Source of the DNA: Deltaproteobacteria bacterium
Lineage (GTDB): Bacteria; Desulfobacterota; Desulfarculia; Adiutricales; Adiutricaceae
Direction: 5' to 3'
NCBI GenBank assembly: GCA_031264145.1
Contig: JAISEK010000173.1
Location: 1 to 64,000 of the forward strand
DNA length: 64,000 bases
Below the pieces are notes generated by a model, which worked only from the letters and a program-made list of their open reading frames with translations, made no database searches and was not told where the DNA came from. Position numbers and translations under genes: made by a program. This document shows positions 1 through 64,000 of this stretch, one piece after another (position 1 is the stretch's first letter; each line of letters begins with the position of its first letter).

Positions 1-66
1 TGTATACCCCTTCGTGACATGCGGTCTGATCCTGTACTCCGCGGTCGGATCTATCGGTCTGGCCAT
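1..66 (-). CDS. transposase-like protein, N-terminal fragment (runs off the window)
   Basis: An ATG at 66 on the minus strand is preceded by an AGGAGG ribosome binding site and opens a frame that is still open at base 1. The 22 visible residues start MARPIDPTAEYRIRPH and end VTKGYT. This basic, proline-containing start resembles the beginning of DDE transposases of insertion sequences, but no catalytic residue is visible. The AT-rich 270 bp that follow up to the next gene hold no recognisable feature. Family assignment is from resemblance only. Confidence 0.4.
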   Translation of the reverse strand, partial: MARPIDPTAEYRIRPHVTKGYT

Positions 67-336
67 ATGGGATGCCTCCTCTCATTAATCATAGATTCTA
101 TGATAAATACGAGAGAAAAACAAGCCCTGATTTAAATTGATATCCCTATTATTTTTGCTAATTTACGATTTGGTTTGAGTTTATCGTAGAAAAAAATGAA
201 AATTTCACGCTATGATAGCCTTCATTATTCTGATTGACCGCCTTGGAGATATGCCCGATAATCGCTATGTCCCATATCTCGGATTCTGCCGCCAACTGCC
301 CGAGAAGACCAGGCTGGCCGCCATTAGGGGGGAAAG

Positions 337-2823
337 ATGAGACAAATCGCCGCTTTTTTTATCATATCCCTGGTGTGGGCGCAAACGGCTTTTGGCTGCC
401 CGTCATGGTGGGAGACATATAGGCCCAGGCTCGCCTTGTTCGGCGTGTGGCCGTCCGGGACAGAGCCGAACCCAACAGAGCTGTCGGTGACGGAGACGCT
501 CCTGGGGTGGCGGGAATTGACCGGCCTGGATGAGTCCGGTCCCCTGAAGGCCCTGGTCTACGACACGACCCTGGAGGAAATCTCCTCTCTCCGGGCCGAG
601 GCCCTTGGGGGACCGGCCGGCGATCTGGCCCGGGAAAACCAGGCGGCGGCGGCCCTGGTCGCCGGGCGGCGTCTGGATATCATTGACTACCTCCTTTTCC
701 TCAGGCAATCGGAGAGCAGGTTCCGGTCGCCGGACGCCTGGGAATACCGCCTGGCCGGCCAGCCGGATGACGTGACTCTCAGCGACATCTCGCCCCCGGG
801 CGCTTTTTTCGCCCAGGCGGAGGCGGCCGCCAGTGCCGGCCCGCCAGAGGCTCTCAGACGACGCTACATCTACCAGATGTTCAGCATAGGGTTTTATAAC
901 TTCGTGCAGCACGACAAGCTGAAAGACCTCTTCGTAGGTGAGGTCGCCGGCTGGCCCGACGATGAGCCCATCAGGGAGTGGTGCCGCTCCTACTACGCCG
1001 GGATGCTCTTCCATGACGGCGACCTCACCGGGGCCTTCAAGGAATTCGCCCAGGTATACGCCCGCAGCCTGCGAGGGCGGGAAGCGGCCCACGTAAGCCT
1101 GCACCTAATATTGCTCCGCCAGGCCGGGGCCGGTCTCGCCGCCCTGAAGAGGCCCGACCTGACCCCCGTGGAAAGAAAGGCCGTTCAGCTGGTTTTGAAC
1201 AGTTTCTCCCCCGACCTCGAGGCGATCCTGGCCGCGAGCCTGGAAAAGGGCTGGCCCCTGCCCCACGACGTCAACCAACGGCTGACTGGCTTCCTGAACG
1301 CCGAGAATGACCGGCTGCTGGTGAATCTGGCACCACACATTCCCTGGCGGCAAAGCCGCATGGAGAAAAGCCTGGGCTCCTTGGCCGCCCTCCAGGACGA
1401 TCCTGCCCCGTGGTATCTTGGCGCGGCCAACCTGTCCATATTGAGGGGCGACGCCGCCGAGGCCAGGAAATTCATGCGGCTGGCCGATCAGGCCGACCTG
1501 GACCGGCGACATCGGACGCAGCTGGTCGTCCTCCGGGCTTTGAGCCGGGCCTATCTCGAACCGCTCAACCGGAGGGGCGAGGCCGCGCTGCTGGGAGATC
1601 TGAGCTGGCTTATCGGGCGCGGGAGGAATTATCGGCGGCTCCTGCCGGACCTGGACGCCGCCCATCAGCCCAACCCAGAGGCAGCGGACCGCCTGGACGC
1701 CGCCCTGGAGGCAATTTTGGGGACCATCCTGCCCGACCGCTACTCCCGCCAGGGCCGGGACGATCGATCCGCGCTGGTTCTGGCCCTGTCCGGGGACCCC
1801 AGGGACGCCAGGGCCTACGTATCCGCCTTTCCCTTCTGGAAACTGATTCAAAGCCCGCCAGGCCGCCTGCGCCGGTTGGCCGCCACCCTGGGAAGGCCAC
1901 GGACCCCGTTCGAGAGATTTCTAGTCGGGGCAGTGCCCTGGACTCCCGATTATCCCCTTGAGCTGGCCGGGTCCTATTATATCCGCGCCCACAGGTTTGA
2001 CGAGGCCGAAGCCGTCCTGGCCGCCATACCGGAGGAGCGGCGGCGGGCGTGGACCGAGGGCTCAAGTGGCTGGGACGAGGACCTGAAATGGCGGCGCTCC
2101 CCTTCAATGAGCGGCGCCCATAACCCTTTCGCCGAGGCCCCGTATACCCTGGGCGATTTGAAACACGCCGGGGAAGATGACCCAGCCCATGAGGCCCTGT
2201 TCGGGGAGGCCCGCAGGCACGGGCTGTCCGCCCAATCGGAAGCGGTCCTGGCCCAGTTGTCCAGCGAGCCGGCTGACCGGCTGGAATTCGCCGGACGGAT
2301 GGCGCGGCTCAGGGAGCTGTCCGGCCAGCGGGGCGAGGCAGGAGCCATGGCTGGCCTGTTCTACGCGCGGGCGCTGTATAACATCAGCTGGCACGGCCGA
2401 AGCTGGCGGATGAGCGCCTGGGGGCGGTCCATTTGCGAGGCGGTGGGCTATGCCGAGCTCGGCCCGCAGGCCTTCCCGTACTTCTGGCTGGACGCGCAGG
2501 TACGGCGATACAGGGCCATTGACCATGAGGACCAATACCATTACCCTACGGACGCGCATAAGGCGCTGCGGCGGGCCCTGGCCAAGACGGCCAACCCGGA
2601 GTTGAGGGCCCGCCTCATCTTCATGCTGGCGGACATGGACCAAATCGACTGGCGCTGGTGGAGACGGTACGGGCGGGCGGCCTATGCGGACAGGTCCGGG
2701 TTGAGAGACGAGTCGATGGGCCTGAAAAAAAGCCGGCTGCTCGGGCTGGCCGCCAGGTTCGGCGACACGGCTTTTGTCCGGCAAGCAAGCATGTCTTGCC
2801 CCTGGCTGAGAGAATTCCTGTGA
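337..2823 (+). CDS. large exported protein of unknown function, probably helical-repeat
   Basis: The 828-residue product starts at an ATG with a GGGGGGAAAG ribosome binding site. Residues 1-20 form a Sec signal peptide ending in AFGC; the Cys at 21 could be a weak lipobox (Ala at -3, Gly at -1), so it may be a periplasmic lipoprotein. The rest is rich in Leu, Ala, Arg and Trp, with repeated short helical segments carrying paired small and large residues, as in TPR-like solenoids. Examples are the stretches around residues 150-260 and 540-640. I recognise no enzymatic motif. The gene has the high GC and codon use of the local housekeeping genes, so it is probably native. It stands alone, flanked by AT-rich spacers. 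I could not assign a family. Confidence 0.75.
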   Translation: MRQIAAFFIISLVWAQTAFGCPSWWETYRPRLALFGVWPSGTEPNPTELSVTETLLGWRELTGLDESGPLKALVYDTTLEEISSLRAEALGGPAGDLARENQAAAALVAGRRLDIIDYLLFLRQSESRFRSPDAWEYRLAGQPDDVTLSDISPPGAFFAQAEAAASAGPPEALRRRYIYQMFSIGFYNFVQHDKLKDLFVGEVAGWPDDEPIREWCRSYYAGMLFHDGDLTGAFKEFAQVYARSLRGREAAHVSLHLILLRQAGAGLAALKRPDLTPVERKAVQLVLNSFSPDLEAILAASLEKGWPLPHDVNQRLTGFLNAENDRLLVNLAPHIPWRQSRMEKSLGSLAALQDDPAPWYLGAANLSILRGDAAEARKFMRLADQADLDRRHRTQLVVLRALSRAYLEPLNRRGEAALLGDLSWLIGRGRNYRRLLPDLDAAHQPNPEAADRLDAALEAILGTILPDRYSRQGRDDRSALVLALSGDPRDARAYVSAFPFWKLIQSPPGRLRRLAATLGRPRTPFERFLVGAVPWTPDYPLELAGSYYIRAHRFDEAEAVLAAIPEERRRAWTEGSSGWDEDLKWRRSPSMSGAHNPFAEAPYTLGDLKHAGEDDPAHEALFGEARRHGLSAQSEAVLAQLSSEPADRLEFAGRMARLRELSGQRGEAGAMAGLFYARALYNISWHGRSWRMSAWGRSICEAVGYAELGPQAFPYFWLDAQVRRYRAIDHEDQYHYPTDAHKALRRALAKTANPELRARLIFMLADMDQIDWRWWRRYGRAAYADRSGLRDESMGLKKSRLLGLAARFGDTAFVRQASMSCPWLREFL

Positions 2824-3331
2824 ATCCAGGTATTGCCCCGGCTAGGAATTATTGAAAACATAGACATATGCTCTAGTTACGATACCATGGTTCATTGCGA
2901 TTCCTTGGGATAGAACATAGGCGTTTCCTTATTTCATTATAAAAATACTTAAAAATACATATAATAAATACATCAAAGATTTATATTTAATTTGTCTCAT
3001 ATTTTTCCGCCGTGGCAATATCGAGACCGACATTACCTTAATCAAGGGCGCAACCCCTGAGGAGGACGGCGCGATGATATCCCAGGTGCGCCTACAGGAT
3101 GCGGCGTCAAACATTTGGACGAACTTGCCCGAAGCAACCATGGCGGTTATGGGGCGCAAGCGGTGTCCGTGGCCCAGATTGCCGATGTCAGCTACCCCAA
3201 GCCGAATAACGGCGCTAACACGCAGTTCGGCGAGGCGTTTATAGCCGCCGGAGACGCAAGGATGACGGCAGCGACATTTGACTGCGACGTTGCCGGGGAG
3301 GGCATGGCCGAAGGTAGGTTGAAACGGGGTT
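2824..3331. other. gene-free spacer with a possible coding remnant
   Basis: The first 180 bases are AT-rich and without recognisable sites. From about 3007 to 3340 base composition becomes coding-like: short open stretches exist in two frames, breaking near 3110, with no start codon that has a ribosome binding site. This looks like a decayed gene, but I cannot name its parent. Confidence 0.3.
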
Positions 3332-4279
3332 ATGGGCGACAGGGTGAGCAATACAGCATCAGAAAAAAAGCCGCTAATAGATCTGGCGGCGGCGAAATAT
3401 AGACAGCATTATATCCGGAACACGGCTCTGCTTGTGGCTGGCATTGTGATCGCTCTGACCGCCTTTAGCGTCCGGCTGACGACAACCGAATACACGGTCA
3501 GGAGCCAAAAGATAGCCGCGCCCGTGAGACTTGCCCTTATAACCGACTTGCATTCTTGCTATTACGGAGAAGGGCAAAAAACGCTCGTAAACGCCATAAA
3601 CGCGGCAAAGCCAGATTTAGTCTTGCTCGCCGGCGACATTTGCGATGACGAAATCCCCAATGAGAACACGGAAACACTGCTGAAAGCCATTGCTGATAGG
3701 TATCCCTGCTATTATGTTTCCGGCAATCATGAGATTTGGAGCGGCGAAGTGGAAGCGGTCAAGGAGATGTTCCGCAGTTACGGCGTCAAGGTTCTGTCGG
3801 GCGAAACGGAATCGATAACTGTGAACGGCCAAACTCTCAACATCTGCGGTGTTGACGACCCCGACATAACGAAGTATGAGCATGGCTCGCTTGCCTTTTC
3901 CGAGCAACTGTCAGCCGTTTCGGCGGCGACGGAGAACGGCAATTTCACTCTGCTGATGTCGCACCGCCCGGAACTGGTCATCGAGTACGACAAGCGCAGC
4001 TTTGACTTGATTGTGTCCGGCCACGCCCACGGCGGGCAATGGCGGTTGCCGTTTATAAACGCGGGGCTGATTTCGCCGAATCAGGGGCTTTTCCCGAAGT
4101 ACACGAGCGGCGTTTATCAGCTTGAGAACTCCGAGTTGATTGTAAGCAGGGGACTGGCGAGGGAATCAACGAGGCTCCCGAGAATCTACAACAGACCGGA
4201 GCTAGTGGTTATCACGCTTGAAAGCGAGAAGCAGTGGCAAAACGGTAAAAGCCGCTCGGCATCATTGCCAACGCCCTAA
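3332..4279 (+). CDS. membrane-anchored metallophosphoesterase (YkuE/YaeI-like)
   Basis: This 315-residue calcineurin-like phosphoesterase carries the metal-binding series in order: the DLH of ITDLHS (about residue 71), LAGDI, SGNHE, MSHRPE and GHAHGGQ. These ligate the two metals of the PPP-like fold. A transmembrane segment at about residues 29-47 anchors it with the catalytic domain outside the cytoplasm, as in YkuE and the lipid-A pyrophosphatase-like YaeI. The substrate is not predictable. GC is clearly lower than in neighbouring native genes and wording such as DLHSCYYGEGQ is typical of Firmicutes proteins, so lateral transfer is likely (inference). The N-terminal start is uncertain; the ATG at 3332 has only a weak ribosome binding site. 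Confidence 0.85.
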   Translation: MGDRVSNTASEKKPLIDLAAAKYRQHYIRNTALLVAGIVIALTAFSVRLTTTEYTVRSQKIAAPVRLALITDLHSCYYGEGQKTLVNAINAAKPDLVLLAGDICDDEIPNENTETLLKAIADRYPCYYVSGNHEIWSGEVEAVKEMFRSYGVKVLSGETESITVNGQTLNICGVDDPDITKYEHGSLAFSEQLSAVSAATENGNFTLLMSHRPELVIEYDKRSFDLIVSGHAHGGQWRLPFINAGLISPNQGLFPKYTSGVYQLENSELIVSRGLARESTRLPRIYNRPELVVITLESEKQWQNGKSRSASLPTP

Positions 4280-4429
4280 CACCGCTCTGCAAATAGGCGG
4301 CAGGGCGTGCTGGGCAATTATCAACGCCGCTGGAACAGCGAAACTACAGGCCTCCAGCGATAAGCTCGCGCCGGCGAAGCGCGCCCGTTAACGCTGCCGA
4401 GGGCCAGGGACCAGGGACCAGGGCAGGAT

Positions 4430-4459
4430 CCCCGGCGCCTGGCCCGCCAGGCGCCGGGG
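4430..4459 (-). terminator. perfect GC hairpin after glnB
   Basis: A 13-bp perfect inverted repeat with a 4-nt loop lies 12 bases beyond the glnB stop on the minus strand. No U-tract follows, so it may stabilise the mRNA 3' end or need a factor, rather than being a classic intrinsic terminator. Confidence 0.5.
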
Positions 4460-4470
4460 ACGCCGCTGGG

Positions 4471-4815
4471 TCAGTTCAGGGCGTCATAGCCGGTCTCGCA
4501 GGTGCGGATGCGCAGGGCGCTCCGGAGATCGTAGCTGAAGATCTTGCCGTCGCCGATCTTGCCGGTGAAGGCGGCCTCCTGGATGGTCTTGATGACCTTG
4601 AGCTCCCACTCCTCGGAGGAGACGACGATCTCGAACTTGACCTTGGGCAAAAGGCTCACGTCCACCTTGCTGCCCCTGACCGTCTCGGAGTAGCCCTTCT
4701 GGGTCCCGCAGCCCATGACCTGGAAGACGGTGATGCCGTTGACCTCTATGGCGTTAAGGGCCGACTTGACGTCCTCGAGCTTTTCCTCGCGGACGATGGC
4801 TTCAATCTTGATCAT
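4471..4815 (-). CDS. glnB: PII nitrogen regulatory protein lacking the uridylylation Tyr
   Basis: The 114-residue protein matches PII along its whole length, with the GKIGDGKIF signature at about residues 84-92 and a conserved IRIRTCE end. PII trimers sense ATP/ADP and 2-oxoglutarate and block AmtB. Ungapped alignment with E. coli GlnB puts Val at position 51, where the T-loop Tyr51 is uridylylated by GlnD, and position 46 is Val as well. Covalent control by GlnD is therefore not expected and ligand binding alone should govern it. The gene lies 18 bp behind amtB in the classic amtB-glnK arrangement, so its partner is probably AmtB (a GlnK role). A ribosome binding site GGGAGGG precedes the ATG. 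Confidence 0.95.
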   Translation of the reverse strand: MIKIEAIVREEKLEDVKSALNAIEVNGITVFQVMGCGTQKGYSETVRGSKVDVSLLPKVKFEIVVSSEEWELKVIKTIQEAAFTGKIGDGKIFSYDLRSALRIRTCETGYDALN

Positions 4816-4833
4816 TTTTTCCCTCCCTTGGCC

Positions 4834-6078
4834 CTAGTCGAGGCCGTTGAACGACGGGTAGGCGTTCTCGCCGTGCTGGGAGGCGTCCAGGCCCACCAGC
4901 TCGTCCCTCTTGGAGACCCTCATGGCCGTGACGGCCCTGACCAGGCCGGCGCAGACGACGGTGCCCACCGCGGCCACCAGGATGGAGACCAGGATGGAGA
5001 CCAGCTGGGCGCCGAACTGGCGGCCCTCGCCGAGGTAGAGGCCCGGCGTGGCCGCTGAGTTGATGGCCGGCGTGGCGAAGACGCCGGTCATCAGGCCGCC
5101 CCAGATGCCCCCTATGCCGTGGCAGCCGAAGGCGTCGAGGGCGTCGTCGATTTTGAGGCGCTTCTTGACGAGCGTTATGCCGAAGTAGCAGACCGGGCCC
5201 GCGGAGCCGCCGATGATCAGGGCCGACCACAGGGGCACGAAGCCGGCCCCGGGGGTGATGGCCACCAGCCCGACGACCACCCCGGTGCAGGTGCTGATGA
5301 GGGTGGGCTTGCGGCCCATGGCCACGTCGATGGCCAGCCACGAGAGGAGGCCGGCGGCCGTGGCCAGGGCCGTGGTCATGAAGGCGTGGGCGGCCAGGGA
5401 GTTGGCCCCCAGGGCGCTGCCGGCGTTGAAGCCGAACCAGCCGAACCAGAGGAGGGCCATGCCCAGGGCCACGAAGGGCACGTTGTGCATGCGGTAGGAG
5501 GTGTTCTCGTAGCCATGGCGCCGCCCGATTATGAGGCACAGCACCAGGCCGCTCACGCCCGAGCTGATGTGGACCACGTTGCCCCCGGCGAAGTCGACCG
5601 AGGCCAGGCCCGTCGCCCCCAGGAGGCCGCCCTCGCCCCAGACCATGTGGGCCAGGGGATAGTAGACGACCACGGACCAGAAGGCGATGAAGAGGAAGAG
5701 GGCCTTGAACCTCATGCGCCCGGCCACGGCCCCGGTGATGATGGCCGGGGTTATGAGCGCGAACATCATCTGGAAGGCCACGAAGGCCAGCGAGGGGATG
5801 GTCCCGGCGTAGGCCGAGGGCTCCTCCAGGCCATGCCGGAGGAGGAAGGCGTCGTCCAGGGAGCCGATTAGCCCGAAGGTGTTGCCGGTAAACGAGAGCG
5901 AGTAGCCGAAGGCCACCCACATCACCATGCCCAGGCCCATGATGAAGGCCACCGCCATGATGTTGTTGATGACGTTCTTCCGGCGGCCCAGGCCGCCGTA
6001 GAAAAAGCCCAGCCCGGGGGTCATGATGAAGACCAGGGCCGCCGAGACCAGCACGAAGGCAGTATCGCCGCTATCCAT
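4834..6078 (-). CDS. amtB: ammonium channel
   Basis: The 414-residue Amt/Rh family channel shows eleven hydrophobic segments. Its ammonium-family signatures include FFYGGLGRRKNVINN near the N-terminus, HISSGVSGLVLC with the first pore His, and CHGIGGIWGGL with the second pore His. It conducts ammonium or ammonia across the inner membrane. No signal peptide is obvious; the ATG at 6078 has a GGAGG site eight bases upstream. Position between ureG and glnB suggests one operon that imports urea, makes ammonium and controls ammonium flux. The cytoplasmic tail is short and hydrophilic, as expected for PII docking. Confidence 0.96.
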   Translation of the reverse strand: MDSGDTAFVLVSAALVFIMTPGLGFFYGGLGRRKNVINNIMAVAFIMGLGMVMWVAFGYSLSFTGNTFGLIGSLDDAFLLRHGLEEPSAYAGTIPSLAFVAFQMMFALITPAIITGAVAGRMRFKALFLFIAFWSVVVYYPLAHMVWGEGGLLGATGLASVDFAGGNVVHISSGVSGLVLCLIIGRRHGYENTSYRMHNVPFVALGMALLWFGWFGFNAGSALGANSLAAHAFMTTALATAAGLLSWLAIDVAMGRKPTLISTCTGVVVGLVAITPGAGFVPLWSALIIGGSAGPVCYFGITLVKKRLKIDDALDAFGCHGIGGIWGGLMTGVFATPAINSAATPGLYLGEGRQFGAQLVSILVSILVAAVGTVVCAGLVRAVTAMRVSKRDELVGLDASQHGENAYPSFNGLD

Positions 6079-6098
6079 TTCTTAATGCCCTCCATCTT

Positions 6099-6120
6099 CC
6101 CGGGGCCGCCTGGCCCCGGG
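6099..6120 (-). terminator. short GC hairpin between ureG and amtB
   Basis: A 9-bp perfect stem with a 4-nt loop lies in the 80-bp gap between ureG and amtB. There is no U-tract, so read-through from ureG into amtB is plausible; it may attenuate or act as an RNA processing site. Confidence 0.35.
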
Positions 6121-6158
6121 GACAAGGTTGCGTGGTTGGAACATGGCCCCGCCGGGGC

Positions 6159-6857
6159 CTAGGGGGCAGCCGGGACGGGAACGCCCGGCGGGCCGCGAAG
6201 GGGCCCCCTCTCTGGAAGAAGGCCCCGGGAGACTATGAAGCGGGCCACCCGAAGGACCCCGCGGCCGCCCCTGAGATCCGTCAGGGCGATCGGGAGCCGG
6301 CCCCTCGCCGCCCTGGCGTCCCTGGCCATGACCCCCAGGGAGGCCCCGACCAGGGGGGCCAGATCGATCTTGTTTATGACCAGCAGATCCGACCTGGCGA
6401 TGGCCGGCCCCCCCTTCCTGGGGATCTTCTCCCCGCCGGCGGCGTCGATGACGAAGAGGCTCAGGTCGGCCAGATCGGGGCTGAAGGTGGCCGAGAGGTT
6501 GTCGCCGCCGCTCTCCACCAGGAGGAGCTCGAGCCCAGGGTGCCTCGCGGCCATCTCGTCGACGGCCAGAAGGTTCATGGAGGCGTCCTCCCGGATGGCC
6601 GAGTGGGGGCAGCCGCCAGTCTCCACGCCGATGACGCGGTCGGCCGGGAGGGCCCCGGTGGCCAGGAGGAAATCGGCGTCCTCCCTGGTGTAGATGTCGT
6701 TGGTGATGACGGCCAGGTCGTAGTGCCCCCGCATCAGGAGGCACAGCCTGAGGATCAGGGCGGTCTTGCCCGAGCCGACCGGGCCGCCCACGCCCACCCT
6801 CAGGAAATCGGCCCCCGGACCCTGTGGCCGGGTCGCGCCTTGGAAGAGTAAAGCCAC
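6159..6857 (-). CDS. ureG: urease accessory GTPase UreG
   Basis: UreG is the SIMIBI-class GTPase that delivers nickel to apo-urease with UreD and UreF. The 232-residue product has the P-loop GGPVGSGKT, the [15 protein letters not shown] segment with the Cys-Pro-His metal site, the [11 protein letters not shown] switch region and the NKID base-recognition motif. I start at a GTG at 6857 because an AGGAGC site sits six bases upstream and it lies two bases after the ureF stop; upstream in-frame starts lie inside ureF. The C-terminal ~25 residues, rich in Gly and Pro, extend beyond typical UreG. It is the last urease gene before amtB. Confidence 0.95.
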
Positions 6858-6859
6858 TG

Positions 6860-7555
6860 TCAGCTCCTGAAGAGACGCCCGGCCGCCAGCTCGTGATGGG
6901 CCGAGAGGATTGAGAGGCCGACCAGGCCCGATCCCCACTGCCGGGGCGCAAGGTCGCTGGCCGCCCGGCAGATGCCCGGGATCTCCAGGCCCAGGGAAAG
7001 GGCGACGGCCTGGAGGCCGGACTGGCCAATCCTCATGCTCCGGGCGGCGACCGAGATCTGGTTTTGCAGGAACCCGAAGGCGAAGGCCCCCAGGACGTCC
7101 TGGAGGTCGTCCCCGCCCAGGCCCAGGCCCAGGGAGAGCAGGGCGAAGCCCGCCGTCTGGCCTGGCCGGAAGGAGGCGTCCAGGAACGCCGGCCAGAGAT
7201 CCAGCGAGAGCATGAGCCTCCGGATGGCCCCGCCGCCCTCCTCCTCCTCCCTCCTGAATTCCGCTGACTCCCGGCCGGCCAGGGAGAGCCGGTCGAGGAA
7301 GGCCAGTTCCTGGACGTCGCGCCCCAGGCCGGCCAGGAAGGCCCCGGCCAGGATCGGCAGATCGAAGGTCCCCAGCGAGCGGGCCAGAAGGGCGGAGACA
7401 TGGGCGCGCAGGCCAGGCGCATCGGCCACGAGCCCGGCCCCGATGGCCGCCTCCAGCCCCCTGGACCAGGCGAAGGCCCCTATCGGGAGGCTGGGGCTGG
7501 ACAGGTACATGAGGGCCAGGGCCCGGTCCAGCCTGGGGCCAGTCTCGCGGCTCAA
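6860..7555 (-). CDS. ureF: urease accessory protein UreF
   Basis: UreF bridges UreD and UreG in the urease maturation complex. The 231-residue all-helical product begins with the family signature [17 protein letters not shown] and ends with the usual [17 protein letters not shown], the region that contacts UreG. Its start overlaps the ureC stop by four bases (ATGA), so translation is coupled to the catalytic subunit. In most operons ureE lies between ureC and ureF; here nothing separates them. Confidence 0.93.
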
Positions 7556-9267
7556 AAGAGGAAATACCTCTGGGCCAGCGGCAGGACCGCCAGCGGCTCG
7601 CAGGAGAGGAGCTCCCCGTCGGCCCTGACCTCGTAGGTCTGGGCATCGACCTCCATGACCGGGGTGGCCCCGTTAAGGACCATGTCCCCCTTGGACAGGC
7701 CCGTGACCCGCCTGGCCGCGGCCAGGTTCCTGGTCAGGCCCTTTCCCGCCAGGCGCCCGGCCAGCCCGGCCGAGAGGGCCGCCCCGGTCACGAAGGAGAG
7801 GCCCAGGCCAGGGGCGGCCGCTCCCAGGGCCCCGAACATGGGCCTGTACCTGACCGGCTGGGGCGTGGGGATGGAGGCGTTGGGGTCCCCCATGGGGGCA
7901 ACCGCGATGGCCCCGGCCTTCAAGACCAGGTAGGGCTTGACCCCGAAGAGGGCCGGCCTCCAGAGGACCAGGTCGGCCAGCCGGCCGGGGGAGACCGAGC
8001 CCACCTCGGCGTCGAGGCCGTGGGCCAGGGCCGGGTTGACGGTGTATTTGGCCAGATAGCGCCTTATCCTCAGGTTGTCGCCCGGGCCGTCGCCGGGGAG
8101 GGGCCCCCTCTGGAGGCGCATCTTGTGCGCGGTCTGCCAGGTCCGGACGATGACCTCCCCCACGCGGCCCATGGCCTGGGAGTCGCTGGAGATCATGGAG
8201 ATGGCCCCCAGGTCGTGGAGTATGTCCTCGGCGGCGATGGTCTCCCGGCGGATCCGGGAGTCGGCGAAGGCCAGGTCCTCGGCGATGGAGGGGTTGAGGT
8301 GGTGGCAGACCATGAGCATGTCCAGGTGCTCGTCCACGGTGTTCACGGTGTAGGGCCTGGTGGGGTTGGTCGAGGACGGGAGCACGTTACTGAGGCCGCA
8401 CAGCCTTATGATGTCCGGGGCGTGCCCCCCGCCGGCCCCCTCGGCGTGGAAGGCGTGGATGGTCCGGCCGCCGATGGCGGCGATGGTCTCCTCGACGAAG
8501 CCGGCCTCGTTCAAGGTGTCGGTGTGGATGGCCACCTGGGCCCCGAAGCGAGCGGCCACCGAGAGGCAGCAGTCGATGGCCGCCGGGGTCGACCCCCAGT
8601 CCTCGTGGAGCTTCAGGCCCACGGCCCCGGAAAGGAGCTGCTCGGCCAGCCCATCAGGGGTACTGGAGTTGCCCTTCCCCAGAAAGCCGAAGTTCATGGG
8701 CAGATCGTTGGTGGCCAGAAGCATCCTCTCGAGATGCCAGGCCCCAGGTGTGCAGGTGGTGGCCTTGGTCCCCGTGGCCGGCCCTGTCCCGCCCCCGACC
8801 ATGGTCGTGACGCCGCTGGAAAGGGCCTCCAGGACCTGCTGGGGGGAGACGAAGTGCACGTGGCAGTCAATGCCCCCGGCCGTCAGGATGAGCCCCTCGC
8901 CGGCTATTATCTCCGTGGCCGGGCCGATCACGAGGTCCACCCCGTCCTGGACGTCTGGATTCCCGGCCTTCCCCAGGCCCATGACCCGGCCATCCCTGAT
9001 CCCCACGTCGGCCTTGACGATGCCGCCGACATCCATGACCACGGCGTTGGTGATGACGGTATCGGCCACCCGGGGATCCGATCTGGGCCGCTGGGACTGG
9101 CCCATGCCGTCGCGGATGACCTTGCCCCCGCCGAAGGTGACCTCGTCGCCATGGACGGTCAGATCGTCCTCCACCTCAAGCCAGAGGGAGGTGTCGGCCA
9201 GCCTTACCCGGTCCCCCGTGGTCGGGCCATACATCCCAGCGTAGCGCCCGCGCTCCATCAGCAGCAT
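7552..9267 (-). CDS. ureC: urease alpha subunit (catalytic)
   Basis: This 571-residue subunit hydrolyses urea to ammonia and carbamate at a dinickel site. All catalytic positions are present at a constant +2 offset from Klebsiella numbering: His136 and His138 (CHVHF), carbamylated Lys219 (GLKLHEDWG), His221, His248, His274, the flap Cys321/His322 (VCHHLN) and Asp362 ([12 protein letters not shown]). The enzyme should be active if nickel is supplied. It is separated from ureB by five bases and overlaps ureF. Separate ureA, ureB and ureC genes are the usual bacterial three-subunit form, unlike the fused Helicobacter type. Confidence 0.98.
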
Positions 9268-9272
9268 CTCGG

Positions 9273-9623
9273 CTACCTCCCACCGCGCCCGCTCTGGGCG
9301 GGGCCATCGGGGCCGGGGTCGAGGGGGCCCATGATGGCGCCCCCAAAGCCCATGGCCACCCGGAGGCCGGCCAGGGCCGTGAGGCCGACCGTCCGCCGCT
9401 GGCCCGGCTCGAAGCGGACGCTGGTGCCTGGGGCGATGTCCAGCCTGAAGCCCCGGGCCTTTTCCCGGTCAAAGGAAAGGGCCGGGTTGGCCTCGGCGAA
9501 GTGGAAGTGCGAGCCCACCTGGATGGGCCGGTCGCCGGTGTTGGAGACCCTGAGCCGGACAGTGGGCCTGCCCGCGTTCAGCTCCAGGAAGCCATCGGCC
9601 ACGAGGTATTCGCCCGGAATCAT
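9273..9623 (-). CDS. ureB: urease beta subunit
   Basis: The 116-residue structural subunit packs against UreA and UreC in the (ABC)3 trimer. It opens [18 protein letters not shown] and contains [17 protein letters not shown], the hallmark of the family. The ATG at 9623 has an excellent AAGGAGG site; the longer open frame upstream is only a mirror of GC-rich coding DNA. The C-terminal tail ([17 protein letters not shown]) is low-complexity, as in many UreB proteins. Confidence 0.95.
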
Positions 9624-9664
9624 TTTCTCGCCTCCTTGTCGGCCCGCCGCGCGGCGGGGCGGGA

Positions 9665-9967
<303 letters not shown>

Positions 9968-10017
9968 GATCGTCTCCTCCCCGGCCTCGGGCCGCGCTGA
10001 GGGCAGAGCCGGACGGC

Positions 10018-10923
10018 TCAAGTTGTCCATACGTGGGGCTCCTGGGCCGACCGGCCCAGGAGAAGGGGCCTGACGACGCCCCAGACCGCCATCCTGAATT
10101 CCTCGGCCTCCTCGAGGGACCTGGCCAGGGCCCTGGCCAGGAGGACCGGGCCGGCCAGGCTGGCCGAGCGGGGCGCCCCGCCGGCCTTCCAGGCGGCCGG
10201 GCCGAAGTCGTCCCGAAGGTTGAGGACCCGGCAGGCCTCCCCGAGGGCACCCAGGTCAGCGGGGTCGCCCTCGGCCCCCAGGGCCCAGAAGAGGGCCACC
10301 ACGGGGAAGCCCCCCAGCCCCAGGGGACTCCCGAGGAGAACGTCACCCCCGCGGAGGGACAAAAGCTCCCGGAAGACCGGCGCGTCCCGGCGCCATATCC
10401 AGGTCAGCTGCCGGAGGCGCCCGCTCCCGAAGGTCTCCCCAGACTCCGGCCGGCCCAGGACGGTAAGGTCGCAGCCCAGGGCCCTGGCCCGGGGGGCCAG
10501 CCTGGCCTGGAGGGACATGGAGGCCCTGGCCCCGTCGAAGACGATGGTCCCCTGGGGCAGCCATTCCAGGACCGCGCCGTCTCCGACCAGCGCCCGGCTC
10601 CGGATGGACGAGTCCCGGGCCCCCTCCCGGTGCCTGTAGACCTTGGTCGCGGACGGGCCGGTCGTGAGACAGTGGGCCCCCTTGGCCACCTCCAGGCGCT
10701 GCCCCAGGGAGTCCCCGGCCACCAGGCCGCCAGGAGGGTGCAGAAGGCAGAGGTGGCAGGGGACGGGACCCCCAGGGACGGCCCCCTCGGGCCAGAAGGG
10801 CCTCAGGATCCGGAGGGGCCCCTGGAAGCCGAGCCCCACGAGCCGGCTGCGTCCGGCCCTCAGGCCGACAGTGGCCGAGATGGAGGCCGCCCAGCCCCCT
10901 TGGTCCTGGCCGAAAGCCCCCAT
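10018..10923 (-). CDS. ureD: urease accessory protein UreD (UreH)
   Basis: UreD docks on apo-urease and recruits UreF-UreG for nickel insertion. The 301-residue product contains the family signature [14 protein letters not shown] followed by [13 protein letters not shown]. The ATG at 10923 follows a GGAGGG site and lies 28 bases beyond the urtE stop; the longer frame from 10971 would overlap urtE. Its position ahead of ureABC is the classic order. Confidence 0.92.
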
Positions 10924-10951
10924 GGCCAGCCCTCCCCCCCCCGGCCGGTGC

Positions 10952-11647
10952 CTAGACGGCCAGAAAATCACCGATCGTCCTGTCGTCCAGGTCCCCCATG
11001 CCTCCGCTGGCCACCACCCGGCCCCGCTCCATGATGGCGTAGAGGTCGGCCACCTTCCTGGCCACGGGAACCTTCTGCTCCACCTGGAGGACCGTCAGGC
11101 CCATCTCGCCGGTGAGCCTCCGGACGATCCCGACAATCTCGGAGACGATGTTGGGCTGGATGCCCTCGGTAGGCTCGTCGAGGACGAGGACGTCCGGCCC
11201 CGTCGCCAGGGCCCTGGCGATGGCCAGCTGCTGCTGCTGGCCCCCGGAGAGATCGCCCCCGCGGCGGGAGCGCATCTCCCGGAGGACGGGGAAGAGGTCG
11301 AACACGGCCCCAGGGACCGAGCCGGCCCCGTCGCGCCTCGCTGCCAGGGGCAGGCGCAGGTTCTCCTCGACCGTGAGGAGGGGGAAGATCTGGCGGCCCT
11401 GGGGCACGTAACCCAGGCCATGCCTGGCCCGCCAGTGCGGGCCGCGGCCTGACAGGTCCTCCCCCCCAAGGAGGATCCGGCCCCGCCTGGCCGGGACGAG
11501 GCCCATCAGGCACTTGAGGAGCGTGGTCTTGCCGACCCCGTTGCGGCCCATCAGGCAGGTGCACCGGCCCCTGGGGACCTCCAGGTCGACGCCCCGGAGG
11601 ATGTTGCTTTGTCCGTAGAACTGGCAGAGGCCCTCTATGGCGATCAT
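10952..11647 (-). CDS. urtE: urea ABC transporter ATPase UrtE
   Basis: This LivF-type ATPase of 231 residues has Walker A GRNGVGKTT (residues about 35-43), the signature LSGGQQQQLAIARAL, Walker B DVLVLDEPTEGI and a switch His region. With UrtD it powers urea import. The ATG at 11647 has a GGAAGGGG site; a TTG six bases upstream is the only alternative. EGIQPNIV after Walker B is typical of UrtE. It is followed directly by ureD, joining transport to urease. Confidence 0.94.
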   Translation of the reverse strand: MIAIEGLCQFYGQSNILRGVDLEVPRGRCTCLMGRNGVGKTTLLKCLMGLVPARRGRILLGGEDLSGRGPHWRARHGLGYVPQGRQIFPLLTVEENLRLPLAARRDGAGSVPGAVFDLFPVLREMRSRRGGDLSGGQQQQLAIARALATGPDVLVLDEPTEGIQPNIVSEIVGIVRRLTGEMGLTVLQVEQKVPVARKVADLYAIMERGRVVASGGMGDLDDRTIGDFLAV

Positions 11648-11669
11648 CCCCAAACCCCTTCCACCGGGC

Positions 11670-12524
11670 CTAGCCGAGGCCGCCCAGGTAGGCCTCCACG
11701 ACCGCCGGCCGGGAGGAGACGAAGTCCATGTCCCCCTCGGCCAGGACGCTCCCCTGGTGGAGGACCGTGACGGTCCGGGCCACCGAGCGGACGAATTCCA
11801 TGTCGTGCTCGACCAGGATTATTGAGCAGGTGCCGGCCAGGCCCGAAAGAAGCTCGGAGGTCCTGTCTATCTCGGCCGGGGCCATGCCGGCCACGGGCTC
11901 GTCTAGGAGGAGGATCCTGGGCTTCTGGGCCAGGAGCATGCCGATCTCCAACCACTGCTTCTGGCCGTGGGAGAGGATCCCGGCCAGGTCCCCGGCCCGT
12001 CCGCCCAGGCGGACCAGGTCCAGGATATGGGCCAGCAGGTCCCCGTCCTCGGAGGAGAGCCTGGCCCCGAGCGTCCCCAGGACGGTCTTGGGGCCCTTCA
12101 GGGCCAGCTCGAGGTTCTCCCAGGCCGTTATGGATCCGAAGACCGAGGGCCTCTGGAACTTCCGGCAGATGCCGCTCTGGGCGATCTCCACCTCGTCGCT
12201 CTCCAGAAGGTTCAGGCCGTCGCCGAACCAGGCCTCCCCGCCGTCTGGCCGGGCGTGCCCGGAAATGACGTCCATCATGGTCGTCTTCCCGGCCCCGTTG
12301 GGTCCGATGACGCACCTGAGCTCGCCCTCGCCCAGGTAGAGGGAAAGGCCGTCGAGGGCCTTGAAGCCGTCGAAGCTGAGGGTTATGTCCTCGAGGAAGA
12401 GGACGTGCCTCCGGCGGCGCTCGCTCCTGGTCTCCCAGGAGAGTCCCGGGCCCAGGGCGGCCGGTCCCGGCCTTCGCCTCAACCGATCCCCAAAATCGGC
12501 CGGCAGCCCCGGGTTGGGCGTCAT
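11670..12524 (-). CDS. urtD: urea ABC transporter ATPase UrtD
   Basis: This LivG-type ATPase of 284 residues has Walker A GPNGAGKTT, the family-typical signature LSHGQKQWLEIGMLL, and Walker B ILLLDEPVAGMAPAE followed by EHDMEFVRSVA. The HGQKQWLEIG form separates UrtD from ordinary LivG proteins. The start at 12524 overlaps the urtC stop (ATGA). The first ~40 residues are an Arg/Pro-rich leader not seen in shorter family members, so the true start could be somewhat further in. Confidence 0.94.
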   Translation of the reverse strand: MTPNPGLPADFGDRLRRRPGPAALGPGLSWETRSERRRRHVLFLEDITLSFDGFKALDGLSLYLGEGELRCVIGPNGAGKTTMMDVISGHARPDGGEAWFGDGLNLLESDEVEIAQSGICRKFQRPSVFGSITAWENLELALKGPKTVLGTLGARLSSEDGDLLAHILDLVRLGGRAGDLAGILSHGQKQWLEIGMLLAQKPRILLLDEPVAGMAPAEIDRTSELLSGLAGTCSIILVEHDMEFVRSVARTVTVLHQGSVLAEGDMDFVSSRPAVVEAYLGGLG

Positions 12525-13648
12525 GGCTCCCTCCCGCCGGGCCGGGCCAGGAGGCCGGCCAGGCCGCGGGGCAGAAAGACGGCCACGGCCACGAAGAGGC
12601 CGCCCAGGACGAAGGGCCAGGCCAGCGGGAACGAGCCGGTCAGGGCCGACTTGGCCAGGTTCACCAGGATGGCCCCGGCCACGGCCCCGTAAAGCGTCCC
12701 CCGCCCGCCCAGGGCCACGCAGACGACCATCTCCACCGAGAACACCGGGGCGAAGAGGCCAGGGTTTATGATGCCCGCCTGGGGCACGTACAGGGCCCCG
12801 GCCAGGCCGGCCATCATGGCCGAGACGGTGAAGACGAAGAGCTTGACCCTCTCCACCCGGTAGCCGGCGAAGCGGACCCTGGCCTCGTCGTCGCGGATGG
12901 CGACCATGGCCAGTCCCAGCCTCGAGACGGCCAGATAGCGGCACACGAGGTAGGAGGCCATCAGAAGAAGCCCGGAGAGGGCCATGAGGGCACAGGACAT
13001 GCCGGCCGAGCGGACGTCGCGGCCCAGGATGGCCTTGAAGTCCGTGAAGCCGTTGTTCCCGCCGAAGCCCAGGCCGTTCAGGAAGAAGGCCAGCATGAGG
13101 GCGTAGGCCAGGGCCTGGCTGATGATCGAGAAATAAACGCCCGAGACCCTGGACCGGAAGGCGGTCCAGCCGAAGACCAGAGCCAGCAGCCCGGGGGCCA
13201 GCACGGCCAGGAGGCAGGAGAACACGAAGCTGCCGCTGCCCAGCCAGTACCACGGCAGCCCGTCCCAGCCCAGGAAGACCATGAAATCAGGGAGCCCCGA
13301 GTCCCCGTAGACGCCCCTGGCCCCAATCTGCCGCATCAGGTACATGCCGAAGGCGTAGCCGCCCAGGGCGAAGAAGGCCCCGTGGCCCAGGCTCAGGATG
13401 CCCAGATAGCCCCACACGAGATCGATTGACAGGGCCAAAGTGGCGTAGCAGAGATATTTCCCGAAAATGATGACGGTGTAGGGCTCGGCGTGCAGGAACG
13501 CCCCCGGCCCGGCCAGAAGGCCCCAGGACAGTAGCCCAACCGCACCGGCCAGCGCGAGGCAGAAGATCCTGGCCGGCCGGTCCAGGATCCGCCCAGGCGC
13601 GCCCTTGGCCGGGACGCCCGGCCCCTTGTCTTCCATGGCTTTCCTCAC
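12521..13648 (-). CDS. urtC: urea ABC transporter permease UrtC
   Basis: This LivM-type inner-membrane permease of about 375 residues has eight or more hydrophobic segments and the signature DLVWGYLGILSLGHGAFFALG. The GTG at 13648 overlaps the urtB stop by four bases (GTGA). An ATG twelve bases further in (13636) has a better GAGGA site and would remove four residues. Together with UrtB it forms the urea channel. Confidence 0.93.
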   Translation of the reverse strand: MRKAMEDKGPGVPAKGAPGRILDRPARIFCLALAGAVGLLSWGLLAGPGAFLHAEPYTVIIFGKYLCYATLALSIDLVWGYLGILSLGHGAFFALGGYAFGMYLMRQIGARGVYGDSGLPDFMVFLGWDGLPWYWLGSGSFVFSCLLAVLAPGLLALVFGWTAFRSRVSGVYFSIISQALAYALMLAFFLNGLGFGGNNGFTDFKAILGRDVRSAGMSCALMALSGLLLMASYLVCRYLAVSRLGLAMVAIRDDEARVRFAGYRVERVKLFVFTVSAMMAGLAGALYVPQAGIINPGLFAPVFSVEMVVCVALGGRGTLYGAVAGAILVNLAKSALTGSFPLAWPFVLGGLFVAVAVFLPRGLAGLLARPGGREP

Positions 13649-15267
13649 AGGGCCGCCGCCCGTCCCTTCTGGGGGAACAGGCCGCTGGGATGACGCTGGA
13701 TGAAGAGGATGATTCCGGCCATGATGAGGATCTTGGCCAGGATGGCCCCGCCGGCTGGCTCCAGGAACTTGTTGGCCAGGCCAATGATCAGTCCGCCCAG
13801 GAAGGTGCCCCAGAGGTTCCCGACCCCGCCGAAGACGACGACCATGAAGGAATCCACTATGTAGCCCTGGCCCAGGTTTGGGCCGACGTTGGCCAGCTGG
13901 CTCAGGGCCACCCCGGCCAGGCCGGCCACGCCCGAGCCCAGGGCGAAGGTCAGCGTGTCGACGCGCCTAGCGTCGACGCCCAGGGCCTGGGCCATGGCCC
14001 TGTTCTGGGTCACGGCCCTCACCTCCAGGCCCAGCCTGGAACGCCTCATGACCAGGCCAATCAGGACAAAGACGGCCAGACAGAAGCCGACCACGTAGAG
14101 CCGTCCGTGGGCGATGGCCAGGTGGTCCGAGAGGCGCAGGAGGCCGGCCATGAAGTCCGGGGTCTCCACGCTCCTGTTGTTGGGGGATACGATGAGCTTG
14201 ACGGCCTGCTGCAGTATCAGGCTGACCCCGTAGGTGGCCAGGAGAGTCTCCAGCGGCCGGCTGTAGAGATGCCGGATGACGGCCATCTCCAGGGCCGCCC
14301 CGGCCATCCCCGTGGCCGCGAAGGCTACGGGGATGGCCAGGACCAGGGCCAGGCCGGGCCTTCCGGGCATCATGGTCTGGAGGCCCCAGACGGCGTATGC
14401 CCCCAGCATGACCATCTCCCCGTGGGCCATGTTGATGACCCCCATGACCCCGAAGGTGATGGCCAGGCCGATGCCTATGAGGGCCAGCACCGAGCCCAGG
14501 GAGAGGCCGAAGAAGACCGTCTCGAAGAAGGCTATCCGCTCCAGATCGGCGTCCTGCCTGGAGATGGCCTCCCTCGCGGCGGCAGCCAGGTCAGGATCCC
14601 CGCTGGCCATCCAGGCCCGCATGGCCTCCCGGGCCTCGGGGGTGAGGTCCGAGGCCAGAAGCCGCAGCGCACCCAGGACCTCGCCCTTTCCGGCCGCCTG
14701 GTCCCGAAGGACGCCAAGGGCCAGGATCTTCCCGTACAGGCGCCTGGTACCGGGGTCGGTCTCCCTGGCCGCGAGATTCCCCACCAGGCCCAGATCCACG
14801 GTCCTGGAGGAGACCAGGGCGGCGGCGGCCCTTCTCCTCGCGGCCGGGTCGGGGCTCAGGAGGGCGCGGCCGCCCAGGATGGCGGCCAGGGCCTCCCGCT
14901 GCCTGTTGTTTATGCCGACTTTCCTGAGGCCCGCCCAGTCCGGCGGCACCGCCGCCCCACTGTCCCCCAGGGGTGCCGGTCCCTCCGGGCCCCCGTCCAC
15001 GTACAGCGTCCCGGTGGCCCTGTCCAGCAGAAGGCGGCCCTCGGCGAGGGCCTCCAGGACCATCGCGGCCTCCCCGGAGGGGTCAGCGGCCAGGAGCCCG
15101 ATGGCCGAATCCCGGTCGTTGACCCTGGGCCCGCGCAGGCCAGCCAGGGCCTCCTCGGAAAGCCCTCCCCCGGCGGCCCCGGCCGGCCCGGCCAGGGCCA
15201 GGAGGAAAAACATGGCCCAGACCAGCGGCCGCCCAGCCCAGCATCCTGCGACGAAAGAACTCAACAT
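13645..15267 (-). CDS. urtB: urea ABC transporter permease UrtB with N-terminal helical domain
   Basis: The 540-residue product has three parts: a Sec signal peptide (about residues 1-30), a soluble helical region rich in Ala and Arg (about 35-235) as is standard in UrtB, and a LivH-type permease domain (about 245-535) with ITFGVMGVINMAHGEMVMLG. The ATG at 15267 is preceded by a GGGGAGG site; an upstream in-frame start at 15354 would add a non-conserved leader. The gene begins the long minus-strand run to glnB. urtA is not adjacent: two plus-strand genes lie between them. Confidence 0.94.
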   Translation of the reverse strand: MLSSFVAGCWAGRPLVWAMFFLLALAGPAGAAGGGLSEEALAGLRGPRVNDRDSAIGLLAADPSGEAAMVLEALAEGRLLLDRATGTLYVDGGPEGPAPLGDSGAAVPPDWAGLRKVGINNRQREALAAILGGRALLSPDPAARRRAAAALVSSRTVDLGLVGNLAARETDPGTRRLYGKILALGVLRDQAAGKGEVLGALRLLASDLTPEAREAMRAWMASGDPDLAAAAREAISRQDADLERIAFFETVFFGLSLGSVLALIGIGLAITFGVMGVINMAHGEMVMLGAYAVWGLQTMMPGRPGLALVLAIPVAFAATGMAGAALEMAVIRHLYSRPLETLLATYGVSLILQQAVKLIVSPNNRSVETPDFMAGLLRLSDHLAIAHGRLYVVGFCLAVFVLIGLVMRRSRLGLEVRAVTQNRAMAQALGVDARRVDTLTFALGSGVAGLAGVALSQLANVGPNLGQGYIVDSFMVVVFGGVGNLWGTFLGGLIIGLANKFLEPAGGAILAKILIMAGIILFIQRHPSGLFPQKGRAAAL

Positions 15268-15347
15268 GGGCCCGTCCTCCCCGGTCCTGCGGCGGGGCGC
15301 CCCCACCCCATTGTCCGCGGCCTTCCCGCCATCCCGCAAAAAAATGG

Positions 15348-15551
15348 TTGACAAGGAAGCTGATATTTAGGAAACTTGTGGCCGGTCACGAAGACCGCGT
15401 TTTTTCCCCGGCCTGGCCCCACTGGCGCACCCGGGATCGGAACATGCCCTTTCGGCAAGGCCACGAAGGCCGGTCACTCCTTTGGCGACATGGGGGGGAC
15501 CGGCCTTTTTTTGCCGCCCTCTCCCGGGCGGACGTACAAAGGGGGATCCCA
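15348..15551 (+). promoter_or_regulatory. candidate attenuating leader of the nikL/nikK-like genes
   Basis: The divergent gap between urtB and the nikL-like gene carries a TTGACA hexamer at 15348-15353 with no good -10 element. A terminator at 15468-15512 lies before the ribosome binding site AAGGGGG and the ATG at 15552. The terminator's 5' arm is part of a 10-mer, GGCCGGTCAC, that also occurs exactly at 15380-15389. Either copy could pair with the terminator's 3' arm, and the first copy can also form its own small hairpin with GACCG. This is the layout of an attenuator or riboswitch. I do not recognise a known class. Confidence 0.5.
15468..15512 (+). terminator. intrinsic terminator inside the nikL-like leader
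   Basis: An 8-bp perfect GGCCGGTC/GACCGGCC stem (15468-15475 with 15498-15505) is followed at once by seven T residues on the plus strand. It stands 40 bases before the start codon of the nikL-like gene, so it would act on that gene's own transcript. Confidence 0.65.
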
Positions 15552-16031
15552 ATGGCCCGAACAATCATCGCCCTTCTCGTCCTGGCCCTTCTCCAGGCCA
15601 CCCCGGAGGCCCTGGCCCACGGGGTCGTCTGGCGCGAGCGCGCCCCTGACGGGACCGTCGCCCTCGGCTTCCTCTATTCCGACCAGACCCCCATGGCCTA
15701 CAGCAGGGTCGAGCTGTTTTCCCCCCTCGACGCCCAGGTTCCCTTCCAGAGCGGCGTGACCGACAGGAACGGGGGCTTTGCCTTCATCCCCGACGCCCCC
15801 GGGACCTGGTCCTTCGGCGCCAGCGACGGCCAGGGCCACCTGGCCTCGGGCCAAATCGAGGTCCTCCTCCCCGGCTCGCCCGCCTCCTCCCTGGAGGCGA
15901 AGGGGCTTGCCCCCGGCGGCCAGGCCGGGGCGGGCTGGGAGAGGATAGCCCTGGGCCTTTCCGCCATCCTCAACCTGGCCCTCGTCGCCCTGGCCCTCCG
16001 AGGGGGGCCGGGGAAGACCGGGCCGGCTTGA
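15552..16031 (+). CDS. nickel-uptake NikL-like periplasmic protein
   Basis: The 159-residue product has a Sec signal peptide (1-22) ending ALAHG, so the mature protein begins with a His. An immunoglobulin-like carboxypeptidase-regulatory fold follows (residues 25-110), and then a C-terminal transmembrane helix (about 133-150) with a basic tail. This build matches NikL/CbiL-type accessory components of ECF nickel and cobalt transporters. An AAGGGGG site precedes the ATG; longer upstream frames have no support. It is followed after 84 bp by a NikK-like gene, and both lie inside the urea/urease locus, which needs nickel. No NikM, NikQ or NikO is in the window. Role is inferred from build and context. 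Confidence 0.72.
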   Translation: MARTIIALLVLALLQATPEALAHGVVWRERAPDGTVALGFLYSDQTPMAYSRVELFSPLDAQVPFQSGVTDRNGGFAFIPDAPGTWSFGASDGQGHLASGQIEVLLPGSPASSLEAKGLAPGGQAGAGWERIALGLSAILNLALVALALRGGPGKTGPA

Positions 16032-16115
16032 GGCCCAGAGAACCCCATGGGCCCAGCGGGCCCGAGACCAGCCAGAGGGCAAACCCTTCGGCCAACCCTA
16101 TCTTCGGAGGATCCG

Positions 16116-16901
16116 ATGACGAGAACGAGCCTTCTTTTCGCGGCCCTGGCCGCCCTCCTTCTCCCGGCCGGCCCGGCCGGGGCCCACGACATGTGGGCCA
16201 CCGCAGACAACCCCGCCGAGGGGGCCCCGCTTTCGGCGACCATAGGCTATGGCCACGACTTTCCCGCCCTGGAGGACATCCCTGCCGACGAGCTCCCCTT
16301 CTTCCAGGTCTGGGCCGTGGGCCCCGACGGGCGCATAGAGCTCTCCCAAGGCAGCCCCAACCACGTCTTCAGGTCCAAGGAAAGCCTGGCCCGGTCCACC
16401 TACCTGGTCATCAGCGACGTCAAGCCCATCTACTGGTCCAGGACGCCCTCCGGCGAATGGTCCATGAGGCGCAAGGACGAGACGCCAGGGGCCGTCGAGT
16501 GCGGCTACTACATCGAGGGGGCCAAGGGCATCGTCCAGGTCGGCGGCGACTCCGCCTCCGCCCTGGCCTCAAGGCCCCAGGGCCTGCCATTGGAGATCGT
16601 GCCCCTGGCCCACCCCGGGACGGTCAGGCCTGGCCAGAGGCTGGTCCTGCAGGTCCTCTTCCAGGGCCAGCCCCTGCCCGGCGCCGAGGTCCGCGCCCGC
16701 TACGGCGGTTTTCCCGCCCTGGCCTCCAAGACCGCCCAGGCCTTCGTCGACTCCGCCGACCAGGAGGGCAAGGTCAGCTTCGTGCCCCTGGCCGCAGGGG
16801 ACTGGATCGTGACTGCCCGCAACAAGACGGCCTACGAGGGGCCTGGAGACTGCGACGCCACCGACTACGGGACCAGCCTCCATTTCGCCATCTGGGAATA
16901 A
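16116..16901 (+). CDS. DUF4198 periplasmic protein, NikK-like
   Basis: The 261-residue product has a Sec signal (1-23) cleaved before HDMWA. A His right after cleavage is typical of DUF4198/NikK proteins and is a likely metal ligand. Two beta-rich domains follow. Cys residues in VECGYY and GDCDATDYG recur at equivalent positions in the second DUF4198 protein at 44973-45749, so a disulfide or metal site is likely. The ATG at 16116 has a CGGAGG site. DUF4198 proteins accompany nickel and cobalt transporters and TonB systems. Together with the upstream gene it forms a small plus-strand operon facing urtA. Confidence 0.8.
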   Translation: MTRTSLLFAALAALLLPAGPAGAHDMWATADNPAEGAPLSATIGYGHDFPALEDIPADELPFFQVWAVGPDGRIELSQGSPNHVFRSKESLARSTYLVISDVKPIYWSRTPSGEWSMRRKDETPGAVECGYYIEGAKGIVQVGGDSASALASRPQGLPLEIVPLAHPGTVRPGQRLVLQVLFQGQPLPGAEVRARYGGFPALASKTAQAFVDSADQEGKVSFVPLAAGDWIVTARNKTAYEGPGDCDATDYGTSLHFAIWE

Positions 16902-16926
16902 CCCCCGGGGAGAAACCCGCCATCCC

Positions 16927-16970
16927 GGCCAGTCCAGGGGGGCAGCCCGGCCCCCCTGGACTGGCCTTTC
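16927..16970. terminator. bidirectional terminator between the nikK-like gene and urtA
   Basis: A perfect 16-bp stem (16927-16942 with 16951-16966) with an 8-nt loop sits between two converging genes and is followed by TTTC on the plus strand. It can serve both transcripts. Confidence 0.75.
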
Positions 16971-16979
16971 CCGTCGGCC

Positions 16980-18266
16980 CTACTCCGTCCCGCCGCCGCA
17001 GGTCCTGGTCTCGCGGTTGTAGTTCCCGCAGTTGACTGGCCCCGTCCAGTCGGCGTCCAGATCGGCCGACTCAGGGAGGAAGTCCGACCAGGCGTCGCCC
17101 TCTACCTCGGCCTCGGTCTGCCAGACCACCTGGAACTGGCCGTCGGACTGGATCTCGCCGATCAGGACCGGCTTGGTCAGATGGTGGTTTGGGAGGACCC
17201 TGGCCACCCCGCCGGTAAGGTTGGGGACCTCCAGGCCCACCAGGGCCCCAAGGACCTGGTCCACGTCGACCGTCCCGGCCTTCTCCACGGCCTTGACCCA
17301 GAGATTGAAGCCAATGAGGCTGGCCTCCATGGGATCGTTGGTCACCCTGGCCTCATCCCCGACGTATTCCCTCCATCTTCTGACGAAGGCCTCGTTGGCC
17401 GGGCCCTCGACGCTCTGGAAGTAGTTCCAGGCCGCCAGGTGGCCCACCAGGGGGCCGGCGTCGATGCCGCTCAGCTCCTCCTCCCCGACCGAGAAGGCCA
17501 TGACCGGGATGCTCCCGGCGGCGACGCTCTGGCTGGCCAGCTCCTTGTAGAAGGGCACGTTCGCGTCCCCGTTTATGGTCGAGATGACGGCCGTCTTCCT
17601 GCCAGCGCCGCCGAAACGCTTTATCTCGGCGACAATGGACTGCCAGTCGCCGTGCCCGAAGGGCGTGTAGTTGACCGCGATGTCCTCCTGGGCCACGCCC
17701 TTGGAGAGGAGATAGGCCTCGATTATCTTGTTGGCCGTCCTGGGGAACACGTAGTCGGTCCCGGCCAGGTAGAACCTGGCCACCCCCAGCTCGCCCAGCA
17801 GATAATCTATGGCCGGGATGGCCTGCTGGTTGGGGGCCGCGCCGGTGTAGACGACGTTCCGGCTGGACTCCTGGCCCTCATACTGGACCGGGTAGAACAG
17901 AAGGCCGTTATGCTCCTCGAAGACCGGCAGGACCGACTTCCTGGAGACCGAGGTCCAGCAGCCGAAGACCACGGCCACCTTGTCCTGGGTCAACAGCTGG
18001 AGGGCCTTCTCGGCGAACATCGGCCAGTCGGAGGCCGGGTCGACCACCACAGCCTCGAGCTTTTTCCCCAAAAGCCCCCCCTTCTGGTTCTGCCCCTCTA
18101 TGAGCATGAGCAGGGCGTCCTTCAGGGTGGTCTCGCTTATGGCCATGGTCCCCGAGAGGGAATGAAGGATGCCGACCTTGATGGTCTCGTCCGCGGCCTG
18201 GCCCGGATGGGCCGACCAGACGAGACAGGCGACGGACAAAAAAGCGATAAGCTTGGCCCAACGCAT
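16980..18266 (-). CDS. urtA: urea ABC transporter substrate-binding protein UrtA
   Basis: The 428-residue periplasmic binding protein has a Sec signal (1-24), then ETIKVGILHSLSGTMAISE, the standard opening of UrtA, and the conserved GCWTSVSRKSVLPVFEEHN and YPVQYEGQE segments that line the urea pocket. The ATG at 18266 has an AGGAGG site. It ends CGNYNRETRTC, the usual UrtA tail with two Cys. It is upstream of urtB on the same strand but separated from it by 1.7 kb holding the plus-strand nikL/nikK-like genes and a strong terminator. It therefore cannot share a simple transcript with urtBCDE. Confidence 0.96.
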   Translation of the reverse strand: MRWAKLIAFLSVACLVWSAHPGQAADETIKVGILHSLSGTMAISETTLKDALLMLIEGQNQKGGLLGKKLEAVVVDPASDWPMFAEKALQLLTQDKVAVVFGCWTSVSRKSVLPVFEEHNGLLFYPVQYEGQESSRNVVYTGAAPNQQAIPAIDYLLGELGVARFYLAGTDYVFPRTANKIIEAYLLSKGVAQEDIAVNYTPFGHGDWQSIVAEIKRFGGAGRKTAVISTINGDANVPFYKELASQSVAAGSIPVMAFSVGEEELSGIDAGPLVGHLAAWNYFQSVEGPANEAFVRRWREYVGDEARVTNDPMEASLIGFNLWVKAVEKAGTVDVDQVLGALVGLEVPNLTGGVARVLPNHHLTKPVLIGEIQSDGQFQVVWQTEAEVEGDAWSDFLPESADLDADWTGPVNCGNYNRETRTCGGGTE

Positions 18267-19295
18267 GATTTCCTCCTGTCTGGGCATTGGTTGCCGTGTC
18301 ATTTGGCGTCCGGCCCTGGCCAATCGTAGCCTGGACGTGGACCGCCATCGAGGCCATGTGGGCCCCTTGTCCCTGGCGGGCGCCTGGTAACCGTCAACGG
18401 CGCGCCCCGTTGGGGGGGGCGGGCCGGCCGGACAGGGTTCTAGGCCGGGCCGGCCGGCCGCGTCTTTGGGAAGAGGCTTGGCAGGACTTTCTTGAATTCC
18501 GGCCCCAGGCGTAAGGGAGACGCCCCTGTGGGGCCGGCGAGGACGGCGGGCGGGAACCATATCACGGGAAGGCTATATTGCATCAAGCGGGCCAAATGGC
18601 CCCTGGACACCAGGCCAGACATAACGCAGCGAAAAGACTAGATATATTTTCCAAGAACCGGGTATGCCCCCTCATATTGGGCCCCAAACCGTGGTTTTCC
18701 GGGCCTCCAGGGCCAATAAAACCGACATATTTGTCGGAAAACCATGAGAACGCCCACCAGACGCCGAAAAAAGACCAGAGGCACCCAGAAAAGGAGGCCT
18801 GGCTGGCAGACGGCCCAGGGGCCGGGACGGCTGGCCGGCGATCCTGGCCCCATGCCGCCGCCCCCAATAGACTCTTTAAAAAATCCAGAAATAAGCTATA
18901 ATTTATCCACCGTTGGACCTTTTGGTTTTCGGACTTTGATTTTGGTCAAGCTTTTCGCCTTATTACGTGAGTCCGACCAAAGCTCGACGCCCAGGGCCGC
19001 CCCCGGTCTTTGCCCGCGCCCCTGGAGGAGCCCTTTCCTTCCGGCCTCCCATGCCCGCCGTACCAGAACCGCCGGCCCCAGCTGGGCCCGTCCCAAACTT
19101 GGCCTGGTCCTTGCTTATGTTCCGGCCGGGTCAGGAATTTTTAGCCCTTTTCCCCCTAACGGGAGTTCGCCTGGACCAAAACAATTTTGGGGATCTTATA
19201 GTATCCATTGATTTTAATTGTAATTAAAAAATATTAACAACTTAAAACATATAATTAAATAGAATAAGCAACCGATCTATTTAAGGACTAAATAA
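18267..19295. other. gene-free spacer of about 1 kb
   Basis: Divergent spacer between urtA (minus) and the sensor kinase (plus). GC-rich coding-like but broken sequence fills 18360-18560, and the last 100 bases before the kinase are AT-rich. A 6-4-6 palindrome, CCGACA-TATT-TGTCGG, lies at 18722-18737 and could be an operator. No RNA gene or clear promoter was recognised. Confidence 0.5.
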
Positions 19296-38458: not shown

Positions 38459-38959
38459 GTGACCCAGCCTCCACCAGCCAAGGCCCCCTCCGGCCGACGC
38501 CTTTCCAGGGAACTGGCCATGCGGCTCATGTTCCAACTCCAGTCGGCCGGCCTCCGGCCCGAGGAGATAGTCTTCCTTTTCGAGCAGAGCTTCGATCCCA
38601 GGAACGACAAGGAAGCCTGCCTGGACTTGACTGAGGAGAGCTTCCGGCAGGCCTGGCCCCTGGCCAAGGAGCTCTTCCTGGGCGCTGCCGGCCACCTGGA
38701 GGAACTCGATCGTGACATCTCCCAGGCCGCCAGGAACTGGAGCCTTGACCGGATGTCCCAGGTCGATCTGGCCCTGCTGAGGCTGGCCTACTTCGAGATG
38801 CGCTTCCGAGAGGACATCCCCCTGCGCGTCAGCCTCAACGAAGCCATCGAAATCGCCAAGAGCTTCGGGGACCAGGACTCCACTGCCTTCATAAACGGGG
38901 TGCTGGACAGCCTGCTTTCCAAAGGCGGGGAGAAACCCAAGAGCCCCAAGAACCCCTAG
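38459..38959 (+). CDS. nusB: transcription antitermination factor NusB
   Basis: NusB with NusE binds boxA RNA and supports rRNA antitermination. The 166-residue product starts at a GTG with a GAGGA site and has SRELAMRLMFQLQ, MSQVDLALLRLAYFEM and VSLNEAIEIAKSFGDQDS followed by FINGVLD, the family core. ribH-nusB linkage is widespread. Confidence 0.94.
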   Translation: MTQPPPAKAPSGRRLSRELAMRLMFQLQSAGLRPEEIVFLFEQSFDPRNDKEACLDLTEESFRQAWPLAKELFLGAAGHLEELDRDISQAARNWSLDRMSQVDLALLRLAYFEMRFREDIPLRVSLNEAIEIAKSFGDQDSTAFINGVLDSLLSKGGEKPKSPKNP

Positions 38960-38976
38960 ACGGCCGGAGCGCCAGT

Positions 38977-39555
38977 ATGTTTCCCTCGCCCCCCGCCATG
39001 CTTCCTCCGGCCAGGACCATCTGGCTCCTCCCGGCCTTGCTGGCCCTCCTTGCCGGCGGATGCGGCTACAGTCTGGCCCCAAGCCCCTACCGGCTGGACC
39101 TCAGGGGCGAGACCCTTAGGCTTTCGGTCCCGGTGGCGGACAACCGCAGCCGTTTCGGCCGCCTGGGCCCGGCCCTCACCAAGGCCGTCATCGAGAGGCT
39201 CTCCGGGACCAAGGGCCTGTTCCTCGACTCCAGGAACCCCGAGGCCACCCTTAGGCTTACCATCACCTCGGTGGCCGTTGGCAGCGGCTCCTGGGAGCCA
39301 ATCGGGACCTCGTCCAGGGACACCCCGGAGGCCTCATCCAGCCGAACCGCCGGGGTCTCCATAATGGCCACCCTGACCAGGCCCAACCCAGATGGCGGGC
39401 CGCCCCTGGTCAAAAGCAGCGGCTTCTACAGCTACCGCACCTACATGGTGAGCCTCAACCAGGGCCAAGTGGAGACCCAGGAGGCCGAGGCCCTGGACTG
39501 GATCCTGGACGACATCAGCCAGAAGATCGGTGCCGTGATGTTCAACGAGTTCTAG
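38977..39555 (+). CDS. lptE: LptE-like outer-membrane lipoprotein
   Basis: The 192-residue product has a lipoprotein signal ending LAGGC (Cys about 28) followed by GYSL, the usual LptE opening. It then has VPVADNRSRFGRLGPALT and a C-terminal ILDDISQKIGAVMF helix. LptE plugs the LptD barrel that inserts lipopolysaccharide into the outer membrane, so an LPS-bearing outer membrane is implied. No lptD is adjacent. Sequence is divergent, as is usual for this family. Confidence 0.8.
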   Translation: MFPSPPAMLPPARTIWLLPALLALLAGGCGYSLAPSPYRLDLRGETLRLSVPVADNRSRFGRLGPALTKAVIERLSGTKGLFLDSRNPEATLRLTITSVAVGSGSWEPIGTSSRDTPEASSSRTAGVSIMATLTRPNPDGGPPLVKSSGFYSYRTYMVSLNQGQVETQEAEALDWILDDISQKIGAVMFNEF

Positions 39556-39559
39556 GCAA

Positions 39560-40645
39560 ATGGACCAGCAATCGCCCCTATTGGGCCGACCCGCCCGCTT
39601 CTGGAAATCGGAGGGGCAAAAAGGCGCCGTCGCCTGCCAGGCATGCTTCCACAATTGCCTCATCCCCGAAGGCCACCGAGGGTTCTGCCAGTCGCGGGCC
39701 AACCATAATGGTATGCTCTATGCGCTCAACTACGGCTTCACGGGGGCCCTGGCGCTGGACCCGGTAGAAAAAAAGCCCCTCTTCCACTTCCAGCCCGGCT
39801 CCATGACCTTCTCGGTAGGAGCCCCTGGCTGCAACCTTACCTGCCTGGGTTGCCAGAACCACGACCTCTCCCGGCCTGGCCCGGCCTGGCCCGGGGGCAG
39901 GTACGACCATGGAATCGTCTTCCGTCTTGGGCAGATGGCCATGGACAACCAGGCCGACAGCTGGTCGTTCACCTACAGCGAGCCGACGGTCTTCCTCGAA
40001 TACGCCATGGATCTGGCCCAGGAAGCCCACGCCAGCGGGTTACCATCGATCTGGGTCACCAACGGCTCCATGTCGGCCGACCTCCTCAAGGCCCTGCCCC
40101 CGGCCGTCGAGGCCATGAACGTGGACCTCAAGGGCTTCACGGAAAAATTCTACTCCGAGGTCGCCGGCGGCCGGCTGGCCGTGGTCAAGGACAACATCGC
40201 CCTGGCCCTTTCCCTGGGCATCTGGGTGGAGGTGACCACCCTCCTCATCCCTGGCCTCAACGACTCGGAGGGAGAACTGGGCGAGCTGGCCGCCTTCCTG
40301 GCCTCGCTCTCGCCGGACCTACCCTGGCACGTCAGCCGCTTCTTCCCCAGACACCGGCAATCCGACGTCCCAGTCACCTCCACCAAAAGCCTCCTCGCGG
40401 CCAGGGAAATCGGCCTTTCCAAGGGACTTAGGTTCGTCTACCTCGGCAACGTCGCCGGTCCTGGCTTCGCCGATACCGTCTGCCCCGGCTGCGGCCGGAC
40501 CCTGGTCGCCAGGAACGGCTTCCTGGTCATGAAAGACGAGCTGGCCGGTCAGGATCGATGCTCCTTCTGCCGAACAGCGATAGCCGGCCGCTGGGGACGA
40601 GACCCGTCCCAAGGCCAGAAGCGTCTTCACAAACTGGCACCTTAG
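39560..40645 (+). CDS. amrS: AmmeMemoRadiSam-system radical SAM enzyme
   Basis: The 361-residue protein contains the radical SAM cluster motif in GCNLTCLGCQNHD (CxxxCxxC) and an N-terminal Cys pair ACQACFHNC typical of AmrS (formerly called PFL-activating-enzyme-like). C-terminal zinc-like Cys pairs occur in CPGCGRTL and CSFCRTAI. The partner Memo-AMMECR1 genes are not in the window. The exact reaction of the system is unsettled. The ATG at 39560 follows the lptE stop by four bases. Confidence 0.93.
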   Translation: MDQQSPLLGRPARFWKSEGQKGAVACQACFHNCLIPEGHRGFCQSRANHNGMLYALNYGFTGALALDPVEKKPLFHFQPGSMTFSVGAPGCNLTCLGCQNHDLSRPGPAWPGGRYDHGIVFRLGQMAMDNQADSWSFTYSEPTVFLEYAMDLAQEAHASGLPSIWVTNGSMSADLLKALPPAVEAMNVDLKGFTEKFYSEVAGGRLAVVKDNIALALSLGIWVEVTTLLIPGLNDSEGELGELAAFLASLSPDLPWHVSRFFPRHRQSDVPVTSTKSLLAAREIGLSKGLRFVYLGNVAGPGFADTVCPGCGRTLVARNGFLVMKDELAGQDRCSFCRTAIAGRWGRDPSQGQKRLHKLAP

Positions 40646-40778
40646 TGGTAAACTAGCCCGGTCATCACGCAGGCCCAATCGGGACACCCTCTTGGGGTTC
40701 CTCTGGCCGACATCTGACGCACCGGTGAACCTGGAAGGACCGTAACCGCATCAAAGAATAGTCAGAAAACCTAAAAGC

Positions 40779-40872
40779 GGAGACGTACCGAAGTGGCCGT
40801 AACGGGGGCGACTCGAAATCGTCTTGTCGGTGATGAGCCGGCACGTGGGTTCGAATCCCACCGTCTCCGCCA
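40779..40872 (+). tRNA. tRNA-Ser (anticodon CGA)
   Basis: A complete class II tRNA: acceptor GGAGACG pairs with CGTCTCC at 40862-40868, with discriminator G and encoded CCA. The anticodon stem GGCGA/TCGTC encloses the loop CTCGAAA with anticodon CGA at 40814-40816. A long variable arm follows, then a T arm GTGGG-TTCGAAT-CCCAC. It reads UCG codons. A terminator follows about 50 bases later. Confidence 0.96.
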
Positions 40873-40924
40873 ACCCTTGGTTTATTCAATTTTTTTTGGT
40901 TTTATGTCGTTTGTTCTCGTTCTC

Positions 40925-40958
40925 AAAACCCCTTGCAAATCAAGGGGTTTTCGTTTTT
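40925..40958 (+). terminator. intrinsic terminator after tRNA-Ser
   Basis: An 11-bp perfect stem, AAAACCCCTTG/CAAGGGGTTTT, with a 5-nt loop is followed by CGTTTTTT. Confidence 0.85.
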
Positions 40959-41089
40959 TGGGTTCATTTTCGTCCACTTTGGACATTTGACATTCTCGAT
41001 ATTTTAAGTCAAAAATTGAGCGGAAGGCCCACATGATAGGTTAAATCAACTCGTCACGAACCATAATTAACCAATTAACTATGTAATGC

Positions 41090-41222
41090 CAACAACTTAA
41101 GGTGTTGCACCCTCAGATATGAAAAAATGGTATTCGTTCATGAATCGTTAACTGGGGAGCAAGATGTCTGATTCTTTATACTGGGTACAGAAACCGGGTG
41201 CCGAGATTGGCTTAAGTTGTTG
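41090..41222. mobile_element. 133-bp element bounded by 12-bp inverted repeats
   Basis: CAACAACTTAAG at 41090-41101 and its exact inverse CTTAAGTTGTTG at 41211-41222 bound an interval without an open frame. Next to it is a short transposase C-terminal scar. It could be a MITE or one end of a deleted insertion sequence. Confidence 0.45.
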
Positions 41223-41236
41223 ACATTGGGCGTGGC

Positions 41237-41275
41237 CTACATCTTCACCACAGCATCGTCAAAGAAGTCGGCAAG
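41237..41275 (-). pseudogene. C-terminal scar of a transposase-like gene
   Basis: Twelve codons on the minus strand read LADFFDDAVVKM and then a stop, right beside the inverted-repeat element. Upstream sequence is AT-rich and not coding. The string looks like the tail of an insertion-sequence gene; the family is uncertain. Confidence 0.3.
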
Positions 41276-41377
41276 GTTTTGTCAGAAAAAAATATTACTA
41301 TTATAAATTTATACAGCAATATTTCATCTATAATAGAACAATTATTTCTATTATATAATATAAAATTATTATATTTT

Positions 41378-43540
41378 TTATTCCCAATTAATATCCATGC
41401 CAAGATAAAAAGCCCTTGGATTGCCCCAAGATTCAGAATAACTATTTTGGCCAGCAGCACTTGTTATTGCGCCTGGTTGATAGTTATCATGGTCAAACAA
41501 GTTAGTTATATCAAGAAAAAGCTTATATTTATCATTAAATCTATAGTTAAGCTGGACGTCAAAATACCATTTGTCAGGTGATACCCACTGATTATTGTAG
41601 TTACTGGTGCCATTTATTCTGAATTCAGGCAAATTTCTAGCTAGGTTATCGCCTTCAAAACGATATTTGAGACGTCCCCCGAGACCTGTAACAGGCTCAT
41701 AGGCTACTTCGAGATTAACGATAGTTTTAGGGACCCCAGTCATCCGATACCCATCTAAAATATCATTTTGTGTTCTACTACTCCTATATTTTGCAATTTG
41801 ATATGTGTAATTACCTGATAATAACAAATATTCTATCGGTCTAACCTCAAATCCAGCCTCAATCCCATGGCGTCGAGTTTTTCCGGCATACACTATTTGG
41901 GGTGTGTTAGTAATGGGATCGTTCTCATACGTCTGGTCATGGTCCGTGTTTATGCTATAAAAAATCATCTCAAAGTTCACCCAATTCAATGGTCTCACAC
42001 GATAACCAAGTTCGATCTGATCGCGTTTCATCGTTTCCCCAAAGACAAAGAAACGACCAGCAGTCATGCTAGTCAAACTGTAGCCACGGCCAAAATTGGC
42101 GAAAAGGTCAAGCCATTCCATGGGAGTCACTAAAATTCCGGCTTTAGGCTGGAATAACCCTTGTGAAGGAGCTTTATAATTTGAATTAGGGCTTAAAATT
42201 GGAACTGATCTATCATTTTGAAATTGTCCAGTCTGTAATTTACCATTATATCTGTCATAACGTGCTCCCAATCGAAGCTGTAAATGTTCTAATACTTGGT
42301 ATGTAACTTCTGAAAATAGTGATAGCGTATTTAAATTATAGTTTGTATCAGTATATTGTGGTCCTCTTCTTCTGCCTTGACCCCATATTTTCCTATATCT
42401 ATCTCTTATCTCATTTTCATGCAAAAAATCAGATCCAATAGTTAAATTAGCTGCTTTATCGGCAATTAGACCTTTATAATTATAAGAAAGACCTAGACCG
42501 ACTGCTTTTCGCGAGCTAGACTGTTCATTGTTTGAACCATCCATTGGAGCACCATATCCATTAAATCCACTGCTATCAGGCCCAAAAGTTATATCACCTA
42601 TATAGCTTAAGCCTGCGGGATAACCAAACTCCCACCTGGTGTTGGTAAGATCGGTGAAGTAGCTGTAGAAGGTCAGCTGCTGCTCATCGGTCAATTGGTA
42701 ATTGGCCCAAAGGCGGGCATCAAACCGCCGGCGGACTCCGCCGTTGCTTTCCCCGCTGCCGTCATCGACATAGTCCCTTTTGTTTTGCCCCAGATCGTGG
42801 CGAAGGCTGCCCGCGTTGTTCCATTCCGAGTAATAGCCCCTTACGTTTAGGCTGGTCTGGAATTTGTCGGTAAAATGGTAAGTCCACCGGCCGGAAAAAT
42901 TGCCCCTGTTCCAATCCGACTTCTGCCGCCAACCATCGGTGTGGAAAATCTGGAAGGCGTAAACATGGTCCATTTTTCCGTCTGTCCGGGCTATAATCCC
43001 AGATGCGTCGGCCATGTTGTCGCTGCCATACCTTAGGGCGAAACGGGTGAAATCGCCTGCCTTGTAACTTTGAAAGGCCATTGTCCCGCCCGAGGCACCT
43101 GTTCCGTAATACACCGAGGCAGGGCCCTTGATAATCTCCAATTGTTCAATTTCCAGTGGTATTATCAGGTTTGAGTCGATATAGTTGTCGGTATGGCCGC
43201 TATCCTGGAGAGGGATGCCGTCAAGATACATGGCCAAATCCCCACCGTGGGAACCACTAAAGGTGCGTATCCTGGCCGTTGGCGCAACGCCATTGTTGGT
43301 CGATGGATTGATGCTGGTCCCAGGGCTAAGAAGCATCATGTCCAGTGGCTGGACGTAAATCCGATCCGTCACTTCTTTGTTGCCCAAAACCGTGGCGCTG
43401 GTGCTCTGAAGCTCCTCACGGCGGACCTGCCCCCTGACGTCAATTTCCGACAGCACCTCCTCCTCTTCCTGGGCAATAATGGCCAGGGCAGGAAAAATCA
43501 AGGTGAAGATTAACCCAATGAAAAGAATCTGTTTCAACAT
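41378..43540 (-). CDS. TonB-dependent outer-membrane receptor
   Basis: The 720-residue product has a signal peptide (1-23), a TonB-box region near EEVLSEIDVRG, and a plug domain with ARIRTFSGSHGGDLAMYLDG and QLEIIKGPASVYYGTGASGG. A 22-strand barrel follows, ending in YLGMDINWE. Such receptors import siderophores, cobalamin, haem or nickel chelates. tonB and a NikK-like DUF4198 gene lie upstream on the same strand, so a metal ligand such as nickel is plausible. Base composition changes within the gene: the N-terminal part (above about 42,610) is GC-balanced while the rest is AT-rich, suggesting recombination between divergent alleles. Confidence 0.92.
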   Translation of the reverse strand: MLKQILFIGLIFTLIFPALAIIAQEEEEVLSEIDVRGQVRREELQSTSATVLGNKEVTDRIYVQPLDMMLLSPGTSINPSTNNGVAPTARIRTFSGSHGGDLAMYLDGIPLQDSGHTDNYIDSNLIIPLEIEQLEIIKGPASVYYGTGASGGTMAFQSYKAGDFTRFALRYGSDNMADASGIIARTDGKMDHVYAFQIFHTDGWRQKSDWNRGNFSGRWTYHFTDKFQTSLNVRGYYSEWNNAGSLRHDLGQNKRDYVDDGSGESNGGVRRRFDARLWANYQLTDEQQLTFYSYFTDLTNTRWEFGYPAGLSYIGDITFGPDSSGFNGYGAPMDGSNNEQSSSRKAVGLGLSYNYKGLIADKAANLTIGSDFLHENEIRDRYRKIWGQGRRRGPQYTDTNYNLNTLSLFSEVTYQVLEHLQLRLGARYDRYNGKLQTGQFQNDRSVPILSPNSNYKAPSQGLFQPKAGILVTPMEWLDLFANFGRGYSLTSMTAGRFFVFGETMKRDQIELGYRVRPLNWVNFEMIFYSINTDHDQTYENDPITNTPQIVYAGKTRRHGIEAGFEVRPIEYLLLSGNYTYQIAKYRSSRTQNDILDGYRMTGVPKTIVNLEVAYEPVTGLGGRLKYRFEGDNLARNLPEFRINGTSNYNNQWVSPDKWYFDVQLNYRFNDKYKLFLDITNLFDHDNYQPGAITSAAGQNSYSESWGNPRAFYLGMDINWE

Positions 43541-43589
43541 GCTCCATGCTCCACATTTTGCGCAGTAAACAAATAACTAGGAGTCATTA

Positions 43590-43618
43590 TTGACAAATTA
43601 CTGGCATACTGCGATAAT
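43590..43618 (+). promoter_or_regulatory. near-consensus sigma-70 promoter diverging from the receptor gene
   Basis: TTGACA (43590-43595), a 17-bp spacer and GATAAT (43613-43618) lie on the plus strand, 50 bp from the receptor start. No convincing protein gene follows, so a non-coding transcript is likely. Confidence 0.7.
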
Positions 43619-43624
43619 ATGGCC

Positions 43625-43740
43625 GGGTTTATGGCCACGGCCTGTACAGCCCAAGGCAGCCTTGTCGAGGTCTCAATTCGAGGCAAGGCTGCCTCTCAAA
43701 AATTATCCGCCGTCAAATTATGCCCTGTTGGGGCCTCGGT
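43625..43740 (+). ncRNA. candidate structured small RNA
   Basis: Downstream of the promoter at 43590, the predicted transcript folds a 10-bp perfect stem, GGCAGCCTTG/CAAGGCTGCC (43655-43664 with 43684-43693), and a second GC hairpin near 43727. No U-tract directly follows, so the 3' end is unknown. A 66-codon frame from 43619 starts inside the -10 element and is unlikely to be translated. The remainder up to 44131 is AT-rich and shows nothing else. Confidence 0.35.
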
Positions 43741-44131
43741 AAAAAATCTCAGAACAATGTTGAGCTATTTAAAATTTACCATAACTAACAAAAGTCTATG
43801 TTTATATATTATTATATAATCAAAATTAATGATTTATAATATTTATTTCCCCAAAAGAATAATATTAGCATCTTAACCAGAAAAACATCTTTTATTACTC
43901 CCAATAGCTATCTCAAAAGCAAAGAATCAGGACTAAAACCCCTCTCGATTTTTAGTCTTGGTCCTTAAATTATTTGTACAGTCGGACGAAAGGCTGGGTG
44001 AATCCGTTATATAGGCGCAGCCCATATATATATAGATTACGATGCGGGATAATTTTGTCACTAAGCCTCACCTACAAACTTTTTAAAAATACTATTTTAT
44101 TTTTTATCATAATTAATAATATTTATCATTT

Positions 44132-44980
44132 TTAACGCACGGAAAACTTTAAAGGCACGGTCAATTTCAGATTGGCCCCGACGAAGCTGTTGGGCAGGGG
44201 CGGCAGAGGCGAACACCTGACCGGCAGAGCCACAGCTTCGTCGTCAAGCAGCTGGTGGCCGGAACTTTTGACCAGGCTGGAGGAATGTACCGAACCGTCC
44301 TTGGCGACGATGAAACTCACGGTCGCCGTCCCAGCCAGTCCGCGGCTTTGAGCCGCCGAGGGATATTTCTTCCTGCGCTCTAACCTCTGCCTGACCTTGT
44401 TCTTGTAGGCGTTCATCTCATTGGGATTCCCCGTCCCCGTCCCGCCAGGGGTGCCACCTGGCCCGCCGTCCCCGGCCCCAGGGATGCCGCCAATGACTCC
44501 GTCTGGGTTGATGCCCTGGCTCGAAGCCTCGACCGGCGTGGCCGGTTTGGGTTTGACCTTGGGCTTTGGCCTTTCCGCCATCGGTTTTTCCGAGGGTGGA
44601 GGCGGAGCCAGCACCGGGGTGACCTCGGCCTGCTCGGCCAGGCTTTCCAGGAGGGTCAGGTCTTCCGGTTCCGCTTCAAGCTCCGGAAACTGGTCGGGCT
44701 CTGGTTCTGGCTTAGTCTCGGGCCCGTCTGGCGCCTCGGCCACGGGTCCCCCGTCGCCACCGTCACCGCCCTGGCCGCCAAAGGGATCGAATTCGGAGAA
44801 ATCCATCACGGCCAAAGGCACGAGGTCGGGTTTTCCAGGGCCAGGGTCCATGGCCAGACCGGCCAGGGCGATGCCGTGCATCAAGAGTCCCATGACCAGG
44901 GCCTTGATGAATATCCGGCGCTCGAGACGGTATTCGCACTCAAGGGCCTTTGGCTCGAACTTCACGGCACCGTCACTCAA
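44132..44980 (-). CDS. tonB: TonB-family energy transducer
   Basis: The 282-residue protein has a cytoplasmic start and one membrane helix (about 28-45). A long Pro/Glu/Lys-rich spacer with KPKVKPKPATP is followed by a Gly/Pro linker and a C-terminal TonB domain with YPSAAQSRGLAGTATVSFIV and VKSSGHQLLDDEAV. It couples the inner-membrane ExbB-ExbD motor to outer-membrane receptors; exbB and exbD are not here. The TTG start at 44980 overlaps the end of the DUF4198 gene by eight bases; a GTG at 44965 is an alternative. It probably serves the neighbouring receptor. Confidence 0.88.
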   Translation of the reverse strand: MSDGAVKFEPKALECEYRLERRIFIKALVMGLLMHGIALAGLAMDPGPGKPDLVPLAVMDFSEFDPFGGQGGDGGDGGPVAEAPDGPETKPEPEPDQFPELEAEPEDLTLLESLAEQAEVTPVLAPPPPSEKPMAERPKPKVKPKPATPVEASSQGINPDGVIGGIPGAGDGGPGGTPGGTGTGNPNEMNAYKNKVRQRLERRKKYPSAAQSRGLAGTATVSFIVAKDGSVHSSSLVKSSGHQLLDDEAVALPVRCSPLPPLPNSFVGANLKLTVPLKFSVR

Positions 44981-45749
44981 CTATGGAAAAGGCCAGCGAG
45001 GCGGAATATGTTTCCCGGCCGCAGACGCTCTCGTCGGGATATGGGTCGGACTTGCTGACTTTGGCCAGCCAATTGCCTGGCCTCAGGGGAACGATATCGA
45101 CAAGGCCGTCCTGGTCGGTCTCTGCCTGGAAGGCCAGGGCTGCGTTGCGATCGGAGAACCCGGCGAAGAAGGCTCCCACGCTGGCCGCGGGCAGGGGCTG
45201 GCCGTCAAATAGGACCTTGACAGGAAACTTGTCCCCAACCTTGACCTTCCAGGGGTTAACCTGGGGCACTATTTCAAGCTTATGGCCCACCGGCTTGGAG
45301 ACGAAGGCCTCGGGCCCGGCCTGGCCTAGGTTCAGGAGATTTTTGCCGAAGTTGGCCCCAAAGGAACAACTCACGGCGGACGGCTCCTCGGCCCTGGATT
45401 TTCTGACGAAGCCGTTGGGGGTCCGGCTGGCAAAGCCCAGCTTGCTGGCCGCCAGGACATAGTAGCTGCCGGCGGCCAGGGATTCCTCGGAGACGAAATT
45501 CTGAGCGAGCGCGCCCTGAGTAAGCTTAATCTCGCTGCCAAGGCCGACCAGTCTGACCGGCTCGAACCTTTCGGCGTAAACATCAGCCTTGATTTCGTCG
45601 GCGACAGGGAAACCATGCCCAAAGCCCTGGAAAACTTGGATCTGCTCGCCAATGGCCGCTTTTTCCACGCCAGCCCAGAAGTCATGGGCCAGGGCAGGGA
45701 CGGACGAAAGAACCGCGAGAAAGGCCAAAGTAAGTGTCGTTCTAACCAT
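44973..45749 (-). CDS. DUF4198 periplasmic protein (second NikK-like paralogue)
   Basis: The 258-residue product has a Sec signal (1-21) cleaved before HDFWAGVEKA, leaving an N-terminal His. It aligns along its length with the DUF4198 protein at 16116-16901: shared features include GHGFP/GHDFP, the AVSC/AVEC Cys, KLEIVP/PLEIVP, FDGQPLP/FQGQPLP and a late Cys before LAFSIVE/LHFAIWE. DUF4198 proteins accompany nickel and cobalt importers. Here the gene overlaps tonB and is followed by a receptor gene, suggesting a TonB-driven metal uptake unit. The ATG has a GGGAG site. An upstream leader contains a terminator. Confidence 0.85.
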   Translation of the reverse strand: MVRTTLTLAFLAVLSSVPALAHDFWAGVEKAAIGEQIQVFQGFGHGFPVADEIKADVYAERFEPVRLVGLGSEIKLTQGALAQNFVSEESLAAGSYYVLAASKLGFASRTPNGFVRKSRAEEPSAVSCSFGANFGKNLLNLGQAGPEAFVSKPVGHKLEIVPQVNPWKVKVGDKFPVKVLFDGQPLPAASVGAFFAGFSDRNAALAFQAETDQDGLVDIVPLRPGNWLAKVSKSDPYPDESVCGRETYSASLAFSIVE

Positions 45750-45814
45750 TTTCTGGCTCCCTATTTTTTAACGTCTGGGATTTAGGCTTTTCGAGCCAAT
45801 TTGCATCGTTCACA

Positions 45815-45857
45815 AAATAAAAAAACCTCTTTCAGGAGCATTCCTGAAAGAGGTTTT
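45815..45857 (-). terminator. perfect leader terminator before the DUF4198-tonB operon
   Basis: A 16-bp perfect stem (45822-45837 with 45842-45857) with a 4-nt loop reads on the minus strand into TTTTTTTATTTT. It lies between the promoter at 46043-46071 and the DUF4198 start at 45749, so it would stop that operon's own transcript unless an alternative fold forms. Confidence 0.85.
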
Positions 45858-46036
45858 CATAACCAATGCAATTTATACTATATATAATTAAAAATTAACT
45901 TTCATAGTTAAAGCAAATTATATATCTAGCAAAGCAACAAGCATTTAAAAATAAAGAGAAATAGTATCTTACGCACGAGATGGACTCCAATGCGGTTCAG
46001 GGCATCAGCTTTTCGAAAAGCCGCCTTTACAGACTG
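45858..46036 (-). promoter_or_regulatory. candidate riboswitch/attenuator leader, class unknown
   Basis: About 180 nt lie between the predicted start of transcription and the terminator. The proximal part has a self-complementary GCTTTTCGAAAAGC hairpin enclosed by a GCGG/CCGC stem, then ATTGGAGTCCATCTCG. The distal part is AT-rich. I recognise no known riboswitch core, including cobalamin, TPP, SAM, FMN, fluoride or Moco. Confidence 0.45.
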
Positions 46037-46042
46037 GTCTAG

Positions 46043-46071
46043 ATTATCTCCTCATTGCATGTCAATGTCAA
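46043..46071 (-). promoter_or_regulatory. near-consensus sigma-70 promoter of the DUF4198-tonB operon
   Basis: On the minus strand TTGACA (46071-46066), a 17-bp spacer and GATAAT (46048-46043) are found. Two bases differ from neither hexamer's core beyond the first -10 position, making it the strongest promoter on this strand here. Confidence 0.8.
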
Positions 46072-46799
46072 GAGGGGGGTAAAAATAATTGACCTGCGAA
46101 ATCAGGCAAATGACGTTGGCCTAGGTTCTAAACAGAAGTGAAGTTGACATAAATTTAATAAAATTAAACAATATATATACTGTAAATATTGGTTATTATA
46201 AATTTTTACAGTATAAATATTAATAAATATGATTATTTATATCCCAAGGAATCCAATGGCCATGAGCGACAACAGCTGGCCTAACCTTAGGAGGGAGAAG
46301 GCGATGGGCATAAAATTTGGCTTGCCATCGGGGAAAGCGTTTGGTATAAATCCCAGAGACAGTTCCGTTCAATCGATTCGTCCATGGGCCCTGGCCAAAG
46401 AGCCTTTGGCCAGTAGGCATGGCAGGCCGGCGAGCCAAACCGGCCTAAACGCCCGTCGGAGGATCTTTCCCGCCCAGCCAGGCATTGGGAAACGGATGCC
46501 CGGGGCCTTGACCTCGCCCATTGTCCTTTCACGTCGGACGAATTGGTAAATTGGGGGCAAAAAGCCCCTATGGATCCAAGAACTAGGATCCAAATTGGAA
46601 AGTTTGGGGACCACAGACTGTCCGCCTCGCCTTGACCTCACTTTATTAGTCTACCTAGCTTTCCATGGTTTTATAAGTTTCATTGTTATCAGGTCAAGAA
46701 GGCCTATCGGAGGTAACAGCCCGATGGGTCTTTTTTTATGTCCAACGCTAGATATTTTTTGATTTTAATTATAATTTTAAGCTAATTTTGAGGTATAAA
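46072..46799. other. gene-free spacer
   Basis: AT-rich at 46130-46240, then GC-mixed sequence. A 106-codon frame at 46229-46549 has no ribosome binding site and no recognisable protein. An intrinsic terminator is at its right end (46701-46737). Confidence 0.4.
46701..46737 (+). terminator. intrinsic terminator ahead of the IS630-like gene
   Basis: GGCCTATCGG pairs with CCGATGGGTC (two G-U pairs), with a 10-nt loop, followed by seven T residues. It ends any plus-strand transcript from the spacer about 60 bp before the next gene. Confidence 0.6.
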
Positions 46800-47279
46800 A
46801 TGTGTAAAAAATACATCGTCGAGCTAAGCGGGGGAGAGATCCAGGAATTGACCGCCATATTAAACAGGGGCAAGCACCCGGCCCAGAAGAGGAAAAGGGC
46901 CCACGCCCTGCTCCTGGCCAGCGAAGGCAGTAAGTCCGACAAAGAGATTGCCAAAATCGTCCTCATGAACGAGCAGAGCGTGACCGAACTCAGGAAGCGC
47001 TTTTCCCAAAATGGTTTCGGGATGGCCCTGAACAGTCTGCCCCACCGCCGGAGGCCAAAGGCCATTGACGGCGAGAACGAGGCCAGACTCTTGGCCCTCG
47101 CCACCCGGGAACGCCAGGAAGGGAGGCAGCAGTGCAGCCTGAGAACCCTGGCCAGAAAATTCGTTACCTCCGATGGCCGGCGCGTCTCCCATGAGACCAT
47201 CAGGCAGGCCCTAAAGAAGATGGGGGCCGGGGCAGCACCGAGTTCTGAATGGGTGGAATCAGAAACCAACGTCATCTAG
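46800..47279 (+). CDS. IS630-family DNA-binding domain protein without transposase core
   Basis: The 159-residue product matches the N-terminal helix-turn-helix half of IS630-type transposases: KRAHALLLASEGSKSDKEIAK, LRKRFSQNGFGMALNSLPHR and VSHETIRQALKKMGAG. It then stops. The DDE nuclease half that should follow is absent from the 900 bp downstream. A GAGG site precedes the ATG, and the frame is intact, so it is either a first ORF of a lost element or a retained DNA-binding protein. It lies upstream of the hydrogenase operon. Confidence 0.75.
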   Translation: MCKKYIVELSGGEIQELTAILNRGKHPAQKRKRAHALLLASEGSKSDKEIAKIVLMNEQSVTELRKRFSQNGFGMALNSLPHRRRPKAIDGENEARLLALATRERQEGRQQCSLRTLARKFVTSDGRRVSHETIRQALKKMGAGAAPSSEWVESETNVI

Positions 47280-48181
47280 CGACCCTTAATCAGAAATAAT
47301 TATAGCATTGCCATTATCGGCCAGGGCCATTGATTGGGCCGCGCTGTTGACAAATCAGAGGGGCTGGCGGCCCAGCACCGGGACAGGCCATGAAGCCCAT
47401 ATCTGGAGGCTTGGGGTCCCCGGTCCACGCCTTTTTCCTCCCGGCCACCGGTCTGGACGGCAAGGGAAGGATGCTTTCTTGCCGACTGGGGCGAAAAGTG
47501 CCAAAAAAATCCAAAATATTTTTTTATCAGAAAAACATGATAGATATCGCAGGGCACTGTCTTGACCCTCTTTTCAGGCTCCCATGGATCCCTTTTGTCC
47601 TTTCACTGGAATAACTTATCGAAATTACTAAATAATATCTCCCCGACTACTTCTCCTATTATATCCTCTTCTCATCTATTGATACCTTTTACCTCCCCCA
47701 AGCCCCGGTTTCCACGATGGCCCTGGCCGAATAACCGGCCACGTGTAAACAACAAAATTTGACAAAACCTTTCCGGTGTGCTTAAATGGCTCCCAGCCCA
47801 AAAAAGAGTGGTGTGGCCTTATGCGGGATCTAGTTCAAGGACGGGATTCTTGGACTTTCTTAGATATTTTTTCCAGCCCTTGAACAAGACGGCCTCAGTG
47901 CCATGCACCACAGGGCACTTGGCGAAGGCAGGACGGCTCGGGGGAGGTGCCGGAAATCCACGGGACGGGAGGCGGGAATGACCGCTGCCCAGGCTTTTCC
48001 CAGAACATAAGAACATCTTTGTTTGCACCATAATCTTGAGAGCCGGGGCATCGGCTCTCGGGGGAGAGGACGCGAGACCGGACCCGGCCGGATGTCCTCG
48101 TGGATCCCGGAATCCCACGGGCCCAAGCCGCGGGAACATGCCAGTCTCCAAGCCTACAACATTTATGAGGAGGTAGCTGCG
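47280..48181. other. spacer and long hydrogenase leader
   Basis: No convincing gene. A promoter at 47759-47787 would give a leader of nearly 390 nt before the hydrogenase operon. An 8-bp inverted repeat, GTTCAAGG/CCTTGAAC (47833-47840 with 47878-47885), lies early in that leader. Confidence 0.4.
47759..47787 (+). promoter_or_regulatory. candidate sigma-70 promoter of the hydrogenase operon
   Basis: TTGACA and TTAAAT are spaced by 17 bp on the plus strand. Confidence 0.5.
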
Positions 48182-48673
48182 ATGGGCAGTGTCTCACCAA
48201 GTCCCGCCCAGGAATTCGATCTAACAAAGCTCAACCCCATTTACGACGCCTACAAGCATGTCGTCAACGGGGCCCTTATCCCGGTGCTTCAGGCGGCTCA
48301 GGAGGCCTACGGCTATCTGCCGGAGCCTGTCCTGGAAGCCATCGGCGAACACCTTAACGTCCCGATCAGCCAAATCTACGGAGTGGTGACCTTCTACGCC
48401 CAGTTCCACCTGGAGCCTCGCGGGAAGCACATCATCCGTACCTGTCAGGGCACGGCCTGCCACGTCCGCAACGCCTCCCGGATCCTGGAATCCCTGAAGA
48501 ATACCCTCGGCGTCTCTCCAGGTGGCACCACCTCGGATCTCCAGTTCACCCTGGAGACCGTGGCCTGCATTGGAGCCTGCAGCCTGGCCCCGGTCATGAT
48601 GGTCGATCATGACACCCATGGCCGGCTAAAGCCGGATCTCGTTCCCAAAATCCTGGACAACTATCGCAATTGA
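48182..48673 (+). CDS. hydC: NuoE-like [2Fe-2S] subunit of multimeric [FeFe]-hydrogenase
   Basis: The 163-residue protein has the thioredoxin-like [2Fe-2S] domain: CQGTACHVRNA supplies the first two Cys and CIGACSLAP the second pair. It corresponds to HndA/HydC/NuoE and passes electrons between the flavin subunit and the hydrogenase. The ATG at 48182 has an AGGAGG site; the longer upstream frame is unlikely. Twenty-two bases separate it from the next gene. A HndB-like protein is absent, so the enzyme looks like the three-subunit HydABC type. Confidence 0.93.
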   Translation: MGSVSPSPAQEFDLTKLNPIYDAYKHVVNGALIPVLQAAQEAYGYLPEPVLEAIGEHLNVPISQIYGVVTFYAQFHLEPRGKHIIRTCQGTACHVRNASRILESLKNTLGVSPGGTTSDLQFTLETVACIGACSLAPVMMVDHDTHGRLKPDLVPKILDNYRN

Positions 48674-48695
48674 AGAAATCGGGGGTTAAGTTAAC

Positions 48696-50606
48696 ATGAG
48701 CCAAACACCGACCCTGGCCCGTTTGAACAGTCCGGCCGACCTGGAAGCTCTCAAGAAGCAGGCGGCTCCAAAAATCGCCATTCGCCACGACCCGAATGCT
48801 CCGGCCTACGAAGGCGTCACCAACCACATCATGGTCTGTTGCGGGACCGGCTGCACCTCGTCCGGATCCCAGCAAATCGTCAAGGGGCTCCGCGAGGAGC
48901 TGGAGAAGAACGGCCTCGGCAAGTCCGTTGAGGTCTTCATCACCGGCTGCCATGGCTTCTGCGAGATGGGCCCACTGGTCGTCATCTACCCGCAGAACAT
49001 CTTCTACGTCCTGGTCAAGGCCGAGGACATCCAGGAGATCGTCGAGCAGACGATCAAGGGCGGCAAGCCCGTCGAGCGTCTACTCTACAGGGGCCACGAA
49101 GGCGCCGAGCCAACGGTCCACTACAACGAGATCGACTTCTACGCCAAGCAGAACCGTCTCACCCTGGCCAACTGCGGGCACATCAATCCCGAGGATATCT
49201 ACGAGTACATCGCCAACGATGGATACCTGGCCCTGGCCAAGGCCCTGAAGCACAAGGACAACACCGATCCGCTCCTCGACGAGGTCAAGGCCTCGGGCCT
49301 GCGCGGACGTGGCGGGGCCGGCTTCCCCACTGGCCGCAAGTGGGAACTCTGCCGCCAGGTCCCCGGGGAGAAGAAGTACATCATCTGCAACGCCGACGAG
49401 GGCGACCCCGGTGCCTTCATGGACCGTTCAGTCCTCGAGGGCGACCCGCACAGGGTGGTCGAGGGCATGATAATCGGCGGCCTGGTCATTGGCGCCGATG
49501 AGGGCTACATCTACGTCAGGGCCGAGTATCCCCTGGCGGTCCACCGCCTCCGGGTCGCCTTGGAGCAGGCCGAGGCAATGGGCCTTCTGGGCAAGAACAT
49601 CCTGGGCAGCGGCTGGAACTTCGACCTGCACATCAAGGAGGGTGCCGGCGCCTTCGTCTGCGGCGAGGAGACAGCCCTCATCCAGTCCATCGAGGGCAAG
49701 CGCGGCATGCCTACGGCCCGCCCGCCATTCCCGGCAGTTTCCGGCCTCTGGGGCAAGCCCACCAACAACAACAACGTCGAGACCTGGGCCAACATCCCGG
49801 CCATCATCCGCAACGGCGGGGCCTGGTTCGCAGCCTACGGCACCGAGAAGTCCAAGGGCACCAAGGTCTTCGCCCTCACTGGCAAAGTCCGGCATACCGG
49901 TCTGGCTGAGGTCCCCATGGGCATCAGCATGAGGGAGATCATCTTCAACATCGGCGGCGGCATCCTGGGCGGCAAGAAGTTCAAGGCCGTCCAGATCGGC
50001 GGCCCTTCCGGCGGCTGCCTGCCAGAGAACATGATTGACCGTCCGGTCGATTACGACTCGCTGATCGAGGCTGGGGCCATGATGGGTTCCGGAGGCCTGG
50101 TCGTGGTGGACGAGGACACCTGCATGGTGGATCTGGCCCGCTTCTTCCTGTCCTTCACCCGTGACGAGAGCTGTGGAAAGTGCACTCCCTGCCGCGAGGG
50201 CTCGACCCGCATGCTCAACATCCTCAACAATATCACCCAGGGCAAGGGCCAGCCGGGCGACATAGAGATGCTGGAGGAGTTGGCCAACAACATCAAGCTC
50301 AGCGCCTTATGTGGCCTCGGGCAGACCTGCCCCAACCCCATCCTCTCAACCTTGCGCTACTTCAGGCATGAATATGAGGCCCACATCTTCGAGAAGAAGT
50401 GTCCGGCAAAGGCCTGCTCGGCCCTGCTGACCTTCTGGATCGAGGAAGAGAAGTGTATCGGCTGCGGAGCCTGCAAGAAGCAGTGCCCGGCTTCCGCCAT
50501 CGAGGGCGAGAAGAAAGAGCCACACAAAATCGATCCGCTCAAGTGTATCAAGTGCGGTTCTTGTATTGACGCCTGCCGCAAGCAAAAAGCGGTCTTCAAG
50601 AAGTAG
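48696..50606 (+). CDS. hydB: NuoF-like flavin subunit of [FeFe]-hydrogenase
   Basis: The 636-residue subunit has an N-terminal [2Fe-2S] thioredoxin-like domain (CCGTGCTSSGS and TGCHGFCEMGP, about residues 48-95). The NuoF core follows, with the FMN/NAD sites GLRGRGGAGFPTGRKWE and CNADEGDPGAFMDR, then the [4Fe-4S] motif ESCGKCTPCREG. Two C-terminal ferredoxin clusters end it (CIGCGACKKQCPASAI and CIKCGSCIDAC). This is the HndC/HydB architecture that reacts with NAD(P)H and, in bifurcating enzymes, with ferredoxin. Electron bifurcation is possible but not provable from sequence. Confidence 0.96.
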   Translation: MSQTPTLARLNSPADLEALKKQAAPKIAIRHDPNAPAYEGVTNHIMVCCGTGCTSSGSQQIVKGLREELEKNGLGKSVEVFITGCHGFCEMGPLVVIYPQNIFYVLVKAEDIQEIVEQTIKGGKPVERLLYRGHEGAEPTVHYNEIDFYAKQNRLTLANCGHINPEDIYEYIANDGYLALAKALKHKDNTDPLLDEVKASGLRGRGGAGFPTGRKWELCRQVPGEKKYIICNADEGDPGAFMDRSVLEGDPHRVVEGMIIGGLVIGADEGYIYVRAEYPLAVHRLRVALEQAEAMGLLGKNILGSGWNFDLHIKEGAGAFVCGEETALIQSIEGKRGMPTARPPFPAVSGLWGKPTNNNNVETWANIPAIIRNGGAWFAAYGTEKSKGTKVFALTGKVRHTGLAEVPMGISMREIIFNIGGGILGGKKFKAVQIGGPSGGCLPENMIDRPVDYDSLIEAGAMMGSGGLVVVDEDTCMVDLARFFLSFTRDESCGKCTPCREGSTRMLNILNNITQGKGQPGDIEMLEELANNIKLSALCGLGQTCPNPILSTLRYFRHEYEAHIFEKKCPAKACSALLTFWIEEEKCIGCGACKKQCPASAIEGEKKEPHKIDPLKCIKCGSCIDACRKQKAVFKK

Positions 50607-50616
50607 GGTGCCCCAA

Positions 50617-52347
50617 ATGAGTAAAACTGTTACCCTGACCATCGATAACCAGTCAGTAACCGTGCAGGCCGGCGTCACCATCTGGGGAGCGGCCCGCAAA
50701 ATTGGCATAAACATCCCAACCCTCTGCCACCACTTCGACGTCAAGCCCTACAGCGGCTGCCGCGTCTGCGTGGTCGAGGTCCAAGGCGCCAGGGCCCTGG
50801 CCGCCGCCTGCTCCTTCCCGGTGACCGATGGCCTGGTGGTCTTCACCAACTCCCCAAAGGTCCGCGAGGCAAGGCGTCTGGTGGTCGAGCTACTTCTGGC
50901 CAACCACCCCCATGACTGCTTCACCTGCGCCCGTAACCAGAACTGCGAGCTCCAGGCCCTGGCCCAAAGCCTGGGCATCAAGGAGATTCGCTTCCCTCAG
51001 TCCAAGCCCACCTGGCCGCTGGACGAGACCAGCCCCAGCCTGGTCCGCGACCCCAACAAGTGCATCCTCTGCGGCCGGTGCGTCCGCTTCTGCTCCGACA
51101 AGCAGACCTGCAGCGTCTACACCTTCGCCAACAGGGGCTTCAGCTCGACCGTGACCCCGGCATTTGGCAAGGGCCTTAGCGAGGTCAAGTGTACCCTGTG
51201 CGGCCAGTGCTCGGTCATCTGCCCGACCGGTGCCATCACCGTCAAAGACGACACGGCCAAGGTCCTCGAGGCCATCAACGACCCCGATAAGGTCGTCGTG
51301 GTCCAGACCGCCCCGGCCACCCGCGTTGGCCTGGGCGAGATCTTCGGCAACGCCCCAGGCTCCATAGTCACCGGCCAGATGGTCACGGCCCTCAAGCGCA
51401 TCGGCTTCGATCGGGTCCTGGACACCAACTTCACCGCCGACTTGACCATCATGGAGGAGGCCACCGAGTTCCTGAAGCGTCTCGGGGCCAACAAGCACAT
51501 GCCCATGATCACCAGCTGCTCCCCGGGCTGGATCAACTTCATGGAGATGTACTATCCCGATCTTATCCAGCACCACTCAACCTGCAAGAGCCCCCAGCAG
51601 ATGTTCGGGGCCTTGGCCAAGACCTACTACGCCCAGAAGGAGGGTCTTGACCCCGCCAAGATCGTCTCCGTCTCCATCATGCCCTGCACGGCCAAGAAGT
51701 TCGAGTGCAGGCGCCCGGAGATGAAGTCCAGCGGGTACCAGGACGTTGACTATGTCCTGACCACCCGCGAACTCGGCCAGCTAATCCAGAGCTTCGGCCT
51801 TTCCTTCAACGACCTGCCCTCCTCCGATTACGATCCCATCATGGGCTGCGGCACCGGTGCCGGCACCATCTTCGGCAACACCGGCGGCGTCATGGAGGCG
51901 GCCTTGCGTACCGCCTACGAGGTCGTGACCAAGGAGACCCTGCCGGCCCTCGAGTTCGAGACCATCCGCGGTCTCGGCGGCCTCCGCGAGGCCGAGATCG
52001 ACCTCAAGGGGACCAAGATCAAGGTGGCCATCGCCCATGGTCTGGGCAACGCCCGCAAGGTCATGGACGAGCTAAAGGCTGGCAACCCACGCGGCTGGAA
52101 CTTCATCGAGGTCATGGCCTGCCCCGGCGGCTGCATCTCCGGCGGCGGCCAGCCCATCAGCCATGACATCAACTACCGCTCCAAGCGCATTGCGGCCCTC
52201 TACACTGATGACCGCAACCTGCCTCTGCGCAAGAGCCACGACAACCCCGAGGTCCAAGCCCTATGCAAGGAGTTCCTGGGCGGAGAGTACGGCGGGCACA
52301 AGAGCCATGAGCTCCTGCACACCCCGCTGAAGGGGCACGAGCACTAG
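50617..52347 (+). CDS. hydA: [FeFe]-hydrogenase catalytic subunit
   Basis: The 576-residue product has a plant-type [2Fe-2S] domain (CHHFDVKPYSGCRVC), the His-ligated [4Fe-4S] site (HDCFTCARNQNCELQ), two ferredoxin clusters (CILCGRCVRFCSDKQTC, CTLCGQCSVICPTGAI) and the H-cluster domain. Motif L2 is MPCTAKKFE (Cys357) and L3 is EVMACPGGCISGGGQP (Cys502, Cys506). L1 reads TSCSPGW at 299-305, where the textbook form is TSCCPGW, so one Cys of the pair is Ser302. It oxidises or produces H2. No maturation genes hydEFG are in the window. A GGGTG-type weak ribosome binding site precedes the ATG at 50617. Confidence 0.96.
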   Translation: MSKTVTLTIDNQSVTVQAGVTIWGAARKIGINIPTLCHHFDVKPYSGCRVCVVEVQGARALAAACSFPVTDGLVVFTNSPKVREARRLVVELLLANHPHDCFTCARNQNCELQALAQSLGIKEIRFPQSKPTWPLDETSPSLVRDPNKCILCGRCVRFCSDKQTCSVYTFANRGFSSTVTPAFGKGLSEVKCTLCGQCSVICPTGAITVKDDTAKVLEAINDPDKVVVVQTAPATRVGLGEIFGNAPGSIVTGQMVTALKRIGFDRVLDTNFTADLTIMEEATEFLKRLGANKHMPMITSCSPGWINFMEMYYPDLIQHHSTCKSPQQMFGALAKTYYAQKEGLDPAKIVSVSIMPCTAKKFECRRPEMKSSGYQDVDYVLTTRELGQLIQSFGLSFNDLPSSDYDPIMGCGTGAGTIFGNTGGVMEAALRTAYEVVTKETLPALEFETIRGLGGLREAEIDLKGTKIKVAIAHGLGNARKVMDELKAGNPRGWNFIEVMACPGGCISGGGQPISHDINYRSKRIAALYTDDRNLPLRKSHDNPEVQALCKEFLGGEYGGHKSHELLHTPLKGHEH

Positions 52348-52409
52348 AGACCGGGCCATTTTCCCGGAGCGCCCCGCAGGGGCCCTCCCCGGAACAGGCC
52401 AGCCAAAAA

Positions 52410-52443
52410 GGACGGGCGGCGAAAGCCGCCCGTCCTTTTTTTT
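52410..52443 (+). terminator. intrinsic terminator of the hydrogenase operon
   Basis: An 11-bp perfect GGACGGGCGGC stem with a GAAA tetraloop is followed by eight T residues, 62 bases after hydA. Confidence 0.95.
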
Positions 52444-53490
52444 CCTCAGTAGGCGTTCCTGCCGGAGGCCGCCTGTTCTGGCCTTTTTTCCGGCTTGCGC
52501 CCCAGGCCAGTGCCGGCCTCCCGGAATTTTGGCGGTCTTTCTCGCAGCCGGCCTGGGATGGTATTTTTCGCCGTTATTTTTGGCCATCGGAACAAGAGAA
52601 CCTGAAAATGGTTTTGCCCCCCAAAATAGAACCCCATCAGACCAGGCTAGCCAAGTATGGGCTATATTCCGACCTCTTCTGCCATGACGCATGTTGATAT
52701 GGTTCCAGGTAATCCCCTTTTTTGGCTCCTATTGCTTGCCGATCTCATTTGCCGTCATTTTCAGGGCAAATACTGTCTCTAACTCTGATTATCCCCATTA
52801 TTTTGACAGTATTGAGGTCTGGCTTTCATTGGGGCATCTTTTTCGAATTGTCTCCAAATGGCCCATGTATTTACTTTAATTGGCCCTTTTCTGCGCAGGG
52901 TCTTTTGTGGGCGCATCATATGGGCATCTTTTGGAGCCGTCCTTAACTGCCACCTCTATTGTCGCCAGTGTGTATTGTACCCATGAAGAATAAACGTTGA
53001 TATCGACCTTTATGAGTCTAATTATCAATAACTTCTGGACATGAAGGACTTTTGAGGCCTGTCCCCCTGCGGCGACAAATTGCTTCCCCCACACGAAAAC
53101 GCCCCCCTGCCTGGCAAGGTCATTTCCTTGACAATACAATTCCAGACATCCCCAGACACGCAAAAATAACGCCACTTCCAGCCAATACCAGCCTCATGTC
53201 CAATGGGCAGGCCATTTCCAGGGGAAGGCATTTTTGACCCCTGCGAGAATTATTTTTGGGGGCCTGGGGGACCCCAAAGGATCATCATGGCGATAACGGT
53301 AGGATATTATTTAGTAAAAAATTTTTTCTGGCTTGTCGCTAAAAAATCAAAATTCTATTGCAATTGAGAATCAGTTAGTTTAGACTAGCAAACGTGCCGG
53401 AAAGAAATTTCCTCCCTCCCTTGGAGGGTCAAATCGCCACACGGAACACGTGGCGGCCACGCAGGCGGCCGCCGTCGAAGGAGAAAAGAC
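52444..53490. other. gene-free spacer of about 1 kb
   Basis: Mixed composition without a supported gene. The promoter of the flavodoxin gene lies at its right end. Confidence 0.45.
53358..53386 (+). promoter_or_regulatory. flavodoxin promoter overlapped by a Fur-box-like sequence
   Basis: TTGCAA and TAGACT are spaced by 17 bp. The spacer contains TTGAGAATCA, close to a Fur half site, covering 53363-53373. Iron control of flavodoxin is common; the match here is partial. Confidence 0.4.
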
Positions 53491-53937
53491 ATGGCCAACG
53501 TGTTGATAGTCTACGGTTCGACCACGGGCAACACCGAATGGGTGGCCGGCCAATTGAGCGATCAGATAAAAGCGGCCGGGCACAGCGTGCAGACAGCCAA
53601 GGCGGCGGGCGTTTCCCCTTCGGGGCTGTGCTCGGGCAAGGACATGGTACTCTTCGGCTGCTCAACCTGGGGTCAAGACGAAATCGAGCTGCAGGACGAC
53701 TTCATTCCCCTCTACGAGGCATTTGACTCCATCGGGGCCTCCGGGGTCAAGACGGCGGTATTCGGCTGCGGCGACGAGGACTACACCCACTTCTGCGGGG
53801 CAGTGGACGCCATCACCGACAAGCTGACGGCCGTCGGGGCCAAGGTCGTCGGCGGCAAGCTCAAAATCAACGGCGATCCAGGCGAGTCGGCCGACGCCAT
53901 CAAGACCTGGGGGCAAGGCGTCATCTCATCAATATAA
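53491..53937 (+). CDS. flavodoxin (short-chain, Desulfovibrio type)
   Basis: The 148-residue protein binds FMN and substitutes for ferredoxin as a one-electron carrier. The phosphate loop is GSTTGNTEWVA, the first isoalloxazine loop is GCSTWGQDEIELQDDF with its Trp, and the second is GCGDEDYTHFCGAVD with its Tyr. Length and loop spelling match Desulfovibrio flavodoxin closely. An AAGGAG site precedes the ATG. It lies alone, with hydrogenase upstream and a transposase-derived gene downstream. Confidence 0.96.
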   Translation: MANVLIVYGSTTGNTEWVAGQLSDQIKAAGHSVQTAKAAGVSPSGLCSGKDMVLFGCSTWGQDEIELQDDFIPLYEAFDSIGASGVKTAVFGCGDEDYTHFCGAVDAITDKLTAVGAKVVGGKLKINGDPGESADAIKTWGQGVISSI

Positions 53938-54011
53938 CTCCCTCCACCGGCCTCTTTGGTGCGGATTCCCGCCTGGCCGGATCTGTTGCGCACGAAAAAG
54001 GTGTCACCAAA

Positions 54012-55223
54012 ATGGAAACCGAAATCGCATTGTCAAGGATGTTCAACAACGTCTGGCCCCACCTAGGGGAAAGGGAAAGACGCCTGGTGGCCGCCAGCGA
54101 GGCCAGGAGGATCGGCCGCCGGGGAATATCAATGGTCAGCAGAGCCTGCGGCCTGTCGCGGGTCACCATAACCAAAGGGATCAAGGAGCTCGACGAGGCT
54201 CCTTTGGCGCCGGGGAAGACCCGCCGCTCGGGGGCGGGTCGGCCCCGGGTCGAGCGGGTCGACCCGGACATCTGGTCCTGCCTTGAGGGACTCATGAGGG
54301 AGTCATCCGACGCCGCGCCCAACATCCTCTGGACCATCAAAAGCACCAGGAGGCTGGCCTATGAGCTGACCGCGGCCCAGCACAGAATCAGCCACGAGAA
54401 GGTCGCCCAGATTCTCAGGCAGAACGGCTACAACCTCCAAGGGACACGGAGAAACGACGAGAGCCGCCTTCAGCCCGACCGCAAGGCCCAGTTCCAGTTC
54501 CTCGAGGAGAGGGTCGGCGAGCGCCTTGACGAGGGGCAGCCGGTCATCAGCATCGAGACCCGCCGCCGCGAACCGGCCTACGTCTCCGAGGGCCCCGTCC
54601 AGCCAGGCGACGCCGGCATCGACCGGCTGTTGGCCGGCGAGTTCCCGACCGGTGTCTACGATCCACTGCTGGCCAGGGAGACGGTCAACATCGCCACCGC
54701 CCTGGAGGCACCCGGCTTCACGGCCGACTCCCTTCTGGGCTGGTGGCTGGTGGAGGGCCAGGATCTCTTCCCCTCGGCCAGCTGTCTTTTCGTCACGGCG
54801 GATTCCTGCGGCTCCACCCAAAAGTTCTCCTGGAAGGCCGAGTTGCAGAAGCTATCCAGCGCCATCGGGCTGCCGGTCGAGTTCTGCCGCTTCCCTCCTG
54901 GCACCTCCAAGTGGAGCAAGCCATGCCAGCGGCTCTTTTCGTTCCTCTCCTCCCATTGGCGCGGCGAGACTGAGAGGGATTACGAGGTTTCGGCCAGACT
55001 GGTCAACCCTCCCCTGGAGACCAGGACCATGGCCCTGGGCCTCCGTCTGGACCACTGCCACTTCCAGCCCCAAATGCGCTCAGCCGAGGACGAGCGGGGC
55101 CTTTCGCTGCTCCCATCGGAGTTCCACGGGGATTGGAACTTCACCATCACCCCCGAGTCTTTCGGGCCCTTCCGTCTCCCACCGGTCTATGACCGAGGTC
55201 AAAAGGCCGCCTCCATGTACTGA
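54012..55223 (+). CDS. ISAzo13-like transposase with degenerate catalytic triad
   Basis: The 403-residue product aligns in order with ISAzo13-family transposases. It has an N-terminal HTH (SRACGLSRVTITKGIKEL), a GAGRPRVE linker, the first strand ISIETRRREP, then TADSCGSTQ, PPGTSKWSKPCQRLFSF and HGDWNFTITP. The family's usual versions, as I remember them, are VSVDTKKKE, TADGGGSN and PPGTSKWNKIEHRLF. So the first catalytic Asp is Glu and the last Glu is replaced (PCQ for IEH), while the middle Asp stays. The frame is intact and codon use is native-like. It is either a recently dead element or a domesticated DNA-binding protein. No terminal inverted repeats were found by eye. Confidence 0.82.
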   Translation: METEIALSRMFNNVWPHLGERERRLVAASEARRIGRRGISMVSRACGLSRVTITKGIKELDEAPLAPGKTRRSGAGRPRVERVDPDIWSCLEGLMRESSDAAPNILWTIKSTRRLAYELTAAQHRISHEKVAQILRQNGYNLQGTRRNDESRLQPDRKAQFQFLEERVGERLDEGQPVISIETRRREPAYVSEGPVQPGDAGIDRLLAGEFPTGVYDPLLARETVNIATALEAPGFTADSLLGWWLVEGQDLFPSASCLFVTADSCGSTQKFSWKAELQKLSSAIGLPVEFCRFPPGTSKWSKPCQRLFSFLSSHWRGETERDYEVSARLVNPPLETRTMALGLRLDHCHFQPQMRSAEDERGLSLLPSEFHGDWNFTITPESFGPFRLPPVYDRGQKAASMY

Positions 55224-55262
55224 CTTCCGATTGCCCGCCATGGAGCCTCCCCCTCCGAAGTA

Positions 55263-55298
55263 GGCCGGTTAGCCCCACAAGGGCTGGCCGGCCTTTTT
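55263..55298 (+). terminator. intrinsic terminator after the ISAzo13-like gene
   Basis: GGCCGGTTAGCCC pairs with GGGCTGGCCGGCC with a small bulge and is followed by five T residues. Confidence 0.8.
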
Positions 55299-56012
55299 CT
55301 TGCCCGTCACCACCTGGGGCCCGCCCTAATTTCTTGACAGTCAAGTGGTCCAGTTTCGGCCAATCAAGCCGGTCGCGTCTCCGCACGTCTGGTTTTTGGT
55401 CCAATCTGGTATTTTATTTCCTTCGGAGTTCTACATATCATTCGGAACTCCAAAATAAATTAAATAATATCACTATCTTACTTTTTACAATCTCTAGTCT
55501 CTTATTGGTGAACAATGCGACGCCAAGCCAAAATCCCCTATTGTCATGATCTTAAGCCCCAACTCGTGGCCAACAAAACAATAGACGCTTTAACTCATCT
55601 AGATATCTTATCTTTCATTTTTTTAACTTGACAAAATAAAGCGGCCCATTTATATTTATCAGCATAAGCACCCACCTGTAACCCGAGACACTGGAGGCAC
55701 CGACGAAAAGCCTGCGGAAAGGGGGGAGGGTGCGCCCCTGGGCCCTGGGAGGGGCCAAGGCCGGGCATCGCCTCGATACAAATGGAGCCCTGGTCTCGGA
55801 AAGGCGGGTAATGCCCGCTGGCGGACGGACGTGCGAAAATGGCACCCCTGGCGCCTGGAAAACCATTGCCCAGGTAAATTCCAATTCTTGGAGGCCTTTG
55901 GGCCAAGGCCTATGGGCGATGGCCGACGACAACTGGGTTTGAGACTCGTCCGGCCCAATTCCCCCGGCCCAATTCCCCCGGCCCAGGCCGGCGGTTTCCT
56001 AGGGATGTCCCC
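55299..56012. other. gene-free spacer before the nuo genes
   Basis: AT-rich to 55670, then GC-rich. A 14-bp unit GGCCCAATTCCCCC is repeated in tandem at 55952-55965 and 55966-55979. No gene is supported. Confidence 0.45.
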
Positions 56013-56393
56013 ATGATCTTCAACTCCCTGCACCTGGCAATCATCGTATTTTTGGTCGCCGCCGCCATCTTCGCGGCCTCGCCCCTAGTGATAGCCCTCC
56101 TGATAGCCCCGCGGGCCAGGGGCGGCGACTTCAGGATGCCTTACGAGTGCGGCGTCCGGCCTTATGGCCGGGCTTGGGACCATTTTGCATTCAATTACCA
56201 TATATATGCTCTTATCTTTATAGCTTTTGACGTCGATATTCTCTATCTATATCCCGTCGGGGTCAGCTATCGCCTCCTGCCTGGCTGGCTGCCCCTGGCC
56301 GAGCTGAGCTTCTTCCTCTTCTTCGTCCTGCTGGCCGTCGTCTACTTTCAGGCCAAGGGGGTATTCACATGGCCGCGCCGGATCGAGCAGTGA
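56013..56393 (+). CDS. nuoA: complex I subunit A
   Basis: The 126-residue membrane protein has three hydrophobic segments, the conserved loop [14 protein letters not shown] and [22 protein letters not shown], both diagnostic for NuoA. It sits at the junction of the membrane and peripheral arms near the quinone site. Its end overlaps nuoB by 25 bases. The ATG has only a weak ribosome binding site. Confidence 0.94.
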
Positions 56394-56944
56394 GCGAGGG
56401 CCCAGGGCCCATTACCAGGGCCGAGGTCCTCCCGCCGCTGGTGAACCTGAGGCCTCTGAACTGGTTCTTCGACGTCAACAGGGCCATGAGCCTGTGGCCG
56501 GTCACCTTCGGCCTGGCCTGCTGCGCCATCGAGATGATGGCGGTGAGCATGTCCCGCTTCGACATCGCCAGGTTCGGGGCCGAGGTCTTCAGGCCCTCCA
56601 TCAGGCAGGCCGACCTGATGATGGTCACCGGGACTGTCTCCAGGAAAATGGCCCCAGCCCTGGTGAGGCTTTACGAGCAGATGCCCGCCCCGAAGTTCGT
56701 CATGGCCTGCGGCAACTGCGCCATATCCGGCGGTCCCTTCAAGTTCGAGGGGCAGTACGGCATCGTCGAGGGCGTTGACCGGCTGGTCCCGGTCGACGTT
56801 TACGTGCCCGGCTGCCCGCCCCGCCCGGAGGCCATCCTGGAGGGCGTCTTCGCCATCCAGGAGAAGATCCTGGGCGTCCGCGTCTGGCCCCGGCCCAAGG
56901 AGATGCCCTCCCAGCCGGCCAGCCCCAAGGCCACCAAGGCCTGA
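56369..56944 (+). CDS. nuoB: complex I subunit B (cluster N2)
   Basis: The 191-residue protein holds the terminal [4Fe-4S] cluster N2: the adjacent Cys pair of [10 protein letters not shown], then [10 protein letters not shown] and [11 protein letters not shown]. It transfers electrons to quinone. The start overlaps nuoA. The N-terminal 40 residues are longer than in minimal NuoB proteins, so an internal start is possible. Confidence 0.96.
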
Positions 56945-57006
56945 GGGATGACCGGGCGGGGAGTCCCCGTGGACTATCCGACCCACAAGATCCAGGAGGG
57001 ATAGCC

Positions 57007-57552
57007 TTGACCAGTACCGATAGCCTGGAGAACCGCTTCCGTGAAGCCGGAGCCCTCGTCGTCTCCCGGCACGACTTTAGGCGCGATGGCCTCGTCATGT
57101 CGGCCGTCGTACCGCCCGGTTCCCTGACCGGCCTGGCCAGGGGGCTGCGCCAGGATGGCTACGCCCTCCTTGACGTCTCGGTCCTGGAGGCCATCGAGGG
57201 TTTTCTCGTCACCTACCACTTCGACGACTTCGCGGCCCCCGGCCGTCTGGCCCTCCGTGTCCTGGCCGGCACCGTCGGGCCGGTCGTGCCCAGCCTGGCG
57301 GGCATCTTCCAGGGGGCCGAGTGGCACGAGCGCGAGAGTTCCGATTTCTACGGGGTGGCCTTCCAGGGCAACCCCAACCCGGTGCCCCTCCTACTGCCGG
57401 AGGACTTTGAGGGGCCGCCGCCCCTCAGAAAGGAGCCCAAGGCACTTTCCAGCCTCTCGGCTTTGGGCCTTTTCGGCCGGCCCCAGGTGCTTGACCCGGC
57501 CTGGCAGGACCTGGTCGCCCCCAAGGAAAAGGGCGAGGCGACCCAGGGGTGA
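57007..57552 (+). CDS. nuoC: complex I subunit C
   Basis: The 181-residue protein belongs to the 30-kDa subunit family, with a VPSLAGIFQGAEWHERESSDFYG-like signature (seen as SLAGIFQGAEWHERE and DFYGVAFQGNPNP). It starts at a TTG with a strong AGGAGGG site. It is separate from nuoD rather than fused. Confidence 0.93.
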   Translation: MTSTDSLENRFREAGALVVSRHDFRRDGLVMSAVVPPGSLTGLARGLRQDGYALLDVSVLEAIEGFLVTYHFDDFAAPGRLALRVLAGTVGPVVPSLAGIFQGAEWHERESSDFYGVAFQGNPNPVPLLLPEDFEGPPPLRKEPKALSSLSALGLFGRPQVLDPAWQDLVAPKEKGEATQG

Positions 57553-57620
57553 CGGCCCGCCCTCCCGCTGGGCAGCGGGCCGGGCCTTGAACGCAGGCTT
57601 TTTTGGAGCGCAGGAAGATT

Positions 57621-58814
57621 ATGAACAGCCTCAACTTCATAAACCCCTTCGGCGTCAGGGAGGAACCGGGCAGCGTCGTCGGCGACTTCTACACCGCCAA
57701 CTTCAGCCGAAAGGCCAGGCCCGACACGATCATCCTCAACCTGGGCCCCCAGCATCCATCGACCCACGGCGTCCTGAGGGTCATCGTGGAGCTTGACGGC
57801 GAGTACGTCGTGAGGGCCGAGCCGATCCTGGGATACCTCCACCGCATGCACGAGAAAATGGCCGAGGTCAAGACGCCCTGGCAATACATCCCCAACATGG
57901 GCCGAGTCGACTACCTCCACCCCCTGGCCTGGAACTGGGCCTACGTGGGGGCGGCCGAGCGCCTGGCAGGCATCGAGGTCCCAGAGCGGGCCGAGTATCT
58001 CAGGGTCATAAGCTGCGAGCTGAACAGGATCTCCTCCCACCTCATGTGGTGGGGAGCCTTCGTCATGGACCTGGGCGGGGTAACCCCCATCCTCTACGCC
58101 TTTGAGGAAAGGGAGAAGATAAACGACATCCTCCAGATAGTGTCCGGCTCCAGGCTGACGATGAGCTACTTCCGCTTCGGAGGGGTCAGTTCAGACATCG
58201 ACGACCGCTTCGAGAGGCTGACCAGGGAGTTCATCCCCTATCTCCGCGAGCGTCTGAAGATGTACAAGGGCCTAGTAACCGACAACGTAATCCTGAGGAG
58301 GCGCCTTGAGGGCATCGGGCCGATGGGCTTGGATCTGTGCCAACGCTACGGGGCCACCGGGCCAATCCTGAGGGCTGCCGGCCTGGCCAGGGACACCCGC
58401 CGGGACATCCCCTACGGTGTCTACCCCAAGCTCGACCTCGCCATCCCCTCAGGGCCCTCCGACGACTGCTTTGGCCGCTACCTGGTGCGCCTGGGCGAGA
58501 TCGAGGCCAGCCTATCCGTCGTCGAGCAGGCCCTGGACGCTCTCCCTGGGGGACCGGTCAGGATAGACAAGGCCCCCAAGGCCAACTGGAAGCTCCCGGC
58601 CGGGGAGACCTATTTCGCCGTGGAGGGGGCCAGGGGCCAGACCTGCGTGCACCTCGTGAGCGACGGAGGCCGGACCCCGTACCGGCTCAAGCTCAGGGCG
58701 CCCGGCTTCAGCAACCTCTCCCTGTTCGCCGAGGCGGCCAGGGGGACTCTCCTGGCCGACGCCATAGCAATCCTGGGAAGCCTGGATCTGGTCATTCCCG
58801 AGGTTGACCGCTGA
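57621..58814 (+). CDS. nuoD: complex I subunit D
   Basis: The 397-residue 49-kDa subunit forms the quinone pocket with NuoB. LNLGPQHPSTHGVLR carries the His and the neighbouring Thr-His of the site; RAEPILGYLHRMHEKM and NRISSHLMWWGAF follow. It descends from the NiFe-hydrogenase large subunit but lacks the Cys pairs. The ATG at 57621 has an AGGAAG site. nuoE, nuoF and nuoG do not follow. Confidence 0.96.
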   Translation: MNSLNFINPFGVREEPGSVVGDFYTANFSRKARPDTIILNLGPQHPSTHGVLRVIVELDGEYVVRAEPILGYLHRMHEKMAEVKTPWQYIPNMGRVDYLHPLAWNWAYVGAAERLAGIEVPERAEYLRVISCELNRISSHLMWWGAFVMDLGGVTPILYAFEEREKINDILQIVSGSRLTMSYFRFGGVSSDIDDRFERLTREFIPYLRERLKMYKGLVTDNVILRRRLEGIGPMGLDLCQRYGATGPILRAAGLARDTRRDIPYGVYPKLDLAIPSGPSDDCFGRYLVRLGEIEASLSVVEQALDALPGGPVRIDKAPKANWKLPAGETYFAVEGARGQTCVHLVSDGGRTPYRLKLRAPGFSNLSLFAEAARGTLLADAIAILGSLDLVIPEVDR

Positions 58815-59437
58815 GGGGGCAGCCCTTCTCCCGAGGGGGCGGCCCCAGTGGCTGGGAATGATTGGCCATGCCCCCCTGGCGGTCAGCGGGGATTCTTGGA
58901 CGCCAGCTGACCCCGCTCAAGCCGGGGGCTGGAAATGGCCCAGGTTGTTGGCCTGGGAAAGCGTCACCAAAACCAGCTACGCCACCATCAGGCAAAGAAC
59001 CGACGGCTGGATGCCTCGCTGACCGATCTTGCATCCCTTGGTTTCCGGTGGCGACGGCACGGGATCCCAAAACAATGCTTGACAGGGGCCAGTCTGGGAT
59101 TCCCAAGGCCCACGCCAATGACGCGTGGGGACGTTTTGGAAGTCAAAGCGCTGCGGGAAGGCCGACTCTGACGACCAAGAGCATGGTGCGTGGGGGCCAC
59201 GGGGACTAGGGCACAACGCCGGCGGGTTTACCAGGGGCCATCTGCGCGGCAAAAACCGGTTTTGGCTTTCAAGCTGTCGATTTGGCCAAGGCCGTGGAGC
59301 CAACGGGGAAATATGAGGGACAACACGATGGCCTGGCAGCCCATAAGGGCTAAAGGCTCCTTAATAATCTCAAAACCAGCCAAGATCTAATAGCAGCCCA
59401 GAACGGGACCGCCATCGGCTGCAAAGGAGAGACGGTT
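58815..59437. other. gene-free gap inside the nuo cluster
   Basis: In a 14-gene operon nuoEFG would sit between nuoD and nuoH. Here there is only GC-rich sequence without a supported frame; no flavin- or cluster-binding motif is readable in any frame. It could be decayed DNA. Confidence 0.45.
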
Positions 59438-59506
59438 ATGACTATTCCATCCAGCCTGCTTCCCGCTGAAGAGAAGAGGGCCTTTCCTCCCCGGACTAGA
59501 AGATGA
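59438..59506 (+). CDS. 22-codon ORF translationally coupled to nuoH
   Basis: An ATG at 59438 follows an AAAGGAGAG site and opens 22 codons, beginning MTIPSSLLPAEEKRAF and ending PPRTRR. The TGA at 59504-59506 overlaps the nuoH ATG at 59503 (ATGA). A strong initiation site followed by a four-base overlap points to a leader peptide or a tiny subunit. nuoH itself has a poor ribosome binding site. No family is known to me. Confidence 0.5.
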   Translation: MTIPSSLLPAEEKRAFPPRTRR

Positions 59507-60477
59507 TGGATCTCTCTATTGCCAACTTTGCCCAGATAATCGTCGCCTGCCTTTTGATAATAGGCCTGATGGTGGGGAACGCCGTCGTCATGGTCTACAT
59601 AGAGCGCAAGGCCTGCGGCTTCATCCAGCGGAGGCCCGGCCCCTACGAGGTCGGCCCCAGGGGGACCATCCAGGCGGTCTGCGACTCGATGAAGCTTTTG
59701 GGCAAGCAGATCTTCATCCCGGGAAACGTCGACTGGCTCCTCTTCTTCCTGGCCCCAATCCTGGCCTTCTTCCCGGTCCTCCTCCTGTTCCTGCCCATCC
59801 CATTCGGGAAGTTCCTGACGGGCATGAGGGTCGACGAGGGCATCCTCCTTATCCTGGCCTTTTCCGGAATCGGGGTCATCTCCAACATCCTGGCAGGCTG
59901 GTCCTCCAACAACAAGTATGGCCTCCTGGGGGCGGCCAGGGCCGTGTCCCAGGCGGTGGCCTACGAGATTCCCATGATCATGGCCCTCTTGTCCGTGATC
60001 TTTCTTTCCGGGACCCTGAACCTCTCGGAGATAGTCGAGCGCCAGGGCTCCTGGCCCTGGCAGTGGAACATAGTCTGCCAGCCCCTGGCCTTCTTCATCT
60101 ACCTGGTCAGCCTGGTCGGGGAGACAAACAGGGCCCCCTTCGACCTGCCGGAGGCCGAGAGCGAGTTGACGGCCGGCTTCCACACCGAGTACTCGGGCAT
60201 GGGCTTCGCCCTTTTCTTCCTCTCCGAGTATGCCAACATGCTCCTGGTCTCCTTCGTCTGCGCCACCTTCTTCCTGGGCGGCTACAAGGGGCCCTTCCTT
60301 GACGGCTTCTGGTGGATGTTCATAAAGGCCTACCTAATCATGGTGTTCATCGTCTGGATCCGTTGGACCTTCCCCAGGGTCCGCTTCGACCAGCTCCTGA
60401 ACATCAACTGGAAATGGCTGCTGCCACTTTCCATAATAAACCTCTGGGTCACGGCCGTCGTCCTGAGGTTCGTCTGA
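59503..60477 (+). CDS. nuoH: complex I subunit H
   Basis: The 324-residue membrane subunit connects the quinone site to the proton-pumping arm. Family features are VYIERKACGFIQRRPGPYEVG, AYEIPMIMALL, ETNRAPFDLPEAESELTAGF and EYSGMGFALFFLSEYANM. Eight hydrophobic segments are readable. The start overlaps a 22-codon ORF; a second ATG lies three bases further. Confidence 0.96.
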   Translation: MMDLSIANFAQIIVACLLIIGLMVGNAVVMVYIERKACGFIQRRPGPYEVGPRGTIQAVCDSMKLLGKQIFIPGNVDWLLFFLAPILAFFPVLLLFLPIPFGKFLTGMRVDEGILLILAFSGIGVISNILAGWSSNNKYGLLGAARAVSQAVAYEIPMIMALLSVIFLSGTLNLSEIVERQGSWPWQWNIVCQPLAFFIYLVSLVGETNRAPFDLPEAESELTAGFHTEYSGMGFALFFLSEYANMLLVSFVCATFFLGGYKGPFLDGFWWMFIKAYLIMVFIVWIRWTFPRVRFDQLLNINWKWLLPLSIINLWVTAVVLRFV

Positions 60478-60533
60478 GAATCATCTAGGGAAGACGTTTT
60501 TGGCCGGTCAGGGCAAGGGAGCGGCCAAGGGGT

Positions 60534-60989
60534 ATGCGAATGTTCCGCGCCATCATCGACAACTTGAAGGGACTCTGGAGCCTGTTGGTAGGGCTTTCCA
60601 TCACCGGGCGGTTCTTTTTGAGCCCCCAGAGGACCACCCATTATCCCAGGCAGGTCGATGACCCGGAATGCCTGGCCTCCTACCGGGGGCCCCTGGAACT
60701 GGTCCCGGCCGACGACGAGGGCCGGAGCAGGTGCGTCTCCTGCCAGATGTGCGTCAAGGCCTGCCCAGGCCACTGCCTTACCGTGGTCAAGGGCGACCAG
60801 GGCAAGGCCCCCAAGACGTACCTGTATGACTTCACCCTGTGCTGCCTGTGTGCGGCCTGCGTGGAGTCGTGCCCGGCCGGGGCCATCAGGTTCTCCCACA
60901 GGGTCTACCTGGTGGCGACCAGCCGCGAGGCCCTCCACCTCGACCTTCTGGCCGACCTCAAGTCCAGGGCCGCCAAGGAGGCCCGGTAA
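60534..60989 (+). CDS. nuoI: complex I subunit I (2x[4Fe-4S])
   Basis: The 151-residue protein carries two [4Fe-4S] clusters, CVSCQMCVKACPGHC and CCLCAACVESCPAGAI, that pass electrons to NuoB. With no NuoEFG encoded here, ferredoxin or flavodoxin could feed electrons directly to this subunit, as proposed for 11-subunit complexes. An AAGGGG site precedes the ATG. Confidence 0.94.
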   Translation: MRMFRAIIDNLKGLWSLLVGLSITGRFFLSPQRTTHYPRQVDDPECLASYRGPLELVPADDEGRSRCVSCQMCVKACPGHCLTVVKGDQGKAPKTYLYDFTLCCLCAACVESCPAGAIRFSHRVYLVATSREALHLDLLADLKSRAAKEAR

Positions 60990-61126
60990 ACGGGCCCGGG
61001 CGGTCCTGGTGCTGGTCTTTGGGCTGCCCGCTGGCGCAGGATGCAGAAAAATCACAGTAATTATTCATCCATGGCGACCACTTTGATTTCCAACGGGCGC
61101 CAATTGGTTTTCCCCGAGGTTTTTGC

Positions 61127-61759
61127 ATGGACAGGGCGATAGAAAAGATACTGGCCACCATCTGGCTGCCCTTCGACGGCCTGGAGGTCCTGATAGCCGA
61201 GTACCTGCCCGGGCAGCGGGTGGCCGCCCTGGCGGCCTTCGGCCTGTACGCGCTGATCATCCTGGCCGGGGGCCTGATGGCCATCGGCTCCCGGAACCTG
61301 GTCAGGGCCATGCTTGGCCTGGTCCTGACCTTTTTCGGCGTGGCCGGCATGTACCTTCTCCTGGCCAGCCCCTTCCTGGCCTTCATGCAGGTCCTCATCT
61401 ACGTGGGGGCGGTCTGCGTCCTCATCTTCTTCGCCATCATGCTCACCAGGAACACCAGCGAGGGCGAGGAATCGAGGCTGCCGGGCCCGGGCACAGCCAT
61501 CTACGGCCTTCTGGCCTTCGCCCTGCCCCTGGCCGTCCTGGTCCCGCTAATCGTGAGGCATGCGCCCAAGCTGCAGGAGACGGCCTACGGCCAGACCGAG
61601 ACCAGGCTTCTGGGCCAGGGCCTCATCACCGGGGACGTGTTTTCCTTCGAGCTCATTAGCATAATCCTGCTGGTGGCCATGGCCGGGGCCGTGTTCCTGG
61701 CCTGGCGCCGCCCTGAGCCGGCGGCCGGGGCGGCCGGTCGCGGCCCGGCGGAAAGATAA
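61127..61759 (+). CDS. nuoJ: complex I subunit J
   Basis: The 210-residue membrane protein has five hydrophobic segments and the NuoJ core FLAFMQVLIYVGAVCVLIFFAIMLT. Its N-terminal extension of about 40 residues is longer than usual, so an internal start is possible. A gap of 137 bp separates it from nuoI. Confidence 0.92.
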   Translation: MDRAIEKILATIWLPFDGLEVLIAEYLPGQRVAALAAFGLYALIILAGGLMAIGSRNLVRAMLGLVLTFFGVAGMYLLLASPFLAFMQVLIYVGAVCVLIFFAIMLTRNTSEGEESRLPGPGTAIYGLLAFALPLAVLVPLIVRHAPKLQETAYGQTETRLLGQGLITGDVFSFELISIILLVAMAGAVFLAWRRPEPAAGAAGRGPAER

Positions 61760-61773
61760 CGGCGGTGACGACG

Positions 61774-62103
61774 ATGAACACCCTGACCCTGTTTCTCCTG
61801 GCCTCCCTGCTCCTTCTGGCCATCGGCCTGGCCGGCCTGGTCACCAGGCGCACCCTGGTGGGCATGCTCATAAGCGTGGAGCTGATGCTCAACGGGGCCG
61901 GCCTGGCCATCGTGGCCGCCGCGAAGTGCACGCCGGCCTCCGAGGTCCACGGCCAGCTGGCCGCCCGGTTCGTCATGGGCCTGGCCGCGGCCGAGGCCAC
62001 CCTGGTGTTGGCCATGATCCTGGTTGTCCAGCGCCGCTTCGGCAAGGTCACCCTGGACGAGGTCTCCTCCATCCGGGCCCCGGGGACCGGGCGACCACAC
62101 TAG
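61774..62103 (+). CDS. nuoK: complex I subunit K
   Basis: The 109-residue membrane protein has three helices with the conserved Glu residues of ISVELMLNGAGLAIV and AAEATLVLAMILVVQRR, which lie in the proton path. I use the ATG at 61774; a GTG at 61765 would add three residues. Confidence 0.93.
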   Translation: MNTLTLFLLASLLLLAIGLAGLVTRRTLVGMLISVELMLNGAGLAIVAAAKCTPASEVHGQLAARFVMGLAAAEATLVLAMILVVQRRFGKVTLDEVSSIRAPGTGRPH

Positions 62104-62198
62104 CGGCTGCCGGACTGGCCGGCGGCGATAGCCGCCAAGACGCCAACATACATCCTCCCGGCCCCAGCGGCCCGGGATCAGGCTAATATGAGGCCTCC

Positions 62199-63698
62199 AT
62201 GCCCGTACCAGTAATCGAAAGCAACAACCTGATCTGGCCCATTCTGGTCACGCTCCTGGCCCCATTCGGCATACTGGCCCTGGGGAGCAGGCCCAACTAC
62301 CGGGAAGGCGTCTCCATTGCGGCCGGGGCCCTCACGGCGGCCCTCGTCCTGAGCTTCGCCCCGGCGGTGCTGGGCGGCCACATCTACCGTTGCGAGGTGT
62401 TCAGGATTCTGCCGGGCATCACGGTGTCGTTCGCCATGGACGGCCTGGGCTTCATCTTCGCCTTCATAGCCCCGTTCCTGTGGGTCTTCGCCACCAGCTA
62501 CAACATAGGCTACATGCGGGGCCTGAACGAGCACGCCCAGACCCGCTACTACTTCTGTTTCGCCATAGCCATCTTCGGCGCGGTCGGCGTGGCCCTGGCG
62601 GCCAACGTCTTCACGCTCTACCTCTTCTACGAGATAATCTCCGTCTTCACCTACCCCCTGGTGGCCCACCACCAGGACGAGGAAGGCTTCCATGGGGCCA
62701 AGAAGTACCTGGTGTACCTCATGGGCACCTCCAAGCTCTTCCTCTTGCCGGCCATGGTCCTGACCTATGTCCTGGCCGGCACCCTGGAGTTCCCGCTGGG
62801 CGACATCCAGAGGGGCATCTTCCCGCCAGAGGTCATAGCCGGGAGTCCCAACCTGGTCCGTCTTGCCTACGTCCTCTTCATTGCCGGTCTGGCCAAGGCT
62901 GCGCTGATGCCCTTCCACAACTGGCTACCGTCGGCCATGGTCGCCCCGACCCCGGTCTCGGCCCTTCTGCACGCCGTGGCCGTGGTCAAGGCGGGCGTCT
63001 TCTCCGTGAGCCGCATAATCCTCTCCGGCTTCGGCACCGAGACCATGACGGGCCTGGGGCTCTCTCTCCCGACGGCCTACGTGGCCGGCTTCACCATAGT
63101 GGCCGCCTCCCTCATCGCCCTGACCAAGGACGACATCAAGGCCCGGCTGGCCTACTCTACCGTCAGCCAGCTTTCCTACGTGGTCATCGGGGTGGCCCTG
63201 GCCGCCCCGGCGGCCGTCCAGGGCGGCCTCATGCACATCGGCCACCATGCCTTTTCCAAAATCACCCTCTTCTTCGGGGCCGGGGCCATATACGTGGCCA
63301 GCCACCTGAAGTCCATAAAGCTCATGAACGGCCTGGGGCGGCGCATGCCCTGGACCTTCGGGGCCTTCGGGCTGGCCAGCCTGTCGATGATCGGCATGCC
63401 CCCTGTCTGCGGCTTCGTCTCCAAGTGGTACCTGGTCAACGGGGCGCTGGACACGGGCCAGCTGGTGCTCCTGGTGGCCCTGCTGTGCTCGACCATTCTG
63501 AACGCCGGCTACTTCGTGCCCATCTTCTACCGGGCATTCTTCCTGCCTCCCGAGCCCGGCTCCGGCGTGGAGGAGTGCCATGAGGCCCCACTCTCGATGG
63601 TCGTGCCCCTGGTCTTCACCAGCTTCGTCTCCGTGGCCCTGGGCATCTTCCCCGAGCTGTTCCACGACTTCATAAAGGCCTTCGGGAGCTTTAACTGA
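62199..63698 (+). CDS. proton-translocating antiporter subunit (MrpD/NuoL-M type)
   Basis: The 499-residue membrane protein has about 14 hydrophobic segments and antiporter signatures: a Glu in YLFYEIISVFTYPLVAH, FIAGLAKAALMPFHNWLPSAM with its Lys, and AVVKAGVFSVSRI. It replaces a standard NuoL/M/N at this place. Deltaproteobacterial complex I loci often end in several MrpD-like subunits, and the partial gene that follows fits that. Whether it pumps H+ or Na+ cannot be told. Confidence 0.9.
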   Translation: MPVPVIESNNLIWPILVTLLAPFGILALGSRPNYREGVSIAAGALTAALVLSFAPAVLGGHIYRCEVFRILPGITVSFAMDGLGFIFAFIAPFLWVFATSYNIGYMRGLNEHAQTRYYFCFAIAIFGAVGVALAANVFTLYLFYEIISVFTYPLVAHHQDEEGFHGAKKYLVYLMGTSKLFLLPAMVLTYVLAGTLEFPLGDIQRGIFPPEVIAGSPNLVRLAYVLFIAGLAKAALMPFHNWLPSAMVAPTPVSALLHAVAVVKAGVFSVSRIILSGFGTETMTGLGLSLPTAYVAGFTIVAASLIALTKDDIKARLAYSTVSQLSYVVIGVALAAPAAVQGGLMHIGHHAFSKITLFFGAGAIYVASHLKSIKLMNGLGRRMPWTFGAFGLASLSMIGMPPVCGFVSKWYLVNGALDTGQLVLLVALLCSTILNAGYFVPIFYRAFFLPPEPGSGVEECHEAPLSMVVPLVFTSFVSVALGIFPELFHDFIKAFGSFN

Positions 63699-63738
63699 GC
63701 GCCGCCACTTGCCGATGGGTGGACGATGCAGGGATTGG

Positions 63739-64000
63739 ATGATGATGAACGGAAAAATGTCCCCGGACGAGAAAAAATCACTTTTGGGCCAATTTCTGGA
63801 CGCCCAGCTCGCCCCTGGCCGGCCGAGGATCTGGCGCAACGCCTTTCTGGCCCTCCTGGCGGCCATCGCCGTCCTGGGGATCGCGGTGCCCAACCACCAC
63901 CCCCACTTCGGCTACGACGCCTACCACTTCTTTTGGCCGGCCTTCGGCCTGGGCGCAGGCCTGGTCCTGATCTTCGTGGTCAAGAAAATCATCCAGCCCA
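63739..64000 (+). CDS. small membrane protein of the nuo cluster (incomplete)
   Basis: A frame opens at three consecutive ATG codons (63739, 63742, 63745) and is still open at the window end. The 87 visible residues contain two membrane segments (around FLALLAAIAVLGIAVP and PAFGLGAGLVLIFVV) separated by a His-rich loop, PNHHPHFGYDAYH. Similar small proteins occur between antiporter genes of such clusters. Confidence 0.65.
   Translation, partial: MMMNGKMSPDEKKSLLGQFLDAQLAPGRPRIWRNAFLALLAAIAVLGIAVPNHHPHFGYDAYHFFWPAFGLGAGLVLIFVVKKIIQP

Follow-up and report, generated by a model that had tools for sequence, protein, structure and literature searches.

How an operon is expressed when a strong intrinsic terminator stands between its promoter and its first gene is the question raised by this locus. 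The operon, which encodes a DUF4198 protein, TonB and a TonB-dependent receptor, lies on the minus strand of the window, the whole stretch of 64,000 nucleotides analysed here from a Deltaproteobacteria bacterium (assembly GCA_031264145.1, contig JAISEK010000173.1). For bacterial nickel uptake, the control known so far rests mostly on DNA-binding repressors such as NikR. An earlier note, made from the sequence alone, had instead read the locus as a TTGACA-17-GATAAT promoter, about 180 nucleotides of structured leader, a perfect 16-bp terminator with a long U-tract and the ribosome binding site of the DUF4198 gene, and had argued that the terminator must be conditional, no gene lying ahead of it. 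Promoter, terminator and ribosome binding site were all recovered in our analysis, and no gene-sized ORF was found between promoter and terminator. The locus reads as follows.

46043 to 46071, minus strand: sigma-70-type promoter TTGACA-17-GATAAT, 11 of 12 consensus bases
45895 to 45911, minus strand: P1 hairpin TTAACT-ATGAA-AGTTAA (TTAACTATGAAAGTTAA), 6 bp, loop AUGAA
45852 to 45864, minus strand: P2 hairpin GGTT-ATGAA-AACC, presumed antiterminator (alignment A3, protein-selected set)
45821 to 45858, minus strand: intrinsic terminator stem-loop, 17 contiguous pairs, 4-nt loop, T7 tract at 45825-45819
45757 to 45762, minus strand: ribosome binding site AGGGAG, read from the sequence
44973 to 45749, minus strand: DUF4198 (NikK-type) periplasmic protein (PF10670, E 5.5e-33), ATG at 45749
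44132 to 44980, minus strand: TonB (PF03544, E 4.4e-13)
41378 to 43540, minus strand: TonB-dependent receptor (PF00593 / PF07715, E 8.5e-31)

From this promoter, transcription is expected to start near position 46036 of the minus strand, about 180 nucleotides of leader separating promoter and terminator. Across positions 40000-48000 we found 21 promoter-like sites against 8.5 expected; among 63 homologous leaders, an exact TTGACA occurs in 26 on the sense strand and in 5 on the antisense strand. The terminator (45858-45821) ranks best among the 15 terminator-like sites listed for the same 8-kb region. The whole leader folds with a z-score of -6.0, none of 200 shuffles being equally stable, mostly because of the terminator. 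The length and folding of the proposed leader thus stood, but a conserved aptamer of about 180 nucleotides did not: the core proved to be two minimal hairpins and the terminator.

At curated gathering scores no Rfam family matched near the leader in the window, and a scan of 20 motif loci returned no family for the element, guanidine-II, NiCo and cobalamin riboswitches included; the only matches in the window and these loci were tRNAs and a ureB-related match elsewhere. Weak matches to rli38 (E 0.09) and PyrR (E 0.22) came from the terminator stem, far under the gathering scores, and were discarded. A cobalamin riboswitch, raised by a B12-box-like look, was dropped for want of an Rfam match. 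In the open-access literature (subscription journals were not covered) we found no description of the element as a nickel riboswitch or DUF4198 leader. The claim that the leader contains no known riboswitch core is upheld by the missing Rfam match; the new riboswitch class suggested with it remains only one option, an RNA-binding antiterminator being at least as likely.

Searching 60 relatives with the whole leader as DNA gave nothing useful because the leader is not conserved over its full length. The core emerged when regions upstream of DUF4198 homologues, chosen by protein, were aligned: right before the T tract stands a common string, GGT(C/T)A(C/T)GAA(A/G)(A/G)CC, which forms a 4-bp hairpin with the loop AYGAA, here called P2. 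This pattern followed by a T tract occurs at more than 50 distinct sites in 29 of the 60 relatives, compared with two for the reversed control pattern. The 3' arm of P2 doubles as the 5' arm of the terminator, and because the arm is shared the two structures are mutually exclusive. Among loci selected by the DUF4198 protein alone, which avoids circularity, 31 hairpins with a 5-nt loop share an arm with a terminator in this way, the loop being ACGAA or ATGAA in 11 and AAGAA in 4 more.

Alignment A3 comprises 42 units, and all 168 cells of the P2 helix are paired. Pairs 1/13 and 2/12 are mostly fixed by the search pattern, which biased part of the alignment, and we do not count them as evidence. 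Pair 4/10, left free by the pattern, is C-G, U-A or U-G and never C-A in the 42 units, and 23 of the 42 sequences have U-G at pair 3/11, which favours an RNA rather than a DNA palindrome. The terminator stem is paired in 96.6% of cells, 7 of its 9 pairs have changed on both sides, and its covariation (0.74) compares with 0.31 after shuffling. The criterion for an attenuator, namely a terminator and an alternative hairpin with a common arm, both conserved and covarying, is therefore met. Loops are ACGAA (39 of 76), AUGAA (ATGAA in DNA, 30 of 76) or AAGAA, five bases with G at position 3. P2 is far weaker than the terminator, both in the median (-3.1 versus -21 kcal/mol) and in the window copy (-1.2 versus -21.6 kcal/mol), implying that the operon would be off by default unless something binds.

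Farther upstream lies a second hairpin, P1, with the same loop. Stems of 4 bp or more flank 21 of the 49 AYGAA pentamers located 20-200 nt upstream of P2, compared with 7.5% in surrounding DNA. The loop is constant and the stems vary (AACC/GGTT, AGCC/GGCT, CATC/GATG, AACT/AGTT, GATC/GATC and others). Some leaders have no recognisable P1. In three leaders, all from one genome, the P1 stem carries a mismatch, and the P1-P2 spacing varies between about 40 nt and more than 100 nt.

We then searched with R1, a covariance model that spans P2 and the terminator, taking matches at E up to 0.05, with E-values that are only rough. R1 finds the first window copy at 45864-45816 (E 2.2e-7) and matches 56 of 63 genomes of the class, including 36 of 37 in the window's family; named matches (Desulfarculus, Desulfocarbo, Dethiosulfatarculus) identify the class as Desulfarculia. 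Two of the carriers, Desulfocarbo indianensis and Dethiosulfatarculus sandiegensis, are cultured organisms. Among the 150 R1 matches listed, a DUF4198 gene on the same strand follows within 6 kb in 45, compared with 1 match that has it upstream and 6 that have it on the opposite strand. Conversely, 43 of 125 DUF4198 genes have a same-strand R1 match within 6 kb upstream, against 0.2% by chance. Outside the class, in a 297-genome sample of the phylum, most pattern matches look like chance, but six show terminator pairing. These six, from five other families, were chosen by that pairing, blind to genes, and five of them precede NikK (DUF4198) and/or NikM (CbiM): DUF4198 lies behind the element in G097, G327 and G098, followed by CbiM in two of the three, CbiM-PDGLE in G347 and CbiM in G266. 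The sixth (G346) stands before an unrelated-looking outer-membrane protein. Small hairpins with loops AUGAA, AAGAA, AGAA and CGAA can be drawn by eye 50-80 nt upstream in these six leaders.

The earlier note had suggested looking for the leader upstream of DUF4198 and tonB genes in relatives, and had named absent conservation or an Rfam match as grounds for refutation. The covariance-model search found the element conserved with covarying stems, and neither ground materialised. With an alternative hairpin that is conserved, covaries and recurs before the same genes in relatives, the proposal of a conditional terminator ahead of a nickel- or cobalt-type uptake operon is sustained; the pair of AYGAA hairpins, the arm that P2 and the terminator have in common, and further copies near 15.4 kb and 46.7 kb (see below) go beyond it. 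Conservation, covariation, mutual exclusivity, gene context and orientation are demonstrated, as far as comparative sequence analysis, our sole source of evidence and one applied largely to incomplete, many-contig genomes, can do so.

A major question is what the element controls. Besides DUF4198, targets identified with Pfam and NCBIfam models are TonB, TonB receptors, FecCD, periplasmic binding proteins, CbiM, CbiQ and methyltransferases, as well as NikA/NikB-type transporters, with a nickel permease model above its cut-off. The FecCD and periplasmic binding proteins and many of the receptors are not nickel-specific by sequence. In six genomes CODH-like genes (L231, L146, L148, L233, L166 and L245) lie behind one to four or more tandem copies of the element. 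Their products have an extended N-terminus, and three of the six sequences, the three with a readable motif, carry Ala at the second position of the CODH Cys-Cys pair, suggesting that the CODH-like proteins may not be ordinary nickel enzymes. GrpE/HSP70 ORFs at locus L232 were rejected as targets; they lie upstream of the element. Small SAM-dependent methyltransferases recur beside or directly behind the element (L241, L246, L177, L178, L132, L144). In two other families a similar-looking small membrane protein is encoded behind the element, between the NikL-like gene and CbiM (L262:2471-2830, L263:3056-3412).

The nikK and nikL products have been proposed as components of the NikMQO nickel transporter, and the targets nikMQO, nikK and nikL liken the element to the NikR nickel regulon of other delta-proteobacteria, in which NikR is a DNA-binding repressor with sites of the form GTGTTAC-N13/14-GTAACAC (Rodionov 2004, PMC545781). 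NikR itself was rejected as the regulator, the protein being absent from 60 of 60 relatives searched, with 5 of 14 control genomes positive. Clustering of neighbouring genes revealed no recurrent regulator adjoining the motif.

Taken together, we think it likely that the element is a conserved cis-regulatory RNA, a conditional terminator that is OFF by default and that a factor acting on the AYGAA loops turns ON for nickel (possibly cobalt) supply genes. In the model we propose, polymerase would start at the TTGACA promoter and the strong terminator would form by default, leaving the operon off. A trans-acting factor, active under nickel shortage, would bind the nascent RNA at the AYGAA loops of both hairpins, probably loading on P1 first, and by keeping P2 closed would sequester the 5' arm of the terminator, allowing read-through into the DUF4198-tonB-receptor genes. 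The ON direction is an inference, as is the choice of a protein factor over a small ligand; that nickel is the signal is inferred from gene context only. As effector, an RNA-binding protein of a non-ANTAR family is our first choice and direct metal binding our second, in the absence of binding, termination or expression data. The inferred direction, ON under nickel shortage, would fit the importers and leaves control of the CODH-like genes by the same element unexplained. Indeed, uptake and CODH-like genes under one element speak against a simple nickel-starvation ON switch, except if the CODH-like proteins are something other than ordinary nickel enzymes.

Direct sensing by the RNA deserves the closest comparison. 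In a minimal riboswitch, both AYGAA hairpins together would directly recognise nickel or cobalt, as an ion or in a complex, and the terminator would respond to the binding of this small ligand. The guanidine-II (mini-ykkC) riboswitch provides a precedent, with two small hairpins and nearly identical ACG-containing loops as in our element. It differs in its ACGR tetraloop, closing pairs and targets, and our element has no Rfam match and a common arm between P2 and the terminator. The NiCo (czcD) riboswitch likewise places transition-metal genes under RNA-level control through a terminator; our element lacks its four-way junction and an Rfam match to it, and governs uptake, not export. The P1 and P2 loops are identical and conserved across families, tandem copies (four before a CODH-like gene) would fit cooperative ligand sensing, and no RNA-binding regulator has been recognised, ANTAR being absent from the window's family. 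However, a selective metal pocket is hard to accommodate in hairpins of 13 nt, the P1-P2 spacing is variable (see above), none of the Rfam riboswitches matches, and bound metal should switch uptake genes off, whereas a bound P2 would switch them on. A riboswitch is thus possible but in our judgement unlikely.

The layout of the element, with two small leader stem-loops, the second overlapping the terminator 5' arm, conserved loop bases that include a leading A and a G, and termination as the default state, recalls the antiterminators bound by ANTAR proteins (AmiR, NasR, EutV), response-regulator-like proteins that would here sit on both loops; EutV acts on hexaloops by antitermination and the terminator otherwise forms by default (PMC3369931, PMC8934654). 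ANTAR genes are present in many relatives outside the window's family. Within it, Pfam finds the domain in none of 37 genomes, though 36 of the 37 carry the RNA element, a profile built from the relatives' ANTAR proteins yields matches covering the receiver part only, and ANTAR is absent from three of the six motif genomes outside the class. Moreover, ANTAR-responsive RNAs are defined by six-base loops with A1 and G4 (PMC3369931, PMC8934654), while our element has five-base ANGAA loops with G at position 3, a longer and variable P1-P2 spacing and a strongly conserved P2 stem (GGYY/RRCC), and its regulon is metal uptake rather than, mostly, nitrogen metabolism. The element resembles ANTAR antitermination and is not a member of it; ANTAR control is largely refuted in the window's family and we regard it as improbable overall. 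A DNA operator, in which a transcription factor sits on the GGTC-N5-GACC inverted repeat and the terminator is there by coincidence, would account for a short inverted repeat near promoters. It is very improbable in view of the asymmetric AYGAA centre, always on the coding strand, of the U-G at pair 3/11, which keeps RNA pairing and breaks a DNA palindrome, and of a site downstream of the promoter that has an arm in common with a covarying terminator. Hardly credible, finally, are ribosome-mediated attenuation by a leader peptide and an ordinary constitutive terminator without regulation. In the window an ATG does lie inside the AUGAA loop of P2 and opens a 16-codon ORF, yet ACGAA and ATGAA are about equally used, ACG is no usual start codon, and no common leader ORF was seen. 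Terminator hairpins are common enough, but this one sits between a promoter and the first gene, its competing hairpin is conserved over many families, and nickel/TonB genes accompany it far more often than expected by chance.

The preferred reading thus remains a conditional terminator opened by a factor on the loops, and the element has the look of an on/off switch, not described so far, that governs the supply of nickel. On balance, and with less assurance, we favour a broader proposal: a nickel-responsive RNA switch not described before and widespread in one phylum. In it, paired ANGAA hairpins of 13 nt would sense nickel status, directly or via a non-ANTAR factor, and would take the place that NikR has in other bacteria. 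Relatives without NikR have this common RNA element before nickel importers, TonB receptors and CODH-like genes, which gives a ready-made metal-supply regulon in these anaerobes and a direct route to finding a new metal sensor or antiterminator. It also hints that nickel or cobalt uptake is the function of many TonB receptors and DUF4198 proteins that are still uncharacterised.

Two further copies lie in the window, on the plus strand.

15383 to 15397, plus strand: second copy, P1 hairpin CGGTC-ACGAA-GACCG, read from the sequence
15459 to 15471, plus strand: second copy, P2 hairpin GGCC-ACGAA-GGCC (R1 match 15459-15513, E 3.3e-7)
15468 to 15512, plus strand: second copy, terminator GGCCGGTC...GACCGGCC with T7, read from the sequence
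15552 to 16031, plus strand: NikL-like small secreted/membrane protein, first gene after the second copy
16116 to 16898, plus strand: second DUF4198 (NikK-type) gene (PF10670, E 5.3e-37)
4471 to 18563, minus strand: urease/urea-transport cluster with ureC, ureB, ureD, ureF, ureG-type and urea ABC transporter parts
46692 to 46736, plus strand: third, divergent copy, GGTC-AAGAA-GGCC and terminator (R1, E 1.8e-4)

Urease is a nickel enzyme, and the second copy, with its NikL-like and DUF4198 genes, is placed divergently within the urea-transport/urease cluster, which also encodes an ammonium transporter and PII. Its setting is G+C-rich, unlike that of the first copy. The NikL-like product (15552-16031) has no Pfam match and owes its name to the position of the gene before nikK (compare Rodionov 2004, PMC545781). 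An Rfam match to 5_ureB_sRNA at 8826-9118, antisense to ureC, probably reflects conserved coding sequence. The third copy (46692-46736) lies just before a transposase-like ORF with HTH domains (46788-47279).
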